Shown: in pieces, positions 1 through 64,000 of the stretch
Position numbering within the stretch: the stretch's first letter is position 1
Layout: every line of letters begins with the position of its first letter
IMG/VR virus record: IMGVR_UViG_3300008516_000114
Location: 1 to 64,000 of that record
Source of the DNA: a virus
Strand: one strand, 5' to 3'
Length of the DNA stretch: 64,000 nt
Program-made: the position numbers and the translations under genes
Notes under the pieces: model-generated
Told to the model about the DNA's origin: nothing
Seen by the model: only the letters and a program-made list of their open reading frames with translations
Databases searched by the model: none

Positions 1-402
1 AAGGAAAAAATAAAAGTAGATTTTAATCAAGGTTTAGATATTCGCTTAATAGATGATGATAAAGCAAAATTACTTTCAAAGATAAAGATATGGAAACAAT
101 TGAGATTTGCCTGGGATGATATTAAAATAGAAAAATCCGTAATTAAAGGAATAAGTATTCTTAAAAAATATATGCCGGCAAGTAGATTAATGTTTTATGT
201 ACTTACAGGATTTAATTCTAATGAAGATGAAGATTTGTATAGAATAGAAACATTAAAATCTTTGTGTGTTGATCCTTTTGTGATGGTTTATAACGCACAT
301 AAACAAACAAGAAGAAAAATAGAATTAGCAAGATGGGCTAATCTTTATTGGACAAGGAATATTTTATTCAATAAATGGTTAGAACTTAGAAAGATTAAAT
401 AG
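1..402 (+). CDS. Radical SAM superfamily protein, C-terminal part (5' end outside window)
   Basis: Frame 1 is open from the first base to the stop at 400-402, giving 133 residues of the C-terminal half of a protein. The stretch with FNQGLDIRL, LRFAWDD, YVLTGF, PFVMVYN and ARWAN is the pattern I associate with phage-type radical SAM proteins, which use a 4Fe-4S cluster and S-adenosylmethionine. The CxxxCxxC cluster motif would lie upstream of the window, so the family call rests on the C-terminal part only. A TTG at 100 is not needed as a start because coding extends upstream. The stop is 8 bases before the next gene, suggesting one operon. Substrate unknown. Confidence 0.7.
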   Translation, partial: KEKIKVDFNQGLDIRLIDDDKAKLLSKIKIWKQLRFAWDDIKIEKSVIKGISILKKYMPASRLMFYVLTGFNSNEDEDLYRIETLKSLCVDPFVMVYNAHKQTRRKIELARWANLYWTRNILFNKWLELRKIK

Positions 403-409
403 GGGAATT

Positions 410-994
410 ATGGAAGAAAAATTAGCAGTATTAGATATAGACAAAATGACACAGGAGCAGCGCGGCGAGATTGCATTTAATAAGCATAATAAAATAATAC
501 AATTAGGAAATAGTTTACAGAAGAACTTTTGGGGAATGGCAAAAGAGTTATGGGAAATCCATTATTATAAGTTCTATCAGGATCTGGATTATGAAACCTT
601 CGATGAATATATACAACAACCGGAATTAAAAATCCATAGGGCATGGGCTTATATTTTATGTCGTGTCCATGAAATCTATGTATTGAAATTACAGATTCCC
701 GAAGATCGTTTATTAGGTACTGATATAAGCAAACTCAATGACATAGCACCTTATATCAATACAGATAACCAGGAGGAATTATTAGATACCGCACAAGAAC
801 TATCACGAAAGGATTTGAAAATATATCTGGATGGCAACAAAATATCTTCAAAATCAAATATTAATAATTTAATGATAGAACCGGGGGTTTACCGATTAAT
901 TAGAGCCAGTGATTGTGTAAAGCCTGTTGGGAATTTCGAGAAGCGACGGGTGGAGTTTTTCAGGGATGATGTTGGGATTGTGATAAGGATTTAA
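410..994 (+). CDS. Hypothetical phage protein, 194 aa
   Basis: The gene starts with ATG 8 bases after the radical SAM gene, with GGGGAA just before it. The protein is charged, soluble and probably mostly helical, with no signal peptide or membrane segment. The region KNFWGMAKELWEIH followed by a Tyr/Phe-rich segment and an Arg-rich part recalls phage/plasmid accessory proteins with a DUF3102-like helical layout (a helix describing a cell or plant effort to answer a stimulus in related families is not implied); I cannot confirm this. C-terminal residues 150-194 look like a small beta domain. No function is assigned. It lies in the replication-side operon. Confidence 0.65.
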   Translation: MEEKLAVLDIDKMTQEQRGEIAFNKHNKIIQLGNSLQKNFWGMAKELWEIHYYKFYQDLDYETFDEYIQQPELKIHRAWAYILCRVHEIYVLKLQIPEDRLLGTDISKLNDIAPYINTDNQEELLDTAQELSRKDLKIYLDGNKISSKSNINNLMIEPGVYRLIRASDCVKPVGNFEKRRVEFFRDDVGIVIRI

Positions 995-996
995 GA

Positions 997-1179
997 TTGT
1001 TGTTAAAATGGCATTTACTAAAGATATACCTCTATAAAATGTTTTGTCTGGATTGGTATAAATGCATGAGAAAATCATGGAATTATGAGATATATAAAAA
1101 CTGCAAGCATTGTCCCTTATTTGGTTTTAAAGGAGCTGGAGATACTTATAGAAAAACAATAGAAAAGGAGAAATTATGA
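997..1179 (+). CDS. Small Cys-containing protein, 60 aa
   Basis: A TTG start at 997 has AAGGA at 985-989, seven bases upstream, which is why it is preferred to the in-frame ATG at 1039 that has no ribosome site. The product has four or five cysteines, including a CKHC motif, and ends in a charged tail. Its stop overlaps the ATG of the next small ORF at 1176. It could be a small metal-binding protein. No family is recognised and the gene is only moderately supported. Confidence 0.4.
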   Translation: MLLKWHLLKIYLYKMFCLDWYKCMRKSWNYEIYKNCKHCPLFGFKGAGDTYRKTIEKEKL

Positions 1180-1286
1180 AGATAGATAATTATAATTTTG
1201 TTGTGGGAAGAGGTTGGAGTCGTATAGAAAGACGCAAAGAAGATTATACAGATGGTGATATACTTGCATTGGCACACACAAGATGA
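1176..1286 (+). CDS. 36-aa ORF coupled to the helicase gene
   Basis: A good Shine-Dalgarno (AAAAGGAG, 1163-1170) precedes ATG 1176. The stop TGA (1284-1286) overlaps the helicase ATG (1283) in an ATGA arrangement, so translation is probably coupled. The last residues read DILALAHTR, nearly the same as the helicase motif Ia region DILALTFTR about 170 bases downstream, and the DNA under it is a near-duplicate (1256-1284 against 1426-1454). The ORF may therefore be a partial duplication scar rather than an independent gene. Confidence 0.45.
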   Translation: MKIDNYNFVVGRGWSRIERRKEDYTDGDILALAHTR

Positions 1287-2155
1287 ATTTAAATAAGCAA
1301 CAGCGAGAGATAATAGAATCTGGGCACAAGTGTATAGTAGTATCTGCCGGTGCCGGTACAGGTAAGACCAGGGTACTTACCGAGCGGATTAAATACCTAT
1401 TAGAAGTCAAGAAATATTCACATTATGATATACTTGCATTGACATTTACAAGATACGCTGCACAGGAGATGAAGAAAAGATTGGAAACAGCAAAAGTAGA
1501 AATTATGACCTTACATGCCTTTGCTTTGCATTGCCTGAAGCAATATGGTTCAAGCATAGGATTACACAAGAAAATTGATATCATAACAGAGACAGAGCGA
1601 GATAATATTATCAAATCAATAGCGGAAGATAGTGGGTTGAAAATAAAGAGAGACTTCAAATATTCAGAAATGATATGGGATATGAATAGTATAAAACCAG
1701 AATATAAGATTATAATATTAAACTATTGGCAGATTTTAAAGAAATACGAATTAATGGACTATGATAAATTGATTTTTGCTTTTAATGAATTATTGGATAA
1801 AGACGAATCTGCAAGAAATAAGTTGCGCAACAGGTATTTGCACATTTTAATCGATGAATTTCAGGATACCAATAATCATTTATGGGGTATTATTCAGAAG
1901 ATCAATCCTAAGAATCTATTTATTGTCGGTGATGTTGATCAGAGTCTTTATGCCTGGAATGGAGCAGAGCCTTATATTATGATAGAGTTAAGCCAAAATA
2001 GCAATTGGCAATTATACAAATTAGAGCGGAATTACCGTTGCCCCATCGATGTAATAACAGCAGTAAATAGCCTGATTCTCAAAAACGAGAAAAGAATTGA
2101 AAGGGAATTATTTACTAAGAATGAAAGAGAAGGATTGCTGGTTACTAATTGTTAA
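1283..2155 (+). CDS. UvrD/PcrA-like superfamily 1 helicase, N-terminal half (split gene)
   Basis: This ORF holds the first RecA-like domain of a UvrD/Rep/PcrA helicase: Q-like motif NKQQREII (3-10), Walker A GAGTGKT, motif Ia LALTFTR, Walker B LIDEFQD, motif III VGDVDQSLYAWNGA and motif IV LERNYRCP. It ends after motif IV with TKNEREGLLVTNC, where intact homologues run on into the second motor domain. The missing part (motifs V and VI) is encoded 742 bases downstream at 2898-3710. The last codons and stop lie in an AT-rich dispersed repeat (2146-2181). Either the two halves assemble as a split enzyme or the gene is inactivated. The product would unwind DNA during replication or repair. Confidence 0.9.
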   Translation: MNLNKQQREIIESGHKCIVVSAGAGTGKTRVLTERIKYLLEVKKYSHYDILALTFTRYAAQEMKKRLETAKVEIMTLHAFALHCLKQYGSSIGLHKKIDIITETERDNIIKSIAEDSGLKIKRDFKYSEMIWDMNSIKPEYKIIILNYWQILKKYELMDYDKLIFAFNELLDKDESARNKLRNRYLHILIDEFQDTNNHLWGIIQKINPKNLFIVGDVDQSLYAWNGAEPYIMIELSQNSNWQLYKLERNYRCPIDVITAVNSLILKNEKRIERELFTKNEREGLLVTNC

Positions 2156-2181
2156 TTATGAATTGTGAATTTTTAATTAAA
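2146..2181. repeat. AT-rich intergenic repeat, copy 1
   Basis: A string of TAATTGTTAATTATGAATT-like heptamers supplies the stop codon of the split helicase half and lies directly before the Shine-Dalgarno of the next gene. Related copies are at 8792, 12695, 32117 and 39021, always in gene junctions. It resembles the short tandem repeats known from several bacterial genomes. Confidence 0.75.
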
Positions 2182-2197
2182 AGGAAGGAGATAGAAG

Positions 2198-2446
2198 ATG
2201 TTGGATAATGAAGAAAAATCAAAGAAATTATTTAAGGTAACATTACAAGGTTTATCTAGTAGTACGAATATTTCATTCCATGAATCTTATGTGATTGCAA
2301 AAAACCCAGATGAAGCGTATAAAAAAGTACGTAAATGGCTTGATGAAAATAATTATGGTTTTAAGGACGAAAGAGAAATGGATACAATCGAATTAATTGC
2401 TGATGAATATAAGTATAATAATATAAGAGTACCTCTTTTTCTATAA
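2198..2446 (+). CDS. Hypothetical small phage protein, 82 aa
   Basis: A strong AAGGAAGGAG site sits before ATG 2198. The product has an alpha/beta look: KLFKVTLQG, then SYVIAKNPDEAYKKVRKWLDE, an arrangement I have seen in small uncharacterised phage proteins where a beta strand is followed by a helix with AYKKVR. It has no cysteines or membrane segment. The gene sits inside the gap that splits the helicase, so it arrived with the insertion or is a moron between two coding halves. Function unknown. Confidence 0.65.
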   Translation: MLDNEEKSKKLFKVTLQGLSSSTNISFHESYVIAKNPDEAYKKVRKWLDENNYGFKDEREMDTIELIADEYKYNNIRVPLFL

Positions 2447-2649
2447 ACAGAAAACGGATTAAAAAATTCTAATCCACACTCGTTTTTTGATAGTCCGGTG
2501 GGTATATAACCAACTGTAAGTGTGGCATCGGCTAGGTGAAAATCAGTATTACAAAAAACAAAAGTCAATACATGGTGTATATAAATCATAAACCTATCAC
2601 GTCAAAGCGGGGTTTTACTGGTTTTACCCGCTTTTAAAATTTGATTAGT
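2447..2649. other. Non-coding gap with inverted repeats inside the split helicase
   Basis: No ORF is convincing here. The gap holds a 7-bp inverted repeat, CCACACT (2474-2480) with AGTGTGG (2519-2525), and a terminator-like hairpin at 2604-2634. The base composition is less AT-rich than the flanks in places. A structured RNA or remnant of an intron is possible; I do not see convincing group I core elements by eye. Confidence 0.4.
2604..2640 (+). terminator. Terminator-like hairpin
   Basis: AAAGCGGG (2604-2611) pairs perfectly with CCCGCTTT (2627-2634) around a 15-base loop, followed by only a short T/A run. It would end or attenuate transcripts from the 2198 gene before the second helicase half. 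The weak U-tract limits confidence. Confidence 0.5.
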
Positions 2650-2901
2650 ATGAAAAGAAACAAAAAAATAGAACCCTGTAAATGTCCCAAATGTGGTAAC
2701 GCCTGGCAATTTATTTCCGAGGCAGCAAAAGGATGGGAAATATTAAATGGCTGGAAAAACATACCATTGAAAACAATAAAGTTATGCCCTGATTGTGATC
2801 CGGAGTTGAAAAAATCAATGTCAGAAAGAAACAGAATGAGAACACGAAATTATAGCAAGAAAAAAAGGCAATTTAAAAAACCATCAAAGGAACTTGCATG
2901 A
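2650..2901 (+). CDS. Small zinc-ribbon protein
   Basis: ATG 2650 is chosen over the TTG at 2641; neither has a clear ribosome site. The 83-aa product has CKCPKCGNAW near the N-terminus and LCPDCDPE in the middle, a four-cysteine zinc ribbon, followed by a very basic tail rich in Arg and Lys. The design suggests nucleic-acid binding. The stop overlaps the ATG of the second helicase half (ATGA, 2898-2901), so the two are probably translationally coupled. Confidence 0.65.
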   Translation: MKRNKKIEPCKCPKCGNAWQFISEAAKGWEILNGWKNIPLKTIKLCPDCDPELKKSMSERNRMRTRNYSKKKRQFKKPSKELA

Positions 2902-3710
2902 GAATCAATGAGGATTTAGGAAGGATATTAATAGAAACTGTCCACTCGGTTGGACTGGAGAAAGAAATTGCTATTTTATGTCGAACAAATAGTAATGTTG
3001 CATTTGCGTATAAGGTATTACAAAATGTTGATATTCCCTGTTTTCGTTGCGATAGATCGGTTAAAATGAATTCGGCAAAATTCAGATTCCAGGTTTCCGC
3101 ATTAAGGCTTCTATATAACAAGTATAACGATATGGCTTGCCGATGGATATATCAATATTATTATCCTAATGATATGCTGCTTTTGAAGAAATGTGAATTA
3201 CATGCAATGGAAATGGATAAATCACTTGTCGAGGTTTTAGCAGAAAATATTGATTGGTTTAAATACTTTCTTAATAATGAGAATTTTAAATATGCTTATG
3301 ATGCTGTAAATGTATTTTTGAAGGAATTGCCATTAAAAAACGGTGGTATAATAGATGATTATGAAACCGGATTAGAATCAATGGTTGAGGAAAACCCACA
3401 TATTCCGTTAGGTGATTTCCTTGCTAATATGAGTTTAAGAAGTGTACAAGATGAACTGTTTTCAGCACAGACAAAGGAATATAGAATAAAGATAATGACA
3501 GTACATGCAAGCAAGGGATTGGAATTTGATAATGTAATAATATTTAATGCTGTGCAGGGGACATTCCCGCTATTGAGAAAGAATAGTGATTATGAAGAAG
3601 AACGGCGGATTTTTTATGTGGCGATGACAAGAGCGATAGAGAGGCTTTTTATTTTGACAGTTAGCGATAGAGAAAGTCAGTATTTGAGAGAAATAATGAA
3701 AGAGGATTAG
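2898..3710 (+). CDS. UvrD/PcrA-like superfamily 1 helicase, C-terminal half (split gene)
   Basis: The 270-aa product continues where the ORF at 1283-2155 stops. It begins with the strand-helix segment EIAILCRTNSN of the second motor domain, and later has motif V IKIMTVHASKGLEFDNVII and motif VI EEERRIFYVAMTRA, including the Arg finger region. It lacks Walker A and B and cannot be a helicase alone. With the upstream half it makes a complete 560-residue set of motifs with little missing between. The start overlaps the zinc-ribbon gene. The following gene begins directly after the stop. Confidence 0.88.
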   Translation: MRINEDLGRILIETVHSVGLEKEIAILCRTNSNVAFAYKVLQNVDIPCFRCDRSVKMNSAKFRFQVSALRLLYNKYNDMACRWIYQYYYPNDMLLLKKCELHAMEMDKSLVEVLAENIDWFKYFLNNENFKYAYDAVNVFLKELPLKNGGIIDDYETGLESMVEENPHIPLGDFLANMSLRSVQDELFSAQTKEYRIKIMTVHASKGLEFDNVIIFNAVQGTFPLLRKNSDYEEERRIFYVAMTRAIERLFILTVSDRESQYLREIMKED

Positions 3711-4568
3711 ATGGCAAGAATGAGATATATAAAACCAGGATTTTTTCTTAATGACGAATTAGCAGAGATTAATCCATTAGGTAGAATATTATTTGAAGGA
3801 CTTTGGTGTTATGCAGATAGAGAAGGTAAACTTGAAGATAGACCAAAACGATTAAAAATGGAAATATTACCCTATGATAATTGTGATATAAATAAATATT
3901 TAGAAGAACTTAAAAAAAGGGAGTTTATTATAAGATATTCAATTAATGGGAATAATTATATTAAAATAAAAAATTGGAATAAACATCAAAGTCCTCATGT
4001 AAAAGAACAGGATAGTATCATACCAGAACCAGATAAAAACAATGTAAACATCATACAAACACAGGATAAAAACAATGCAAGCACGCCTTTAACTATAACA
4101 GATACAGATACAGATACAGATACATCAAATCTTGATTTGACACCTTTTCTATCAATTTCATTAAAATTTCATTGTAAACAAAAAGAAGATGGTTTATCTC
4201 ATCAAGATTTTAAAAATGAATTATCAGTAAAATCAAAGATTGTTATTAGCGGTGCTGAAACTTTAGAAAAACTTCATAGAATAGAAAAAGAATCTATTGA
4301 TAATATTAAAAAAGTTCTTCGTTTTATATTGAAAGATACTGGATATGAGGATTGGGGTGGTTGGAAACCAAACGTTGTTTCTCTATCTTCACTGAGAAGA
4401 AAAAAAGATGGTGAAATAAAATATTTTAAGATTAAAAATTCAATGACTCATAAAAAAAGCAAAACATATACTTACGACCAAATGGGAGTAGCAATAGCTC
4501 AGAGGGGTTACAAATGGGAAGATTTTGAAGAAATTGAAAAAGATAAATGGATATTAAAGAATAAATAA
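3711..4568 (+). CDS. Replication initiator-like protein with N-terminal winged helix
   Basis: The N-terminal 100 residues (RYIKPGFFLNDELAEINPLGRILFEGLWCYADREGKLEDRPKRLK pattern, then YIKIKNWNKHQSPH) match the HTH domain found in many phage replication or replisome-organiser proteins. A low-complexity linker with repeated Thr-Asp (DTDTDTDT, near residues 130-140) follows, then a helical C-terminal domain of about 130 residues that may be the helicase-loader part. The gene starts one base after the helicase half stops and lies two genes upstream of DNA processing genes and the DnaB gene, consistent with origin binding and DnaB recruitment. Confidence 0.7.
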   Translation: MARMRYIKPGFFLNDELAEINPLGRILFEGLWCYADREGKLEDRPKRLKMEILPYDNCDINKYLEELKKREFIIRYSINGNNYIKIKNWNKHQSPHVKEQDSIIPEPDKNNVNIIQTQDKNNASTPLTITDTDTDTDTSNLDLTPFLSISLKFHCKQKEDGLSHQDFKNELSVKSKIVISGAETLEKLHRIEKESIDNIKKVLRFILKDTGYEDWGGWKPNVVSLSSLRRKKDGEIKYFKIKNSMTHKKSKTYTYDQMGVAIAQRGYKWEDFEEIEKDKWILKNK

Positions 4569-4581
4569 AAATTAAGGAGAA

Positions 4582-5487
4582 ATGATGTCAACAAAAATAG
4601 AATGGTGTGAAGAATCTTGGAATCCCGTGACTGGATGTACTAAGATTAGCGAAGGTTGTAAGAACTGTTATGCTGAGCGAATGGCAAAGAGATTAGCAGG
4701 CAGATTTGGTTATCCGAAAGACGATCCCTTCAAGATTTCAATAAATACTGGTAAACTTAATCAACCATTACATTGGAAAAAGCCAAAAATGATCTTTGTA
4801 TGTAGCATGGGCGACTTATTTCATACCGACGTACCAAAATGGTTTCTCGATAGAATCTTTGATAGAATATTTTATGATGGTATAAGTCACCACAAATTTT
4901 TGATATTAACAAAACGTCCTCAAAACATGTATGATTATTTTAAGGAACTTAATTTGGATATACCAGAGAATGTTTGGCTTGGTGTATCCGTAGAGAATCA
5001 GAAAACCGCCGATGAACGTATTCCGATATTATTACAAATACCAGCGAAGATTCGTTTTGTTAGCATTGAACCAATGCTGGAATCAATAAACCTGAAAATA
5101 GAACAAACTTATGAAACAGCAGGAACAATGGCGAATAGATTCTTTAAACAAATTCCCAAAGGACTTGATTGGATTATAGTCGGTGGTGAATCTGGGCATA
5201 ATGCAAGACCAATGCACCCGGATTGGGTAAGAAAAATAAGAGATAATTGTATACAAACAGGGACACCCTTTTTCTTTAAACAATGGGGGAAATGGATGCC
5301 AGCCAAAGAGGAATTTCCTGGACTTTGCCGAGGTCAAAATCAAGAGACTTATAGTTTAATTGGTAGTTTAAGAAATATCAAAAGGATTGATAAAGAAACA
5401 TTAATATTACCTGTTGGCAAAAAGGAAGCGGGACGATTATTAGATGGTAGAGAATGGAATCAATATCCTAGAAAGGATTTAAGATGA
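4582..5487 (+). CDS. DUF5131 (phage Gp37/Gp68) family protein
   Basis: A Shine-Dalgarno AAGGAG lies at 4574-4579; starts at 4582 or 4585 are both possible. The N-terminal IEWCEESWNPVTGCTKISEGCKNCYAE pattern carries the clustered cysteines of DUF5131 proteins, which are thought to be radical-SAM-like, followed by FVCSMGDLFH, LTKRP, VWLGVSVENQ, RFVSIEPML and WIIVGGESG. At 301 residues it is near the family's usual length. Its reaction is unknown; the family is widespread in phages and often near DNA metabolism genes. Its stop overlaps the exonuclease start by four bases. Confidence 0.88.
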   Translation: MMSTKIEWCEESWNPVTGCTKISEGCKNCYAERMAKRLAGRFGYPKDDPFKISINTGKLNQPLHWKKPKMIFVCSMGDLFHTDVPKWFLDRIFDRIFYDGISHHKFLILTKRPQNMYDYFKELNLDIPENVWLGVSVENQKTADERIPILLQIPAKIRFVSIEPMLESINLKIEQTYETAGTMANRFFKQIPKGLDWIIVGGESGHNARPMHPDWVRKIRDNCIQTGTPFFFKQWGKWMPAKEEFPGLCRGQNQETYSLIGSLRNIKRIDKETLILPVGKKEAGRLLDGREWNQYPRKDLR

Positions 5488-6056
5488 AAGTTTTATATTT
5501 TGATACTGAGACAACAGGGCTTGATCCTATTAAGAATGATATAATTCAGATTGCAGGAATAATTGAAATAGATGGGGAAATTAATACAGAATTTTGTGTG
5601 AATTGCCAACCTTTTAATTATAATAATATTACACAAGAGGCACTTGATACGAATGGATATACTATTGAACAGATTAGAATATTTGATAACCCTGCTAAAG
5701 TTTATCGTATATTGATAGCAATTTTTGAAAAATATATAGATCGCTATGACAAGGACGATAAATTTTATCCAGCCGGTCAGAATGTGCGTTTTGATGTAGA
5801 TTTTCTAAGACAATTCTTTATAAAAAATGGAGATAAATATTTTGGTTCTTGGTTTAATTATCATGCAATTGACTTAATGGCTTTAACAGCAGTTTTGAAA
5901 TATACAGGATATATTGATGTTGAAAATTTAAAACTTGAGAGTATTGCAAAGTATTTTGATTTTGAATTCAAATCGCATAATGCTCTTGAAGATATAAAAA
6001 CAACAAGGCAAATATTAAAGAAAATAATATCAAATTATTTAATAAGGTCTAATTAA
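5484..6056 (+). CDS. DnaQ-like DEDDh 3'-5' exonuclease
   Basis: The three exonuclease motifs are visible: FDTETTG at residues 6-12 (ExoI, D7 and E9), AGQNVRFDVDFL (ExoII) and HNALEDIKTT (ExoIII, His of the DEDDh type). At 190 residues it is a stand-alone exonuclease domain similar to the proofreading epsilon subunit or a RNase T-like enzyme. It would remove 3' nucleotides during phage DNA synthesis, though no DNA polymerase gene is in the window. It overlaps the DUF5131 gene by four bases and the DnaB gene starts on its last base. Confidence 0.9.
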   Translation: MKVLYFDTETTGLDPIKNDIIQIAGIIEIDGEINTEFCVNCQPFNYNNITQEALDTNGYTIEQIRIFDNPAKVYRILIAIFEKYIDRYDKDDKFYPAGQNVRFDVDFLRQFFIKNGDKYFGSWFNYHAIDLMALTAVLKYTGYIDVENLKLESIAKYFDFEFKSHNALEDIKTTRQILKKIISNYLIRSN

Positions 6057-7387
6057 TGGATATAAGAATACCGCCATATTCAGATGAAGCAGAGGAATCG
6101 GTTTTAGGGGCTATGATACTTAGTAAGGAAGCAGTGGAAAAGGCTATGTCAATTATTAATCATAGTGTTTTTTATAAAGAGAAACATAATACAATATTTA
6201 GAGCAATGAATTCTTTGGTTAACGAGGGTGAAGCAGTAGATCAAGTAACAGTTATTAACTGGTTAAAGAAGAACAAGGAAATAGACTCGGTTGGTGGAGC
6301 GTATTATATAACAGGACTTGTGGAATCAACGCCATCGGCAGCAAATATAGAGCATTATGCAAATATTGTACTTGAAAAATATCTATTAAGAAAGGCAATT
6401 TTAATATGCGGCGAAATAGAATCAGATGCCTATGATTCAAACGATTCTGCTGAGAATATTATTTTAAATGCACAGAAAAAGATATTTGATTTATCCAGTA
6501 GCAGGATAAAAGGGAAGTTTGTAAAGATTGAAGATTGCATGACTGATTTCATTCAAGAAACAGAGAATATTAAAAAAAGCGGGAAGCCACCCGGATTAGA
6601 AACAGGGTTTTATGATTATGATAGATTATTGGGGGGATTACAGCCTGGATTATTGTACATATTAGCTGGAAGACCTTCGATGGGTAAAACTGCTTTTGCA
6701 TTAGCGATAGCAGAGAATATAGCATCAAAGAGTATTTCAGTAGGTATAATATCACTTGAATCATTAACTCTCAGGCTTATAAGAAGATTGGTTATTAGAA
6801 AGGGATTATTAAATTCCCAGATATTCAATACAGGTCAAATATCCGATGGGGAATTTGACCAAATAATGAAGGTAGTAGATAAAATCTGGAAGTTACCGAT
6901 TTTCATAGATGATTCTAATGATAGCGATATCAATCAAATTACTTCTAAATCACGGATGTTGAAAAGAATAGAGGATATTCAATTATTGATTATTGATCAT
7001 CTACAATTAACAGGGAAAGATACAAAAGAGAGGGATAATAGGAATACAGAATTAGGTGTGATTTCAAGAGGATTGAAATCATTTGCAAAAGAGGTAAACA
7101 TACCAGTTTTAGCATTATCGCAATTGAGTAGAAAATGCGAGGGCAGGATGCCGACATTATCAGATTTAAGGGATTCCGGAGAGCTTGAACAAAATGCAGA
7201 TACGGTTACATTTATTTTCAGACCCGAAGCAGTTGGAATTAAACAGATAGAGGGAAAAGATACAAAAGGAATTGCAAGATTAAATGTGGCAAAGAATCGT
7301 GATGGAGAAATAGGAGAATTCAGGCTTGCATTTAATAAGAAATCTATTGCATTTGAGAATTATAGTTCCGGAGAAATTCCGTTTTGA
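6056..7387 (+). CDS. dnaB: Replicative DNA helicase, DnaB family
   Basis: The 443-aa protein has the DnaB N-terminal domain (PYSDEAEESVLGAMIL, then TVINWLKK, YITGLVESTPSAAN) and the C-terminal RecA-like motor with GFYDYDRLLGGLQPGLLYILAGRPSMGKT (Walker A at the end), Walker B LLIIDHLQL, and the C-terminal LALSQLSRKCEGRMPTLSDLRDSGELEQNAD signature. Length is normal for the family. It unwinds the phage replication fork as a hexamer. It is the last gene of the replication block and is followed by two copies of a GC-rich dispersed repeat. Confidence 0.96.
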   Translation: MDIRIPPYSDEAEESVLGAMILSKEAVEKAMSIINHSVFYKEKHNTIFRAMNSLVNEGEAVDQVTVINWLKKNKEIDSVGGAYYITGLVESTPSAANIEHYANIVLEKYLLRKAILICGEIESDAYDSNDSAENIILNAQKKIFDLSSSRIKGKFVKIEDCMTDFIQETENIKKSGKPPGLETGFYDYDRLLGGLQPGLLYILAGRPSMGKTAFALAIAENIASKSISVGIISLESLTLRLIRRLVIRKGLLNSQIFNTGQISDGEFDQIMKVVDKIWKLPIFIDDSNDSDINQITSKSRMLKRIEDIQLLIIDHLQLTGKDTKERDNRNTELGVISRGLKSFAKEVNIPVLALSQLSRKCEGRMPTLSDLRDSGELEQNADTVTFIFRPEAVGIKQIEGKDTKGIARLNVAKNRDGEIGEFRLAFNKKSIAFENYSSGEIPF

Positions 7388-7459
7388 CCCATGCTTCGCC
7401 TACGGCTACGCAGGGCAGGCAGAGCACCCATGCTACGCCTATGGCTACGCAGGGCAAGG
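7387..7459. repeat. GC-rich dispersed repeat, two tandem copies
   Basis: Two copies of ACCCATGCTTCGCCTACGG..CTACGCAGGGCA-type sequence lie at 7387-7419 and 7426-7459, directly after the DnaB stop. The core TGC-TAC-GCC-TAC-GGC-TAC-GCA is an imperfect palindrome. The same element occurs at 9758 and 22909, and a fragment at 59322. Its composition is far from the AT-rich surroundings. Confidence 0.85.
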
Positions 7460-7478
7460 TATTTGAAGGGAGTTTAAT

Positions 7479-7625
7479 ATGATAAAAGTTATTTGGTTTG
7501 GGAGATGTCCTAATTGTGGGAGTTTTGAAATAAATGATTATTTATGGGGATATGTTTGTGGAGAATGTGGACATGTTGAATTTTATGTAAAAGAAACATT
7601 TGAGATTTATAAAAAGGAGAAATAA
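7479..7625 (+). CDS. Zinc-ribbon protein, 48 aa
   Basis: This short gene starts at ATG 7479 behind GAAGGGAG and stops three bases before the next gene. The product has two Cys pairs, CPNCG near residue 10 and CGECG near residue 27, in the spacing of a rubredoxin-like zinc ribbon, with aromatic residues between them. It may bind nucleic acid or a protein partner. The good ribosome site and the coding character make it likely real. Confidence 0.7.
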   Translation: MIKVIWFGRCPNCGSFEINDYLWGYVCGECGHVEFYVKETFEIYKKEK

Positions 7626-7627
7626 TT

Positions 7628-7939
7628 ATGGGTAAAAAAATATCAAATATTAATTGTATTTATTATGAAGATTATGGTAATTGTAAAAAATCTGGTGGAA
7701 TATGTATAGAGGCTGATTTTCTCAATAAAACATGCAAGTATAAAAAATCATATAAAAAGCCACCCCCACCTCCACCCCCACCAGAATTAGTGCTGGTTTT
7801 ACCACTTAAAGATGAACTGATATTAAAACATTGTCACGCATGTATAGAACTGAATAAATTTTGTCTGGAATGCCTTTCAATAGAGGGTGACAATACGAAA
7901 GAGAGGATGGTAAATAAGTCAAATCTGGAAGGATATTAA
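7628..7939 (+). CDS. Cys-rich protein with octaproline linker, 103 aa
   Basis: The gene follows its neighbour by two bases with AAAAGGAG before it. An N-terminal segment with C10, C19, C26 and C36 joins a C-terminal segment with CHAC, CLEC by a run of eight prolines (residues 45-52). Two small metal-binding modules joined by a stiff linker is a reasonable reading. The polyproline run needs EF-P for efficient translation. The next gene also ends with a heptaproline run. Function unknown. Confidence 0.6.
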   Translation: MGKKISNINCIYYEDYGNCKKSGGICIEADFLNKTCKYKKSYKKPPPPPPPPELVLVLPLKDELILKHCHACIELNKFCLECLSIEGDNTKERMVNKSNLEGY

Positions 7940-7942
7940 AAC

Positions 7943-8785
7943 ATGGTAAAGCGAAGTGATGAAATAGTTTGGAAAGAGTATACGATTCAATCTTTGCAGG
8001 TGGAATTAAAAAGTAAGGGTAGAAATCTAACCGAGAAGACAATATACCAAAAAGTGCGTTTAGGTGGTTTTGGAGTTTATGAATGTCTTGACGGATTGAA
8101 GGAATTTTTATTAAAAAGCAATGCAGTTGATAGTTACTTGAACCCGCTGATAAAAATTAAGAAAAGGGCAAAAGAGAAAATAAAGCATATTTTGCGGCCC
8201 AAATATAGCGAGGATGAGGCGAGGGAATTAGCGAAGAAAATGATAGATAAGGAGATAGAATCTAATTCATCATGGGTAAGAGATAAAGATAAAGATTTTG
8301 AAGGGGAGAAGATAAAGCGGATAGATAACTACATACAGATGAAATTACAGGAAGTAATTGTAGCTATTATTGATGAAAAGGCTTTGAAGGAAAATGCCGA
8401 AGAAACCAAAGAATTGCCACAGGATACTTTAAATTATATAAACACACGCTATTCAATTAAGTCAGAACGTGATTTTTTTATTAATAGATATTTTGGATAT
8501 TTGGATAAATACAAATCTTTAGAGATTGATGATCCGATTATGGACACAGTGCTAAGAAATGCGATTGATGATGAATTGAAGATTAATTATTTAAGATGGT
8601 TAGCAAATCGTCTACCAACCGATGATAGCGTAACCAGTGCTTTAGATAGTGCAATCAAAAGATGGAATGATATGGTAAGTAGTTTAGGATTATTGTTGAG
8701 AAGAGGACAAGCACCACCACCACCGCCGCCACCAAAAGAAACTGATAAGAAAGGACATGAATTATACAATGAAGAGATTGAATAA
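7943..8785 (+). CDS. Hypothetical protein with C-terminal polyproline, possible small terminase
   Basis: The 280-aa protein starts with a region that could be a helix-turn-helix-like DNA-recognition fold (TEKTIYQKVRLGGFGVYECLDGLKEFL), has a Lys/Glu-rich helical middle, and a C-terminal helical region ending in WNDMVSSLGLLLRRG, then A followed by seven prolines. The protein lies about 1.8 kb upstream of the large terminase gene, the usual neighbourhood of a small terminase, but no family motif fixes this. It could equally be an accessory DNA-binding protein. Confidence 0.6.
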   Translation: MVKRSDEIVWKEYTIQSLQVELKSKGRNLTEKTIYQKVRLGGFGVYECLDGLKEFLLKSNAVDSYLNPLIKIKKRAKEKIKHILRPKYSEDEARELAKKMIDKEIESNSSWVRDKDKDFEGEKIKRIDNYIQMKLQEVIVAIIDEKALKENAEETKELPQDTLNYINTRYSIKSERDFFINRYFGYLDKYKSLEIDDPIMDTVLRNAIDDELKINYLRWLANRLPTDDSVTSALDSAIKRWNDMVSSLGLLLRRGQAPPPPPPPKETDKKGHELYNEEIE

Positions 8786-8791
8786 GAGATC

Positions 8792-8827
8792 AAATTGTGC
8801 ATTATGAATTATGAATTTTTAATTAAA
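8792..8827. repeat. AT-rich intergenic repeat, copy 2
   Basis: AAATTGTGCATTATGAATT followed by ATGAATTTTTAATTAAA lies between the stop of the upstream gene and the ribosome site of the next. It creates an in-frame false N-terminus (reading MNYEFLI) for the downstream ORF. Confidence 0.7.
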
Positions 8828-8836
8828 GGGGTAATT

Positions 8837-9061
8837 ATGATTAATTGGATTCGCAAACAAATAGATATAATTTATTTTCATCAACAAAAAAAAATCAAAG
8901 AATTGAAAATAAGTAAAGAATTTCAGTCTGAATTATTGAAAGAAACAAGACCACTTTTAGTACACAGTAATGTTAAGCTTGATGGTAAATTAAAATTTCA
9001 AGGGATTGAAATAGTTGATGCAAATAATAACATTTTATTTGATTGGGATTATGATGAATAA
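8837..9061 (+). CDS. Hypothetical small protein, 74 aa
   Basis: The open frame begins at 8795, but ATG 8837 is preferred because AAAGGGG lies before it and the extra codons upstream are only repeat sequence. The product has a basic helical N-terminal half (IRKQIDIIYFHQQKKIKELKI) and an acidic C-terminal beta-like half ending DWDYDE. Its stop overlaps the next gene's start. No family is recognised. Confidence 0.55.
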   Translation: MINWIRKQIDIIYFHQQKKIKELKISKEFQSELLKETRPLLVHSNVKLDGKLKFQGIEIVDANNNILFDWDYDE

Positions 9062-9257
9062 TAATAATAATAATATAGAAGAACATCCTTGTGCTGTAAC
9101 AAGATGTCCTAAAAAGACAAAAAACCCCCGAATGTTTTTATCATCATTTCCAGTTTATCTATGTGAAGATCATTTTGATATTCCATTGATTTTAATTGAT
9201 GGCAAGATACAAACATATAAAATAGAAAAAGATAATTTAAAATTTTTATCTTTGTAA
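9051..9257 (+). CDS. Small Cys/His protein with Asn run, 68 aa
   Basis: ATG 9051 (or 9054) is chosen because it overlaps the previous stop; the longer frame from 9015 lies within the previous gene. After a run of six Asn codons (AAT repeats) the product has CAVTRCPKK and, further on, CEDHFD, so C-x4-C with C-x2-H could bind zinc. The AAT run is a simple-sequence tract prone to slippage. Function unknown. Confidence 0.5.
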   Translation: MMNNNNNNIEEHPCAVTRCPKKTKNPRMFLSSFPVYLCEDHFDIPLILIDGKIQTYKIEKDNLKFLSL

Positions 9258-9275
9258 TTAAAAGTTGGAGATGAT

Positions 9276-9821
9276 ATGGATATAAATAATATGAAACAGA
9301 ATCATCCTGAATTGATAGTTTGGGATATAATGAGATGGATAGAGAAATTCGACCAGGGATTACAGAAATCTGGGGTGCGATTTATTTTAAAAATGCGTGG
9401 AATAAATAAATGGCTGCGTATCAGAAGGCTTTTAATTCAATTGAAAGTGCAGTGGTTGAATAGAATCAATGAATTGGAATTACAGGCTTATGAATTAAAA
9501 AATGAGGGTAATATATGGCGATGTATAGGGGCATTTCGGAAAGCGAATAAATGTTTTAAAAAATGCGAAAGATTGAAAGGAGAACGAATTGGTATTATTA
9601 AATGCCGACAGCAGGTGAGAGCATTGTGCCATTCACCGAGAGATGTTGATTTTCCTGATTATCTTAAATTTCCCGACAGTTGCAAATTACCCAATGATTT
9701 CCCTGAAATGCCTAATAAGCGCTGGTTTTGGTTTCACGATGGAATCAAGAAGAGAGTCCGTGCTTCGCCTACGGCTACGCAGGGTAAACAGGGCAAGCAG
9801 AACAAGAATATCAAATTTTAA
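9276..9821 (+). CDS. Hypothetical basic protein with repeat-derived C-terminus, 181 aa
   Basis: A GTTGGAGAT site precedes ATG 9276. The protein is helical and basic, with a Trp/Arg-rich middle (INKWLRIRRLLIQLKVQWLNRINELELQAYELK) resembling a coiled coil, and Cys residues in CIGAFRKANKCFKKC. A PDYLKFPDSCKLPNDFPEMP segment follows. The last 20 residues (RASPTATQGKQGKQ...) are encoded by a copy of the GC-rich dispersed repeat at 9758-9797, so this tail is probably acquired. No function is assigned. Confidence 0.6.
   Translation: MDINNMKQNHPELIVWDIMRWIEKFDQGLQKSGVRFILKMRGINKWLRIRRLLIQLKVQWLNRINELELQAYELKNEGNIWRCIGAFRKANKCFKKCERLKGERIGIIKCRQQVRALCHSPRDVDFPDYLKFPDSCKLPNDFPEMPNKRWFWFHDGIKKRVRASPTATQGKQGKQNKNIKF
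9758..9797. repeat. GC-rich dispersed repeat inside a gene's 3' end
   Basis: TGCTTCGCCTACGGCTACGC then AGGGTAAACAGGGCAAGC matches the copies at 7387 and 22909. It is read as ASPTATQGKQGKQ at the C-terminus of the 9276 gene. Confidence 0.85.
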
Positions 9822-9851
9822 ATTGCAGATTTTTTATTAGAGGAGAATTAA

Positions 9852-10214
9852 ATGATAATGAGCTGGCTTAGGGGACATAAAATATTATGGATATGGTCAT
9901 TGAAAAGATGGGTTTATTCCGATAATAAAAGAAGTATAAAAAAGACACGGCCATGTAAAAATTGTGGTGAATTGCCGATTCTTATTAAAGTTAAAATCCC
10001 TGCTGATTTATCTTCTACAGGAGAAGAAAAATGGAAAATGGCTCAAATAGATGCTTGTATTGTTCCGATTGTAAAGGCTTTACAAGAAGGGGGAATTGAT
10101 ATGAGGGGAAGTTGTTGCGGACATGGAATTATAGATGGTGATATTCATTTACAAGACGGGAGAATTTTAATTATAAAAAAAGATGGTGATAAATATCTTA
10201 AAAAAAGGAGATAA
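9852..10214 (+). CDS. Small phage protein with SCCGHG motif
   Basis: AGAGGAGA precedes ATG 9852. The 120-aa product has CKNCG near residue 35, then DACIVPIVKALQEGGIDMRGSCCGHG and a C-terminal DGRILII strand. The GSCCGHG-DGR pattern is one I know from many uncharacterised small phage proteins encoded in replication or early modules. The paired Cys and His suggest metal binding. The role is unknown. The next gene follows by one base. Confidence 0.65.
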   Translation: MIMSWLRGHKILWIWSLKRWVYSDNKRSIKKTRPCKNCGELPILIKVKIPADLSSTGEEKWKMAQIDACIVPIVKALQEGGIDMRGSCCGHGIIDGDIHLQDGRILIIKKDGDKYLKKRR

Positions 10215-10215
10215 A

Positions 10216-10416
10216 ATGAGTATTTTAATTGAAGAAATTGAATGTGCTTTTAATCTTATGGAAGTTGTTAAGGCATTAAATGAGAACGGCACGAAAATAA
10301 TCCGTGATGGAACACTATGGTATATAACGGATATTTTTAACGGTTATATAATTGGTGAAGGGAAAACATTAAATGATGCTGTGTATGAAGCAACAAACTA
10401 TATGGGGATTAAATGA
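10216..10416 (+). CDS. Hypothetical protein, 66 aa
   Basis: ATG 10216 with AAAAAAGGAG before it is chosen over the ATG at 10183 inside the previous gene. The product is a small alpha/beta protein (MEVVKALNENGTKIIRDGTLWYITD...GYIIGEGKTLNDAVYEA), a layout seen in small phage proteins of unknown function. Its stop overlaps the next ORF's ATG. Confidence 0.6.
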   Translation: MSILIEEIECAFNLMEVVKALNENGTKIIRDGTLWYITDIFNGYIIGEGKTLNDAVYEATNYMGIK

Positions 10417-10517
10417 AAAGTAAAAGCAAGAAACCAAAATCATCGAACAGTGAGCTTAAAAATGCGCTGATGAATTTATGTGGATTAATAAACGATATAA
10501 TAAATAATTATCAATAA
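10413..10517 (+). CDS. 34-aa ORF
   Basis: The ATG overlaps the previous TGA in an ATGA arrangement. The product is Lys/Ser-rich at the N-terminus and helical at the C-terminus (ALMNLCGLINDIINNYQ). No family is recognised. The coupling to the upstream gene is the main support. Confidence 0.4.
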   Translation: MKSKSKKPKSSNSELKNALMNLCGLINDIINNYQ

Positions 10518-10552
10518 TGACGTATCTAACATAGTCAATAGATGGAGACTGA

Positions 10553-12697
10553 ATGGTTAAAGACAGAGAACTGACAGCGATTGAGCGATATTATTATATG
10601 CACAACCCGATTGCGGCGATAAAGTGGTTATTTAAGCGTCGTGATAGGCGATTCAAATTACCGGATGTAAATATTCAGCGGTTATGGTTATACTGGTATG
10701 TAATGTTTTCCACCGATTGCAGTGGAAGATCAACGGCAAAATCACATGATGCTATTGCTGTAACTAATGCGAAATTGATATTAATTCCACATCAGGAAGC
10801 ACTTCTCTTAGGACAGGACAAAAAGATAGGTGTGAAATTTTTTGATGAATATGTGCAACCCTGGATTGATTTATGTCCGAATTACAAGCAGTTTGTTATA
10901 CCATTCAGGGGTACGGGAAAACCAAAACCGACGCACAGCGATTCAATGACATCATTGATGTATAGAAACGGCTCAATATTCGAGACATTTTCTGCCGATT
11001 GGCGTAAAGATGCCAGGACAGTACAATCATTCCGTTATAACCGCTTGATATTCAATGAATGGACTTCCTATAACAATATTGAAGCGATGGAAGAGCAAGT
11101 AAAGCCATGTATCACGAGAACCCAATATGAATGGAATGATACATGGAGGTTTCAAACAGCAATGGAAAAATACATAAATGAGCCACTCGGATTATTGACT
11201 AATGAGGAGATGGCATTATGGCATAAGGGAGAGAAAAAAGAGGGTAAAGATTACAAAATAAGACCACATTTGGAAGAAGGTAAAGATTATCCTTTTGAGA
11301 AAATCAAAGAGCGTTTTTATAATAATTTCAAAATAACATATCATTTCGATTATGAAGAGGGATTGCAATATAAAGAACTGAGGCTAAAGAAAATAAAAGA
11401 TAGGCAAAGTATAAGGGATTTCTTCAGATTGTTTCTTGAGGGCAATCAGCCTTATCGTAACCAGATAATTTATGATGGTTCTGCAAAGCGACCTTCTGAT
11501 GAATCCTACCAATGGATCGAGAGAATAAATGCTAAGTTAGGAAAAGAACTTGAAGAGTGTATGGATTTTGATGATTGGTTGAATAATGAGAAACCGATAG
11601 ATCACCGTTATAGTTATTATTCGATTTCGGTAGATGATCTCCCAAGAGAATTTGATGGTATAATTTATGATTCGAGTATTATTAACGATTACCGACAAAA
11701 TAATTTGAAGGAAGATTATGAGCGGATATATGGTGGTAAATGGATAGAAGGATTTGCAAGGAAGCCTTACGATCCTGCATTGATAAGAGAATTGAGAGTT
11801 AAAAAAGACGATCCAAGATATTTTGAAGTGCAATTAAAGGGGAATAGAGCTAAAAAATATATCAGTGCCATAGATGCAGCCAAAGGAACGGAAGCCTTGC
11901 GTAAGGGAATTGTAATAGTCAGAGGCGAAGGAAAAGGAAGGGGAGCAGATGCCGGTATGGCAACATTTGAATTAGGTGATAGCACGATAGAGAATCCTGA
12001 TAAACTGGTTAATGTGTATAAAGCGGAAGATGTACGATCCGACCCGATGGCTTTTGATATACAGAATTTGTTAAAGAAATTTGAGAATATGATTTTGATG
12101 GGATTAGACCCTGGTGGCGGTGGTGGCGATCTTGCGGATTCTTTGAAGAAATCCGAATTGATTATTAATAATGTTAAGCAGCAAAGTATTCCGGTTGTAC
12201 CGATAGATTATGAAGATGGTTCTTTTGTAGGGAAGAGGATTATAGTTTTTATAAGCCGTGGCACGGAATTGTTAAAAATGGCTCGTGTTGAAAGTAGTGA
12301 TGAAAAAGCACTATGGAAAAGCGAAGATATGCTTCCCGATGAATTTCATAATAAAGCACGATTGGCAATACAAAATAAGACTTGTTTATTTCCAACTTAT
12401 TATACTGAATATGAAAAAATACAAATGATAAATAAAGGCGAATTATCTTATGATAAAGTTGAGGTGATGGAGAATATTGATCTTGCACTTAAACAGATGA
12501 CCGAGATTCAAATAGAGTTGGATAAACGCACCGGCAAACCCAAATTAAGTAGAAACGGTTTATATACCTATATAGCACCGAAGAAGAAGGATTTGGCTTA
12601 TTGTGTGATTTATGGGTTGTATTTGATTAATGTGTATAGAACGATCGAGAAGAAGATCGGCGAGAGGAATAAGGGAGGGATCGTTATTGTTGTTTAA
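10553..12697 (+). CDS. terL: Terminase large subunit
   Basis: The 714-aa protein has a P-loop-like segment CSGRSTAKSHD near residue 57, a Walker-B-like LIFNEWTSY near residue 162, and YERIYGGKW, typical of terminases, before the nuclease domain. The RNase H-like nuclease carries AIDAAKGTE (first Asp), MGLDPGGGGGD (second) and a C-terminal KKKDLAY (third). The enzyme translocates and cuts phage DNA at the portal. The Walker B Asp is Asn here (NE instead of DE). The preceding ribosome site is GATGGAGA. The portal gene lies three genes downstream. Confidence 0.9.
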   Translation: MVKDRELTAIERYYYMHNPIAAIKWLFKRRDRRFKLPDVNIQRLWLYWYVMFSTDCSGRSTAKSHDAIAVTNAKLILIPHQEALLLGQDKKIGVKFFDEYVQPWIDLCPNYKQFVIPFRGTGKPKPTHSDSMTSLMYRNGSIFETFSADWRKDARTVQSFRYNRLIFNEWTSYNNIEAMEEQVKPCITRTQYEWNDTWRFQTAMEKYINEPLGLLTNEEMALWHKGEKKEGKDYKIRPHLEEGKDYPFEKIKERFYNNFKITYHFDYEEGLQYKELRLKKIKDRQSIRDFFRLFLEGNQPYRNQIIYDGSAKRPSDESYQWIERINAKLGKELEECMDFDDWLNNEKPIDHRYSYYSISVDDLPREFDGIIYDSSIINDYRQNNLKEDYERIYGGKWIEGFARKPYDPALIRELRVKKDDPRYFEVQLKGNRAKKYISAIDAAKGTEALRKGIVIVRGEGKGRGADAGMATFELGDSTIENPDKLVNVYKAEDVRSDPMAFDIQNLLKKFENMILMGLDPGGGGGDLADSLKKSELIINNVKQQSIPVVPIDYEDGSFVGKRIIVFISRGTELLKMARVESSDEKALWKSEDMLPDEFHNKARLAIQNKTCLFPTYYTEYEKIQMINKGELSYDKVEVMENIDLALKQMTEIQIELDKRTGKPKLSRNGLYTYIAPKKKDLAYCVIYGLYLINVYRTIEKKIGERNKGGIVIVV

Positions 12698-12738
12698 TTG
12701 TCAATTATGAATTTTGAATTATGAATTTTGAATTAAAA
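12695..12738. repeat. AT-rich intergenic repeat, copy 3
   Basis: TAATTGTCAATTATGAATT followed by two TTTTGAATTATG-like units joins the terminase stop to the ribosome site of the next gene. It belongs to the family of copies 1, 2, 4 and 5. Confidence 0.75.
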
Positions 12739-12755
12739 GAGAGAAAGGAAATGTT

Positions 12756-13088
12756 ATGATTACAAAAGATTTATTTGAAGAAATATTTAATATGGGATAT
12801 AATTATGGATTCGGAGAAGGAGGGGAACATAGATGTGATGCACTTAATGCTAATGCGAGTTGGGAATATTATAAGAAGTACCAAAAATATTCTCAAGCAG
12901 ATAATAATAAATATAATAAGAGAACCATAGGAATAAATGGTGCTTCTATGAATAATATTAAAATAGCATCAATAGGTGTGGAATATGATAAGAGTATTGT
13001 AAAAATACTTATAAACGATGTAATTGTTTTCTGTGGATGGAAAAGAGCTCTAAAAGATTTTTTTCAAGATATTGCAAATAACTGTTAA
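12756..13088 (+). CDS. Hypothetical protein, 110 aa
   Basis: GAGAAAGGAAA precedes ATG 12756. The product has a Gly/Tyr-rich N-terminus (FNMGYNYGFGEGGEHRCDA), a Tyr-rich middle, and a C-terminal beta-hairpin region ending FFQDIANNC. It has no clear family. The gene lies between terminase and portal, a common spot for small phage insertions. Confidence 0.55.
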   Translation: MITKDLFEEIFNMGYNYGFGEGGEHRCDALNANASWEYYKKYQKYSQADNNKYNKRTIGINGASMNNIKIASIGVEYDKSIVKILINDVIVFCGWKRALKDFFQDIANNC

Positions 13089-13104
13089 TTAAAAGGAGGA
13101 TAAA

Positions 13105-13638
13105 ATGAAGAAAACTATGAGTTTTGAGAAGGCATTTAAAAAATATTCTTTAAAAGCGAGAGAATATAGCAGACAATTTCCCGAAGTATTGACAGGGCTT
13201 AAAATAACAAATTTGGAATATGGATTAGATGCTGATGGTGATCCACAAATATATTATTTTGTACTTGATAATGGAACAAAAATAGGCTTGGCAAGAGTTT
13301 ATGAAAATGGTGCTGTAAAAGAATTAGATAGAACCGAAAGATATAAAGATGGTAGTATTATAAGGTTTGAATTTCATAATTGGGAATTAGGAAATATGGA
13401 GGATAAAATAAAGAAATTAACAGACATTAAATTAGAAGATTTATCTCGGATGGAAGAAGGGTTTATCACAACATCGAAACCACCAAAGCCATCTCCTCCC
13501 AGATTAATAAGAGAATTTCATTTCGGTAGAATTGGATATTGTAAAAAATGCGGATCATCCTTAAAAACAAAGTGGTTTTTTAAATTTATTGGTTGTATCC
13601 AACCCAAATGTGAGAATTATTATAAAAGGATAAAATAA
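13105..13638 (+). CDS. Hypothetical protein with C-terminal zinc ribbon
   Basis: AAAAGGAGG precedes ATG 13105. The first 115 residues look like an alpha/beta domain (DADGDPQIYYFVLDNGTKIGLARVYENG). The end has CKKCGSS and, 20 residues on, CIQPKCENYYKR, a four-Cys ribbon. A Pro/Ser-rich linker joins them. It may bind nucleic acid or another protein; function is unknown. Confidence 0.6.
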   Translation: MKKTMSFEKAFKKYSLKAREYSRQFPEVLTGLKITNLEYGLDADGDPQIYYFVLDNGTKIGLARVYENGAVKELDRTERYKDGSIIRFEFHNWELGNMEDKIKKLTDIKLEDLSRMEEGFITTSKPPKPSPPRLIREFHFGRIGYCKKCGSSLKTKWFFKFIGCIQPKCENYYKRIK

Positions 13639-13677
13639 CGCATTAAACGATGAATATTTGAATAAAAAGGGATTTTG

Positions 13678-13752
13678 ATGCTTAAAAATGGTATTATACT
13701 ACAATTAATGAGATATTATTCTTGTATGAATGGGTATTATTTACTATTTTAG
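13678..13752 (+). CDS. 24-aa leader ORF overlapping the portal start region
   Basis: AAAAAGGG before ATG 13678 makes this the only well-placed ribosome site in front of the portal gene. The ORF reads through the ATG at 13730 in another frame and stops at 13750-13752, eight bases before ATG 13760. It may serve translational coupling to the portal gene rather than make a functional peptide. Confidence 0.4.
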   Translation: MLKNGIILQLMRYYSCMNGYYLLF

Positions 13753-13759
13753 AAACGTT

Positions 13760-15682
13760 ATGGATAAGATGAATACAGATAAAAGAAAAGTAGAGACAAG
13801 GCAGATAGTAGATACCCTGATTACTTATCATAAGCCTGAATATGCTGCTGACCATCTGGATATAAGTTTCAAGAAATTTGGTAAGAAATGTAAATTACTG
13901 GATATTCCGCTTGATATCGGCATTGAATATGATAAATCCTTAGCAGCAGTACGCGAGACTGTCAAGAGCTTTGAAATCATTACGAATATGATCACCTCTG
14001 CTATTCCGGATACACTGAGAGATAAATTCATATATGCCGAGAAATATTCAAAAGGGGATGATCTCGTACAAAGCATTACTTCTACCAAATCGGATTTTAT
14101 GATGGCTGGATTCCATGTGAAATCCAAAGATATCGGAGTAGAATCTTTTTGTAACGAAATTAATCGTACATTCAATATGGATAATATTATTCAGCAAGCA
14201 TGTGTGAAGGCTTCAGATATTTCAAATATCCCTTTTTATTATAAAACAGTAACTCCCAAAAGCAAAGATGTCGAAGATATAAAAATACTTGATCCTAAAT
14301 GGCTTAGTATTATACCGCTTTCAATGGTGAAAGACGGTAAGCCACAGAAAGCGGTGATCCTGCAAATCAGCGATGAATTCAAAAGAATTTACAGGCAAAA
14401 CATTCTTCTCTATAAAGATATAAAAATGATCAATGAGATGAAAAAAGCCATTCCGCCTAAATATTTAATGGCATTGAACAACAAAGGCGTAACCGCAAGG
14501 AGGGATTGCGTTGAATTATTAGAAGAAGATGGTGAATACGTCGAATTAATTAATTGGCGTGGCGAGAGAGATAGATTAGTTATGCCACAGATGACGGCAG
14601 TCTTTCCCGATATAAGATTAAGAATGCTCATACGTGATGGTGATTATTCGATATTTCATCACATAAAGCATTTAATTCACCAGGTGAAAGCAGGAAAAAC
14701 CAATACAACCCAAAGTGGTGGATTCGGGCTTGTTAGTGAGATTTTGAATCAGCGCTTAACAGATGAAAAAGCACAAGCATTGAAAGCAGTTTATAGTGAT
14801 ATTGATAAAGTAATGCTGGAAATCACCGATGATACAATAGAACATAAATTTAATTTTCCCGATCCCGAATTATTCGATTATAGAAAATACCTGGCAGTTG
14901 AACAGAGAATACTACGTTGGGGCGGGATTGCTCTTATATTGCTTGATGCAACAAGCAGCAATTATTCCGGTGGATATATATATCTCAAATCGCTTTATGC
15001 CGATGTGATGAAATGGCGTAATGCTATCAGGAGAACATTGGAAGATTTCTATTTGACAATAGCACCTGCAGCAGGTCGTGGTGGATTGAAAACCAAGATG
15101 TTAGACCCCAAAACCCGGCCTCATGTATTATTTGATAATACTATGATGAAAGAGCCAAAGCAGATACTTGATGAAATAAAATTTTTGTTAGATAAAGGTG
15201 GCGGTTCGTGGGAGACTATACATGAGATGTTTGGTATTCCACATTCGATAGAGATGGAACGCAAAAAACAGGAATGGCTTGATGTAAAAGCAGAGAAACA
15301 GTTTCTATATCCTATTTATGAGGGAAGCCAAGGATTATTGCAGGGTTATTATGTACCACCTTTTCAAGAAAAGCAGGAAAATCTACCCAAGCAGATTCCA
15401 GGTAAAAAACCCGCCGGATCACCTGGCAATCCTGAGAAGGATGGGCTTCAAACCGATAATACCAAACAACCGAGACAACCAAGACCGAGTGAAGCGACTT
15501 TGAAAGAGATTGCGGATATGGGATTGCAGGTTGCGGATTTCGGAATTGTGAAGAAAGTCGGCACAAAGTGGTATGTATATAGCCACGACGGTACGAAGAA
15601 ATTGAGCAAAGGCTATAAGACGAAGAAAGAGGCAGTTGAGAGACTGGCGGAGATTGAATATTTCAAAAATAAAGATAAATAA
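13760..15682 (+). CDS. Portal protein
   Basis: The frame opens at ATG 13730, but ATG 13760 follows the leader stop closely and gives a natural start (MDKMNTDKRKVETRQ). The 640-aa product has portal-like features: a helical N-terminal clip region, a long Arg/Lys-rich core (DKFIYAEKYSKGDDLVQSI, VPLSMVKDGK region), a wing-like WGGIALILLDATSSNYSGGYIYLKSL and a helical C-terminal crown (MFGIPHSIEMERKKQEWLDVKAE). A Pro-rich linker then leads to a small KWYVYSHDGTKKLSKGYKTKKEA domain at the end. It forms the DNA gate in the capsid vertex. The call rests on position after terminase, size and layout. Confidence 0.75.
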   Translation: MDKMNTDKRKVETRQIVDTLITYHKPEYAADHLDISFKKFGKKCKLLDIPLDIGIEYDKSLAAVRETVKSFEIITNMITSAIPDTLRDKFIYAEKYSKGDDLVQSITSTKSDFMMAGFHVKSKDIGVESFCNEINRTFNMDNIIQQACVKASDISNIPFYYKTVTPKSKDVEDIKILDPKWLSIIPLSMVKDGKPQKAVILQISDEFKRIYRQNILLYKDIKMINEMKKAIPPKYLMALNNKGVTARRDCVELLEEDGEYVELINWRGERDRLVMPQMTAVFPDIRLRMLIRDGDYSIFHHIKHLIHQVKAGKTNTTQSGGFGLVSEILNQRLTDEKAQALKAVYSDIDKVMLEITDDTIEHKFNFPDPELFDYRKYLAVEQRILRWGGIALILLDATSSNYSGGYIYLKSLYADVMKWRNAIRRTLEDFYLTIAPAAGRGGLKTKMLDPKTRPHVLFDNTMMKEPKQILDEIKFLLDKGGGSWETIHEMFGIPHSIEMERKKQEWLDVKAEKQFLYPIYEGSQGLLQGYYVPPFQEKQENLPKQIPGKKPAGSPGNPEKDGLQTDNTKQPRQPRPSEATLKEIADMGLQVADFGIVKKVGTKWYVYSHDGTKKLSKGYKTKKEAVERLAEIEYFKNKDK

Positions 15683-15703
15683 TCATATTAGTTGGTGGTG
15701 ATT

Positions 15704-16435
15704 ATGTATGATAAAAGAATATTAATAATATCGCCATTCCGGAATGAAGAACATTCGGTTCCGCATTATCTTAAATCATTGGCGAATATCAGTTATCCAC
15801 AAAATTTGATCGATGTTTGCTGGTTTGAAAATGATTCGAGTGATGATACTTATAAATTATTATTTAATTATATACAACCCGGTGGACTCAGGGATTTTAA
15901 TTATTTCTCATTAGAGCATTTAACCATTATGGGCAAAATAGAAAAAAGCAAAACATTCACCTATTACAAGGATATTCCTTATGGTAAGAACAGAATTAAG
16001 CCCTGGCTGGTAATATGGAATGAATATTTCATACCGACAATATTGAAAAGCCGCTGTGATTATGTTTTAATCTGGTTTGCCGATTGCGTAGCACCACCGA
16101 ATGTAATCGAGGAATACTTAAAAGTTTACGAGCAATATCCGGATTGCGGTTGGGTAGGCGGTGAGATGTGGCGAAGGCATCCGAGAGAGAGAGAATGTAT
16201 ATCGCCCTGGCAATATGGAAATAAAGTTCCAAAAGAGATAACTAAAGTACCATTTGCATCATCGCATTGCTGGCTAAGTAAAAAAGAATATTTTGAGGAT
16301 GTTGAATTTCGATATCATAAAGCGGATATGCACATTTCGATTATCGAGCAATTCAAGGAAAAAGGGCTGTATGTATATTTCCAGCCGAGTGTAAAATTAA
16401 AGCATGTAAGTAATGATGGGAAGATATATAAATGA
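15704..16435 (+). CDS. Glycosyltransferase-like protein (GT-A fold)
   Basis: GGTGGTG at 15693-15699 precedes ATG 15704; the TTG at 15692 is less likely. The N-terminus ILIISPFRNEEHSVPHYLKSLANISYPQNLIDVCWFENDSSDDT is a GT-A nucleotide-sugar binding start, and WFADCVAPP is in the place of the DxD motif. C-terminal GGEMWRRHP and YFQPSVKLKHV fit the acceptor side. It is the first gene of the sugar island. The donor and acceptor are unknown. Confidence 0.8.
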   Translation: MYDKRILIISPFRNEEHSVPHYLKSLANISYPQNLIDVCWFENDSSDDTYKLLFNYIQPGGLRDFNYFSLEHLTIMGKIEKSKTFTYYKDIPYGKNRIKPWLVIWNEYFIPTILKSRCDYVLIWFADCVAPPNVIEEYLKVYEQYPDCGWVGGEMWRRHPRERECISPWQYGNKVPKEITKVPFASSHCWLSKKEYFEDVEFRYHKADMHISIIEQFKEKGLYVYFQPSVKLKHVSNDGKIYK

Positions 16436-16468
16436 AGAATGTAAAATGTAAAATGAGAGGGCAAATTG

Positions 16469-17230
16469 ATGATTAAGCAATTTATAATTTCCGATTCGGT
16501 TAAGTTTTTTGCAGATCGTATAGCGAGTAATTATCCTATAAAGTGCGTAAACGAGGACAATTATGATAAAAAAGCACCCTGTCTATTTATAGGTAATTAT
16601 CGTCAAAGTGATTTAAGAAGGATAAACGAACATGAGGGATTTGCGGTGGTATTGTGGTGTGGGATAGATGTGGAGAGAAAACATATAGTCAGGGGATTGA
16701 AACCGAGCGTTAAGCATATTGCAACCTCGCATTGGGCAAAGACAATTCTTTCTTCTTTGAATATTGATTACAGGTTTATCAATTATTGTACAGCATATTT
16801 GAACCGTCGAAGTTCTGAACCTCTGGGTGATAAGATATATTGCTATGCACCAAATGAAATATACGGAAAATCCTTAGCGGAAGATGTCGGGAGACAAGTT
16901 GATTATGAATTGATATTAACGATAAGTAAAACTCAATATTCGCCAGATCAGATAAATGAATTCTATAGACAATCTTTTATGGGTATAAGGCTCAGAGATA
17001 GAAGCGATGGATCAGCGACAACAGTGCAGGAAATGGCATTAATGGGAAGAAGGACTATCTGGAATGGCGATCAACCTGCTGCTATTCACTGGAAAGATAA
17101 GTCTGATATTATCAGATTAATCGGTGAAGAAGCCAAGAAAATCGGCACAATTCCAACAGAAGTTACAGAGATAACATATAATTATTTCAACATCAATAAC
17201 GATTGGTTGAATGAAGAATTTTACGAATAA
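16469..17230 (+). CDS. Glycosyltransferase-like protein (GT-B type)
   Basis: GAGAGG precedes ATG 16469. The protein has a Rossmann-like first part (PCLFIGNYRQSDLRRINEHEGFAVVLWCGID) and a second part with YELILTISK, YRQSFMGIRLRDRSDGSATTVQEMALMGRRTIWNGD, the donor-binding Glu region of GT-B enzymes. At 254 aa it is short for the class. Neighbours are an epimerase and other transferases. Confidence 0.7.
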   Translation: MIKQFIISDSVKFFADRIASNYPIKCVNEDNYDKKAPCLFIGNYRQSDLRRINEHEGFAVVLWCGIDVERKHIVRGLKPSVKHIATSHWAKTILSSLNIDYRFINYCTAYLNRRSSEPLGDKIYCYAPNEIYGKSLAEDVGRQVDYELILTISKTQYSPDQINEFYRQSFMGIRLRDRSDGSATTVQEMALMGRRTIWNGDQPAAIHWKDKSDIIRLIGEEAKKIGTIPTEVTEITYNYFNINNDWLNEEFYE

Positions 17231-17242
17231 AGAAAGAATAAT

Positions 17243-18181
17243 ATGAAGCAGAAAATTCTTGTAACCGGTGGATTGGGAACAATAGGATATGTTTTGGTAA
17301 GAGAATTAAAAAAGCGTGGTTACGATGTCTGGGTATGTGATTTAAAACATTCGTTTAATGAAAAGTATATACGATGTGATGTTGCTAATTACCGCCAACT
17401 CAGTAGAATTTTTGAACTGCATGAATTTGATTATGTTTATCACTTAGCTGCAGAATTCGGGAGATGGAACGGTGAGGAATATTATGATACACTTTGGCGT
17501 TCAAATGTCATTGGCACGAAAAATATAATTCGTATGCAGGAGCAATATGGATTTCGTCATATATTTTTCAGTAGTTCAGAAGTATATGGAGATTATAGCG
17601 GAATAATGTCTGAAGATGTTATGGATAAGTTTGAGATTAAACAACTCAATGATTATGCAATGACGAAATGGGTCGGTGAAATGCAAATTATGAATTCAAA
17701 AGAGCAATTCGGGGCGGAGAGTTTACGAGTGCGGTTATTTAATACTTATGGAGAGGGTGAATTTTATACTCCTTATAGGAATGTAATATGCAGGTTCATT
17801 TATCATGCTTTAAAAGACTTGCCCTATACCGTTTATCTTGGTCATCATCGCACATCTACTTATGTTACGGATACTGTCAGAACTCTTTCTAACATTATTG
17901 ATAATTTTAAGGCTGGCGAGGTTTATAATATTGGAGGAGGTCAATATCACAGTGTTAAGTATTTATCTGATTTGATTCTTAAATATCTTGGAAAAACGGA
18001 TAAGAAGATTAAGTATCTTGGAGGAGAAAAATTTACAACCAAAAATAAAAAGATTGATATTACAAAAGCAGAATGTGATCTTAATCATAGAAATCTTATC
18101 ACATTAGAGAAAGGCATCCCAAAAACAATCGAGTGGATGAAACTTATATATAAGGAGAATAGTTATGGAAAAAAATATTGA
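17243..18181 (+). CDS. NAD-dependent epimerase/dehydratase (extended SDR)
   Basis: The N-terminal TGGLGTIG is the NAD(P)-binding GxxGxxG motif, YVYHLAAEFGR, FFSSSEVYG and the catalytic YAMTK (Y-x3-K) follow, with RLFNTYGEGE and YNIGGG near the end. This is the extended SDR family that converts nucleotide sugars (for example UDP-galactose/UDP-glucose epimerases or 4,6-dehydratases). It would prepare the donor sugar for the transferases around it. It overlaps the next gene by 17 bases. Confidence 0.92.
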   Translation: MKQKILVTGGLGTIGYVLVRELKKRGYDVWVCDLKHSFNEKYIRCDVANYRQLSRIFELHEFDYVYHLAAEFGRWNGEEYYDTLWRSNVIGTKNIIRMQEQYGFRHIFFSSSEVYGDYSGIMSEDVMDKFEIKQLNDYAMTKWVGEMQIMNSKEQFGAESLRVRLFNTYGEGEFYTPYRNVICRFIYHALKDLPYTVYLGHHRTSTYVTDTVRTLSNIIDNFKAGEVYNIGGGQYHSVKYLSDLILKYLGKTDKKIKYLGGEKFTTKNKKIDITKAECDLNHRNLITLEKGIPKTIEWMKLIYKENSYGKKY

Positions 18182-18764
18182 AGCTTTTAATGGTGATTAT
18201 TATCTAGCTGAAAAAGTTATTCAAGTTGTCAATAAATATTGTATAAGTAATATAATAGAAACGGGGACACAATTTGGAAAGACTACTGAATTTTTTTGCA
18301 AGTTAGTGGCGAATGTATATTCGGTTGAGTTAAATGAAAATAATTTCAATAAGGCAAAAGAGAGATTACAAGGGTATAAAAATGTGAAATTGTATAACGA
18401 AAGTTCCGAAAAGTGTCTTGATTCTTTGATTTCAAATAATATTTTAGTTGGGAATACAATTTTTTATTTAGATGCACATGATAATTATCCTCCAGATAGG
18501 GGGACAGTTATTTTAGATGAACTACGACAGATTCTTCGTTTAGATAAAGCATTGGTTTTTATTCATGATTTTAAGGTTCCAAGAAAGACTTTTGGGTTTG
18601 GTTCGCATGCCCCGGGAGTTGCTTTGGATATAAATGTAATTTCTCCTATTCTTAACACTTCTGGCAAAGAAATACAGTACAAATATCCTGAAAAAACTGC
18701 GGGAAAGAATAGGGGGAGTGTTTTGATTAAAATTGGAGATTGGAAAAATGGATTTAATTCTTGA
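18165..18764 (+). CDS. Class I SAM-dependent methyltransferase-like protein
   Basis: The protein has an IIETGTQFGKTTEFF segment in the place of SAM motif I, VYSVELNENNFNKAKERL as motif II (acidic residue after the second strand) and TIFYLDAHDNYPPDRG as the strand 4 motif. This is the layout of small methyltransferases found in sugar-modification clusters. The start lies inside the epimerase gene's end with TAAGGAGAATAGTT before it. Its substrate is probably a sugar or hydroxyl group, which is inference. Confidence 0.7.
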   Translation: MEKNIEAFNGDYYLAEKVIQVVNKYCISNIIETGTQFGKTTEFFCKLVANVYSVELNENNFNKAKERLQGYKNVKLYNESSEKCLDSLISNNILVGNTIFYLDAHDNYPPDRGTVILDELRQILRLDKALVFIHDFKVPRKTFGFGSHAPGVALDINVISPILNTSGKEIQYKYPEKTAGKNRGSVLIKIGDWKNGFNS

Positions 18765-19914
18765 ACAACAAGCTATTATAAATAATACGAAAAGGATAAA
18801 AGAATTTCGGTTTGCGAATCCAAATGCTATTGAAATTGGACGATTTAAAATTGGTGTGTATCGAACACCAAAAAGTGAGATTAATGCTGTTAAAGATAGT
18901 TATCATTTTTGTATGGTTGGTGCTTCATATTCGTCAGATGGCTTAGCTAACTTTGATGATTGGTTAATTGCAGGATTAGAGCAAAGAGGGCATAGGGTTT
19001 CTCGCCTTATTGTGAATGCTAAAATTGTACATAGATATGGTGGCATTAGGGGATTACAAGAAATCCTCCGAGTCCAGTTAAAACGTATTTATAATAATCT
19101 ACAGCCTGATATTTTCTGGGTTACTCACGGAGGTGGGCTTTGGAGTAAGGAAATGGTTGAAGATGCAAATGACGCTGGTTTGATTACCATGTTTTACGGA
19201 GTTGATGATATTGTACTCTTTGATTCTATTTCCAGACATTTAACCCCATCATTTGATCATGTTTTCACATTCCCATTTGTGAAAAGCGTTTATAAGGAAC
19301 AATTGAATATTGATACAATAGATTTCTATTTTTGTGCTAATCCTTTTGTAGTTGGGGGGCAAGAACCGAATTTAATAGAAAAAAAGAAATACGAATCTGA
19401 TATTATTCTTACAGGAAATGTACATGGAATAAGAAAATCCCCTCGTTTGATGTATCTTCTGCAATTTTATTTAGCAGGATTGGATATTAAATATTTTGGA
19501 TGCGATAATTTGAATAAGATTCCTCAAGCATCTAAGATTTGGCAGGGATATTTTCGTTCAAGAGAAGAGGAAAATAGAGCTTATAGATCATCAAAAATAT
19601 CCTTCAGCCTAACACAGCAAATTAATTGTTATGGCAAACGTTCTCAGAGTATAACATCGAAAATGCTTGATGGCGGTGCGGCAGGATGCTTGATATTGAC
19701 AAATGATTTTCCTGATTTAGCAACAGGATTTAACTCAGATGAAGTCGTGGTTTATTCCTCCGTAGAGGATGCTGTTGAGAAAGCAAAATATTATTTAGAT
19801 CATCCAAAAGAAAGAATAGAAATTGCTCAGAGAGGGCAAAAACGTTGTTTGGAAGATCATACAATAACGCAGAGGGTTAAGACAATAGAATCTTTATTAC
19901 AGAAAGGAAAATGA
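18748..19914 (+). CDS. Glycosyltransferase, CgeB-like / GT-B
   Basis: ATG 18748 (TTGGAG upstream) is preferred to TTG 18733. The first half has a Rossmann-like segment (FCMVGASYSSDGLANFDDWLIAGLEQRGH, DIFWVTHGGG, MFYGVDDIVLFDS) and the second half the GT-B donor region (DIILTGNVHGIR, YRSSKISFSLTQQI, MLDGGAAGCLILTNDFPDL, then VEKAKYYLDHPKERIEIAQRGQKR). This resembles the CgeB-like glycosyltransferases. The product overlaps the next gene by four bases. Confidence 0.85.
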   Translation: MDLILEQQAIINNTKRIKEFRFANPNAIEIGRFKIGVYRTPKSEINAVKDSYHFCMVGASYSSDGLANFDDWLIAGLEQRGHRVSRLIVNAKIVHRYGGIRGLQEILRVQLKRIYNNLQPDIFWVTHGGGLWSKEMVEDANDAGLITMFYGVDDIVLFDSISRHLTPSFDHVFTFPFVKSVYKEQLNIDTIDFYFCANPFVVGGQEPNLIEKKKYESDIILTGNVHGIRKSPRLMYLLQFYLAGLDIKYFGCDNLNKIPQASKIWQGYFRSREEENRAYRSSKISFSLTQQINCYGKRSQSITSKMLDGGAAGCLILTNDFPDLATGFNSDEVVVYSSVEDAVEKAKYYLDHPKERIEIAQRGQKRCLEDHTITQRVKTIESLLQKGK

Positions 19915-21014
19915 TGAATACTTATGATTTTTATTTGAATTCCAAGCCTTTTGAAATTACGATAGTAGATGAAATTATAGATAATGCCGCAGGAACGTAT
20001 CCTTGCTATTATACGGTTAAAGATAATCAACTAATGATCTCCGGTAGTGTATATGCTTTAATAAAAGAGTTGGGGAATTTTATACAAAATAACAGAGTGC
20101 GTATAGGTAGATATGCAACTTCTTATCAGACACACGACACAAGAATAATGAGAATTCAACCATTCGAGAAAATTAATTGCGTGTGCGGAAAATTGATTAA
20201 AACAAATAATTTTACATCATCTAATAATTTAGATTTGAATGATTTCATAGATAAAGAAGCAGAGTTATTGACAGAGCATGTTAATTCAATTGAAAGACGA
20301 TATCCTGATGCTATCCATATTGCTGAAGTGGGTGGTAAGGACAGTCAAATAATATTACTGATTCCGAAGTTAAGTAAGAACTGGTATGTGTTTTCAGCGT
20401 TTCCCAATTATCCATTGGTTAAACAATTTGTTGAATTAAATAATATTGATATAAATAAATTTTATACACATTTAGGAGATGATGAATTTGAGGATAATAA
20501 ATTCATAGAAGAAAAAATCGTTGCTTTAGATGGTTTACAGCAATTACTACATCTTAGATGGGGGAAAAGCCACAGAAAGTTAGCAATCCAAGAATTTGGT
20601 GGTAAAAAGGTTATATTCTGGGATGGCGACAGTGGTGGCAATCTAAATTCTCCGCTAAATATTAACCGGTTGAAAAAAATCCAAAGGACAGAAGTAGAGT
20701 TTTTCCGGTTTTTCTGGACATGCTCACCATTACATCAGGGGGCAACTCATCAATATTATAAACAACTGGGATTGACCCGATTGGATATTTATAGTTATCC
20801 GCAATTATGGAAAGATGTTTTTATGCAATATAATCCGATTAATATTTTGAAAAAAGATATTAGAAAACAGCTTGGTGATAAAGTATTCGGGAAATCAGTT
20901 AAGTGGATAGATGAAAATCCTGCTCCTCCAGCATGGAAAGCCCAATTGAGATATGATGTTAGAAAGATATATACAGATTGCATAAAAAGGGAATTATTGA
21001 AGACAATACGATGA
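19911..21014 (+). CDS. Asparagine-synthase-like PP-loop protein
   Basis: The N-terminal 100 residues resemble the degenerate substrate-binding half seen before AsnB-type ATPase domains (VYALIKELGNFIQ, GRYATSYQTHDTRIMRIQPFEKINCVCGK). VGGKDSQIILL at residues 140-150 is a PP-loop, the site that adenylates a carboxylate; it replaces the usual SGGxDS. GDSGGN at residues 245 onward fits the ATP-site region. Such enzymes form amides by AMP activation, as in asparagine synthetase or lasso-peptide cyclases. The position in a glycosyltransferase cluster suggests amidation of a sugar acid. Stop and start overlap by four bases with both neighbours. Confidence 0.7.
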   Translation: MMNTYDFYLNSKPFEITIVDEIIDNAAGTYPCYYTVKDNQLMISGSVYALIKELGNFIQNNRVRIGRYATSYQTHDTRIMRIQPFEKINCVCGKLIKTNNFTSSNNLDLNDFIDKEAELLTEHVNSIERRYPDAIHIAEVGGKDSQIILLIPKLSKNWYVFSAFPNYPLVKQFVELNNIDINKFYTHLGDDEFEDNKFIEEKIVALDGLQQLLHLRWGKSHRKLAIQEFGGKKVIFWDGDSGGNLNSPLNINRLKKIQRTEVEFFRFFWTCSPLHQGATHQYYKQLGLTRLDIYSYPQLWKDVFMQYNPINILKKDIRKQLGDKVFGKSVKWIDENPAPPAWKAQLRYDVRKIYTDCIKRELLKTIR

Positions 21015-21157
21015 AGATAATTTTAAAGATAAGTCTTCAGGAAGTAATTCATGCAACTGATAAGAAGGAATATAAGAGAAAACGTGAGGAGTTATGGCTG
21101 AAATTAAGGAAGATGGGATTAAAGCCGTTGATTGAGGATGAGTATGAGATTAAATGA
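21011..21157 (+). CDS. 48-aa basic ORF
   Basis: The ATG overlaps the previous stop (ATGA). The product is short, Lys/Arg-rich and helical (LQEVIHATDKKEYKRKREELWLKLRKMGLKPL). No family is recognised. Another 17-codon ORF follows in overlap (21154-21207), then the methylase gene. Coupled translation is possible. Confidence 0.45.
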   Translation: MKIILKISLQEVIHATDKKEYKRKREELWLKLRKMGLKPLIEDEYEIK

Positions 21158-21178
21158 AAATAAAGAGCATATTAGAAA

Positions 21179-21730
21179 ATGAAGAAATATCAGATTATAT
21201 ATGCTGATCCGCCTTGGAATTATAGCGTAATGGGCGATGTACACGGTGGAAGAGGGCAAAATAAGCAATACGAGACTATGAGATATACAGAAATTTGCGA
21301 ACTGCCTATACAAGATATTGCGGATGATAACTGTGCCATCTTTCTATGGGCAACGTATCCAATGCTTCCAGAAGCAATGTACTTGTTACGTGCGTGGGGA
21401 TTTCGGTATAAAACAGTTGCATTCACTTGGGTAAAATTAAATAGAAAAGCACTATCTCCGTTTTTCGGAATGGGACAATGGACACGGACAAACGCAGAAA
21501 TTGTTTTGCTCGGAACAAAAGGGAAACCAAAGAGGGAAAGCAAGGCAGTTTCACAAATTATCTTCGGAGTTATTGAGGAACACAGCAAGAAACCGGATGA
21601 GGTGAGAGGTAAGATAGTTGAGTTAATGGGGGATATTCCACGGGTAGAATTATTTGCCAGAAAAAGATATGGAGGTTGGGATGCATGGGGAAATGAAGTT
21701 AAGAGCGATATTGTTTTTGAGGATATATAA
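21179..21730 (+). CDS. MT-A70 family adenine-N6 DNA methyltransferase
   Basis: The 183-aa protein starts with YQIIYADPPWNY, which carries the catalytic DPPW, then CAIFLWATYPMLPEAMYLLRAWGFRYKT, TRTNAEIVLLGTKGKP and RVELFARKRYGGWDAWGNE, the MT-A70 signature. It transfers a methyl group to adenine N6 in DNA (or rarely RNA). In phages it protects DNA from host restriction; no restriction enzyme is visible. There is no clear ribosome site, so coupling to the short upstream ORF is likely. Confidence 0.93.
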   Translation: MKKYQIIYADPPWNYSVMGDVHGGRGQNKQYETMRYTEICELPIQDIADDNCAIFLWATYPMLPEAMYLLRAWGFRYKTVAFTWVKLNRKALSPFFGMGQWTRTNAEIVLLGTKGKPKRESKAVSQIIFGVIEEHSKKPDEVRGKIVELMGDIPRVELFARKRYGGWDAWGNEVKSDIVFEDI

Positions 21731-21762
21731 CATGTCAACAGATAGAAAAATAAGGAAAGAAT

Positions 21763-22956
21763 ATGGGTAAAGAAATAAAACAGATTATTAAGAAACTTGG
21801 CATGAATAAGAATATAGGATCGAGCATTAACAAAGGCTGGGCTTATCACGGATTGCCTTTTGATGATATTGATCTGCCAATACATCGGAAGGCATTAGAT
21901 AAAAGGGTGAAATTAATTCTTTCTCATTACGATATTATAGAAAAGAGTGGTATCGATCTGGGATGTAATATAGGTGGGTTTGTGTTTTCCTGTCAATTAA
22001 AAGGAGCAAAAATGATTGGATATGACTATGATTCCCAATCAATTGAATTTGCTAAAAAGATAGAAAAAATTAAAAAGACAGGTGCAATATTCTATAATAA
22101 ATCAATAACAGAGGATATATTAAATGATTTTGATAAAATAGATTTTTGTTTATGGCTCAGTCAATTCATGTGGTTGGTTAAAAGCATTGGTAAGGAAAGA
22201 TCATTATCATTTATGTATGAATTATCCAAGAAAATAAATGATGTCATGTTTTTTGAAACTTCTTTTCAAGATTCGATGGCTGGTAAAGAAATGATCAAAA
22301 TGGGGATAAAAGATAAAGATTCTGTGAGGAATTTATTAATAAATAATACGTGCTTTACTAAAATAAAATATATTGGGCATTTTGAAGATGGTTGGTCAAA
22401 ACGTCCTGTATTCAAATGCTCAAATCCGAAATTAGAATGGAATGGTGTAACCGCTAAAGTAGAAAGAATATCAAAAAAAATAGTTAAGAAAAAAATTGGA
22501 GAAGGCGGACTTGAGGGATTCAAATTTTTAGATTGTAAGGATTATGAAATTAAATCATTATTTACATTATGCTCAAAACATTTCCCTATGCTTTTGTCTA
22601 TAAGCCAAAACTCTTTAGATATGGAGTATTGTGGTATTCCTTTGACAAAAGACAATATGCCTGTTGATTATGAAGACCAGATAAAGGCAATTTTAGTGGA
22701 ATTAAGGCAAGCCAAGATTGTACACAGGGATATCAGACCAGACAATTTATTAGTAAAAGATAATATAATAAAACTAATTGATTTTGGATGGGCTATTGAA
22801 AAAGGCAAAGAAAATGAGAAATATCCTGGTGGATTGGGTTGGAAATTTAAAGCCAAAGGAGAATTTGATGATGAATACAGTTTAAGAAAGTCAATTGATT
22901 TTATACAGACCCATGCTACGCCTACGGCTACGCAGGGCAGGAAGGATAAAAAATGA
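21763..22956 (+). CDS. Methyltransferase-kinase fusion, WbdD-like
   Basis: The N-terminal half (residues 25-225) has SAM motif I GIDLGCNIGGF and the acidic YDYDSQSIEFAKK motif, making it a class I methyltransferase. The C-terminal half (230-375) has kinase hallmarks: a Gly-rich KIGEGGLEG segment, VHRDIRPDN catalytic loop (320-328) and IDFGWAI (DFG at 340-342). This order matches WbdD, which caps O-antigen chains with a methylphosphate. The expected coiled-coil tail of WbdD is missing and the C-terminus is THATPTATQG, encoded by a dispersed repeat (22909-22941). A heptose-kinase-like or protein kinase role is an alternative. Confidence 0.8.
   Translation: MGKEIKQIIKKLGMNKNIGSSINKGWAYHGLPFDDIDLPIHRKALDKRVKLILSHYDIIEKSGIDLGCNIGGFVFSCQLKGAKMIGYDYDSQSIEFAKKIEKIKKTGAIFYNKSITEDILNDFDKIDFCLWLSQFMWLVKSIGKERSLSFMYELSKKINDVMFFETSFQDSMAGKEMIKMGIKDKDSVRNLLINNTCFTKIKYIGHFEDGWSKRPVFKCSNPKLEWNGVTAKVERISKKIVKKKIGEGGLEGFKFLDCKDYEIKSLFTLCSKHFPMLLSISQNSLDMEYCGIPLTKDNMPVDYEDQIKAILVELRQAKIVHRDIRPDNLLVKDNIIKLIDFGWAIEKGKENEKYPGGLGWKFKAKGEFDDEYSLRKSIDFIQTHATPTATQGRKDKK
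22909..22941. repeat. GC-rich dispersed repeat inside a gene's 3' end
   Basis: ACCCATGCTACGCCTACGG then CTACGCAGGGCAGGA matches copies at 7387-7459 and 9758-9797 at almost every position. It is read in the same frame as in the 9276 gene (TATQG) at the C-terminus of the methyltransferase-kinase. Confidence 0.85.
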
Positions 22957-23159
22957 TTGAAAAATCAACAAACCGAAATATTAGCTCCAGCGAATTGTTA
23001 GATGCACTACAGATTGCTTGTAATGATATTGAATCACCCAAAAATGCACATCATAATCGTCGTGGATTATTAAAAGGAGTAGCATTTTCGGATGGATATT
23101 TAACGGGAAAAAGAGCAGGACTTTTAGAAGCTATAGAAATTATTAAAAAGTGCATCTAA
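22953..23159 (+). CDS. Hypothetical protein, 68 aa
   Basis: The ATG overlaps the stop of the methyltransferase-kinase gene (ATGA at 22953). The helical product has SSSELLDALQIACNDI, NRRGLLKGVAFSDGYLTGKRAGLLEAIEII. No family is recognised, but the regular helices make a real protein likely. Confidence 0.55.
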   Translation: MIEKSTNRNISSSELLDALQIACNDIESPKNAHHNRRGLLKGVAFSDGYLTGKRAGLLEAIEIIKKCI

Positions 23160-23193
23160 CATTGTCAATATATGGAAAATGAAGAAATAAAAC

Positions 23194-23964
23194 ATGAAAA
23201 AATTAACAATATTGATATTAACGCATAATCGGTTAGAATATACACGATTTTGTCTTGAGGCAGTGAAAAGATATACGGATTTTTCTTTGATTAAGGATGT
23301 AGTTATTGGCGATGCAGAAAGTATAGATGGTACGGAGGAATTGGTAAAAACATTTGATTTTGGAAAAACGGTAAAAACGGTATATAAAATACATGCTGGA
23401 AATATAGGATTGAATTTAGGTACAGGGGCGAAATATGCAAAAGGCGATTATATAATTATTATAGGTAGTGATATTTTAGTAGCACCGGATTATACCGAGA
23501 AAGCATTAACCACTATTCAATTAGCCCGAAAGCACGGAATTAATATTGTTGCTTACGATGATGCTGCATACAGATTGAATTTTTACGGTGAGCCAATATT
23601 ACTTGATAATGGTATCACATTGAAAAGATCACGAAATGTAGGTGGATTAGTTATCATTCCGAGAGAGAAGATGTTATTGAGAGGTGGACGTGGTCATTAT
23701 CTTGGTGATGCTAAAACGCTTTATAATGGTTGGCAAGGCTGGTACAGGGCATTTCCCAGAGAACTGGCAATGATGTTTCCAAGATTAGGATGTTTTGATA
23801 TGTTGCGAATAGTAACAAATCCGAAAGGTTTTGAATATATTGAATACCGGAAAAAAGAACCACTAGTGCAGGAATTGATTAAAGCCGATCCGATCATGCT
23901 TAATAAGAAATATATAAGAAACAGATGGGGCAGAGGTCATTCACTTGATAGGAAAAGGGATTAG
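23194..23964 (+). CDS. Glycosyltransferase family 2
   Basis: The start MKKLTILILTHNRLEYTRFCLEAVKRY is a classic GT2 nucleotide-sugar binding start, followed by VVIGDAESIDGTEE, HAGNIGLNLGTGAKYAKGDYIIIIGSD (DxD-like SD) and RNVGGLVIIPREKM. At 256 aa it is a single GT-A domain. Its C-terminal codons overlap the long frame of the next gene. Acceptor unknown. Confidence 0.88.
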   Translation: MKKLTILILTHNRLEYTRFCLEAVKRYTDFSLIKDVVIGDAESIDGTEELVKTFDFGKTVKTVYKIHAGNIGLNLGTGAKYAKGDYIIIIGSDILVAPDYTEKALTTIQLARKHGINIVAYDDAAYRLNFYGEPILLDNGITLKRSRNVGGLVIIPREKMLLRGGRGHYLGDAKTLYNGWQGWYRAFPRELAMMFPRLGCFDMLRIVTNPKGFEYIEYRKKEPLVQELIKADPIMLNKKYIRNRWGRGHSLDRKRD

Positions 23965-23989
23965 GAATATAAACAGAGAGAGGACTATC

Positions 23990-24757
23990 TTGATAAAAAT
24001 TATTTTTAGTAATCAAGTTGACGAAGACAAGATAATTATTCCACTATGGTATCACTGGTACACAAATATTTTTAAAGCTGATAAATTACTTGTATTAGGT
24101 GCTTCTGTCAAAGGTACTACCCATACAGACTGGGTTAGGAATTTTTATAAAGATAAAACTAATGTTATTTATTCGGAGAAAGAATATAACTATTGGCATT
24201 TTCCTAGCGTTTGGGAGGATCAAGTATCCATTGTTGAATCTCATATACCGTCAAATGAAAATTATTATACGTTGATAGCAGATTGTGATGAGTTTTTTGA
24301 ACCAGTGGAAGATTGTGTTTTAGAACATAGTAGATATATTGCATATAAACAGTTAAGGTTGGGAGCGTTGGAACAGTTATCTTTAGGAAATATTATGGGT
24401 GCTGATATTTTTACTATACCTAATATAAAAGATGGGTTAATAGTTTATAAAAGTACGCCTATACGATGTGGATTAGTAAATGATATAAAAAATTTGTTTG
24501 TTGTACCAGGAGTAGCAAGAGGATCGAAATTTTCAGGATTGTATTTCTTTCATCTGCATTTTATGGGGTTGAATTGGTATGTGAAAAGATTTAAAAATAT
24601 GAGATACCCAACAGGAAGATCAAGTTATCACTGGAAGATTTATACGAAGAATATTCAAGAACGATTGTTAAAAGCAAAATATGACGAATTTCTGAATGAT
24701 ATCGATAGAAGCCAGAATATTGAATTGATAAAGAGATTTAAAGGATATTTTGAATAA
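23990..24757 (+). CDS. Glycosyltransferase-like protein (GT-A)
   Basis: The frame opens at 23945, but a TTG at 23990 behind AGAGAGAGG gives the natural start MIKIIFSNQVDEDKI and is preferred. ADCDEFFEP is a DxD-type metal site, and YFFHLHFMGLNWYVKR fits the acceptor end of GT2/GT92-like enzymes. The gene lies 25 bases after its neighbour. Function as a sugar transferase is inferred from motif and place. Confidence 0.75.
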   Translation: MIKIIFSNQVDEDKIIIPLWYHWYTNIFKADKLLVLGASVKGTTHTDWVRNFYKDKTNVIYSEKEYNYWHFPSVWEDQVSIVESHIPSNENYYTLIADCDEFFEPVEDCVLEHSRYIAYKQLRLGALEQLSLGNIMGADIFTIPNIKDGLIVYKSTPIRCGLVNDIKNLFVVPGVARGSKFSGLYFFHLHFMGLNWYVKRFKNMRYPTGRSSYHWKIYTKNIQERLLKAKYDEFLNDIDRSQNIELIKRFKGYFE

Positions 24758-24868
24758 TAGAGAGAAGATTTAATCACTAATTATCCATCAGTTGCCCGTC
24801 AGTTGCCGGATTCTCAAACCGGATGTCTTTGACACACGAATTGCACTAATTTTTAAAGAGGAGAAGAA

Positions 24869-25810
24869 ATGAAAGAGAAAAAATTACTAATCATTACATG
24901 TGTCTATAATCGCTTGCCATTGGTAAAACAATGCGTCGAAGCGGTAATACAAAATACGAATGTTTTTGAAATGTATACGAAAGGTATAAGTTGCACTTAT
25001 GCTTTAGTATATAACCATCCACCATATCTTGGTATTAAGCAATATTTAGAAGACAATTCGGGTTATCGGGGAGGTCCAGATATTAGTTGTTGTATGGATG
25101 TAAGATTATTAGACCCAGGTCGGAATTTGGGATGTCACAGGGGATTTAATTATGCTCTGGGTTATTATATATATCGCTATAAACCTGATTATATAGTGAA
25201 ATTGGATGATGATACGATTGTGCCGAAGAACTGGAATATCCCGATGATGGAAGTATTAGAGCAGGATAAAAAACTGGCATATTTATCTTCAGTAGATAAG
25301 GATGCTAAACAGGGCAAAGAGTTCTTTATTAAGAAAATCGGCAAGTATAATATAGAGATACCGAAGATTGGATGTGTTGGATTTTCCTGTGTAATGTTTC
25401 CTATCAGGTCGCTGATAGAAATAGGGACTTTGCAAACGGGTGGATTAGTGCGTATGGATGGCGATAAGATCGAGGATTCTAATCTATATGGTGGTGAAGA
25501 GATGAATTATATGGTTCGAGTAAAAGAACATCATCAATATGGTGCATATATCCAGGGGGTTGTTGCTCAACATCTGAAGAATGAAGACCGTGATATTGAT
25601 TATGTATTATGGAAATACTGGTATGGTTTTAAGGGAGCAACCAAGAAGGATTTAGTTGAATTTAAAAAAGACAAAAAAGAATTAATAAGAGGATATGAAC
25701 ACATGCTAACTATTGATAATAAATGGTGGCGTGAAACGGCTATAAAACGGTTAAAGGAATTGAAAAAGTCATTGTTTAGTAGATTATTAAGAATTAAGAA
25801 GAGACAATGA
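24869..25810 (+). CDS. Glycosyltransferase family 2-like
   Basis: AAAGAGGAGAAG precedes ATG 24869. LLIITCVYNRLPLVKQCVEAVIQNT, LDPGRNLGCHRGFNYAL, IVKLDDDTIVPKNW (DDD motif) and GCVGFSCVMFPIR are GT-A features. The C-terminal region is basic and helical. An intergenic stretch of about 110 bases before it is the largest gap within the island. Confidence 0.87.
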   Translation: MKEKKLLIITCVYNRLPLVKQCVEAVIQNTNVFEMYTKGISCTYALVYNHPPYLGIKQYLEDNSGYRGGPDISCCMDVRLLDPGRNLGCHRGFNYALGYYIYRYKPDYIVKLDDDTIVPKNWNIPMMEVLEQDKKLAYLSSVDKDAKQGKEFFIKKIGKYNIEIPKIGCVGFSCVMFPIRSLIEIGTLQTGGLVRMDGDKIEDSNLYGGEEMNYMVRVKEHHQYGAYIQGVVAQHLKNEDRDIDYVLWKYWYGFKGATKKDLVEFKKDKKELIRGYEHMLTIDNKWWRETAIKRLKELKKSLFSRLLRIKKRQ

Positions 25811-25842
25811 CATATAAATATTAATTGAGTGCAATGATTCCA

Positions 25843-25877
25843 TGAAAAACGGTTACTTTTCGTGAAAATTGGTTACT
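25843..25877. repeat. Two TGAAAA-GGTTACT direct repeats
   Basis: Copies at 25843-25857 and 25863-25877 agree at 13 of 15 bases, 20 bases apart, in the gap between two glycosyltransferase genes. The arrangement recalls multiple short terminal repeats at insertion sequence ends, but no transposase is nearby. Confidence 0.4.
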
Positions 25878-25899
25878 CAAATTATTGGAGGACAAATAG

Positions 25900-26640
25900 A
25901 TGGAAAAAGTATCAATTATAATAGTAACGTACAACCGGTTAGATATGTTGAAAAAATGTCTTGCTGGAATAAGAAAAAATACTAACTATCCTTATGAAAT
26001 GATATTAATTGATAATGGCAGTGACAGAGAGACTGCTGATTATATCGGATTACAGGGATGGATGGATGATGTTTGGGGAGTATACCGATTTGATAATAAC
26101 GCAGGTTTTGCAAGGGGATTTAGTAAAGGACTTGCAATGACAGATTGTAAGTATAGAATAATACTTAATAGCGATACAGTTCCTTATAAGGGCTGGCTTG
26201 ACAGATTGGTAAGATTTTTTGATATAAATCCAGATGTGGGAATAGTATTGCCATATACAAATTATGCTTGTAACCCTGAGATACGTTGTGATGAACAAGT
26301 CATATTTGATACTCAAACAAAATTATTAAAAGGCGATGTACCGGCAATATGCTGGATGATATCGAGAAAATGCTATAATGCAGTTTGTAATGTAATTGAA
26401 AAATTGGGTGGTGGCAATTGTTTTTTCCACAGTGATTTTGAATATGGTTGGGCAGAAGATATATTGACTTCACAAATAATAAGGAAATTGGGATTTGATA
26501 GATATGTAATAGGCAAGAGTTTCATTTATCATTTTGGAATGGCAACGCAAGCAATCCTAAAGGATACAGGTGGTTTCAGAAAAAAAAATATGGTGAAATT
26601 GAAAAAATATCTTGAAGAATTAAAGGAATTGAATTTATGA
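25900..26640 (+). CDS. Glycosyltransferase family 2
   Basis: ATTGGAGGAC precedes ATG 25900. VSIIIVTYNRLDMLKKCLAGIRKNT, EMILIDNGSDRETADYI, NNAGFARGFSKGLAM, RIILNSDTVPYKGWLDRLVRFF and CWMISRKCY are textbook GT2 motifs. It is a single GT-A domain. The stop overlaps the next gene's start by four bases. Confidence 0.92.
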   Translation: MEKVSIIIVTYNRLDMLKKCLAGIRKNTNYPYEMILIDNGSDRETADYIGLQGWMDDVWGVYRFDNNAGFARGFSKGLAMTDCKYRIILNSDTVPYKGWLDRLVRFFDINPDVGIVLPYTNYACNPEIRCDEQVIFDTQTKLLKGDVPAICWMISRKCYNAVCNVIEKLGGGNCFFHSDFEYGWAEDILTSQIIRKLGFDRYVIGKSFIYHFGMATQAILKDTGGFRKKNMVKLKKYLEELKELNL

Positions 26641-27836
26641 AAGTATTGCACTTTGTAGAAGGCGATAATGCCTGCACATATTACCGAACAACACAGCCGT
26701 GTGAGTTTATGAAATGCAGTGGTCATATTCATATAATTATACAAATTTATTGCAAATTATCGGAAAAAGATAGAGATAAGATATATAAAGTAATTCCCGA
26801 TATGGACATAATATTTTTCAATAGGTTTTTAGATTGGCAGGATTTAATAGAATTTGCAAATAAAAAGAATGTAATTACAATATATGGCACAGATGATTAT
26901 TTTGAATTTGGAGATAAAAATCCATTTGGTGCAATTGCAAAGTATAATCATTATGATCTCAGATGCCAGAATGCGGCACAATCTTGCGATGGAGTGATTG
27001 TATCTACAAAGGCTCTACAGGAGATTTTTTATAGATATAATTCAAATACCTATGTTGTACAGAACATGATAGATTATTCAATGAAGCAATGGCATAAGAA
27101 AATAAGAGGAAATGGGAAAGCGAGCAGTAGAGCAGGGGAGAGAATTGTAATAGGATATTATGGAAGCCCGACGCATTATTATGATCTTAAAGAGGCAATG
27201 CCAGCAATTACACAATTAATGCAGGAGTATCCGAATCTGGAATTTCATTATGGGGTTATACCAACAGAGGGTGTGATTTACGATTTGAATAAAGAAAGAG
27301 GTCGTTTTAAAAAAGAAGTTAATCCAAATAACTTCATGGCAATTAAATACAGGAATTTGAGTAAGGATATGCCTAACGACAGGGTTAAGTACTTAACCTA
27401 CTCATCGATAGATGAATTTGGTAAAGTATATGCAGATTTTGATATTGCTATTGCTCCACTTGCGGATACTGCAATGAATAGACATAAATCGAATCTAAAA
27501 GTTATAGAACCCGGTGGATATAATTTACCAGTAGTTTGCTCTGCTATTCGTCCATTCACAGAGACGATAAAACATGGCGTTGATGGATTTTTGGTAAACA
27601 CTCCCGATGAATGGTATGATTATCTCAAGCAATTAATTGAGAGTAAAGAATTGCGTAATACAATAGGAAAAGCATTAGGCGAAAAAGTTCTATTGAATTA
27701 TGATATTAGAAATCGCTGGCATGATTGGTTTTATACTATATTGACAATTGCAAGAATATCCGGTAAGCCATTTCGGAATATCACGGGCAAGAAATGGAGT
27801 AAAGCAAGAATATTACGCAAAAATCTATTCGGTTAG
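26637..27836 (+). CDS. Glycosyltransferase, GT-B family 4-like
   Basis: The 399-aa protein has KVLHFVEGDNACTYYRTTQP at the start, DGVIVSTKALQEIFYRY, IVIGYYGSPTHYYDLKEAMPAI at the linker to the second domain, and FDIAIAPLADTAMNRHKSNLKVIEPGGYNLPVVCSAIRPFTETIKHGVDGFLV, the GT4 donor-site and ExxxxxG region. It uses a nucleotide sugar and adds it to a glycan. It ends the sugar island; a 59-aa HTH-like ORF follows by three bases. Confidence 0.92.
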   Translation: MKVLHFVEGDNACTYYRTTQPCEFMKCSGHIHIIIQIYCKLSEKDRDKIYKVIPDMDIIFFNRFLDWQDLIEFANKKNVITIYGTDDYFEFGDKNPFGAIAKYNHYDLRCQNAAQSCDGVIVSTKALQEIFYRYNSNTYVVQNMIDYSMKQWHKKIRGNGKASSRAGERIVIGYYGSPTHYYDLKEAMPAITQLMQEYPNLEFHYGVIPTEGVIYDLNKERGRFKKEVNPNNFMAIKYRNLSKDMPNDRVKYLTYSSIDEFGKVYADFDIAIAPLADTAMNRHKSNLKVIEPGGYNLPVVCSAIRPFTETIKHGVDGFLVNTPDEWYDYLKQLIESKELRNTIGKALGEKVLLNYDIRNRWHDWFYTILTIARISGKPFRNITGKKWSKARILRKNLFG

Positions 27837-27839
27837 ATT

Positions 27840-28019
27840 ATGGGTTTTCGTAAGAGTAAAGAATTATCAAGGCGCAATAAAGATATATTGGAAGAATATA
27901 TTCGGTATTGCAAGGAAGGGAAATTGCAAGATAAAGAAATTATAAAGAGACTGGCTAAGAAATTTTATCTTGCAGAGAGGACTATTGAGAATATTGTGTC
28001 ATTGAGGAATGATTTGTGA
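27840..28019 (+). CDS. Small HTH-like protein, 59 aa
   Basis: The start has no clear ribosome site but is three bases after the previous stop. The basic product has RRNKDILEEYIRYCKEGKLQDKEIIKRLAKKFYLAERTIENIVS, whose helix-turn-helix arrangement (KEIIKRLAKKFYLAERTIENI) suggests DNA binding. It stands directly before a terminator and a repeat-rich regulatory gap ahead of the head genes, where it could act as a regulator. This role is inference. Confidence 0.55.
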   Translation: MGFRKSKELSRRNKDILEEYIRYCKEGKLQDKEIIKRLAKKFYLAERTIENIVSLRNDL

Positions 28020-28073
28020 ATATTTGAATATGTGAAAATAAAATTATAATATAAAATATCAGATAACTTGAAG

Positions 28074-28097
28074 CCCCGATTATATCGGGTTTTTTTA
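28074..28097 (+). terminator. Rho-independent terminator after the sugar island
   Basis: CCCGAT (28075-28080), TAT, ATCGGG (28084-28089) form a six-bp stem with a three-base loop, followed by eight T residues (28090-28097). It would end transcription of the sugar-island operon before the head-gene operon. Confidence 0.85.
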
Positions 28098-28124
28098 TTT
28101 TCAGATACAGAAAATATTGCACAA

Positions 28125-28164
28125 TATATTGTATTTTCCCCTTTAAGGGGAAAGTATATTGTAT
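28125..28164. promoter_or_regulatory. Direct repeats flanking a palindrome upstream of the head operon
   Basis: TATATTGTAT occurs at 28125-28134 and at 28155-28164, and between them lies the palindrome TTTCCCCTT-T-AAGGGGAAA (28135-28153). The gap 28098-28217 should hold the promoter of the protease-capsid operon, and this symmetry looks like an operator. I see no convincing -35/-10 pair. Confidence 0.45.
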
Positions 28165-28217
28165 AAAATGTTATATTTTTGTTTATTATGCGTCAGAATG
28201 AGTGAGAAAGGCGAAAT

Positions 28218-29789
28218 ATGGAACAATCGATAACATTCAAAGCAGATATTGCTAATTTCCAATTTATTCAAGAACCACTTAAAGTTTCTGTTGGAGAAAA
28301 GGAGTATGTTTTTGAACCAGACGTTAGTAAATCATTTTTCCATTTTGATTTGCTTTCTTCTTATCCTACTTTTAATTCAAATAAATTAACATTTACGCTT
28401 CCGATATTAGCAAAGGCGTTTGCAACTGCTATGTATAATCCATTGGATATTGAACATATATTGGAAGGCAATCCTGGTATTTTCGATCCTGAAAAAGATG
28501 CTAATCGCATTATCGGGGCAATGATATTATCTTATTTACCAGGCATTGAAAAGTATGGCGACGATGTACCACTAGTACCCGATGCTCCTATACCAATGCG
28601 GATCGTTGGCGTTGCATGGAAGCGAATTGCGGATGCCCAGGATTTATTGCAGGGAATGGCAAATGGTGTGAAATGGGGTACATCAATGGAGGTTATCAGG
28701 AATTCCAGTGAGGATATGTATGTCAATCCTGAAACCAATGAATTCTATGAATTGGGCAGTGTACCAGAAGACTTAAAAGACAAAGTTGTATTGGCTGTTG
28801 GTGGTAAAGGCGATAAGGAAAAAACCACTGTTAATTTCTGGGGTGGCGGATTCACATTATCACAAGCAGATAGGACGGCAAATATTCTTTCTTTGAACGC
28901 AGCAATGGCAAACAAGGGAGAGATGACAATGAAGATAGATAAATCAAAAACAGACAAATCGAATATAGAAAAATTATTTGCTGATACTAATAAAATTATA
29001 ATAATCACCGATGGTTCTGCAAGTGGTACTATAATGCAAATAGGTGAAGAGCAAGTTGCTTTTGAAAGTCTTTGGTTAAGTTGCTCTAAAGATAATAGAG
29101 ACGATAGAGTATATATGGATTTTTCAGTAGTGAAAGAAAAAATCGGTGATTTTGTTGTTTACCAACGATATGAATTGAAGAAAAAAGAACTCTTTAAAGC
29201 GGAAGGAGATGAGGACATGAATATTATACAACAAGCAAAGAAAGAGTTGAAAGAAGAGGGATACAAGAGTGCTTCCGAGATAGAGAAAGAGATTTCTACG
29301 GTTAAGGAAGGATTTAAGGATTTTGTATCTCCTGACAAGCAAAAGGAATTGGTAGATCAGGCAGTTAAGGACAAGGCAGTGGAGATCGAGAAAGCAGTTA
29401 AGGAAAAATACGATATTCTTTTTGCACGTTTAGGTGAAATGGAAAAAGAAGGTATTAAGGTAACGGTTTCGAGAAAAGAAAAGATAATTTCTTTTAAAAC
29501 AGATGAAGCAGGAAATAAAGAATTCAAGGAATATTTGGATTCTATTAAAGCATCAATTGCGGATATGGAAAAAGTATTGAAAGAGAAGAATGTTGAATTG
29601 AACGATAATTTAAAAGCCAAAATATCGGCATTTAATGGAGTTGATGACCTGGAATTTAAGGCATTAATAGATGGTATCAGCATGATTGCATCGAAAGCCA
29701 GTGGAGACGATAGAGAAACATTCGTTTTTTCTCCTACTGGGGGGGACATTGATAAAAATAAAGACCCTTTTGCCGGAATGCACAAATGA
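28218..29789 (+). CDS. Prohead protease fused to scaffold-like domain
   Basis: The N-terminal domain (residues 1-230) has AFATAMYNPLDIEHI (candidate His80) and GVKWGTSMEVIRNS (candidate Ser156), in the arrangement of HK97-type or Mu-I-like prohead proteases. Residues 255-305 form a small beta domain with DGSASGT, like the separate protein at 47251. Residues 335-510 are a long coiled-coil (EGYKSASEIEKEISTVKEG..., KEYLDSIKASIADMEKVLKEKN) typical of scaffolds. The capsid gene lies two genes downstream. Strong internal ribosome sites at 28914-28920 (ATG 28923) and 29203-29208 (ATG 29217) would give shorter products from the same frame. Confidence 0.7.
   Translation: MEQSITFKADIANFQFIQEPLKVSVGEKEYVFEPDVSKSFFHFDLLSSYPTFNSNKLTFTLPILAKAFATAMYNPLDIEHILEGNPGIFDPEKDANRIIGAMILSYLPGIEKYGDDVPLVPDAPIPMRIVGVAWKRIADAQDLLQGMANGVKWGTSMEVIRNSSEDMYVNPETNEFYELGSVPEDLKDKVVLAVGGKGDKEKTTVNFWGGGFTLSQADRTANILSLNAAMANKGEMTMKIDKSKTDKSNIEKLFADTNKIIIITDGSASGTIMQIGEEQVAFESLWLSCSKDNRDDRVYMDFSVVKEKIGDFVVYQRYELKKKELFKAEGDEDMNIIQQAKKELKEEGYKSASEIEKEISTVKEGFKDFVSPDKQKELVDQAVKDKAVEIEKAVKEKYDILFARLGEMEKEGIKVTVSRKEKIISFKTDEAGNKEFKEYLDSIKASIADMEKVLKEKNVELNDNLKAKISAFNGVDDLEFKALIDGISMIASKASGDDRETFVFSPTGGDIDKNKDPFAGMHK
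29217..29789 (+). CDS. Possible nested scaffold protein from internal start
   Basis: AAGGAG (29203-29208) lies eight bases before an in-frame ATG at 29217 within the protease gene. Translation from it would give a 190-aa coiled-coil protein (MNIIQQAKKELKEEGYK...), as in the lambda C/Nu3 arrangement where the scaffold is the C-terminal part of the protease made independently. The evidence is the ribosome site and the domain boundary; there is no direct proof. Confidence 0.4.
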   Translation: MNIIQQAKKELKEEGYKSASEIEKEISTVKEGFKDFVSPDKQKELVDQAVKDKAVEIEKAVKEKYDILFARLGEMEKEGIKVTVSRKEKIISFKTDEAGNKEFKEYLDSIKASIADMEKVLKEKNVELNDNLKAKISAFNGVDDLEFKALIDGISMIASKASGDDRETFVFSPTGGDIDKNKDPFAGMHK

Positions 29790-29803
29790 GATAGGAGGTA
29801 AAG

Positions 29804-30277
29804 ATGAGTTTTAAAATTTTACATGGAATGGATGAATTGAACATTGGTTATATGACCTGTGATACGGAATTGGCTAAGGGTATCGCTGTTGAGGAAGCCG
29901 GTGACGGCACAGAGATCGTCCAGGCTTGTGTATGTGGTTCGCCTTTAGGATTTTTGCTTCAGGATGTTACAGAAGATGGAGCTTCATACCAGGAATTGGA
30001 ATTACTGCCAGGCTCGGAGATTTATGAAGTTAAGATCGGCGGTAAGGTTGCTATAATCGATGGTGAAGGTGAAATAGTAACAAGCCAGGTTGTTGAAACG
30101 GGTACTGGTAATTTAGGAGCTGCAACTGTTGAAGATCAGCTTTCGATTCTTAATGGTAAATGGCGAGTTGCACAGACAGGCGATACGGTTTGTGGTTTTC
30201 TGCGAGGTACTGATTATAATAGTGTTTCTGGTGATTATCATATCCGCAGGATTAAAGGTGGATATATAAAGGCATAA
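29804..30277 (+). CDS. Putative head decoration protein
   Basis: AGGAGGTAAAG precedes ATG 29804. The 157-aa product is Gly/Ala/Thr-rich and beta-like (LAKGIAVEEAGDGTEIVQACVCGSPLGFLLQDVTEDG, EVKIGGKVAIIDGEGEIV). Position between protease-scaffold and major capsid genes is that of a decoration protein such as lambda gpD. The assignment is by position and composition. Confidence 0.55.
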   Translation: MSFKILHGMDELNIGYMTCDTELAKGIAVEEAGDGTEIVQACVCGSPLGFLLQDVTEDGASYQELELLPGSEIYEVKIGGKVAIIDGEGEIVTSQVVETGTGNLGAATVEDQLSILNGKWRVAQTGDTVCGFLRGTDYNSVSGDYHIRRIKGGYIKA

Positions 30278-30290
30278 AAGGAGGTTTAAA

Positions 30291-31361
30291 ATGGGACGAA
30301 TACTTGATAAAAATTTAGAATTAATGAAGCCTGCTATTGCCGCTATGGAAGATAATCAAAAAAAGAGAAATGCGAGCAAATCCGAGAGGCGAGAGGCATG
30401 GAAATCAACATTTCAGAATTATGAATTAGCGGCATCATGGGCGGCACACCGTAAAGAGGTATTTAATCTTACGGTATTACCGGATTTAATAGCATCGGAA
30501 TTGTTTGAAATCATATCGCTTGAAAAAGGTCAGCGTATCGAGATAGATACGACTTACAATGCGGAATACCAGGTCAAGGAAATCAACCAGATGGGTGGAA
30601 TGGTGCATAACTCCTGGGTTATGCCCAATACAGTTAATATGAGAGATGTATATGAGATTGAAACTGAGGAAGTGGCATATCCTGTCGAGTCAATCATACA
30701 GGGTAATATTGATAAATCCGATGAGGTCAACAGGGATGTCAGGTTTGCTTATGAAAATAAGATAGATTTAGATGTCTGGACATTGTTTACAAGCATATTT
30801 GATACTTTTACCACAAATGCTACTTACAGATTACATTCGAGAGTTGATAGCGGCAACTTACCAACAACCAATATTGTTGATGCAAGTGCCGAAGGTGGTT
30901 TGACAGTAGGTGCAATGAAACAGTTATTGGCACATTGTGAATTAGCCGGTATAACACCAAGGTTAATTTATCTCTCACCACAAGACAAACCCGATATATG
31001 GGATTGGACAACTGTTGTAGCCGGTTATACCGGTACTACTCCAACACCCCAAGATGTGCTTTCATTGGAAAAGCACGCTGAATTATGGAAAAGTGGTAAG
31101 ATTACCAATATGTTTGGCTATCCTGTTATTTTCAAGACATTGAATTTTCTTGCTCCTGGCAAGGTTTATGTTGCTAGTGATAAACCTTCGGGTAAATTGT
31201 ATTTCAAACCTGATTATGAACGGGTGATTTTCTATACTCAAAATGAATGTCGTAAGCTTATGAAATTACCGAGACATGAAGCGGTAGGTATAGAAGGTGT
31301 CATTAAACCGTTGATTGAAGCTCCGCAATATCTTAATTCGGTGAGACTTGATATTGCATAA
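30291..31361 (+). CDS. Major capsid protein
   Basis: AAAAGGAGG precedes ATG 30291. The 356-aa product has a long charged N-terminal segment, then beta strands and helices in the HK97-type order, with LSPQDKPDIWDWT, a P-domain-like region and FGYPVIFKTLNFLAPGKVYVASDKP near the end. It forms the icosahedral shell. No cleavage site for the protease is obvious by eye. The inference rests on size, place after the protease and fold-like pattern. Confidence 0.8.
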   Translation: MGRILDKNLELMKPAIAAMEDNQKKRNASKSERREAWKSTFQNYELAASWAAHRKEVFNLTVLPDLIASELFEIISLEKGQRIEIDTTYNAEYQVKEINQMGGMVHNSWVMPNTVNMRDVYEIETEEVAYPVESIIQGNIDKSDEVNRDVRFAYENKIDLDVWTLFTSIFDTFTTNATYRLHSRVDSGNLPTTNIVDASAEGGLTVGAMKQLLAHCELAGITPRLIYLSPQDKPDIWDWTTVVAGYTGTTPTPQDVLSLEKHAELWKSGKITNMFGYPVIFKTLNFLAPGKVYVASDKPSGKLYFKPDYERVIFYTQNECRKLMKLPRHEAVGIEGVIKPLIEAPQYLNSVRLDIA

Positions 31362-31367
31362 AATATT

Positions 31368-31388
31368 TTCAAAGAGGGATTCTTTGAA
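31368..31388 (+). terminator. Hairpin after the major capsid gene
   Basis: TTCAAAGA (31368-31375) pairs with TCTTTGAA (31381-31388) around a five-base loop. No T-tract follows directly, so it may be a processing or attenuating hairpin that sets the capsid mRNA apart from downstream genes. Confidence 0.4.
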
Positions 31389-31412
31389 CAACTTCTTTAA
31401 TAAGGAGGCAAT

Positions 31413-31766
31413 ATGGCTCAATTTATAAAAGTTAAGCCAACGGAATTGTTACATGGTGTTATACGCCTGAGCAAAAAGGTTTTCATTAACCCGAATAGTG
31501 ATTGGCGTGAATTACCAATAACTGCTGAAAAGCCTAAAGATGAAAAGAAACTGGCGGAATGGCAGTTGATGATGGATAAGGTAAATCATTATTGGACAGT
31601 TGGGAAGTTACAGGTTAAAGGCAAAATACCACAGAGGAAAAGAGTCAAGGAAACTTTTTATTGTAAGGAAAAGGATGGACATCTTAATAGCCCTGTGCCT
31701 GTATTCAAGGATGGGTTATGTTCCTTTCATTATAATAAAAAGCATCCGGAGATATTTGCGGGTTAA
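31413..31766 (+). CDS. Hypothetical structural-region protein, 117 aa
   Basis: TAAGGAGGCAAT precedes ATG 31413. The product is basic, with Trp-containing stretches (NSDWRELPI, AEWQLMMDKVNHYWTVGKLQV) and a C-terminal YCKEKDGHL...LCSFHYNKKHPEIF that may hold a metal site (Cys, His). Function unknown. Confidence 0.55.
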   Translation: MAQFIKVKPTELLHGVIRLSKKVFINPNSDWRELPITAEKPKDEKKLAEWQLMMDKVNHYWTVGKLQVKGKIPQRKRVKETFYCKEKDGHLNSPVPVFKDGLCSFHYNKKHPEIFAG

Positions 31767-31786
31767 TTGTCAATATGGGGTGAGAT

Positions 31787-32119
31787 ATGAGCAGGACAAA
31801 GTTAAAAGACCATTTAACCGGTGGCGATATAGATTTTGGTGATTTGCTGACGAATATGGCTTATATCAGGCAATATCTAAGTGAGAGTTTTCCACCTATA
31901 ATCGAAGATATTACACCAAGTGATACTACCGTACTTTCAGATGTATTATGGATACGATGTGGTACTTCGGGCACTTTAAAGATAAGGGATTCTGAAGGCA
32001 ATGATACTACTCATTCAAATGTAAGTGCTGGTGAGAAATTCTTCGGTAGAATAACGAAGGTATATTTAACAGGGACGACTTGCACAGGGATAAGAGCGTG
32101 GAAGGTTAAGGGTAGCTAA
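31787..32119 (+). CDS. Small beta-rich protein, 110 aa
   Basis: GGGGTGAGAT precedes ATG 31787. The product has a helical N-terminus and a beta-rich part (PSDTTVLSDVLWIRCGTSGTLKIRDSEGNDTTHSNVSAGEKFFGRITKVYLTGTTCTGIRAWKVKGS). The latter looks like a receptor- or decoration-type beta sandwich. It lies in the late region after the capsid gene. No family is confirmed. Confidence 0.5.
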   Translation: MSRTKLKDHLTGGDIDFGDLLTNMAYIRQYLSESFPPIIEDITPSDTTVLSDVLWIRCGTSGTLKIRDSEGNDTTHSNVSAGEKFFGRITKVYLTGTTCTGIRAWKVKGS

Positions 32120-32151
32120 TTGTTAATTGTGAATTGTTAATTATTAATTGG
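32117..32151. repeat. AT-rich intergenic repeat, copy 4
   Basis: TAATTGTTAATTGTGAATT then GTTAATTATTAATTGG joins the previous stop to the GGAG of the next gene. It is of the same family as copies 1-3 and 5. Confidence 0.75.
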
Positions 32152-32160
32152 AGATGAGAG

Positions 32161-32280
32161 ATGCTGACAGTTTTGAAGGATTTCTTTTTTGATTTAATAA
32201 ACATTATCAAAGATACATTTTTGGGCGGTATAAATCACAAACTTGAAGAAGAACACCGAAAACTTGATGAAATCGGATAA
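32161..32280 (+). CDS. Small amphipathic protein, 39 aa
   Basis: GGAGATGAGAG precedes ATG 32161. The product MLTVLKDFFFDLINIIKDT has an amphipathic hydrophobic helix followed by a charged tail with HKLEEEHRKLDEI. It may associate with a membrane. It lies between structural and fibre-like genes. Confidence 0.5.
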   Translation: MLTVLKDFFFDLINIIKDTFLGGINHKLEEEHRKLDEIG

Positions 32281-32293
32281 GAGGAATTAAAAT

Positions 32294-33313
32294 ATGTTAT
32301 CACAAGAAGAAGTAGCCATTGAATATGTAAAATTTATTTATCAAAATGGTGATGACCATAAAATTAAGCGTGGTGATGATGGTGCTATATCTGGTTTTAC
32401 AGGTGGACATTTGTTATCTGTTGCGACTGATGGTAAAGGATTTGAGGATTCGGGGATTAAGAAGGATACAAGTGGTGCAACTGCTGATAAGGTCGTAACG
32501 CTGAAATCTTTACATACCGACAATAGAGTAATAACATTACCTGATGCTACGGATACATTGATAGGGAAAAACACAACCGATATATTAACACTCAAAACAT
32601 TAACTACTCCAGTTATTGCATCATTTTATCGGGATGCAGGTAAGACAAAATTAATGACAGTGCCAAATGTGGCGAGTGATACATTGGCTTTACTCGCTGC
32701 GGTACAGATATTGACAAATAAGAGATTAAATAGCCCAAAGATTAATGAAGATACGATTTTATCTTCTGCCTCTTCTGCAATCGATGATGCAGTGGATAAG
32801 AAACACGCAAAACCAGATGCTAATTATGATTTCTCTGCTGGTTCATGGGATTATCCGGACAGTAATCCAGCACCTTTAGATACGGATTCCGGTACTAATG
32901 GGACTGCAAAACGAATTTTATTTGATGATACCACTGAAGAATTTATTATAGATCAGATTAAACTTCCAGGTGACTTAAATGCTTTGGGAACAGTAACGTT
33001 CGAGACTTATGGCCATGCAGTGACATCGGTAGCGGACAAAAAAGTCCAATTGAAATTTTACCATTGTGCAAAAGCTGCAGGTGAAAGTTGGGATGCTGCT
33101 TTTGCCTCAAAAGTGAGTGGAGATAAAGATTGCGATTCTACACAAGACGAAAAAGGATTAGACCATTTTACCTGGACAGAAACGATTGCAAATTTGGGCT
33201 GGGCTGCTAACGATTTTGTGAGGATTAAGCTATCAAGAATAGCACCTTCAGAAAACAATCTGAGTGGAGATTATGGTATTTTCCATTTCAGAGTTAAGAT
33301 ACCGAGAACATAA
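32294..33313 (+). CDS. Fibre-like structural protein, 339 aa
   Basis: The N-terminal part has repeated beta segments, including KVVTLKSLHTDNRVITLPDATDTLIGKNTTDILTLKTLTTPVI and LTNKRLNSPKINEDTI, a pattern common in phage fibre shafts. The C-terminal half is a compact beta domain with Trp residues and Cys (KFYHCAKAAGESWDAAFASKV, ETIANLGWAANDFVRIKLSRI). It is followed by a lectin-type gene. The placement between capsid and lysis genes suggests a head or neck fibre, which is inference. Confidence 0.6.
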   Translation: MLSQEEVAIEYVKFIYQNGDDHKIKRGDDGAISGFTGGHLLSVATDGKGFEDSGIKKDTSGATADKVVTLKSLHTDNRVITLPDATDTLIGKNTTDILTLKTLTTPVIASFYRDAGKTKLMTVPNVASDTLALLAAVQILTNKRLNSPKINEDTILSSASSAIDDAVDKKHAKPDANYDFSAGSWDYPDSNPAPLDTDSGTNGTAKRILFDDTTEEFIIDQIKLPGDLNALGTVTFETYGHAVTSVADKKVQLKFYHCAKAAGESWDAAFASKVSGDKDCDSTQDEKGLDHFTWTETIANLGWAANDFVRIKLSRIAPSENNLSGDYGIFHFRVKIPRT

Positions 33314-33327
33314 AGAGGAGTATTATT

Positions 33328-33999
33328 ATGGCGTTGGAGCTTGATGGGTTAGGTGTTATTAATATTGGAGAACCTATAGTATTAGACCAAGATTTTTCGG
33401 CAATTACATTATCTTGTTGGATTAAACACTCTACAGGAGATGTATCTCCTACTGATTATATTTTAGGCAAGGGATCTATGTGGTATTTAATGTTTAATAA
33501 TCCAACAATATGTAAGTTCAGACACTTAAATCTGGGAATTGCAAATACTTCGGTTACTGTACCTGCTATTGGAACTTCTTGGCATTTTATTGTTGCTACT
33601 TACAATGGAAGTAGAACAAATATTTATTTAAATGGAGTGGATTATGATGGTAATACTGGATTATCTGGAGGTCTGGGAACTAATGATGTGAATGTCGGAA
33701 TAGGTAGTTATTTTGGTGATACTCCTTTTTGGAAAGGCTCCATCGACGAAGTCCGTATCTACAACCGCGCCTTGAGTGAAGCAGAAATTAAGATTCTTTA
33801 TAATTCAAGAGGGCAAAATATAATAACCAAAGGTTTAGTAGGTTATTGGAGAATGAACGAAAAACCTGATGGAACAGCAGCAAGTGGAGCTAATTCCATT
33901 ATAGATTTAAGCGGATATGGAAATCATGGAACACCAGAAGGCGGACCAATTTATCGGGCAACACCCAATAAGATATATATTCCGAGAGTGATAGCATAA
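33328..33999 (+). CDS. LamG/concanavalin-A-like lectin-domain protein
   Basis: AAAGAGGAG precedes ATG 33328. The 223-aa product has the LamG jelly-roll pattern: FSAITLSCWIKHST, WYLMFNN, SWHFIVATYNGSRTNIYLNGVDYD, and KGSIDEVRIYNRALSEAEIKILY, then YWRMNEKPDG. LamG-type domains bind sugars or proteins. In a phage it would help adhesion to the host or environment. It follows a fibre-like gene immediately and precedes lysis genes. Confidence 0.85.
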   Translation: MALELDGLGVINIGEPIVLDQDFSAITLSCWIKHSTGDVSPTDYILGKGSMWYLMFNNPTICKFRHLNLGIANTSVTVPAIGTSWHFIVATYNGSRTNIYLNGVDYDGNTGLSGGLGTNDVNVGIGSYFGDTPFWKGSIDEVRIYNRALSEAEIKILYNSRGQNIITKGLVGYWRMNEKPDGTAASGANSIIDLSGYGNHGTPEGGPIYRATPNKIYIPRVIA

Positions 34000-34011
34000 G
34001 GATAAATAGTC

Positions 34012-34332
34012 ATGTCAACAGTAATCAATAAAGATAAATTAGAAATAAGAAGGAGTGTTCATACTCCAGATTATTCTGGTAAAGATGATTGGCTTATAAA
34101 TCCTAAACTTCCGGATTGTTCCAAGAAGTACTGGAAAGTTGCCGGGGCTAATGTAACAGAAATGACCAGTGAAGAAAAGTCAGTTAAAGATGCCGAATTA
34201 ACTACACAACAACAGGAATTATTAGAAGAACAACAGGAACAAGAAGTTCGCCTTAAAAAGGTAAGGGGAAAATTCCAATTATTGGGATTTACAGAGGAAG
34301 ATATAGAATTATTTAGAGTATTATTTTCATAG
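34012..34332 (+). CDS. Hypothetical Gln/Glu-rich protein, 106 aa
   Basis: The N-terminal half carries Pro/Trp segments (DYSGKDDWLINPKLPDCSKKYWKVAG), the second half is a highly polar helix (TTQQQELLEEQQEQEVRLKKVRGKF), and the end has LLGFTEEDIELFRVLF. It may be a coiled-coil linker in the virion. There is a weak ribosome site. Confidence 0.5.
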   Translation: MSTVINKDKLEIRRSVHTPDYSGKDDWLINPKLPDCSKKYWKVAGANVTEMTSEEKSVKDAELTTQQQELLEEQQEQEVRLKKVRGKFQLLGFTEEDIELFRVLFS

Positions 34333-34363
34333 TTGAGCGATTATCGATAGGGTTGGTAAAATA

Positions 34364-34576
34364 ATGAATAACAAAGATTTAATTACACAATTGAAAGCAT
34401 TTGAAGATAATTTACCAGTTTATTTCTGTAAGAAAGAGGAAATGTGTTTTTCAAATGTAGTTGAATCTGAAGAAGAATTGGATATGTTGACAGTTGATAG
34501 AATAGAATTAATGGAAGATAAAATAATATTAACCAATGTCAATGGAGTTGGGGAGTTAGAGAGTTTAGGAGTTTAG
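34364..34576 (+). CDS. Hypothetical small acidic protein, 70 aa
   Basis: The product is acidic with a CKKEEMCF pair and several beta-like segments. Its stop lies in an eight-base tandem repeat (34561-34591) that also holds the ribosome site of the next gene. No function is recognised. Confidence 0.5.
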   Translation: MNNKDLITQLKAFEDNLPVYFCKKEEMCFSNVVESEEELDMLTVDRIELMEDKIILTNVNGVGELESLGV

Positions 34577-34591
34577 GAGTTTAGGAGTTTA
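34561..34591. repeat. Tandem GAGTTTAG repeat
   Basis: Three full copies and one partial copy of GAGTTTAG run across the stop of the 34364 gene to just before ATG 34593. Every copy carries a GGAG-like core, so copy number would set the spacing of the ribosome site to the start. Confidence 0.85.
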
Positions 34592-34592
34592 T

Positions 34593-34874
34593 ATGGATGG
34601 TAAAGAATTTTTGAATTTAAATGCTGATGATTTAGTAAAAACGGGAAGCACAAAAATAGTATTGAAATTCGTTATTGTAGGACAACAAAGTTTATTCAAA
34701 GAATTCAATGATATTGAAGAAAAATTATTAGATCCCGATAAAGGTATTTATGCAAGAATTAAATCAAATACAGATGCACGTAAATTATTTCAGCGAATCT
34801 TTATCGGCTGGGGTGCTATTATGACGGGGTTAATAACCGCCATGCTTTTTAAAATACTTAGCAAAGGAATATAA
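34593..34874 (+). CDS. Small membrane protein, holin candidate
   Basis: The 93-aa product has a polar cytoplasmic N-terminal part (residues 1-68) and one hydrophobic segment at residues 70-88 (IFIGWGAIMTGLITAMLFK). Single-segment holin-like proteins with such a layout (for example the XhlA type) often precede endolysin genes. The endolysin gene lies about 300 bases downstream, after another membrane protein. Function as holin is inference. Confidence 0.6.
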   Translation: MDGKEFLNLNADDLVKTGSTKIVLKFVIVGQQSLFKEFNDIEEKLLDPDKGIYARIKSNTDARKLFQRIFIGWGAIMTGLITAMLFKILSKGI

Positions 34875-34890
34875 TCACAAAGGAGGCAAT

Positions 34891-35154
34891 ATGTCTGAAT
34901 GGTTTAGCTTACAGAATATTTTAATGATAGTAGCTTTGATTTTATCAGTTGTATTTGGGCTGGTATCATTGAAGTACAGAATACTTATCGTGAAGTTGCG
35001 TGATATTGTTAAGAAATACCGTGACTCGATCAGCGAGCAATCGGAAGGTGGCAAGAGTTTAACAGCCAAAGAGAAACAAGAGATAATGAAATTGATCGTA
35101 CTGTTTTTTCAGGAATTGGGAATGCTATTGCTTAAAAAAAAGTCAAAAAGTTGA
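34891..35154 (+). CDS. Small membrane protein near endolysin
   Basis: AAAGGAGGCAAT precedes ATG 34891. The N-terminal residues 9-27 (NILMIVALILSVVFGLVSL) form a membrane segment, followed by a basic helical region and LTAKEKQEIMKLIVLFFQEL. Together with the previous gene it may be part of the lysis cassette (holin, antiholin or spanin-like). No family confirms it. Confidence 0.6.
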   Translation: MSEWFSLQNILMIVALILSVVFGLVSLKYRILIVKLRDIVKKYRDSISEQSEGGKSLTAKEKQEIMKLIVLFFQELGMLLLKKKSKS

Positions 35155-35161
35155 GGATTTT

Positions 35162-35518
35162 ATGGTTAGTCTTAAAAATTTTAAGGAATCTGACTTCTAC
35201 TGTCCGTGTTGCGGAAAAGAGATAATGAATGATAGGTTTTTGATACAATTGCAAAAAGCAAGGTCTATTGCCAATGTTCCATTTGTTATTAATTCAGGAT
35301 ATAGATGTAAAAAACACAACAAAGAAGTTAGAGGGAAACCAACATCTTCGCATTTAAAAGGATTAGCGGTAGATATTATGGTTAAAAATTCCTGGATGCG
35401 CTATAAGATTTTGGAATCATTTATATCTGCGGAATTTAAAAGAATAGGTATTGGAAAAGGATTTATTCACGTTGACGCTGATACCGATAAACCACAAGAA
35501 ACAATCTGGTTATATTAA
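35162..35518 (+). CDS. Endolysin, peptidase M15-like (D,D-carboxypeptidase)
   Basis: The 118-aa product has the M15A pattern: SGYRCKKHN, SSHLKGLAVDI (His64 and Asp71) and FIHVDAD (His103), the three zinc ligands of the family, plus an N-terminal CPCCG. It cleaves peptide crosslinks in peptidoglycan and is typical of phage endolysins. It follows two small membrane proteins in the lysis cassette. Confidence 0.9.
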   Translation: MVSLKNFKESDFYCPCCGKEIMNDRFLIQLQKARSIANVPFVINSGYRCKKHNKEVRGKPTSSHLKGLAVDIMVKNSWMRYKILESFISAEFKRIGIGKGFIHVDADTDKPQETIWLY

Positions 35519-35519
35519 A

Positions 35520-35972
35520 ATGAGTAGCATTACTGATTATAGCGACTTATATACTTTTGTCCGCCACGCAGCGGGCGATTTCGGTACATATAAAGACGGC
35601 AGTCGTGTCGGTGATTATAAATACCAGGATGATGTGATAGATAATGCTATTACTTACAATTTACTGAAGATGTCGAGTTATTCTAAGGTATCAGGTGCTG
35701 ACCAGATTACACCGATAATGACAGATGATAATGATATAGGATATTTAATTAATCTCATAGCACTAAAACTTGTTATAGCAGATTTATTGACAGCATATAA
35801 AACGAGAAACATGGCGGTAACGAAAGATTTGAAATATTTAATTGCGAATATATTACATGATCTCCAAACATTCAGTAATGTAAAAGGTTTAGTTCATGAA
35901 AAGGATGGAGCGCTGGAGATGCTATACGATCTACCAGATAGAATCAGTGATTTCGTTTCAGCGAATACATAA
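35520..35972 (+). CDS. Head-tail connector/head completion protein (putative)
   Basis: A frame opens at 35451 inside the endolysin gene, but ATG 35520 just after its stop gives the natural start MSSITDYSDLYTFVRHAAGDF. The 150-aa helical product matches the size and pattern of gp6-type connector proteins (LINLIALKLVIADLLTAYKT...). It lies at the beginning of the connector-tail genes. The assignment is by position and character. Confidence 0.55.
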   Translation: MSSITDYSDLYTFVRHAAGDFGTYKDGSRVGDYKYQDDVIDNAITYNLLKMSSYSKVSGADQITPIMTDDNDIGYLINLIALKLVIADLLTAYKTRNMAVTKDLKYLIANILHDLQTFSNVKGLVHEKDGALEMLYDLPDRISDFVSANT

Positions 35973-35989
35973 GAGAGGAGTAATAAATA

Positions 35990-36373
35990 ATGAAGTTAAA
36001 ATTTATATGTACGGATAAAGTGAAAAGAGAAGGGATAAGGATTTCTTATGGTGATAAGAGTTATAAAGAAGGCGATATCCTGATAATTGATAGGGAAAAA
36101 GAGCAGGAATTTAGTTCAAGTTATATCAGGGGATATTTCAGATATATTGGGATTATACAACCTGATAAAAAAGTACTAGTAACCAAGAAATCAGAAATAA
36201 AAACTAAGAAAAAAGAAAAATTAAAGACTAGGAAAAAAGAAACAAGAATTAAGAAAGATAAAAAGGCTTTGGGTATTCCTAAAGGATTTAAAAGGGATAT
36301 CATAATTAATGAGAAGCCGGATATAAAGATTTATAATATTGAAAAGGAGGTTGAAGATGACAAGAACAACTAA
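35990..36373 (+). CDS. Lys-rich small protein, 127 aa
   Basis: GAGAGGAGT precedes ATG 35990. The first 65 residues look like a small beta barrel (GIRISYGDKSYKEGDILIIDREKE), then a strongly basic Lys/Arg tract (KKSEIKTKKKEKLKTRKKETR) and a C-terminal acidic tail. The next gene starts inside its 3' end. Function unknown. Confidence 0.55.
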   Translation: MKLKFICTDKVKREGIRISYGDKSYKEGDILIIDREKEQEFSSSYIRGYFRYIGIIQPDKKVLVTKKSEIKTKKKEKLKTRKKETRIKKDKKALGIPKGFKRDIIINEKPDIKIYNIEKEVEDDKNN

Positions 36374-37112
36374 CGTGAAAAACCTTGAGGAAGGCCACTT
36401 ATACGGATTAGTGGCGAATGCAAATGAACACAAATTTGGTGTGGTGCAGATTTTAAAAGTAACCGGAGCAGACGCAGTTACAGTTACAAATGGTGATGAA
36501 TATTCGGATTTTCCAGCTATTTGTGGTGATGTGTATGGCTATGTAAGAACCATAACACCAATCACTGGTGGTGAAGATGAAACCGATATTGTTGTTACTG
36601 TAGATGGTAACACGGCAACTATTCCTGCTGGTACACCTTCGGGGCGTGGTTTCGCATTAGCGGATGCAACTGATTTAACAGCAACCCCAACTATCACAGG
36701 TGGTGTAGCCGGTGATATTCTTGAGATTGTATATGTACCTCAATTTGCAACATCAGATGAAATTGATTATGTAACTGATTTCGGAAGGACTTATCCCGAT
36801 AAATATCGTGGTATCTATTACAGAGGCGAATTAAAGCATAGGAAGAGGATATGGAATGTTGAAAGCACATTATCATTTACCGCTTCATTCCTGAGTTTTG
36901 AACAAGTTATGCATCAATTTGCTAACCTGGAACACACATTACTTTTTGAAAGAAAAGATGATGGTGGTGCTACTGTATCCGAAAAGGAATATTACGGTAA
37001 ATGTTTTGCAAAAGAACCTGATTTAACCGGTTCAGGTGGAGATACCGATACTACCAGTGCAACAGCAGTTAGATATGAAAGATGGATGACGGTTGAGGAC
37101 ACACCTGCATAA
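36357..37112 (+). CDS. Major tail tube protein (putative)
   Basis: GGAGG (36345-36350) precedes ATG 36357; the frame from 36339 overlaps that site. The 251-aa product is beta-rich, Thr/Gly-rich (DETDIVVTVDGNTATIPAGTPSGRG, DATDLTATPTITGGVAGDILEIVYVP) and acidic, with no membrane segment. Its size and place upstream of the tail assembly and tape measure genes fit a tail tube protein. A bacterial Ig-like insertion is possible. Confidence 0.55.
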   Translation: MTRTTNVKNLEEGHLYGLVANANEHKFGVVQILKVTGADAVTVTNGDEYSDFPAICGDVYGYVRTITPITGGEDETDIVVTVDGNTATIPAGTPSGRGFALADATDLTATPTITGGVAGDILEIVYVPQFATSDEIDYVTDFGRTYPDKYRGIYYRGELKHRKRIWNVESTLSFTASFLSFEQVMHQFANLEHTLLFERKDDGGATVSEKEYYGKCFAKEPDLTGSGGDTDTTSATAVRYERWMTVEDTPA

Positions 37113-37138
37113 TGGACATATAAAATGCGAGGTGTACT

Positions 37139-37561
37139 TTGGGTAGAGTCGTTTTCGATCACGATAACGCATTGGTGAAGATATATAAGCAGGACTCCGA
37201 TGGGAGTAAGGGGGATGTGCAATCCGATGACTGGCTTTATGTACAGGGTATAAAATTAGTTGAGACACCGAAAATTAAAGCCATCCCCCGTTTGTTTGCC
37301 AGTAGAAACAGGGTAGAAACGATAGGCTATGAACGGTTACTGACTATTGAAAAATTCCATTATTATAAAGTTAATGATTGGTCACTTGCTAAAGATGTTG
37401 ACCAGGATTATTGGATCGAGATTGTATTTACCGGAGATAATATAAATTATACAGAAACATATACCTGTAAATATTGCCGATATAATGGACAATCATTAAA
37501 TACAAGAGAAGACCCTGCTAACGATTTCAGTAAAGGTTGGATAGTAGGGACAATTACGTAA
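37139..37561 (+). CDS. Tail-region protein, 140 aa
   Basis: A TTG start at 37139 has GAGGTG at 37129-37134 before it. The product has DWLYVQGIKLVETPKIKAIPRLF and a pair CKYC. It lies between the tube-like gene and a Lys/Glu-rich gene. It may be part of tail tube or terminator; no family is recognised. Confidence 0.5.
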   Translation: MGRVVFDHDNALVKIYKQDSDGSKGDVQSDDWLYVQGIKLVETPKIKAIPRLFASRNRVETIGYERLLTIEKFHYYKVNDWSLAKDVDQDYWIEIVFTGDNINYTETYTCKYCRYNGQSLNTREDPANDFSKGWIVGTIT

Positions 37562-37576
37562 AAGAAGGAGAAATGT

Positions 37577-38080
37577 ATGAAACCTGAAAATTATAAGTCA
37601 AAAAAAGATGGTACAATCATCCATGTTGAATCTCTGGAGATTATTCCAGAGAGGGAGAGTGAGATAGTTTCTATCAAACATAGGAATGTGATTTGGGAAT
37701 GGAAAGTCTGGAATTTAACAGGCTTAGAATTTCAGCAATTGCAAAGGGATAAAGATAAACGGAGAAATAAATTAGATGCCGAGAAACCTAAACCGCCAAC
37801 AAGATTAGAAAAGAATAAAGATATTCCGGTATTAGATGATAAAAAATATCTAAAAGATATGGCTGAATTTAGTGATAAGGAATTGGAATTAGGTATATGG
37901 TATGAATACAGAATCCTGGAAATGGGTCTTTTTGAATGTAATAAATGGACAACCGAAGGTGAAACAGAAAAGTCAAGAATAGAATACATGCAAAAAAAGG
38001 TCGGTGCTTTCTGGCTGAAATTGATAGGTAGAATATTAGCTATTAGTATTGTAACCGATGGTGATATCCAAAGTTTTTAG
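37577..38080 (+). CDS. Possible tail assembly chaperone, 167 aa
   Basis: GAAGGAG precedes ATG 37577. The helical, charged protein (RNVIWEWKVWNLTGLEFQQLQRDKDKRRNKLDAEKPKPP...) lies two genes upstream of other tail genes and before the 70-aa gene. Together these occupy the place of the gpG/GT chaperones that often express through a frameshift upstream of the tape measure gene. A convincing slippery heptamer is missing. Confidence 0.45.
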   Translation: MKPENYKSKKDGTIIHVESLEIIPERESEIVSIKHRNVIWEWKVWNLTGLEFQQLQRDKDKRRNKLDAEKPKPPTRLEKNKDIPVLDDKKYLKDMAEFSDKELELGIWYEYRILEMGLFECNKWTTEGETEKSRIEYMQKKVGAFWLKLIGRILAISIVTDGDIQSF

Positions 38081-38082
38081 AT

Positions 38083-38295
38083 ATGCTCCTGCCTGAAAAG
38101 GTAAAAAAGTATAAGCCTAAAAAAAAGAAAGGCGAAAAGCAGGTGAATATAGGAATTAAATACAGAGAAATGAGAACAGCGGAAAGTTTCGGGAAACTAC
38201 CACATGAATTTTATAACGCTCCTAAATGGAGTCAGGTACTTGCTATCGCTTTCTTTGAGGCAAAACAGAAAATCGAATCCTATTTGAGTGATTAA
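38083..38295 (+). CDS. Small basic protein, 70 aa
   Basis: The gene begins two bases after the previous stop, in the -1 frame relative to it, and has no ribosome site. The product starts with a run of Lys (KVKKYKPKKKKGEK) and continues IGIKYREMRTAESFGKLPHEFYNAPKWSQVLAIAFFEAK. The arrangement and position suggest coupled translation or a rare frameshift product with the previous gene. Confidence 0.5.
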   Translation: MLLPEKVKKYKPKKKKGEKQVNIGIKYREMRTAESFGKLPHEFYNAPKWSQVLAIAFFEAKQKIESYLSD

Positions 38296-38298
38296 GAG

Positions 38299-39018
38299 AT
38301 GCAGTATTTATCGGATTGGGAAGTAAGGAATATAAGAATGGGAATAGGGGATATGATATATTCCGGTGAGGCACAGATAATACGTTTAGAATGGTTTGGC
38401 ACGGATACCAGTGAGGGCAATGTCTATGTAGCACGCTCAGGCGGGAGCATTGATGTTTTAACAACGGGATACAATAAATATTTCAGAGATACACCACAGA
38501 CTATTAGCGATGGATCGTGGTATCTATATACGGAGGATAATATTTCCGCATATATTCATATAGTAGATGAATTCGATACAAGACAATTTGATAATCAGAA
38601 AATAGTTATTGGCGATACGCTTATTTATATGAAGACGAGTTTGAATTTATATAAACGTGATAAACTCCGGGTAGTGCATTTACTTGATACTGAAAAGGTA
38701 ACAGGCACAGGCACGGGCAGCGGGTCTAACTGGTTAGACGAATCTGCTTCATGGGATACAAATAAGTATAAAGGATTCTGGTTAGTATTTTCAGATAGGC
38801 GTTTTTTGATAATAGCGAATACAGGAACACAATTAACGGTAAATCTTGATGGTTATACATTACCAGCATCGGGAAGTTATACTATACAACCTTGTATCGA
38901 ATATTCCACAAAGATAATTAATCCTGATCTGGCTGATGGATTAAGTGTACCGTTTGGTGATGAAATACCTTTTCAGGTTTTGGTTTGTGAGAGGGTGGAG
39001 CAGAGTGGAGTGCGATGA
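38299..39018 (+). CDS. Structural protein with recurring beta domain
   Basis: The 239-aa product has an N-terminal Trp/Gly-rich part and at residues 143-198 a module of the form W-x-x-x-KYKGFWLVFSDRRFLIIANTGTQLTVNLDGYTLPASGSYTI. The same type of module occurs in the tail proteins at 45891, 52274 and 56610. It probably forms a small beta sandwich in the tail. Exact role unknown. Confidence 0.55.
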   Translation: MQYLSDWEVRNIRMGIGDMIYSGEAQIIRLEWFGTDTSEGNVYVARSGGSIDVLTTGYNKYFRDTPQTISDGSWYLYTEDNISAYIHIVDEFDTRQFDNQKIVIGDTLIYMKTSLNLYKRDKLRVVHLLDTEKVTGTGTGSGSNWLDESASWDTNKYKGFWLVFSDRRFLIIANTGTQLTVNLDGYTLPASGSYTIQPCIEYSTKIINPDLADGLSVPFGDEIPFQVLVCERVEQSGVR

Positions 39019-39020
39019 TG

Positions 39021-39056
39021 AAATTTTTAATTTTTAATTGTTAATTATTAATTGGT
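39021..39056. repeat. AT-rich intergenic repeat, copy 5
   Basis: AAATTTTTAATTTTTAATT then GTTAATTATTAATTGG lies between two tail genes, directly before a GGTGGAAAG ribosome site. Same family as copies 1-4. Confidence 0.75.
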
Positions 39057-39062
39057 GGAAAG

Positions 39063-39545
39063 ATGGGAATAACAACAACATTGAGTATTGCGAATCTTGA
39101 TTACACAATGAATATGATTTTGGTCGAATGGCTTTCGGATAGTAATTGCTTTGGGGATCCAGAATCCGAATTGAGAATTGGTAATGTTGTTATTGGCATT
39201 ATTGAATATACAGGTGCATTAAATCGTCCTGAAATAAATGTTGAAATTATTCCGATAGGAATTAGATCAACAGGAGCGGGAGAATGTGGTGAAAGAAAGG
39301 AATTCCGTACCTATAATGCGCATATAAGGATTATAACCGCAAAAGGTAGTTTTAAATATGCTGGTGATATAGGTTCAATACAGTTAGGTGACATATTGAT
39401 GGAATATTATAGAAATGCAACAGCCGGTAAAGTGGCATTAGCACAGGCGGGATTGAGGAAAAATAGATTGAATGGTGGGTTTCCGTCAAATGATGGGAAT
39501 TATATTTATAACGACTTTTATCTCACCTTTGAGGTTTTAGTATGA
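39063..39545 (+). CDS. Tail completion/terminator-like protein, 160 aa
   Basis: The product has an alpha/beta pattern typical of tail terminator proteins: a helical start (LSIANLDYTMNMILVEWLSDS), two beta strands (PEINVEIIPIGIRSTGAGECGERKEF, YNAHIRIITAKGSF) and a C-terminal YIYNDFYLTFEVLV strand. Its stop overlaps the next gene's ATG. It lies two genes upstream of the tape measure gene. Confidence 0.5.
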   Translation: MGITTTLSIANLDYTMNMILVEWLSDSNCFGDPESELRIGNVVIGIIEYTGALNRPEINVEIIPIGIRSTGAGECGERKEFRTYNAHIRIITAKGSFKYAGDIGSIQLGDILMEYYRNATAGKVALAQAGLRKNRLNGGFPSNDGNYIYNDFYLTFEVLV

Positions 39546-40015
39546 TTGCTTATGAAGATAATGTAGCACAGGTAATGGTTTCATTAACCAAAAAGCAATC
39601 GGCATTGCTTGATTGGAATAAATTCTTGAAAAAAAGAAAAAATGAATATAAAGGAAATGCCAAAAATATTGTTTTGATTGATATCTATTCCTATCCCGAA
39701 AATCCTAAATATAAGAGAAGTATGGATACATTGAATAGTGTCGATACGGATATACCAGAGAAAAACACTTTAAGAGTATTCCTTAACCCGGCATTAGCAA
39801 CAAGGAATAAGAGATTTCCAGGATTACAGAGTTATGCTTACCTGATGGGTAAAGCAGAGGCGGGATTTAGATATTATCCAGCATTTGTCAGGCGTGGCAT
39901 ATTCTTTAAGAAACGTGGTGAGCCGAGAGATTTTTTGGTATCATGGCATGATAGAATTGGGAAAGTATTTAAGGAAGATGTGAATAAAGAGATTAAAAAG
40001 GCATTAAAGAAATAA
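39542..40015 (+). CDS. HK97-gp10-like minor tail protein (putative)
   Basis: The start overlaps the previous stop by four bases. The 157-aa basic product has DWNKFLKKRKNEYKGNAKNIVLIDIYSYPENP and a C-terminal basic helix, which fits a small tail completion protein but lacks diagnostic motifs. The tape measure gene begins on its last base (TAATG overlap). Confidence 0.5.
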   Translation: MIAYEDNVAQVMVSLTKKQSALLDWNKFLKKRKNEYKGNAKNIVLIDIYSYPENPKYKRSMDTLNSVDTDIPEKNTLRVFLNPALATRNKRFPGLQSYAYLMGKAEAGFRYYPAFVRRGIFFKKRGEPRDFLVSWHDRIGKVFKEDVNKEIKKALKK

Positions 40016-43000
40016 TGGAAAATACTGATATTATACAATTATTGCTGAAAGTAAATGCTACAGAAGCCAAAAAAATTGATAAAATCACGGGCTATCTGGC
40101 TAAACAAAAAGCAATGTTGAAATTATTATCAAAAGAGAGGGATAAAGCATTTCAACCCAAAGCTATAAATCAATATTCTAAGGCAATTGGGCATACAAAA
40201 AACAATATTGAAAAGCTTACTACTGAAGTTGAAAAATCAACAAAGGGATTCTTAGGACTTGGACAAACACTTGGTTATACTGCTAAAAAAGTTGCTATGT
40301 GGACTATATCTACGGGTATGATTTATGGAACTTTAAGAGCTTTAAAATCGGGTATTGCCACTATTTCTATGGTAGATAGCAAAATGGTGGATTTACAGAA
40401 AGTATTTATCGGCACATCCGGCGAATTAAAAATGCTTAAAGCCGATATAATGGATGAATCTATTGCAATGGGATCGCTTATTGATACCACTATGGATGCT
40501 GCAATTGAATTAGGTAGAATGGGCAAGACAAGAACAGAGATAAGCACATTAATGAGAACTTCATTGCTTGCTCAGAATATAGCAGAGATAGAAGCTTCCG
40601 ATGCCACGAAATATTTAAACGCAGCAATATTGCAATTCAATAAAATAGCCGATGATTCTATCACTATTTTAGATCAATGGAATCAGCTCAGCAATCAGAT
40701 GCCAGTAAGAACGATAGATTTTGCACAAGCGGTATCAGCAACGGGCTCTGTTATGCAGCAGGCGGGTGCTGAAATAGAGGATTTGAATGCTTATGTTGCA
40801 ACACTATCAGCTTCAATGGCAAAAAGTGGGCGTGAGATAGGGCAGGCATTGAAAACAATTACCAGTTATGCTTATCGTCCGGCAACAAGGGTAAAAATTA
40901 AAGATATTCTGGATATCGATGTTAAGGATATAAGAGGCAATTTGATAGATATAGATGAATTGCTTTTAAGAGTGGCGTCAAGCTGGGATACATTGAGAGA
41001 ATCAGAACAGGAAGAGCTGGCGCAGAGCATTGCAGGAGTAAGAAGAAAAGCATTCTTTTTGAGTTTAATGGAGAATTTTGATCTTGTATTAGAAGCACAT
41101 GCCAAACAATGGGATGCAGCAGGTTCAGCATATCAGGAAAATGAAATTAGATTATCTTCATTAAAAACGAAAGTAGAACAATTACAGGCAGCATTACAAA
41201 AATTATCAGTACAGGGTGGGGATACGGGATTACTTGGATTAATGAAAAAAACAATAGATAATTCAAGAATATTAGTAGAAAATTTTGAAGATATGAATGG
41301 TACTTTGCAAATTTTAGCAACTGTTGGTATTCCAATAACTTTGACTGGAATAGCATTATTGATGAAAAAGATAACTTTTTTAAATGCTATTATGAGTGTT
41401 ACAATGGGAAAACTTACTATTTGGATTGCTGTTATTGGCGGAACTCTTTATGGATTAAACAAATTATCGAAAGCACTTGCTGGCAATGCTGCTAAATTGC
41501 GTGAACAAAGGAGAGAAATAGAAAAAAGTATAGATAAAATAAGAATCCAAAAACAAGAACAGAAGGCATTAATAGATCAATATGAATTATACAAACAGGC
41601 TTTTGATGTTTATGATGAATTAAGGAAAAAGGGAGAAGATACTACCGAAGCAGAGAAGAATCTTAAAAAGGTTTTGGAAGAAATAAATAAATTAAATCCT
41701 GAATTGGTAGAATCTACAGATAGTTATACTAAATCATTGAAAAGATTTGAGGGATGGGTTAATAAAGCAAGAAAAGCAATAGAAGAATTGACAAGAACAG
41801 AACTGGAAAGACGTGAAGAAAGTATTTTAGCAGGTTTTGAATTTAGAACTGACGATTTAAGAAGATCATTTAATTTAGCAATGGCCGAATTTTCTGGAGA
41901 ATGGGAAGATTTCCCTGGATTATTCAAATGGATTCCTGATTTTGCTAAGTGGGCACAACCAATATTAGGTTCACTTGGATTAGGCGATGAATTTATGGTT
42001 CTCACAGAAAATGAAATGACAAAGTTCTTTGGAAGATTACAAAAAACATATCAAGAAGATTTAAAAGCATTACCAGGAGATACAATTGATTTATTAAAAG
42101 AGAAATATGGGAAATATGATAAAGTTATTACAGAATTAACTAGGAAAAGAACAGATTTACATATAGCATCAAAAGGACAATTAACTGATGAAATCAAAGC
42201 AGTTGATACTGTTTTAAATTTATTACAAGAACAAAAAAGTGATTTAAAAGATTTAATAAATATACGTAAAAGAGTTGCGGATATAGGTAAACCCAAACCA
42301 TCAGAGCTTAAAAAGCCTGAAGATTGGGTATCATCAGAAGATAGAGAAGCATTAATGAAATTGGAGGAATCACATGCTCTTGCTATGGCAAAATTGCGTG
42401 ACAAAGAACTTGAATACTGGAGAGAAAGATTAAGAACTCATAAATATGATGGTATTGTAGAAGAACAGGAAATAAAAAATAGAATTGAATATTTAGTCGT
42501 ACAAAAGAAAATAAAAGACGAAACAGATACAAAGAGAGAAAAAGAGAAGGAAGCACTAAAGATACTAAGAGAGCAGAAAAAAATATTAAATGAGCAAAAA
42601 CGGATATATGAGAGAATAAACGAAGAAGTACGCAAAGCACAATTGCAAATCGATACTGCAATGAAATTACAATCAAGATTTGCAGGATATGACCTTACCA
42701 GGTCTGGTGCTTATGCTTTATTAGATATGCCTGATTATGGGGCTGGATTAAGAAGAGCAAAAGCAAAGAAAGAAGCAGCCTATAAAGGAATAGGAGAAGT
42801 AAGCGGGGGCTTGATAGAACCAAGAACAATAACTTCATTAAAAGATATTAAATTAACCTCAGAATGGGCAAAAGCGAATCTTTTTGATGAAGATTATAAA
42901 GAATTGGGCAGATATTTAGGGGATTTATCAGATTCATTTGCCGATATAGAAGAAGAGCAAAAAAAATATGATATAGCAATACAAGAAGGATTAGAAACTG

Positions 43001-43962
43001 AAAAATTAAGAAAACAATTAATAGCCGATGAGGCAAAATATTTTTCCGATGAACAATTAATTCAAGAACAAATTAAATATTATAATGAACTTATATTAGA
43101 AGATAAAACAAAAATTAAGGAAATTGAAGATTCAAATTTAAGTACAGAAGAAAAAGTATTAATCATTGAATCGCTTAGATTAGATATTGGAGCAAAAAAT
43201 CTTGGAATATTAAAATTACAAAACGAACAGGATAGGATAGCAATACAGCAAAAAAGGCGAATTCATGCACAGATTGTTAATACTTTAAACCAGGTAATAA
43301 GAGATTGGTCGGCAGGTAGAAGGGGTGCAGAAGTAGGAGCAGATTTTGCCGAAGGTATGGGTGAAGCCATAGGATTAAAATTAGCAACCGAATTAGGTAA
43401 ATCTATTGCTGGTGAAGGTGCAAGTTTAATAGGTAATCTTATAGGAAATACAATTTTACCAAGTATTGGGGGAACTCTCGGTTCATTAATATTTGGTGAA
43501 ATTGGAAAACTAATCGGCTGGGAGCGTGAAGAGCCTAAATCGAGAGTAGAGGAAGCATTAGAAGAAAACACAAGGGCATTAAGAGAGAACACACAGACAT
43601 TTCAGGATTTTCAAGAGCGATTTATTAATGCACCAATAGGATTTGTGTTACCACCTGCCGCAAGGGGTAGTTTACCCAGGTTTCAGAACGAGGGTGTAGT
43701 AAAGAGAACCGGTGGGGCTATAGTACACAAAGACGAAGTAATATTAAGAGCGAGCAACCTTGAGAGAATATTGAGCAAGCGTGGCGAGCAGACCATTTCT
43801 TCATCGCAGGTAAATAGTACGGCAATGACATTCCAGTTTGGGAATATAAATATCAATAATCCAAGCAGCAATCTTGATATAAAGAGGGGACTTGAATCTG
43901 GCATGAATGAAATATTTAATGGCGGTATGCTCAGATATGCGAACGTATCATCGGAATATTAA
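40015..43962 (+). CDS. Tape measure protein
   Basis: The 1315-aa protein has an N-terminal part with the phage tail tape-measure pattern (TAKKVAMWTISTGMIYGTLRALKSG, ALELGRMGKTRTE-like region, LAQNIAEIEASDATKYLNAAILQFN, SGREIGQALKTITSYAYRP), two hydrophobic segments near residues 430-480, and a long alpha-helical coiled-coil middle. It sets tail length; 1315 residues predicts a tail near 0.2 micrometre by the usual length rule. The C-terminus has Gly/Ala hydrophobic helices. It ends 14 bases before the next gene. Confidence 0.92.
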   Translation: MENTDIIQLLLKVNATEAKKIDKITGYLAKQKAMLKLLSKERDKAFQPKAINQYSKAIGHTKNNIEKLTTEVEKSTKGFLGLGQTLGYTAKKVAMWTISTGMIYGTLRALKSGIATISMVDSKMVDLQKVFIGTSGELKMLKADIMDESIAMGSLIDTTMDAAIELGRMGKTRTEISTLMRTSLLAQNIAEIEASDATKYLNAAILQFNKIADDSITILDQWNQLSNQMPVRTIDFAQAVSATGSVMQQAGAEIEDLNAYVATLSASMAKSGREIGQALKTITSYAYRPATRVKIKDILDIDVKDIRGNLIDIDELLLRVASSWDTLRESEQEELAQSIAGVRRKAFFLSLMENFDLVLEAHAKQWDAAGSAYQENEIRLSSLKTKVEQLQAALQKLSVQGGDTGLLGLMKKTIDNSRILVENFEDMNGTLQILATVGIPITLTGIALLMKKITFLNAIMSVTMGKLTIWIAVIGGTLYGLNKLSKALAGNAAKLREQRREIEKSIDKIRIQKQEQKALIDQYELYKQAFDVYDELRKKGEDTTEAEKNLKKVLEEINKLNPELVESTDSYTKSLKRFEGWVNKARKAIEELTRTELERREESILAGFEFRTDDLRRSFNLAMAEFSGEWEDFPGLFKWIPDFAKWAQPILGSLGLGDEFMVLTENEMTKFFGRLQKTYQEDLKALPGDTIDLLKEKYGKYDKVITELTRKRTDLHIASKGQLTDEIKAVDTVLNLLQEQKSDLKDLINIRKRVADIGKPKPSELKKPEDWVSSEDREALMKLEESHALAMAKLRDKELEYWRERLRTHKYDGIVEEQEIKNRIEYLVVQKKIKDETDTKREKEKEALKILREQKKILNEQKRIYERINEEVRKAQLQIDTAMKLQSRFAGYDLTRSGAYALLDMPDYGAGLRRAKAKKEAAYKGIGEVSGGLIEPRTITSLKDIKLTSEWAKANLFDEDYKELGRYLGDLSDSFADIEEEQKKYDIAIQEGLETEKLRKQLIADEAKYFSDEQLIQEQIKYYNELILEDKTKIKEIEDSNLSTEEKVLIIESLRLDIGAKNLGILKLQNEQDRIAIQQKRRIHAQIVNTLNQVIRDWSAGRRGAEVGADFAEGMGEAIGLKLATELGKSIAGEGASLIGNLIGNTILPSIGGTLGSLIFGEIGKLIGWEREEPKSRVEEALEENTRALRENTQTFQDFQERFINAPIGFVLPPAARGSLPRFQNEGVVKRTGGAIVHKDEVILRASNLERILSKRGEQTISSSQVNSTAMTFQFGNININNPSSNLDIKRGLESGMNEIFNGGMLRYANVSSEY

Positions 43963-43976
43963 AAGAGGAGATATGT

Positions 43977-45119
43977 ATGAATGATATAATACCTAAGAAC
44001 ATTGAAGAGTATTTTAAAGAAAATCCCGGGGTAGGGCGAATAAGACTGGGGAATGAATTTAATATACCACAACAGGAGGCGAGGTTTTATTGTAGTATTT
44101 TTAAGGGTACTTATAATAAAGATAGTGATTTTGATTGTAGAAATACAAATATTAAAAAAGAACAATTAATTAAAATTTTAAAATCTGAAAAATATTCTGT
44201 TGAAGATTTAAGCAATAGATTAAAAATAATCCCTGCGGAAACAAGGGAATTGCTACAACAATTAAAAGATGAAAAATATAATCTTCATATACATGATGGT
44301 AAATATGAATTATCTAAAGAGTTAAAATCCTCTTATAAAAGAAGTTTGAATATATCACATTGGCAGAATAATAAGATTAAATTTGGATTCGTTGCCGATA
44401 CGCATTTAGGAAGTAAATATGAACGTTTAGATGCATTGAATCTAACATACGATATTTTTCAAGATGAAGGTATTGAATTGGTGTATCATGGAGGTAATTT
44501 TATTGATGGTGAATCCCGATTTAATAAATATGAAATTCACATTATTGGTATGACACCACAGGTAGAATATTTTATTAACAATTACCCTAAACGTGAAAAT
44601 ATCATTACAAAATTCATCTCTGGTGACGATCATGAAGGCTGGTATGTACAGCGTGAGCGTATAAACATTGGCGAATATGTTCAATTAAAAGCAGAACAAG
44701 CAAATAGAGATGATCTTGAATATATAGGACATGTTGAAGTTGATATTGAATTAGAAGGAATAGAAGGCAATTCTTGGATTCGACTAATGCATGGTGGCGG
44801 TGGTTCAGCTTATGCTTTATCATATACACCACAAAAAATCGTTGAGTCATATTCGGGAGGAGAAAAGCCAAGAGTTTTACTGCTCGGACATTATCACAAA
44901 TTAGATTATTGCTACCCAAGAGAAGTACATGTAATACAAATGGGAAGTTTCCAAGACCAAACTATCTGGTCACGAAAGAAAAAAATACAATCTCATATAG
45001 GTGGCGGAATTCTTGAAATGAATCAAGCACCCGATGGAACAATAAATAGAGTAAAGGTAGAATTTATCACCTTTTTCGATAAAGGATTTTATAAAGGCAA
45101 AGACAAATATTGGAAATAG
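43977..45119 (+). CDS. Metallophosphoesterase with N-terminal HTH-like region
   Basis: AAGAGGAGATATGT precedes ATG 43977. Residues 1-115 hold two winged-helix-like segments (RLGNEFNIPQQEARFYCSIF, VEDLSNRLKIIPAETRELLQQL). Residues 134-330 are a calcineurin-like phosphoesterase: FVADTHLGS (D141, H143), HGGNFIDG, GDDHEGW, LMHGGGG and LLGHYHK. The usual GD and GNHD are changed to GN and GDDH. It hydrolyses phosphodiesters, perhaps nucleic acid. It is odd between tape measure and distal tail genes. Confidence 0.88.
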   Translation: MNDIIPKNIEEYFKENPGVGRIRLGNEFNIPQQEARFYCSIFKGTYNKDSDFDCRNTNIKKEQLIKILKSEKYSVEDLSNRLKIIPAETRELLQQLKDEKYNLHIHDGKYELSKELKSSYKRSLNISHWQNNKIKFGFVADTHLGSKYERLDALNLTYDIFQDEGIELVYHGGNFIDGESRFNKYEIHIIGMTPQVEYFINNYPKRENIITKFISGDDHEGWYVQRERINIGEYVQLKAEQANRDDLEYIGHVEVDIELEGIEGNSWIRLMHGGGGSAYALSYTPQKIVESYSGGEKPRVLLLGHYHKLDYCYPREVHVIQMGSFQDQTIWSRKKKIQSHIGGGILEMNQAPDGTINRVKVEFITFFDKGFYKGKDKYWK

Positions 45120-45120
45120 A

Positions 45121-45879
45121 ATGAAATTATATCAAAATAAAGATTGGCTAAAAGAACAATATTTAGATAAGAAATTATCTACGACACAAATTGCAAAATC
45201 ATGTGATTGTAGTAGTGGAACTATTTGTAATGGGCTAAAAAAATATAATATCCCAGCTCGTTCTACGCCAGAAGGTAATCATTTATCAAAAAGAAATCAT
45301 TGCGATTTATCTGAAGAAGCAAAACAGTGGATAGATGGAGAGCTTATGGGCGATGGGTGTTTACTTTCTTATTCAAAATATTCTGCTAATTTTAATTATT
45401 GTTCAAAATACGAGGAGTATATTAATTATATTTTAGATACACTCAATTCTTTTAATATAAAACAAGCTGGTAAAATAAATAAATATTATCATAAAAAAAG
45501 ATGCTATTATAGTTATCATTATGCGTCTTTATGTTATCCCGAACTTTTATCAATTAGAAAATATTGGTATCCTAATGGGCATAAGATTATTCCAAAAGAT
45601 TTAAAATTAACTCCATTAATTTTAAGGCAAGAATATATTGGTGATGGTAATTTATCTCATCCAAAATATGGAAGACCATATATTAGATTAGCAACTCATG
45701 GTTTTTCAACTGAAGGTGTAGAATGGCTTGTAAATAAATTAAATAAATTAAATTTTAAATCGACAAGACGTCCAAGTGATAATCAAATTCATATTTCAGC
45801 ACACTCCACTAAAGATTTTCTTGATTATATTGGTGAGTGTCCCATTCAATGCTATCAATACAAGTGGAATTATAATTAA
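45121..45879 (+). CDS. LAGLIDADG homing endonuclease
   Basis: Two LAGLIDADG-type motifs are visible: QWIDGELMGDG (residues 69-79) and LRQEYIGDG (168-176), with the acidic residues at the usual ends. The N-terminal 48 residues are a small HTH (LSTTQIAKSCDCSSGTICNGLKKYNIPAR), as in some free-standing homing enzymes. It cuts DNA at a specific long site and spreads its own gene. It starts two bases after the phosphoesterase stop, with no intron boundaries visible. Confidence 0.92.
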   Translation: MKLYQNKDWLKEQYLDKKLSTTQIAKSCDCSSGTICNGLKKYNIPARSTPEGNHLSKRNHCDLSEEAKQWIDGELMGDGCLLSYSKYSANFNYCSKYEEYINYILDTLNSFNIKQAGKINKYYHKKRCYYSYHYASLCYPELLSIRKYWYPNGHKIIPKDLKLTPLILRQEYIGDGNLSHPKYGRPYIRLATHGFSTEGVEWLVNKLNKLNFKSTRRPSDNQIHISAHSTKDFLDYIGECPIQCYQYKWNYN

Positions 45880-45890
45880 GGAGTTATAGA

Positions 45891-46526
45891 ATGAGTCGTT
45901 ACATAAGAATTGCTGATGATGAAGTAATGGAAACAAATCTTTTCGACTTTACGGAGTATCCCAGCAATATTACAATTGAAGATAATGATAACCCGACTGT
46001 ATTAAATGCACTTGATGGCGAGGGAGTTTTACAATACAATTTTGTAGATGTAAGAGAATTTGAAATAATCTTTGAATCCCTGAAGAGATCAACACACGAT
46101 AAGGGCGCAGGCACACTAATAAATGAATTAAAGGATAGGAAATTCAAGATTACCGGTAATAATTATTATTTGCGATACACGCCGGAAGTTAGCGATATAA
46201 TCAATGATGTAACAGATGATGTAATTTCTGTTGACACGGGGGGTATGGTTACAAATGCTTATCAATATATGGATCTGGTTTGTGATGATGATAATGGCGA
46301 CTTACAGGCATTTTTTATTACATCTAATGATGCAGATAGTTTTACCGTGGAATTAGATGGTAGGGTACCGGATACAGGAGCATGTTATGTTATTGACAGA
46401 GCACACAATCCGCTGAAAATATCTACACCTATCAAGATGCGTATCAATGATATTGAAGAGAAATTAGTACCAAATACGGAAGAGGCGTTTTTTGATGTGG
46501 TTGTTAAATGTCAAAAGGTAGTGTAA
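45891..46526 (+). CDS. Distal tail-region protein with recurring beta domain
   Basis: AAGGAGTTATAGA precedes ATG 45891. The 211-aa product begins MSRYIRIADDEVMETNLFDFTEYPSNITIED, with beta features. Residues 108-168 have the recurring module Y-M-D-L-V...LQAFFITSNDADSFTVELDGRVPDTGACYVI. It probably belongs to the tail tip or distal tail. The gene comes after the phosphoesterase/homing pair. Confidence 0.55.
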   Translation: MSRYIRIADDEVMETNLFDFTEYPSNITIEDNDNPTVLNALDGEGVLQYNFVDVREFEIIFESLKRSTHDKGAGTLINELKDRKFKITGNNYYLRYTPEVSDIINDVTDDVISVDTGGMVTNAYQYMDLVCDDDNGDLQAFFITSNDADSFTVELDGRVPDTGACYVIDRAHNPLKISTPIKMRINDIEEKLVPNTEEAFFDVVVKCQKVV

Positions 46527-46561
46527 TAACTCCTTGCACTTTTTACTAAGTTGGAGGTGAT

Positions 46562-46636
46562 ATGAAAGTAGAAGTAATAAATAGAGATGGTATAATCAGT
46601 AATATATTGCCGAAAAATGAACTATCACTGCAATAA
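46562..46636 (+). CDS. 24-aa ORF ending in a long hairpin
   Basis: TTGGAGGTGAT precedes ATG 46562, a strong ribosome site. The product MKVEVINRDGIISNILPKN looks like the start of a normal protein but stops at 46634-46636, inside the loop of the 21-bp hairpin at 46593-46657. It may be a truncated gene or a leader peptide. Confidence 0.4.
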   Translation: MKVEVINRDGIISNILPKNELSLQ

Positions 46637-46657
46637 TTGGTAATATATTACTGATTA
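46593..46657. repeat. 21-bp inverted repeat with 23-base loop
   Basis: The arm 46593-46613 pairs with 46637-46657 along 21 bases, including two G-T pairs, with no unpaired base. The outer 16 bp are perfect (TAATCAGTAATATATT at 46593-46608). No T-tract follows. It may be an RNase III site, a terminator variant or a trace of a small mobile element. Confidence 0.75.
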
Positions 46658-46666
46658 ACACGATGA

Positions 46667-46915
46667 ATGGAGGTTAATCAGCAACAAATGTTTTATAACA
46701 TCGAATTCTCAGTAGCAACGAGTAATCAGATTGAAGCAGCCACTCTGCAAGCGCCCGGTTTTGTTTTGGGTCGTGATTGCGGGTTAACTGGAGGATGTCC
46801 TAAATGTAGCCCCCTTCCTCCCTATAATGAGAAAGAGAGAGACATTTCTATTTTTATAATTGATAGAAAGAAAGAAAATGAAGGCAATTTTAATATTCAA
46901 ATTACCGGAAGATAA
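46667..46915 (+). CDS. Doubtful 82-aa ORF
   Basis: This frame has no ribosome site, overlaps the next gene by 38 bases and has low coding character in parts (CGLTGGCPKCSPLPPYNEKE). The stretch 46667-46877 may instead be non-coding. I list it because it is the only open frame in the stretch. Confidence 0.2.
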   Translation: MEVNQQQMFYNIEFSVATSNQIEAATLQAPGFVLGRDCGLTGGCPKCSPLPPYNEKERDISIFIIDRKKENEGNFNIQITGR

Positions 46916-47102
46916 GTTTGATTTTGAATGTGCTTGTAAAGGTGCTGAATATCTATTTGCGTTAAAAGATATTAGAGAATATTTACGTGAAGAATTGAAA
47001 TGGGGCGAACATAAAGACGGGGAATTTGAAATGCTTGAAAAGATGGAAAAAGAATTTTTTAATATTATTGAGGAAAGGAATATCAATCTTGATATCGAAT
47101 AA
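46878..47102 (+). CDS. Hypothetical small protein, 74 aa
   Basis: ATG 46878 is preferred to the TTG at 46860. The product has a beta strand (MKAILIFKLPEDKFDFECACKGAEYLFALKDIREYLREELKW) and helices, a layout common in small phage proteins with an N-terminal strand followed by PED and an aromatic residue run. It ends five bases before a tRNA gene. Function unknown. Confidence 0.6.
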   Translation: MKAILIFKLPEDKFDFECACKGAEYLFALKDIREYLREELKWGEHKDGEFEMLEKMEKEFFNIIEERNINLDIE

Positions 47103-47106
47103 TAAT

Positions 47107-47179
47107 TGCGGGGTGGAGGAGATGGTTTCCTTGTGGGTTTCATACACCCAAGACGGTGGTTCGAGTCCATCCCCCGCGA
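47107..47179 (+). tRNA. tRNA-Met (CAT anticodon), initiator-like
   Basis: The 73-base cloverleaf fits: acceptor TGCGGGG with CCCCGCG (U1-G72 wobble), D-stem GAGG/CCTT with loop AGATGGTTT, anticodon stem TGGGT/ACCCA with loop TTCATAC (anticodon CAT), variable AGAC, T-stem GGTGG/CCATC with loop TTCGAGT, discriminator A at 47179. A11-U24 and the weak 1-72 pair are initiator-like features; but the GGG run at 28-30 is shifted relative to the initiator's 29-31. CCA is not encoded. It lies between tail genes. Confidence 0.85.
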
Positions 47180-47250
47180 GAAACAAGGACTGGAAATAAT
47201 AGAGGATTTTAATTTACATAATAAAGAAATAATTAAAAAAGGAGTTAATT

Positions 47251-47496
47251 ATGAAAAATCGAGCTGATAAAGGTAAATTAAGAATTATAAGTGATGGATC
47301 TTCAGAGGGTACTTATATTTATGATGATAACGGAAAAGAAATGCTTTATATGACTAATATTCAAATAAATATGAGTTTTGATAAAGATGAAGTAAGTACC
47401 GTTATTGAAGTAATCAATGTTGAATCTGATATTCAAATAGATATTGATAAAGTCCAGATAAAACAAAAGAAAATAAAAGATGAATCCAGTAAATAG
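47251..47496 (+). CDS. Small beta protein with DGSSEGT motif, 81 aa
   Basis: AAAAAAGGAGTTAATT precedes ATG 47251. The product KLRIISDGSSEGTYIYDDNGKEMLYMTNIQINM resembles residues 258-305 of the protease-scaffold protein at 28218 (KIIIITDGSASGTIM...). It may be a stand-alone copy of the same domain. The start of the long tail gene at 47480 overlaps its end by 17 bases. Confidence 0.6.
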   Translation: MKNRADKGKLRIISDGSSEGTYIYDDNGKEMLYMTNIQINMSFDKDEVSTVIEVINVESDIQIDIDKVQIKQKKIKDESSK

Positions 47497-50400
47497 TACA
47501 CATGAAGCATTAATAAACGCAAAGAATCAGTTGCCGATTAGTCGTGTAACTATCTTTGACACTTGCAAAACAGTTCCGAGTAAGGGGTTCAATGTTTATT
47601 TCTATACATTACCCGATAGTGATAATACAACTCTTGATGCCATTCTTAATGATTCAGATCCTTTTTGGTATGCTATGGAAGATGTTATACTGCAGTTAGG
47701 CAGTAGTGATATTATTGAATATTCAACAGCGTTAGCATTTGATTGGGGTGTAGGTGGATCACCATCACCTGTCAGCCAGGCACATCTGTTTGGTATAAAG
47801 TGGACAGGTTATTTTTATGCAAGATATACAGGAGTATATAGATTTTATATTGATTCATCTTATTTTGCAAGACTGAGAATAAAATTCAATGGTTCTTATC
47901 TTACATTCAAAGATCCCGATGATGACTCGGAAGTTGATTCATGGGATGCCGATTTGGATAATACAGATGAACTATATGCAGACACAGCATCATTAACAGC
48001 AGGTGATTGGTATGCGATACAGATAGAATTTGCAGTTGGCAGGAGAGAAGAATGTACCGATCCGACTTATCTCTGTGTGAAATATAAAGAGCCTACAAGT
48101 GTAACAACAGGGTATGATCTCTGGGGTGATAGTGGCGGTGATATTGTTGCCGATTATCCTTCAGATAGTGATAAAAAAGTATTATCTGCTGGTGTAGTAA
48201 ATACTGCAGGTAGTTTTTTATCAGGCGATGAAATTACCGATATAGTTAAATCGGTATCAGGTGGAAAATCAAGAGGGGAGAGTGCTCAATATCAATTCGA
48301 TGTTGCAGTAGCAGTTTCAACATGGCTAACAGATCCAGGTGGTGTTTCGGCGGAGGATACTGAGATCAATGTAGGTTCTACCGAGGGATTGCCCGATAAG
48401 GGTAAATTGATTATAGGAAGTGGAACGACAACCATTACATATACAAACAAAGATGCCACAACTTTTAAGGGTATTCCTGCTACCGGAGATGGCAGTATAG
48501 GTGGTAGTTATGTACAATATACAAGAATTACACTACATACGGGTAAATATTCATTTAATCCATATACAAAAGATTTCGGTATTATAAAGCCTTATAGGCT
48601 CGTAAAGATAGAATTAGGACATAGAAGTCCGAGTACGGAAACAAACTATTACAGTAATGTTGTCTGGGGTCATATATTCCCGAATCCACAGTTACAGCGA
48701 AGTAAAAACGAGGATATTCTTACTATTTATATGCAGGACTTCAATAATATGCTGGGCAGTATTCAGCAGAACTATCCGGATAATGCTTCATACTCAGGTG
48801 CAAGCTATTATAATAAATTAACATCCGGCGAACCCGATGGGCAGGAACGACCTGTAGCTTATGATCGCTGGAAATGTGAATATGCAGTCAGAGATATATA
48901 TATCAAGGCTAATATCGATCCCATTTTGACATACCAGAGAAAGCGTTTACAAGTAACCGGAGATTACGCTCCCGATTATGGGGGATATCTTATAGATGCT
49001 GATTTCCAATTGAATTATCAGCCGAACTATGGGAATCCCGGCAGTGTAGATAATCCCGATGATAAATATTTATGGTTTTTTGGATATGGCAAGAAATTAA
49101 TAGAAATGCTTGCCTCTTTTGCAAAGACATTCGGACGTAGAATAGGATTTGATAATAATGGATTTGCTAAATTTTCAAGTGTTGGACTTCCTACAAGCAA
49201 GATGGATGTTGGAGATGCTGCGGAATCAGGTACATGGTCGGAAGAAACAGTAGATTTCGATACACTCGAAGGTCATTACAAATCGTCAACTGAACTTAAT
49301 GCTTATCTGTCTTTTACGGCAACCGGAAGTGAGTTTATATTACTGGTTGGCAGGCATTCGACTTTCGGTGGAATAAAACTTGAGGTAGATGGTGGTGTAG
49401 TAACAGTGATTTATATAGATGGAAAATATGTTATTAGTGATTTAGGTGTATATGATCTGGATTATGCAGGAAGAACATCAGATAATCCCTGGTTCTATTA
49501 TGAGGGTGTTGATAGTACAGGCAATAATCCATCTGAAATACGAATAAAGACTAAATATGATTATGGTGTGCATACTGTGAAAGCTACAGTTCAAAGCGAT
49601 GCGAATGTTTTCATTGACGGACTTTTATGTTATGATAATACTCTCGATTATCCAGTTAGAGATATTGAAACCGATAGAGTTAAAGATAATTTAAACACAA
49701 AATTCGATATTGAGAATACACGCAATGAAATGATTGTAGTCGGTGCATTACAGGGCTTATTTCAGAATAGCGAAGGACAGATAGTCAATCCTAATAATCC
49801 GATATATTTGCATTTATTCTCCAAAACCAGTGATGTTTATTCGATTTATGATTCGAGTAATATTGATTATGTAGGTAGAAAATTACCCTTTGAAATATAT
49901 GATCCCAAGATCAATTCGCAGGAATGGGCAGATTATATCAGTACACAAAATGTCATTAAGTACCGGTCAGCGGTTTTTCAACCATCGGTTACTATCGATG
50001 GCGATATGAGATTAGAACCTGGTGATTGTATTACTGTTAAGGATTTAAAGACCAAGACAACAACAGATAGCGATAATCTCTGGGTCGAGCAGGTCAGACA
50101 TGATTCTACAATAGATAAAGATGGTAAGATTCAATTCATTACAGGTATCGAGACAGTACCGAGAAAGCCGGTAAAGAGTTTTGAACGCCGTCCTGCACTC
50201 GATCTATCCGATTGGCATGATGAACCGATTATAAATATTGAATTGAGAAGTCAGGGTAAGCGAATAAGTGGTAATGATGTAACTATCGATGTAGTAGGGG
50301 GAACTATTACCATAGATAATGATCCTGATTGGGACACCAATATGTGGGCAGGGTATTTATTTGTGGTATTTGGGACAGTTACAAAATCAGGGAATATATA

Positions 50401-52258
50401 CCCGGTTTTAATTGACAGCATAGCATCTAATACAAGTGATACTATTACATTATCGAATATAACAATAACAGATTATACATTTGGCGAGGATTTAACATGG
50501 TGTATTAGTTTCGATCCATTTGATACAGACCAGAAGGGCTCTCCACTTGAGATACATTACGACCAATTAATTACGGGTATAGTAGAAATTTATATTGTAG
50601 ATGAAGAAGATAGATATGTAGCTCTTGTTAATCCTTCAACAAGCAATGAGATTGTTGAATGGGGTTCAGGAAAAGTTGCTTATTGGTCGGGCGTTTTTGA
50701 AAAAGGAGAGGATAATACTAATTACTATGTTAATGACGAATTATTTCTGTCGGATGGAATATTAAAACGTCCACTTTCCGTTATGTTTCAAATAACAGAT
50801 ATTGATACAGATAATTTATATAAGATTAAAAGTAAAATAATAGATGAGCAATATGCTGGAATAGTACCACCCGATGCCAATGTTTACACAGCATTGCAGG
50901 AATCGGATTATAAAAAAAATGATATTTATTCAGCAGCGATTTTTCCATATATAATCAATTCCCCGCCGATTCTGTATTTAGAAGACGAGGATGAATCATT
51001 GATTATTAATTCAGGTAGAATAGTAAATCATTCTATTGAATCAAAATGGGTTGAAATAGACAACGATATTAATTGGGTTGAAGATGAAAGCCCTGATGAT
51101 TGGGTGGGAAAAACAATATTCTTTTCGATAAATAGAAAGCCTGATGGTATTTATAAACATGCATATAATTATTTTAAAATAGATTCTACATCTGATCAAG
51201 GTGATGGTATAATCCGGATAACAATAGATGCTCCCTATACACAAGAAGGTCTTTATGAAGGCAGTTGGACTATGGGTAAAAAAACGGATTTTTATTATGC
51301 TATTTTTGCTGATGAACCATTTTCTAAATTTGATAGTAATGACAATAGTTTTAATGGGTTAAGTTTACACATAGTTCAAGCAAATATTTATGTTGACGGC
51401 GATTTCCAGTATAAAAAAGTTGGAGATGACATTAAAGTTACAAATAATTTCAAAATAATTTATAACGATATCGAATATTCTTTCAGTGCGGATGATATTA
51501 TAAATTTCTGTTGTTTTTCAAATTGGGAATATGATGCAGATGCAAATTTTAGAATAATTTTCTGGAATAAGTACAATCCGACAAAACTTTATTATACTTA
51601 TTTTGCTGATAGTTACACTGATGTTGAACATTATAATTTAATTTTTTCCAAATTATTTAATCCAAGAAATGGTCTGTATCCAATTTATGCCGGAATGGTA
51701 GATGGAGATTTCATTAGGGAAAACTTATTAGATTTTCCTATAGAGAAATTAGAAGAGGCAGGTATTTATTGTAATATAGAACGCAGAGATTTTTCAATTT
51801 TTGATGGCGAAGTACATGAATGGGATAAAGCAGATGATAGTGATATACCAATTGAAAATTTCCCCAAGTCAAGTAATATTAAAAATATCTATGTCAACCC
51901 GGAAAATAATAGAAATGCGTTCCGTGATCTACCCTATGAAACTGATAAAGATACGGAATATATGGGGAGATTATTTGTTTTTGATGCTGATTTCAGAGAT
52001 AGGGCTGGTAGATATGCAATTAATAATAGTAAACATACAGGTTATAAAAATTGGTTGGGTGTTGCATTAACACACCATAGGGCATCTTTGTTTGACAAAG
52101 TATTTAAAACAGAAAATATTAAAATAGATTCATTACCTGTTGTATGGCATCCTTTAACAAATGATGGCACGAAATTAATTTCAACACATAGTGGTTCAAT
52201 TAGCAGCCCAAATTTATGGGGTATACAAGACATATTAGTAAAATTATTTAAAAAGTGA
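47480..52258 (+). CDS. Large tail tip/fibre protein with PA14-like domain
   Basis: The 1592-aa protein begins without a strong ribosome site and overlaps the previous gene. Residues 82-208 read like a PA14 domain (GYFYARYTGVYRFYIDSSYFARLRIKFNG..., SLTAGDWYAIQIEFAVG), which binds sugars. Residues 285-345 have EDTEINVGSTEGLPDKGKLIIGSGTTTITYTNKDATTFKGI, a tail adhesin-type segment. Later regions repeat Trp-containing beta modules. It is the tail tip or central fibre that contacts the host. Its stop is 15 bases before the next gene. Confidence 0.75.
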   Translation: MNPVNSTHEALINAKNQLPISRVTIFDTCKTVPSKGFNVYFYTLPDSDNTTLDAILNDSDPFWYAMEDVILQLGSSDIIEYSTALAFDWGVGGSPSPVSQAHLFGIKWTGYFYARYTGVYRFYIDSSYFARLRIKFNGSYLTFKDPDDDSEVDSWDADLDNTDELYADTASLTAGDWYAIQIEFAVGRREECTDPTYLCVKYKEPTSVTTGYDLWGDSGGDIVADYPSDSDKKVLSAGVVNTAGSFLSGDEITDIVKSVSGGKSRGESAQYQFDVAVAVSTWLTDPGGVSAEDTEINVGSTEGLPDKGKLIIGSGTTTITYTNKDATTFKGIPATGDGSIGGSYVQYTRITLHTGKYSFNPYTKDFGIIKPYRLVKIELGHRSPSTETNYYSNVVWGHIFPNPQLQRSKNEDILTIYMQDFNNMLGSIQQNYPDNASYSGASYYNKLTSGEPDGQERPVAYDRWKCEYAVRDIYIKANIDPILTYQRKRLQVTGDYAPDYGGYLIDADFQLNYQPNYGNPGSVDNPDDKYLWFFGYGKKLIEMLASFAKTFGRRIGFDNNGFAKFSSVGLPTSKMDVGDAAESGTWSEETVDFDTLEGHYKSSTELNAYLSFTATGSEFILLVGRHSTFGGIKLEVDGGVVTVIYIDGKYVISDLGVYDLDYAGRTSDNPWFYYEGVDSTGNNPSEIRIKTKYDYGVHTVKATVQSDANVFIDGLLCYDNTLDYPVRDIETDRVKDNLNTKFDIENTRNEMIVVGALQGLFQNSEGQIVNPNNPIYLHLFSKTSDVYSIYDSSNIDYVGRKLPFEIYDPKINSQEWADYISTQNVIKYRSAVFQPSVTIDGDMRLEPGDCITVKDLKTKTTTDSDNLWVEQVRHDSTIDKDGKIQFITGIETVPRKPVKSFERRPALDLSDWHDEPIINIELRSQGKRISGNDVTIDVVGGTITIDNDPDWDTNMWAGYLFVVFGTVTKSGNIYPVLIDSIASNTSDTITLSNITITDYTFGEDLTWCISFDPFDTDQKGSPLEIHYDQLITGIVEIYIVDEEDRYVALVNPSTSNEIVEWGSGKVAYWSGVFEKGEDNTNYYVNDELFLSDGILKRPLSVMFQITDIDTDNLYKIKSKIIDEQYAGIVPPDANVYTALQESDYKKNDIYSAAIFPYIINSPPILYLEDEDESLIINSGRIVNHSIESKWVEIDNDINWVEDESPDDWVGKTIFFSINRKPDGIYKHAYNYFKIDSTSDQGDGIIRITIDAPYTQEGLYEGSWTMGKKTDFYYAIFADEPFSKFDSNDNSFNGLSLHIVQANIYVDGDFQYKKVGDDIKVTNNFKIIYNDIEYSFSADDIINFCCFSNWEYDADANFRIIFWNKYNPTKLYYTYFADSYTDVEHYNLIFSKLFNPRNGLYPIYAGMVDGDFIRENLLDFPIEKLEEAGIYCNIERRDFSIFDGEVHEWDKADDSDIPIENFPKSSNIKNIYVNPENNRNAFRDLPYETDKDTEYMGRLFVFDADFRDRAGRYAINNSKHTGYKNWLGVALTHHRASLFDKVFKTENIKIDSLPVVWHPLTNDGTKLISTHSGSISSPNLWGIQDILVKLFKK

Positions 52259-52273
52259 ACGGAGAATTAAAAG

Positions 52274-53479
52274 ATGAGACCACAACAAGAGACAATAGAA
52301 AAGCGAATAGATGAGAAACAGCGCCCTGAAGAACATATAAAAGAATATGGTTCAAAAGGATTGTTCATAAAATCCGAGAAATATTCTAAAGAGCCACTGG
52401 AGGATATAAAATTCAATTGTCGATTTTACAATGAAGAAAAAACAGCATACAGCGGTAACTCTACTATAATAATAGACTCCGTACTTACCTGTGCCGGTGC
52501 TTCTAATTATGATTCTGATTCAGATGGAGTCTGGACAACAGTTTATACAAGTGCAGGGGCATCATGGGTGATAGATCAATGGGCTGGTTATTATTTAAAA
52601 ACATCTGGTTTATATTTTTATATTAAATCAAATACTGCTACCGCATTAACAATAAGGGCAGTACCTGGTATTGAACCGATAGATGGTGATTTTGAAATTG
52701 TGCCATTTATTGCTCATTCAATGTATGGGGCGGAACTGAATCCTGATACGACACAGGAAACGGTATTTCAAATCGTAAATAATACCGATACAACAATAAC
52801 CGTAGCACCGAACAATGATTCTTTTCTTACAGATGTAGCTGTTGCTACCGACCCATTTACAGTTAAGGGTTATTATGCACCGTGTTTAGCAGATTTTACC
52901 GATACAGATGAAGGGCAAGATGCCGGTGTTATTCAGTCTAAGATAGTTAATGCCCCATTTGGTAAATTAAATGATAAGAATATGGGGCAATACTTCATTG
53001 GTGTCTACTCGGTTAGACTTATGACATTTAGAAGCAAAACCGTTCGATTAAAATTAGATGTTCCCGATAGTTTGAGAATAGTGGAATACGAATCGGATAG
53101 AGAGGCAGTGCTTGTAAATTCAAGATTCGGACAGAATAAAGTACAGTTCATAAGTTTATATTTTATGGCTAATGTATGGAAACGATTAGATATATTCTAT
53201 TACACAAAAGATGGTGATTACGGATTCACTATAACAGGAGCAGATAAACCGATAGGTGATTATATAGATGCCTGGAGCGATGTAACGCCGGAAGTACCTC
53301 AATGGGTTAGTGGATATCCCGAAGGACAATTAAGACAGATAGAATTGAGATGGATCAACACAGGATTATTAGGGCAAGGGGGCGGTACACAGATATTCCG
53401 TTCTGATGATGATGGTGCAACATATTCTTTCAAGGCATTTGTTCCGTGGGATCATAATACATATTTTGATTCCAGTTAA
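52274..53479 (+). CDS. Fibre protein, upstream half of a split FN3 gene
   Basis: GGAGAATTAAAAG precedes ATG 52274. Residues 88-143 carry the recurring beta module (VIDQWAGYYLKTSG..YIKSNTATALTI). The end has LRQIELRWINTGLLGQGG, TQIFRSDDDGATYSFKAFVPWDHNTYFDSS, which is the first part of an FN3 domain and stops just before its last two strands. The missing strands begin the gene at 56610. A 3.1-kb cassette therefore separates two halves of one fibre. Confidence 0.7.
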   Translation: MRPQQETIEKRIDEKQRPEEHIKEYGSKGLFIKSEKYSKEPLEDIKFNCRFYNEEKTAYSGNSTIIIDSVLTCAGASNYDSDSDGVWTTVYTSAGASWVIDQWAGYYLKTSGLYFYIKSNTATALTIRAVPGIEPIDGDFEIVPFIAHSMYGAELNPDTTQETVFQIVNNTDTTITVAPNNDSFLTDVAVATDPFTVKGYYAPCLADFTDTDEGQDAGVIQSKIVNAPFGKLNDKNMGQYFIGVYSVRLMTFRSKTVRLKLDVPDSLRIVEYESDREAVLVNSRFGQNKVQFISLYFMANVWKRLDIFYYTKDGDYGFTITGADKPIGDYIDAWSDVTPEVPQWVSGYPEGQLRQIELRWINTGLLGQGGGTQIFRSDDDGATYSFKAFVPWDHNTYFDSS

Positions 53480-53552
53480 AAGATATTTGATAACTTAAAT
53501 AAATTTAGAAATGTCGATAACTTAATGAGAAAAAAAACGAAAGGAGAAAACA

Positions 53553-53702
53553 ATGGAAATTATGATAGGTTCTATATCAAATATAGATAATCGTGGAACT
53601 CCTTTTACCGAACAGTGGGTTGGTGATGTTGAAAGATTATTATTAGAAATTGGAGATTTTACACTGTTAGAAAACGATGATAAAATATTAACGGAGGATT
53701 AA
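53553..53702 (+). CDS. Small protein, 49 aa
   Basis: GAAAGGAGAAAAC precedes ATG 53553. The acidic product (EIMIGSISNIDNRGTPFTEQWVGDVERLLLEIGDFTLLENDDKILTED) may be a fibre-associated or assembly protein. It ends three bases before the next start. No family is recognised. Confidence 0.5.
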   Translation: MEIMIGSISNIDNRGTPFTEQWVGDVERLLLEIGDFTLLENDDKILTED

Positions 53703-53705
53703 ATA

Positions 53706-53909
53706 ATGGCCGATACAAAAATAAGTGAGTTACCCGCAAAAACAGAATTAGAAGCAACTGATCATTTTGTAGTTGCAGAAGGAACAACAAGCAATAAGAA
53801 GGTATCTTTAGCGACGATGAGAAATGAAATAGGTAGTGGTTCGGTTCACATTTCACAGGCCGAACCAGACAACCCTGTGACGGGCATGATTTGGGTTGAT
53901 TTACCATAA
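53706..53909 (+). CDS. Fibre attachment-like protein, 67 aa
   Basis: ACGGAGG precedes ATG 53706. MADTKISELPAKTELEATDHFVVAEGTTSNKKVSLATMRNEI is the N-terminal module common to many phage tail fibres (ADTKISxLP...). The end reads ISQAEPDNPVTGMIWVD, another fibre motif. Alone it is only an attachment-type domain. It probably joins the collagen-like fibre to the tail. Confidence 0.7.
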   Translation: MADTKISELPAKTELEATDHFVVAEGTTSNKKVSLATMRNEIGSGSVHISQAEPDNPVTGMIWVDLP

Positions 53910-53928
53910 TATAAAAAAAGGAGCAATA

Positions 53929-55182
53929 ATGATTTCAATATTCACACCACATTTTGAAGGTACAAATCCATATATCAATGAGACTTATCGTTCATTGTTA
54001 GCACAAACTTATTTGGATTGGGAATGGGTTATTTTGGTTAATAACGGTGGTATTGTACCAAAGTCAATTACTAAAGATAAAAAAGTACATATTTTTACAT
54101 ATCCAGATGATAAGCCTTCAAATATTGGGGCATTGAAAAAAACAGTTTGTGGTCATTGTAAAGGTGATATTTTATTAGAACTTGATGCTGATGATCTTCT
54201 TACACCAGATGCTTTGAAAACTATTGAGGAGGCATTTCAGGATCAGAATATTGAATTTGTATACTCTAATTCTGCCCAGTTTGAACATGGGACATGGAAG
54301 AGTAGTGGTTATTCGGAATACTGGGGCTGGAAATCACGACAATTCTATTGGCATGGTCACATTCTTCAAGAAATGATTGCCTTTCCACCTACCGCACATT
54401 CTATTCGTGGAATATGGTGGGCTCCAAATCATGTTCGAGCCTGGCGTACTGAAACTTATCATAGTATTGGTGGGCATGATCCTAAATTACTTGTAGCAGA
54501 TGACCATGATCTAATTTGCCGAACTTATCTTAGTGCAAAAATGAAACATATTGACCGTTGTTTATATTTATATCGGGTTCATCCTGGTAATAGTGTTAAA
54601 CGTTTTAACCCAGAAATTCAAGCGGGTTCTTGGAAAAATTATGAGAAATATATTTTTCGTATGGTAGAATACTGGGCTCGTGAAAATGATTTGAAGTTGA
54701 TTGATTTAGGGAGTTCACACGGTAAACCGGAGGGTTATTTAGGATTAGATTGTGAGTCTAATGCAGATTTAGTATGTGACCTTGAAAAAGGCATTCCAAT
54801 GTCAGATAATTCTTGTGGAATTGTACGAGCCCATGATATACTTGAACATTTATCTCCAATTCCTATTATGAATGAGATTTATCGGGTATTAGCTCCGGGT
54901 GGATGGCTTTTTGTATCAGTACCATCTACTGACGGGCGAGGGGCTTTTCAAGACCCAACACATATTTCCTTTTGGAATCCTAATTCTTTTTGGTATTACA
55001 CCAATCCGCAATATCAGAAATATGTTCCATCGATCAAGGCTCATTTTCAAGTATCAAGAATAGTGAATTGGTTTCCATCTAATTTCCATAAACAAAATAA
55101 TATTTCTTATGTTGATGCTCAATTAATTGCTATAAAAGATGGCTTTCAAGCACCAGGAGAATGTCTATGGCAGAAACTTTAA
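53929..55182 (+). CDS. Glycosyltransferase 2-methyltransferase fusion
   Basis: ATG 53929 with AAAAGGAGCAATA is chosen over the opening at 53896. The first half is a GT2 enzyme ([57 protein letters not shown] with Dx[19 protein letters not shown]). The second half is a class I methyltransferase ([51 protein letters not shown]). It adds and perhaps methylates a sugar. It sits inside the fibre cassette, whose products are plausible acceptors. It overlaps the next gene. Confidence 0.9.
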
Positions 55183-56582
55183 AAATCCGTAACGAAAATA
55201 ATGATGGTTGGTATGAATTTGGATACCAGGGTAACCAGGGATATCAAGGATTGACAGGTGCTCAAGGTAATCAAGGATTAACTGGTAGTCAAGGTGATCA
55301 AGGGGTAACTGGTTCACAAGGCTCTCAAGGGCAAACTGGTTCTCAGGGCTCTCAAGGCTCTCAAGGTAATCAAGGATATCAGGGAGATCAGGGTTCTACA
55401 GGAGCAACTGGAGCACAGGGAGATCAAGGACAAACAGGAGCCCAAGGTAGTACAGGCTCACAAGGTAATCAAGGATATCAGGGTGATCAAGGGAGTGCAG
55501 GAGCAACTGGATCACAAGGAGCTCAGGGTCAAACTGGGGCTCAAGGAGAAGTTGGTGCTCAAGGTAGTGTAGGGGCTCAAGGAGATCAAGGAAATCAAGG
55601 GGCAATTGGGGCAGCAGGTATTGAATGGCAAGGTGTCTGGAATGGAGGGACTGAATATTTTGTTGATGACGCTGTTTCGGAAAGTGGAACTTCTTATATA
55701 TGTATTCTAGGACATACAAATCACCAACCTCCAAATGCAACATATTGGCAAGTCTTATCTTTAGAGGGTGCTCAGGGAAGTGTAGGGGCTCAGGGAAGTG
55801 TAGGAGCTCAAGGTAATCAAGGAGCTGTTGGAGCACAAGGTGTTACAGGTTCCCAAGGTTCGCAAGGAGCAACTGGAGATGTTGGAGCTCAAGGACCAAC
55901 CGGTAACCAAGGCAACCAAGGAGAAACAGGTGTTCAAGGGGCTACAGGCTCACAAGGAAGTCAAGGAGCTACAGGAGATGTTGGAGCTCAAGGTCCAACT
56001 GGAAATCAGGGTAATCAAGGAGAAACAGGAGCTCAGGGTGCTACAGGCTCACAGGGTTCACAAGGAGTGCAAGGCGCACAGGGATTATTGGGTGATGTTT
56101 TGGCTCATGCCGTAACTCTTGAAGGAGATGGGGCTTTTACAGGTGGAATGTTTAGAACAGCAGCGACAGGGCAAAGGATCATTATGACTGGAAATAGTTT
56201 AAAATTTTATAATTCATCAAACGAACTTATGGAAATATGGGGATTAACCTCTCAATCCCCTTGGAACACAAAAGGATTTTATTTTAATCAACCAATTATA
56301 GCTGTTTCTGATATGTATTGCAATATACTTCATACAGGTATTATATCAGAAAAAGCAGGTACATCTGATGGAGTTACGATAGATGGGGTGTTGCTTAAAG
56401 ATAATTTTATTGCAGAGGCTGCCATACCTTCCTCTATTGCTCGTGATACTGAGTTGGTTGAAACGTCGAATGGCTCTGACCAAAACGAGGAACCATCTGG
56501 TGGGAAAAATGGAGATATGTTTTATCGTTTTAATGGAGAAGTTTATTTGAAGATAGCGGGTACTTGGCGACAAGTTGCATAA
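55161..56582 (+). CDS. Collagen-like tail fibre protein
   Basis: ATG 55161 or 55167 (AGGAGA just before) starts a 473-aa protein. Residues 22-154 and about 204-305 are Gly-X-Y repeats rich in GNQ, GYQ, GAQ and GAT triplets, which form a collagen triple helix. Between them (155-203) lies a module [40 protein letters not shown] like a chitin-binding type-3/CBM5 domain. The C-terminus has [22 protein letters not shown]. It is a long thin fibre for host or surface contact. It lies in the cassette. Confidence 0.9.
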
Positions 56583-56609
56583 TCTAATTATAAAAGAGGA
56601 TAAATAAAA

Positions 56610-59600
56610 TTGATAGCAGAAAAAACTTACTATTATAAGCTAAGACATAAAAACGCCCGTGGTGATCTATCAGATTATTCTTCAGTGGAAAATGCAGCAT
56701 CACTAGCTGAAGCGAGTGATAATAATACATTATCAATTAAATGTCAATGCGGTGATAGAAAATTAAATATTAACACAGCTTATTATAAAATTGGAGATTC
56801 TTTGATAATAGACGTTACATCTCAATTGCCATTAACAGCAGAACCCGTTGTAACAATAGATAATTATAATATAGGTGTGGCGGATAGTAGCACAACAGAT
56901 TATCTAAGCAATATATATTTACCTCTTCCTATAGCAGATTTTCAAAGGAGTAGTACAGCACAATCAGTAAATAATCCAGCAAAAACAGTAACGCTTGATG
57001 TGGGGGCATCTGCTGTCAATGATTTTTATAAAGATATGGTACTGGTAATGGATAATGAGCAACACAGAATTACTGCTTACAATGGAGACACAAAAGTTGC
57101 AACAGTAGAGGGTTCTCCAGCGTGGGGTGCAGGTACTTATCAGATTTATTTATATCACCAAGGCACGGTGATATTAAAAGCAACAGCAACAGTAAAGCAG
57201 GGTGGTACTTCGATACAGACAGAAGTTGATATCATGCTTGATTTTATTGCACCAACAGTAACAGGAACGCCTATTATCATAGATACAAAAAATAACGACC
57301 AAATACCAGAAAATGTACCCTATGCTTATAAAGCTGAGATGATATGGATATTTATTACCGATGATGTTTCAGATACAAGTGGCGATTCCAGCGAAGCAGC
57401 GGGGTTGAATAAAGTTTATTTACAGAATGCTTTTGTAGGATTAAGTACATCTACACCAGGCGATACTCTTGTGGATAGTGTATTGGCTAATATTTTTGAC
57501 GATGATTATTGGAACGATTATTATTTAACTGATTCCGGGGGTATGGTATATCAAATATTAAATTATATTGGTGCAACAGGAACATTTGAATTAGATGATA
57601 CTTGTGATGATGGTGTTTATTATGTAACAAAATATGATCCAACCGATACCGCTCATTATAGCGATTGGAAAAATTACGATGTTCAAAATTACCAAGTATT
57701 TAATTGGAATCTTACTATAGAGATGCCATATAATAAGGATGAGATTCCCGATACCGGGCAACCAGGAAATGGCGGTAGTGTAGGCGGAGAAGATGCGTAT
57801 CTTGATACAGACCATAAATATAAAGTGGTAGCAAGATTCACCGATAATGCTGAGAATTTTTCTAATATCTGTTCAGATGATATTTATCTAGATAAGACAC
57901 CACCATCATCACCAACAGAATTTACAGCCAAGGGAATGTTAGAATCTATTTTATTAACATGGCAAAATCCAGCCGATCTTGATTTAGATAAGATCAATAT
58001 TTATATGAGGGATCGTGAAGGTATATGTTCTGGAGGCATACCAACGAATTATGATAAAACTATTTATATACCCAATGCTATTCCAGATAAATATATGGAA
58101 TATACAATTTATTTTCAAGAACCCGACCCACAGCATAAATACTTTATATTAACAGCAATGGATAAAGCGGGTAATGAGAGTATTTGTTCAAGTGAAGAAG
58201 ATGCAATATCATTTGGCCATTGGGGCAAGATATTCAGGAACTGGCTGGATAATTCATCTTTCGAGAGAACTGTGCCTAGCGATGCTAATTTACCAGTTAG
58301 TCTTCTTAAATCAGGCTCTCCGACAGTAGAAACTTCATCTCAATATGGTAGTAATAGCATTTTAGTTGATCAGAATGATTATTACTACTATGATTATATG
58401 TGGTTACCTGCAAGTCCCGATACATATTTCTTCACTTTTAGTGTTTATGCAAGATATGATACAAATTGTCAAGCTAAAATAGAGATAAAGTTTTATGATT
58501 CAAATGGAGACCAAACAGGTTCTACTATTACTTTATTAACAGGAAATGAATTAGGGGATTCTTTAACTGATACCTTTGTACGCTATCATGCACATTTCGG
58601 CGTTGAGGGCAATACCATACCATCTGATACTACATCTGCAAAGATTTATTTCAAATCTGATAGCGATACGAATAAAGCTTATTATGATGCCGTCCAATGG
58701 GAACAAGTTACTGCTATTGATTCAGATCCCACAGATTATGTAGAAGGCAGGGTAATATCCGGCGATAGAATGATGGCTCATTTTATACGTGGTGATCATA
58801 TAGAATTTGATACGATGATTGGTAATCATTTCAAAGCGGTTTCGATTCAAACAAGCAAATTAGAAATAGCCAGCGGTGAAAATCTTGTGCCTAATTCAGC
58901 ATTTGAATCAGATTTTGCATACTGGACATACGATGCTGATTTCAGTTTGAGTGATACTCGTATAGTCTATGGAAAACAATGTGCCAAATTAGTATTAGCA
59001 AGCGCTGAGGGTTATTTAAAATCCGATTATTGTCCTATTAAGCAAGATGCTGATTATTGCATAAGTTTCTATTATTATCTTGATGCTTTGGGTGATGATC
59101 TATATTTCAAATTAGAGCAATATGATAAAGCCCATGTTATAGGTACGACTACTACAATGAAATCCTCCAATTTTACAGAGGATGCTTGGACAAGATTTGA
59201 ATATCAAATGACTGTTTTTGATGCTGATGCTGCTTATGTGAAAATTTATATTTTATGTGAGGAAGATGGATTAGCCACCACTGGTTATTTTGATGCTTTC
59301 CAGATAGAGCAAATCGCATCAGCTACGCAGGGTGCAAGTGATTATAAAGGGAAAACCAGGATAGTTGGCGAGGAAATTACAGCGGGTAAGATTCAATCAG
59401 CCGATGAAAAGACTTATTTTGATCTGGATAATTCTGTAATTGTTCTCGATCATCCAACAGCAGATGTTAAAACTGTATTAAAATCTGATTATCTTGCAAA
59501 GACTTTTGACGGAACTAATTATCATAAATATCCAGTTGTTATAGTAGCAACCACAACAGCAGAGGCAGATGGTAGCTTGGAGTATTCTTTATGGTGGAAT

Positions 59601-59840
59601 GCCGGAGCGACTGATGTTTTCAATTTAGGTAGTCGAGCAGAATATATGAATTTATACATAGTATCAGTTTTGGAGAAGGAGACGGGTTGGGATGTATATC
59701 AAAATTATAAAGCACTTGCCAATGATATTAAAATGCATCAGAGTGTAGAATTAGATGGAGTAGCAATTACTGCAGCAGCTGGTACTTTCACTAACAATGC
59801 TGATATTAGAATAGTGTTTTTAAGTTCTATAACATGGTAA
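56610..59840 (+). CDS. Fibre protein, downstream half of a split FN3 gene
   Basis: The TTG start at 56610 has AAAAGAGG upstream. It opens with AEKTYYYKLRHKNARGDLSDYSSVENAA, the last strands of an FN3 domain whose start is at 53479. Residues 125-181 and another part around 290-345 carry the recurring beta module. More FN3/Ig-like modules (SPTEFTAKGMLESILLTWQNPADLDLDKINIYMR), then carbohydrate-binding-like domains (NWLDNSSFERTVPSDANLPVS, ENLVPNSAFESDFAYWTYDADF) follow. The 1076-aa protein is a large adhesin-like fibre. It ends the late operon. Confidence 0.75.
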   Translation: MIAEKTYYYKLRHKNARGDLSDYSSVENAASLAEASDNNTLSIKCQCGDRKLNINTAYYKIGDSLIIDVTSQLPLTAEPVVTIDNYNIGVADSSTTDYLSNIYLPLPIADFQRSSTAQSVNNPAKTVTLDVGASAVNDFYKDMVLVMDNEQHRITAYNGDTKVATVEGSPAWGAGTYQIYLYHQGTVILKATATVKQGGTSIQTEVDIMLDFIAPTVTGTPIIIDTKNNDQIPENVPYAYKAEMIWIFITDDVSDTSGDSSEAAGLNKVYLQNAFVGLSTSTPGDTLVDSVLANIFDDDYWNDYYLTDSGGMVYQILNYIGATGTFELDDTCDDGVYYVTKYDPTDTAHYSDWKNYDVQNYQVFNWNLTIEMPYNKDEIPDTGQPGNGGSVGGEDAYLDTDHKYKVVARFTDNAENFSNICSDDIYLDKTPPSSPTEFTAKGMLESILLTWQNPADLDLDKINIYMRDREGICSGGIPTNYDKTIYIPNAIPDKYMEYTIYFQEPDPQHKYFILTAMDKAGNESICSSEEDAISFGHWGKIFRNWLDNSSFERTVPSDANLPVSLLKSGSPTVETSSQYGSNSILVDQNDYYYYDYMWLPASPDTYFFTFSVYARYDTNCQAKIEIKFYDSNGDQTGSTITLLTGNELGDSLTDTFVRYHAHFGVEGNTIPSDTTSAKIYFKSDSDTNKAYYDAVQWEQVTAIDSDPTDYVEGRVISGDRMMAHFIRGDHIEFDTMIGNHFKAVSIQTSKLEIASGENLVPNSAFESDFAYWTYDADFSLSDTRIVYGKQCAKLVLASAEGYLKSDYCPIKQDADYCISFYYYLDALGDDLYFKLEQYDKAHVIGTTTTMKSSNFTEDAWTRFEYQMTVFDADAAYVKIYILCEEDGLATTGYFDAFQIEQIASATQGASDYKGKTRIVGEEITAGKIQSADEKTYFDLDNSVIVLDHPTADVKTVLKSDYLAKTFDGTNYHKYPVVIVATTTAEADGSLEYSLWWNAGATDVFNLGSRAEYMNLYIVSVLEKETGWDVYQNYKALANDIKMHQSVELDGVAITAAAGTFTNNADIRIVFLSSITW

Positions 59841-59914
59841 TAATAAAAAAGTTTTTATAAGAAACAATTTTGTAAGAAAAGGGAAAGTATAAGAAACAAC
59901 AAAAGGAGGTTACT

Positions 59915-60154
59915 ATGAAAGATGAGAAGTTTTTATTTAAGATTAAGTATCAAGACAAACATGAATATATCATTTATGAGAATGGAGATTCTAAGGGGTT
60001 TCCTGCCGGGGGAACTACAATAAATAATATTCCAATAGTAACATATAAAATGGCGCTTTTACTTTTACCAGATATTGTTAAGTATCTTTGCGAAAAATTA
60101 ATTAATAATCTAAAAAAGGATCATTCAGTTCAGGAACATAAAATTGGAAAATAG
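59915..60154 (+). CDS. Hypothetical small protein, 79 aa
   Basis: AAAAGGAGGTTACT precedes ATG 59915. The product has a beta-like N-terminus (FLFKIKYQDKHEYIIYENGD) and a helical C-terminus. Its last 53 bases overlap a minus-strand gene's end, so the two converge. The upstream gap (59841-59914) holds two ATAAGAAACAA repeats only. Confidence 0.5.
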   Translation: MKDEKFLFKIKYQDKHEYIIYENGDSKGFPAGGTTINNIPIVTYKMALLLLPDIVKYLCEKLINNLKKDHSVQEHKIGK

Positions 60155-60434
60155 CATTTTTATTTGGTTGGTTACACTTTATGGCATTATACTTATCTAA
60201 TATATCTTTTAATAGTTTTTTACCCGATTCAGGAAAATATACCGTGAATGGCTCAATGTCAATATTATTGTTTTGTGATGATTTTAAAGTGCTTCTATAC
60301 ATTGCTATTCCATTTTTGCCTGAAAATCTATCATCAATCATTGAAACCCAATCTCTAATATTTTGGGCTTCTTCATTAAAAACGACAATATTTGGAAATT
60401 TAATCTTATACCATTTCATTCTTAAATGTTTCAT
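60102..60434 (-). CDS. Hypothetical protein, 110 aa
   Basis: The minus-strand frame encodes a balanced globular protein (KFPNIVVFNEEAQNIRDWVSMIDDRFSGKNGIAMYRSTLKSS, FTVYFPESGKKLLKDILDKYNAI). The opposing plus ORF at 60181-60471 is Leu/Phe/Ser-rich, as shadows are. No family is recognised. It converges on the 59915 gene with 53 bases of overlap. Confidence 0.55.
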   Translation of the reverse strand: MKHLRMKWYKIKFPNIVVFNEEAQNIRDWVSMIDDRFSGKNGIAMYRSTLKSSQNNNIDIEPFTVYFPESGKKLLKDILDKYNAIKCNQPNKNAIFQFYVPELNDPFLDY

Positions 60435-60498
60435 TATATTTTTGTATCAACATAATGTTAATTTAATATAAAAAATGAAATAATAAAGGAGAAAAGAC

Positions 60499-60741
60499 AT
60501 GGATAACAATTATGTAAGTAAAGAAGTTGATAGGATAATAACTAATTTAAGAAAACAGGAGTATGAATTAAGGGGAGACCTGCAGCTTGTTCTGGATATG
60601 CGGCAAGTAATCGAGTCTGTTGTTCAGACGAGTAACCAGAATGTTGAATTAATGCAGAGAAAAGAAAAAGAACTTTCTGTTCTTAAAAATGAGTTAAAGA
60701 AGAAGGAAGAGGTTGAAAATGCCTCAAAGAGGTCTCTATGA
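60499..60741 (+). CDS. Coiled-coil protein, 80 aa
   Basis: AAAGGAGAAAAGAC precedes ATG 60499. The product has a long helix with heptad-like pattern (KEVDRIITNLRKQEYELRGDLQLVLDMRQVIESVV, VELMQRKEKELSVLKNELKKKEEVE). It overlaps the next gene by four bases. Function unknown. Confidence 0.6.
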   Translation: MDNNYVSKEVDRIITNLRKQEYELRGDLQLVLDMRQVIESVVQTSNQNVELMQRKEKELSVLKNELKKKEEVENASKRSL

Positions 60742-60926
60742 GAAAAAACAAGAAAGAGGAAAAGCCAAGTAGCTGTTCATCAAATAAAAAAGAAAGAGAA
60801 TTTGTTATTGTTTATAAGACGGATGATGGCGAATATGAGGAAAAATGGGATCACAAATCAGTAGCATTTTCAGAAGATATTTTTGAATGTGTGGAAATGT
60901 CAAGCTTCAGCGGGGTTGAGTTTTGA
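60738..60926 (+). CDS. Hypothetical small charged protein, 62 aa
   Basis: The start overlaps the previous stop (ATGA). The Lys-rich N-terminus precedes EFVIVYKTDDGEYEEKWDHKSVAFSEDIFECVE. Its last 27 bases overlap the end of the minus-strand DUF3467 gene. No family is recognised. Confidence 0.5.
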   Translation: MRKNKKEEKPSSCSSNKKEREFVIVYKTDDGEYEEKWDHKSVAFSEDIFECVEMSSFSGVEF

Positions 60927-61211
60927 TATATCTAATTGTTTTTCGGTTTCTTTTATTTCACCGTATTTCTGTTCATATTTATTTATATTATCCATTAAAA
61001 CGCTATAAATTCTTTTTATATGAGAAGGACTGGTTATAATCCTAGTGTTAATAGTGCCTCTATTACCAATTAACATACCAAAATCCATAACAAATTCTTC
61101 TTTGGTATGTGAAATTCCCATAATATTTGAATATATACCACGTAATATTTTTGGGTCTATACTAATTTGGGGTTTCTCTACAAATTGCTTTTGTGGTCTT
61201 TTTTTTGACAT
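60900..61211 (-). CDS. DUF3467 family protein
   Basis: The 103-aa product has IYSNIMGISHTKEEFVMDFGMLIG, RIITSPSHIKRIYSVLMDNINKYEQKYGEI, the DUF3467 pattern. The family is small, widespread in bacteria and phages, and of unknown function. AAGGA lies before its ATG. It is the second of two minus-strand genes after the lipoprotein. Confidence 0.85.
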   Translation of the reverse strand: MSKKRPQKQFVEKPQISIDPKILRGIYSNIMGISHTKEEFVMDFGMLIGNRGTINTRIITSPSHIKRIYSVLMDNINKYEQKYGEIKETEKQLDISKLNPAEA

Positions 61212-61270
61212 ATTTTTTCCTTATATTTTTAGAAATACCTAGATGGGAATATGGGCGTGCTGTTCATGTA

Positions 61271-61651
61271 TTAATCATACATCCAATTTTTTTCGGGATT
61301 TAATCCATATCCAATTAAAATAACATTTGAAATAGTTGCATTACCATATTGATAGCTAGCATCAAATTTAGAAGAATAGGATTTATTGGATAAAATTTCA
61401 CAATTTTTATTTCCAAAACGCCTGCCCCTAATAATATTACCTGAATAATATACTTTGATATCAATGTAAAAATTTGTAATTGTTATTTCGCCAGTATTAA
61501 AGACAGAATAATAAACATATTTAGAACCTTGGTTCCAAGAAATATTAACATCAGCTTTTGCTTCTTTTTCCTCTTCAGATTTAGTTGGATTTGATCCACA
61601 AGAGAACATAATCAAAAATGACAAAGCAAATATTATAATTATCTTTTTCAT
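61271..61651 (-). CDS. Lipoprotein, 126 aa
   Basis: AGGAGG precedes the ATG (complement of 61649-61651). The N-terminus KKIIIIFALSFLIMFSC is a signal peptide with lipobox and lipidated Cys near residue 18, then GSNPTKSEEEKEAKAD linker and a beta-rich domain (ADVNISWNQGSKYVYYSVFNTGEITITNFYIDIKVYYSG) resembling a FxLD/immunoglobulin-type fold. It would be placed in a cell membrane facing outward, perhaps giving superinfection exclusion if phage-borne. That role is inference. Confidence 0.75.
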   Translation of the reverse strand: MKKIIIIFALSFLIMFSCGSNPTKSEEEKEAKADVNISWNQGSKYVYYSVFNTGEITITNFYIDIKVYYSGNIIRGRRFGNKNCEILSNKSYSSKFDASYQYGNATISNVILIGYGLNPEKNWMYD

Positions 61652-61681
61652 AACAACCTCCTGTTAAATATATCAAGGTAG

Positions 61682-61710
61682 ATAGTATTTAATTTTATTT
61701 AGAAAGTCAA
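61682..61710 (-). promoter_or_regulatory. Promoter for the lipoprotein gene
   Basis: On the minus strand TTGACT (61705-61710) and TACTAT (61682-61687) are separated by 17 bases. Each matches the consensus at five of six positions. Transcription would start near 61675, about 24 bases before the lipoprotein ATG with its ribosome site. Confidence 0.7.
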
Positions 61711-61819
61711 GTGATTAGTTCCCATGCCCGGTTTCGAGCCGTACTACCATTTCAATAGCTACTCATTAATATTTTAGTTTTTAATAGTCTCAATGAAATG
61801 TAGTGACATGGGAAGATAT

Positions 61820-62392
61820 TTAATGCCGGCGACCCTCCTCTTTTTGCTGTAACTTCCTCTTATAACTTTCCAATTCCGCTTTTAATTTGAAATTGTACTG
61901 CCAGATCAATTCATCTTTACCGGTCACTGTCCATCTAATCAGGTTACCCTCAACGATTTTAGCCAATCCATGATTAAGACACCGGTGGCGTAAAAACCTT
62001 TTTTTACTATCATGGACCTTATAGATAATATTAGACTGGTCGTCAATGAACTTGAGGAATTCTTTTGTACTGATCAAAAGTGTTTTTGCTACCTGTGAAT
62101 TACTATAAAGCAACTCATCGCCAAATCTTGATCTGAATTTCTCCAGGTAATCCAAATCCTTAACAAAAATCTCTGTTACTTCTGTTTCTGAGTCCTCCTT
62201 CTCTTTTTCCAGATGAATTTCTGTTTTTCCCGTTTCTTCCATTCCTTCAGGTTCTTCCGGATTCAACTGCTCTTGAATTTGTTCCGTTAATTCACTGTTG
62301 CCGTTAATCGTAACCGTGCAATTGTTGAGATGAAAAATTGACGGAACTCCCTGATTCTTGCTTAATACGGCTTGATACTTTTTGTTGCCCAT
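61820..62392 (-). CDS. Hypothetical protein, 190 aa
   Basis: AAAGGG precedes the start on the minus strand. The N-terminus (MGNKKYQAVLSKNQGVPSIFHLNNCTVTINGN) is followed by an acidic, Glu-rich linker, then a helical region (DLDYLEKFRSRFGDELLYSNSQVAKTLLISTKEFLKFIDDQ, RCLNHGLAKIVEGNLIRWTVTGKDELI) that may be a winged-helix domain, and a charged coiled-coil tail. It could be a DNA-binding regulator. A long structured leader precedes it. Confidence 0.6.
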   Translation of the reverse strand: MGNKKYQAVLSKNQGVPSIFHLNNCTVTINGNSELTEQIQEQLNPEEPEGMEETGKTEIHLEKEKEDSETEVTEIFVKDLDYLEKFRSRFGDELLYSNSQVAKTLLISTKEFLKFIDDQSNIIYKVHDSKKRFLRHRCLNHGLAKIVEGNLIRWTVTGKDELIWQYNFKLKAELESYKRKLQQKEEGRRH

Positions 62393-62564
62393 AATAAGCC
62401 CTTTCTTTAAAATTAAAGGACTTCCCTGAATCGCAACCCGCAGTATCGGCGGTGTGGTGCTTTCGCAACCACAAATCCAAGAAAGCCCTTTACAGTTTTC
62501 CTAAGATTCCAATCTACAAAAAACAAATGGCTGTTTACTGTTAGCCTTCAGGATACTAAATTGC
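62393..62564 (-). ncRNA. Structured 5' leader of the 62392 gene (candidate cis-regulatory RNA)
   Basis: The predicted transcript leader of about 170 bases holds a hairpin on the minus strand with UGUGG...CCACA, inner UGC-GAAA-GCA (complement of 62453-62473), then CCGC...GCGG (complement of about 62437-62452), and CUUUCUU/AAGAAAG segments that could pair at long range. The GNRA loop and several stems suggest a riboswitch-like or other structured leader. I know no family that it matches. Confidence 0.4.
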
Positions 62565-62570
62565 ATCAAG

Positions 62571-62600
62571 AATTTACAACAGTTCAGGTCAGAAAGTCAA
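62571..62600 (-). promoter_or_regulatory. Promoter for the 62392 gene
   Basis: TTGACT (complement of 62595-62600) and TAAATT (complement of 62571-62576) lie 18 bases apart. The -35 region TTGACTTTCT is identical to that of the lipoprotein promoter at 61682-61710. The -10 box is weak. Start would be near 62564. Confidence 0.45.
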
Positions 62601-62621
62601 GGTTTTTCTTTGGTTAAGTGG

Positions 62622-63479
62622 TTATTTTTTGGGGTGTTTGTCTTCAAAAATCTCTAATTTCATTTCAGGATTAGCTATAATTATCTTAGGTATATTCCCC
62701 GACAAATCTTTAACACTTCCATTGTCTTCTATTTTCTTGATTATCACTTGTTCTGAATAAGGAATTACTACTGATGAGTTTTCCCGAGCCACTACTGATG
62801 AGTTTCCCCAAGCCACTACTGATGAGTTTCCCCAAGCCACTACTGATGAGTTTCCCCGAGCCACTACTGATGAGTTTCCCCAAGCCACTACTGATGAGTT
62901 TCCCCAAGCCACTACTGATGAGTTTCCCCGAGCCACTACTGATGAGTTTTCCCAAGCCACTACTGACGAGTTTTCCCAAGCCACTACTGATGAGTTTTCC
63001 CAAGCCACTACTGATGAGTTTTCCCGAGCCACTACTGACGAGTTTTCCCAAGCCACTACTGACGAGTTTTCCCAAGCCACTACTGACGAGTTTCCCCGAG
63101 CCTTTACTGACGAGTTTTCCCAAGCCACTACTGACGAGTTTTTAATGAAAAACCGTCCCTTACCTAATTTCTTCCAAGACTTGTCATTTATAACAAATCT
63201 CTCATCCATGAGACTTTGAAGGGCTTTTCTCATTTCTTTTTCTGCCTGTTTTTCATTAAACCATTTGGGAATAATATCTTGGTCAACTCGCAGATCCCAT
63301 TTGGAAAGGTTTTGGTCAAATATATTACCATTAGGTGGCAATAGTTCTACTCTGATGAATTTTGGTTTCATTGTCGTATCATCAAGCCCATTTTTCTTTA
63401 TTAATTTCTCATGTGAATCATAATCTAAATCATAAAGAATTTTTTTCTCTGTGATAATCCCACTAAAAAATTGACACAT
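62622..63479 (-). CDS. Protein with sixteen tandem NSSVVAW(E/G) octapeptide repeats
   Basis: AAAAGGAGAAAG precedes the ATG (complement of 63477-63479). Residues 1-113 are a mixed alpha/beta domain, including RVELLPPNGNIFDQNLSKWDLRVDQDI and MRKALQSLMDERFVIN. Residues 114-241 are sixteen copies of an eight-residue unit, NSSVVAWE or NSSVVARG, encoded by a 24-base DNA repeat. Such Ser/Val/Ala repeats with regular Gly or Glu probably fold as a beta helix or solenoid. Residues 242-285 return to unique sequence. It may be an adhesin, anti-host factor or scaffold; none is proven. Confidence 0.7.
   Translation of the reverse strand: MCQFFSGIITEKKILYDLDYDSHEKLIKKNGLDDTTMKPKFIRVELLPPNGNIFDQNLSKWDLRVDQDIIPKWFNEKQAEKEMRKALQSLMDERFVINDKSWKKLGKGRFFIKNSSVVAWENSSVKARGNSSVVAWENSSVVAWENSSVVARENSSVVAWENSSVVAWENSSVVAWENSSVVARGNSSVVAWGNSSVVAWGNSSVVARGNSSVVAWGNSSVVAWGNSSVVARENSSVVIPYSEQVIIKKIEDNGSVKDLSGNIPKIIIANPEMKLEIFEDKHPKK
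62757..63140. repeat. 24-bp tandem repeat array, 16 units
   Basis: Sixteen head-to-tail 24-base units, of the type ACTACTGATGAGTTTTCCCA plus GCC, differ by point changes only. Units 9-11 and 12-14 form repeating triplets (R-G, W-G, W-G), a 72-base higher-order repeat that points to recent expansion. All three frames on both strands stay open because 24 is a multiple of three. Confidence 0.95.
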
Positions 63480-63623
63480 AACTTTCTCCTTTTTTTCATT
63501 GTTATATTATTTTCTTCTATATAGTTAGCATAGATATATTGCGATAACTCATAATAAGTAATGAGTAACTGAATTAATTTAGAGGGTTGTTTCATTAACT
63601 TCTTAAAACGGAGGATTTTTGCT
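63480..63623. promoter_or_regulatory. Divergent intergenic region with operator-like inverted repeat
   Basis: The gap lies between minus gene 62622-63479 and plus gene 63624-63809. ACTCAT (63547-63552) and ATGAGT (63561-63566) form an inverted repeat around eight bases, a possible operator. On the minus strand a TATATA-like box lies near the start but no clear pair is proven. Confidence 0.35.
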
Positions 63624-63809
63624 ATGGAAAAGATAGAATTGGCAATTGGGTTAATCGACAAACTCAAGGGCGATCTTCATAATGAGATGGTGATTGAGGT
63701 TTCAAGTTGCAGGGACTATGACACAAACGATAGTTTCTTGGAGTCTTATTATGCAGACAGAGTAATTCTTGATAGAAGTATGCAAATTATCAGGGATTAT
63801 TTCGCTTAA
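63624..63809 (+). CDS. Hypothetical acidic protein, 61 aa
   Basis: ACGGAGG lies nine bases before ATG 63624. The product is helical (EKIELAIGLIDKLKGDLHNEMVIEVSSCRDYDTNDSFLESYYADRVILDRSMQIIRDYF). No family is recognised. It is followed by a strong hairpin. Confidence 0.6.
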   Translation: MEKIELAIGLIDKLKGDLHNEMVIEVSSCRDYDTNDSFLESYYADRVILDRSMQIIRDYFA

Positions 63810-63835
63810 TTACAGAAAAATGTAATTAAGTTAGC

Positions 63836-63887
63836 ATATATGAGGGGTATTGTCTTTTTAATTTTCAATTCAACACCCCTCATATAT
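63836..63887. terminator. Long hairpin, probable terminator
   Basis: ATATATGAGGGGT (63836-63848) pairs with ACCCCTCATATAT (63875-63887); TTG/CAA extends the stem after one mismatch, giving sixteen pairs around an 18-base loop. A T-rich stretch follows from about 63891 and a T-tract within the loop. It separates convergent genes and could act in both directions. Confidence 0.6.
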
Positions 63888-63904
63888 TCACATTTCGTTC
63901 TTTT

Positions 63905-64000
63905 TTAATGAACTCCTATTTCTGTATGGTCAAAAATTCCCTTAGGGCCAAATGATAAATAGGGTTCTTTGTTTTTATGCTTATCACAAAGGAAAATTTC
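63905..64000 (-). CDS. C-terminal fragment of a minus-strand gene (cut by window edge)
   Basis: On the minus strand, bases from the window end to a TAA (complement of 63905-63907) are open for 31 codons, ending ...KNKEPYLSFGPKGIFDHTEIGVH. The rest lies beyond the window. The composition looks coding. No family can be named from this piece. Confidence 0.55.
   Translation of the reverse strand, partial: EIFLCDKHKNKEPYLSFGPKGIFDHTEIGVH

Follow-up and report, generated by a model that had tools for sequence, protein, structure and literature searches.

A predicted glycan-assembly cassette between putative portal and protease genes of an uncultured phage

Cassettes of sugar-modifying genes are already known from phage head modules. 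In mycobacteriophage Thibault, glycosyltransferases, a kinase and a methyltransferase are found between the capsid and adaptor genes (PMC3706429). The cluster J mycobacteriophages (Omega, Thibault and LittleE) have a head-gene insertion of 5-6 kb with glycosyltransferases, SAM methyltransferases and a small Ser/Thr kinase, placed between the major capsid and head-tail adaptor genes; portal and protease adjoin in the Thibault genome. Mycobacteriophages reportedly use glycosyltransferases of their own to add glycans to capsid and tail-tube proteins (Freeman 2023, cited by PMC12363180 and PMC12619734), and by such secondary accounts virion glycosylation by phage glycosyltransferases has been shown experimentally for Che8, Corndog and Myrna. 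In chlorovirus PBCV-1, virus-encoded glycosyltransferases and methyltransferases (A064R, A061L) make a methylated capsid-protein glycan (PMC9614988). PBCV-1 is a eukaryotic virus with an N-linked glycan, and its likeness to the locus described here is in enzyme types.

The window analysed comprises bases 1-64000 of an 89,683-bp IMG/VR virus record. At positions 15704-27836 this uncultured phage has an island of about 13 tightly coupled genes spanning ~12 kb, all on the plus strand, as are the other features given below. The island combines glycosyltransferases, methyltransferases and a kinase as the cluster J insertion does, but it is larger and lies in another slot, between the putative portal and protease genes and upstream of the putative capsid gene, in an uncharacterised phage otherwise unrelated to cluster J. 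Kinase and methyltransferase, separate genes in cluster J, are here one fusion, and the island has an epimerase and an MT-A70 methylase, neither of which is annotated in the cluster J insertion. In contrast to Che8, Corndog and Myrna, the pathway is predicted here from genes.

Sugar cassettes in virion modules, ending in a glycosyltransferase related to the last one of the island, were also found in Podovirus sp. ctQWt234 (MW202801.1), where the cassette follows the capsid gene and holds relatives of two island glycosyltransferases, and in six podovirus-like IMG/VR loci (L023, L025-L028 and L047), where cassettes of 1-10 genes lie between capsid and adaptor. In all six of the latter the relative immediately precedes the head-tail adaptor gene. 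Unlike here, the slot is after the capsid gene, and the capsid and portal families are different.

Enzymes encoded by the island

The sugar-enzyme content of the original prediction is borne out by a Pfam domain search of the island proteins. Where about seven glycosyltransferases had been proposed, six are certain and two more only probable. The Pfam-confirmed enzymes are GT2 glycosyltransferases at 15704-16435 (PF00535 E 1e-8, PF03452 E 8e-8), 23194-23964 (PF00535 E 1e-13), 24869-25810 (PF00535 E 1e-6) and 25900-26640 (PF00535 E 6.5e-22; the MW202801.1 cassette holds a relative with E 9e-11), a GT-B enzyme at 18733-19914 (Glyco_trans_1_2, PF13524 E 1.5e-22) and a GT4-like GT-B enzyme at 26637-27836, the last sugar gene of the island (PF13692/PF00534; PHROG 7162 E 2e-35). 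The weaker candidates are a probable GT-A glycosyltransferase at 23945-24757, with a sub-threshold match to Glyco_tranf_2_4 (E 0.19) and a DCDEFF motif seen by eye, and a possible, unconfirmed C-terminal half of a GT-B-type enzyme at 16466-17230, suggested by position and appearance by eye; library searches gave no family match and no meaningful PDB match for the latter.

The proposed epimerase is clearly recognised at 17243-18181 as an NDP-sugar epimerase/4,6-dehydratase of the SDR type (PF01370, NAD-dependent epimerase, E 4e-40); its top NCBIfam match, dTDP-glucose 4,6-dehydratase, scored far under the cut-off. The predicted methyltransferases held up for the one within the fusion described below, while the SAM methyltransferase-like protein at 18165-18764 gave sub-threshold scores only (PHROG 22502 E 0.0065, PDB 1vbf E 8e-4). 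An amide-forming function had been proposed for the PP-loop or asparagine-synthetase-like (AsnB-like) protein at 19911-21014, which has a VGGKDS motif by eye; this function is unconfirmed, as the protein is an orphan with no Pfam or PDB match and an AlphaFold (AF2) model with a pLDDT of 35. The DNA methylase is an MT-A70 N6-adenine methyltransferase at 21179-21730 (PF05063 E 1e-28, PHROG 359 E 4e-79) that resembles many orphan methylases of phages, with identities reaching 59%. Its presence in the operon suggests that the cassette serves more than a single pathway.

The WbdD-like fusion, also part of the original prediction, is encoded at 21763-22956 and consists of a methyltransferase followed by a kinase (Pkinase E 1e-7, Pfam). 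The top PDB match of the methyltransferase half is WbdD (E 3e-4). The kinase has the catalytic-loop Asp/Asn, within HRDIRPDN, followed by LIDFG (DFG motif) and is weakly similar to Thibault gp12 (E 3.5e-5). WbdD, the chain terminator of E. coli O9a, has the same order of N-terminal methyltransferase and eukaryote-like kinase, and the catalytic motifs are kept here. The phage fusion is shorter, about 400 amino acids (last residue 397) against 708 in WbdD, and it stops about 55 amino acids past the DFG motif without a C-terminal coiled coil. The substrate of WbdD is the terminal mannose of polyprenol-linked O-polysaccharide (O-antigen). The phage fusion, a predicted enzyme, is not known to be connected with any ABC-exported O-antigen.

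Predicted transcription and position among putative head genes

Several gene pairs of the island overlap and most gaps are below 40 bp; small open reading frames (21011-21154, 22953-23159 and 27840-28019) lie within three of the larger gaps. Together with the shared strand this agrees with the single operon that had been predicted, and the gene coupling suggests one transcription unit. The first island gene begins after a gap of 21 bp from the portal stop codon. Because the genes run in the same direction from there to the terminator, the island is probably expressed with the head genes. The terminator expected after the island was located at 28075-28096 as an intrinsic terminator-like hairpin with a T7 tail (CCCGATTATATCGGG + T7, MFE -8.2 kcal/mol, folding z -2.5). 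A strong palindromic hairpin at 28125-28165 (MFE -18.6 kcal/mol, z -5.5), with a core found once in the window, lies ahead of the next head gene and is possibly a regulatory element.

The gene order is terminase, portal, island, protease, decoration and capsid, with the flanking genes named from order, motifs and a portal-associated domain. The probable portal protein of 650 amino acids (13730-15682) has no match in Pfam, PHROGs or PDB and a predicted structure with a pLDDT of 35. Its C-terminal domain of ~45 amino acids also terminates a Phage_portal_3 protein in one locus (L005, E 1e-78), forms the start of a Peptidase_S78 protease whose gene follows a Phage_portal gene in another (L002) and is a separate small gene behind an SU10-like portal in a third (L003). 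A probable prohead protease-scaffold fusion (28218-29789), with DIEHI and GTSMEV seen by eye, is placed by motif and gene order and is not recognised by Pfam, PHROGs or PDB. The probable major capsid protein (30291-31361) is placed by gene order only and has no library match. Given the gene order and the portal-associated domain, it is plausible that the island lies between head genes and splits the head module.

Searches with the terminase (IMG/VR, GTDB genomes and GenBank phages) and with the candidate portal and capsid proteins (IMG/VR and GenBank phages) gave no close relative; the portal matches from one of these searches covered only its 45-aa C-terminal domain. Single-query searches of IMG/VR with DnaB, the methyltransferase-kinase and the last glycosyltransferase gave no matches. 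The tape measure is related to those of SPbeta, LC76P1 and PMBT24 (~25% identity). In SPbeta and LC76P1 the portal adjoins the next head gene, and in PMBT24 about 0.9 kb of small genes lies between. Head proteins of these phages showed no homology to those of the present phage with hhalign and phmmer, so these three genomes were ruled out as an empty-site comparison, and no relative with an empty site was found. As a clue to the host, the long pattern of a 37-nt repeat family (D5) matched no genome or viral contig. Codon usage and GC of the island match the rest of the phage, and a recent foreign origin by composition was rejected.

A proposed virion glycan and its alternatives

The island is interpreted, with a probability of about 0.6, as a cassette for glycan assembly that is co-expressed with the head genes and acts on virion proteins. 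Soluble glycosyltransferases would draw on the host's nucleotide sugars after modification by the epimerase. In the cytoplasm these enzymes would assemble an oligosaccharide straight onto proteins of the virion, most probably those of the head, either ahead of particle assembly or while it proceeds, and probably late. The methyltransferases and the WbdD-like methyltransferase-kinase would cap the chain with methyl and/or (methyl)phosphate, and the finished chain would protect the particle or modulate its adhesion. What the data show directly is the enzyme families, the gene coupling, that membrane-glycan machinery goes undetected and that cassettes recur in virion modules; virion target, order of steps, late timing and benefit are the inferred parts of this model. 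A second sugar locus in the virion region counts for the virion target: a GT2-methyltransferase fusion at 53896-55182 (PF00535 E 8.5e-11, Methyltransf_11 E 8e-7) overlaps by 22 bp a collagen-like gene (55161-56582) with 82 G-X-Y triplets, 19 of them with Thr at Y.

The original prediction had left the target as virion proteins or host surface, and the evidence tends to favour the former. It is an unlikely reading that the cassette remodels a glycan on the host surface, be it O-antigen, capsule or wall polymer, for example to keep out other phages or to alter the serotype, with the WbdD-like enzyme capping and terminating host chains. WbdD itself works on polyprenol-linked O-antigen, which speaks against the virion model. 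It caps host O-polysaccharide, and its C-terminal region brings a mannosyltransferase to the membrane (PMC3482155), but the phage fusion ends at the kinase without this membrane-recruiting region. In favour of this reading, phage serotype conversion is well known, cyanophage S-H68 has a large sugar cluster a few genes past a baseplate gene, and two recombinases, read from translations in the record, make lysogeny possible; the present cassette, however, sits within the putative run of head genes. No island protein has a convincing transmembrane segment. A hydropathy scan covering every ORF of the 89.7-kb record found no flippase-, polymerase-, exporter- or GtrA/GtrB-like polytopic membrane protein and none of the WecA type (PF00953-like), and no PF02397 initiating transferase was found in the record with a matching positive control, although host lipid carriers and exporters could still be used.

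Transfer of sugars to a modified base in the phage DNA is highly improbable. Viral glycosyltransferases that hypermodify DNA have been reported (Pyle 2024, as cited in PMC12619734) and the operon includes a DNA methylase, but the record has no thymidylate-synthase-like base-modification gene (PF00303; control matched in 9 genomes). Tet_JBP (PF12851) was not found in the record in a search that had no positive-control match. The lack of detected membrane-glycan machinery and of a thymidylate-synthase-type gene thus favours virion proteins over host surface or DNA. It is also decidedly unlikely that the genes are a mixed set of accessory genes, acquired independently in a permissive gap among the head genes and with no common product. 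In favour of that view, the methylase has no connection with sugar chemistry and is much like the common orphan methylases of phages, unrelated small frames are interspersed among the sugar genes, and the contents of cassettes in the same slot vary strongly across phages. One glycan pathway nevertheless fits most of the thirteen genes, and codon usage that is the phage's own argues against a recent random gain.

The last glycosyltransferase and wider meaning

Relatives of the last glycosyltransferase occur at 52 IMG/VR loci; the MW202801.1 relative matches with E 2.5e-28. The replication block of T4-like phages, outside virion modules, holds 43 of the 52, so the family is not confined to virion loci; this and the inferred identities of the flanks count against the virion model. 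In the tree the enzyme is on a long branch with a placement that has no support. In other phages, relatives fill the capsid-adaptor slot by themselves, so the substrate of the enzyme may be either the protein or the first sugar. A doubtful extension is that the GT4 family marks a general, previously unnamed slot for virion glycosylation next to the capsid gene, here with a chain of at most eight sugars and a methyl-phosphate cap. Under that extension, unrelated tailed phages have the enzyme either by itself or at the end of a cassette of 1-10 sugar genes that vary in content, the present phage being the most elaborate version among those compared. To our knowledge, a methyl-phosphate-capped glycan is known on no virion.

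Should the virion indeed carry the product, unrelated phage lineages have repeatedly placed a glycan-assembly line in their head operons, and a WbdD-type cap beyond lipopolysaccharide synthesis is suggested. Glycosylated virions could then be predicted in metagenomes from either of two signatures, a GT4 relative immediately ahead of the adaptor gene or a cassette among the head genes, and a link of the capsid glycan to shielding, to adhesion or to host range would become testable.

Gene content and flanks of the island

The island (15704-27836) lies between the probable portal (13730-15682) and protease (28218-29789) genes, all on the plus strand. Pfam places GT2 glycosyltransferase (GT) domains at 15704-16435, 23194-23964, 24869-25810 and 25900-26640, GT-B/GT4 domains at 18733-19914 and 26637-27836, an NAD-dependent sugar epimerase/dehydratase at 17243-18181, an MT-A70 DNA adenine methylase at 21179-21730 and a methyltransferase-kinase fusion at 21763-22956. 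The original prediction of sugar enzymes and a DNA methylase is thereby confirmed. Outside the island, Pfam detects GT2 in a single gene of the whole record, which lies in the tail region. Profile and PDB searches gave weak or no family matches for 16466-17230, 18165-18764, 19911-21014 and 23945-24757; by eye, 19911-21014 is a putative PP-loop protein.

The fusion had been predicted to resemble WbdD, the E. coli O9a chain terminator, and WbdD is indeed the best PDB match (E 3e-4) for its first 228 residues. The alignment spans residues 46 to 223, nearly the entire methyltransferase domain, and the second half carries the kinase motifs HRDIRPDN and DFG. WbdD adds first a phosphate and then a methyl group to the O-polysaccharide end, and its C-terminal coiled-coil region recruits a mannosyltransferase (PMC3482155). 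The phage fusion, which lacks this region, is a WbdD-like protein that may function as the catalytic unit of WbdD does.

None of the five head-module candidates (terminase, portal, protease, decoration, capsid) is matched by Pfam or PHROG, and PDB models likewise gave nothing for the first three; terminase, portal and capsid were compared with annotated phages, where none of them has a relative. The identities of the flanks rest on gene order, gene sizes, protease-like motifs and the last 45 residues of the portal. This domain recurs in other viral loci at the end of a Pfam-confirmed portal (L005), as the start of a Peptidase_S78 protease directly behind the portal (L002), as a separate small gene behind an SU10-like portal (L003) and just upstream of a terminase gene (L006). 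Because this support is indirect, it is likely rather than proven that the island splits the head module; no relative with portal and protease but without the island was found. In L006, a 5-kb IMG/VR contig, a GT10 fucosyltransferase and an NAD epimerase directly precede the domain (181-1808), a further case of sugar genes inserted into a packaging module.

Operon structure and repeats

The first island gene follows the portal stop after 21 bp, all genes from there to 27836 share one orientation and several pairs overlap; small open frames lie inside three of the larger gaps. A terminator had been expected after the island, and a terminator-like hairpin with seven T does follow it at 28075-28096. 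Terminator-like sites across the region are not above chance (10 versus 8.5), but this one is intergenic and, among those listed, no other has so long an unbroken run of T. Just ahead of the next head gene, at 28125-28165, a stronger hairpin (-18.6 kcal/mol, z -5.5) is possibly a late operator or second terminator. A TATATTGTAT direct repeat flanks it, between the island terminator and that gene. In codon usage and in GC the island matches the phage's other genes, and it therefore does not look recently arrived.

A 37-nt G+C-rich repeat (core CCCATGCTWCGCCTACGGCTACGCAGGGCAGG) is found at gene 3' ends (7386-7461, 9755-9791, 22908-22944), translated in two genes as PTATQG; genome and viral collections contain no identical copy. 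An A+T-rich repeat of AATTNTNAATT-like units lies at or just past gene ends (2140-2178, 8786-8824, 12689-12727, 32111-32149, 39015-39053), one copy at the split of a UvrD-like helicase reading frame (1283-2155 / 2898-3710). In a minus-strand ORF (62622-63479), a 24-bp unit is repeated in tandem many times and encodes SSVVAWEN-like octapeptides.

Phage type and probable target of the glycan

The IMG/VR record is 89,683 bp long and begins with the 64-kb window; the remainder was also read. The record's products include a tape measure (PHROG 4211, E 3e-71) and, judged from the translations, a helicase of the DnaB type, a beta clamp, a tyrosine recombinase and a large serine recombinase. These genes mark it as a tailed phage, which probably has a long tail and may be temperate. 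At ~25% identity, the tape measure (40015-43962) has relatives in SPbeta-like Bacillus phages, LC76P1 and PMBT24, whereas the head proteins have no similarity to theirs. In the tail module a metallophosphoesterase-like gene is followed after 1 bp by a LAGLIDADG_2 homing endonuclease gene (43977-45879).

An exported surface polymer needs a flippase, a polymerase and an initiating transferase, unless the host's are borrowed. Neither flippase, polymerase nor PF02397 initiating transferase was found in the whole record, and no island protein has a convincing transmembrane segment. Remodelling of the host surface by the cassette, which would have to borrow these functions, is thus rather unlikely. 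A second GT gene, a GT2-methyltransferase fusion, overlaps a collagen-like tail-region gene by 22 bp (53896-56582) and so, like the island, adjoins a virion gene; the collagen-like protein has 82 G-X-Y triplets, many G-X-Thr, and the fusion is possibly dedicated to glycosylating it. The lack of detected membrane machinery, the coupling to head genes and this second locus together argue for virion glycosylation (probability about 0.6), whose target, step order and benefit we infer. The glycan would be assembled in the cytoplasm directly on proteins, where flippase, polymerase and initiating transferase would not be needed, and the coupling to head genes would point to use during virion assembly. 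That the island is an unrelated collection of accessory genes is improbable, and glycosylation of DNA very improbable.

Carbohydrate-binding-type domains occur in virion-region proteins (33328-33999, 56610-59840, 47480-52258): Laminin_G_3 (E 3e-23), weak CBM_4_9 and weak GLEYA/PA14.

Related cassettes among head genes

The last sugar gene (26637-27836) has a relative (E 2.5e-28) in podovirus MW202801.1, as has the GT 25900-26640. The MW202801.1 cassette, between capsid and downstream structural genes, is annotated as Fe-S oxidoreductase, GT, PhyH, methyltransferase, NodB-like and GT. A scan with an alignment of the last GT gave 52 viral loci with relatives, assigned by neighbour genes to a T4-like phage replication block (43, including many near-copies and thus not independent counts), a virion module (8) or neither (1). 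In six of the eight (L023, L025, L026, L027, L028, L047) the GT stands after the capsid gene and directly before a head-tail adaptor gene, alone in L023 and L025 and last of a several-gene cassette in the others. The L047 cassette comprises cytidylyltransferase, C-methyltransferase, cupin, aminotransferase, TOD1-type GT, UDP-sugar dehydrogenase and GT4. The capsid genes of L023 and L027 are related (E 7e-117), as are their adaptor genes (E 2e-36); the interval between capsid and adaptor is 1.9 kb against 4.2 kb, so the slot accepts cassettes of differing size. The GT4 of the window is likewise the last GT before the next head gene, but in a different slot.

In cluster J mycobacteriophages an insertion of 8-10 genes, among them several GTs, methyltransferases and one Ser/Thr kinase, separates the capsid from the connector genes (PMC3706429). 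The record of Thibault, a member of this cluster, has the same kind of insertion; its kinase is weakly similar to that of 21763-22956 (E 3.5e-5), but adjoins a separate methyltransferase gene rather than being fused to it. In other mycobacteriophages, own GTs glycosylate capsid and tail-tube proteins, according to Freeman 2023 as cited in PMC12363180 and PMC12619734. Sugar cassettes among head genes are therefore already known, and the island probably belongs with them, in another slot.
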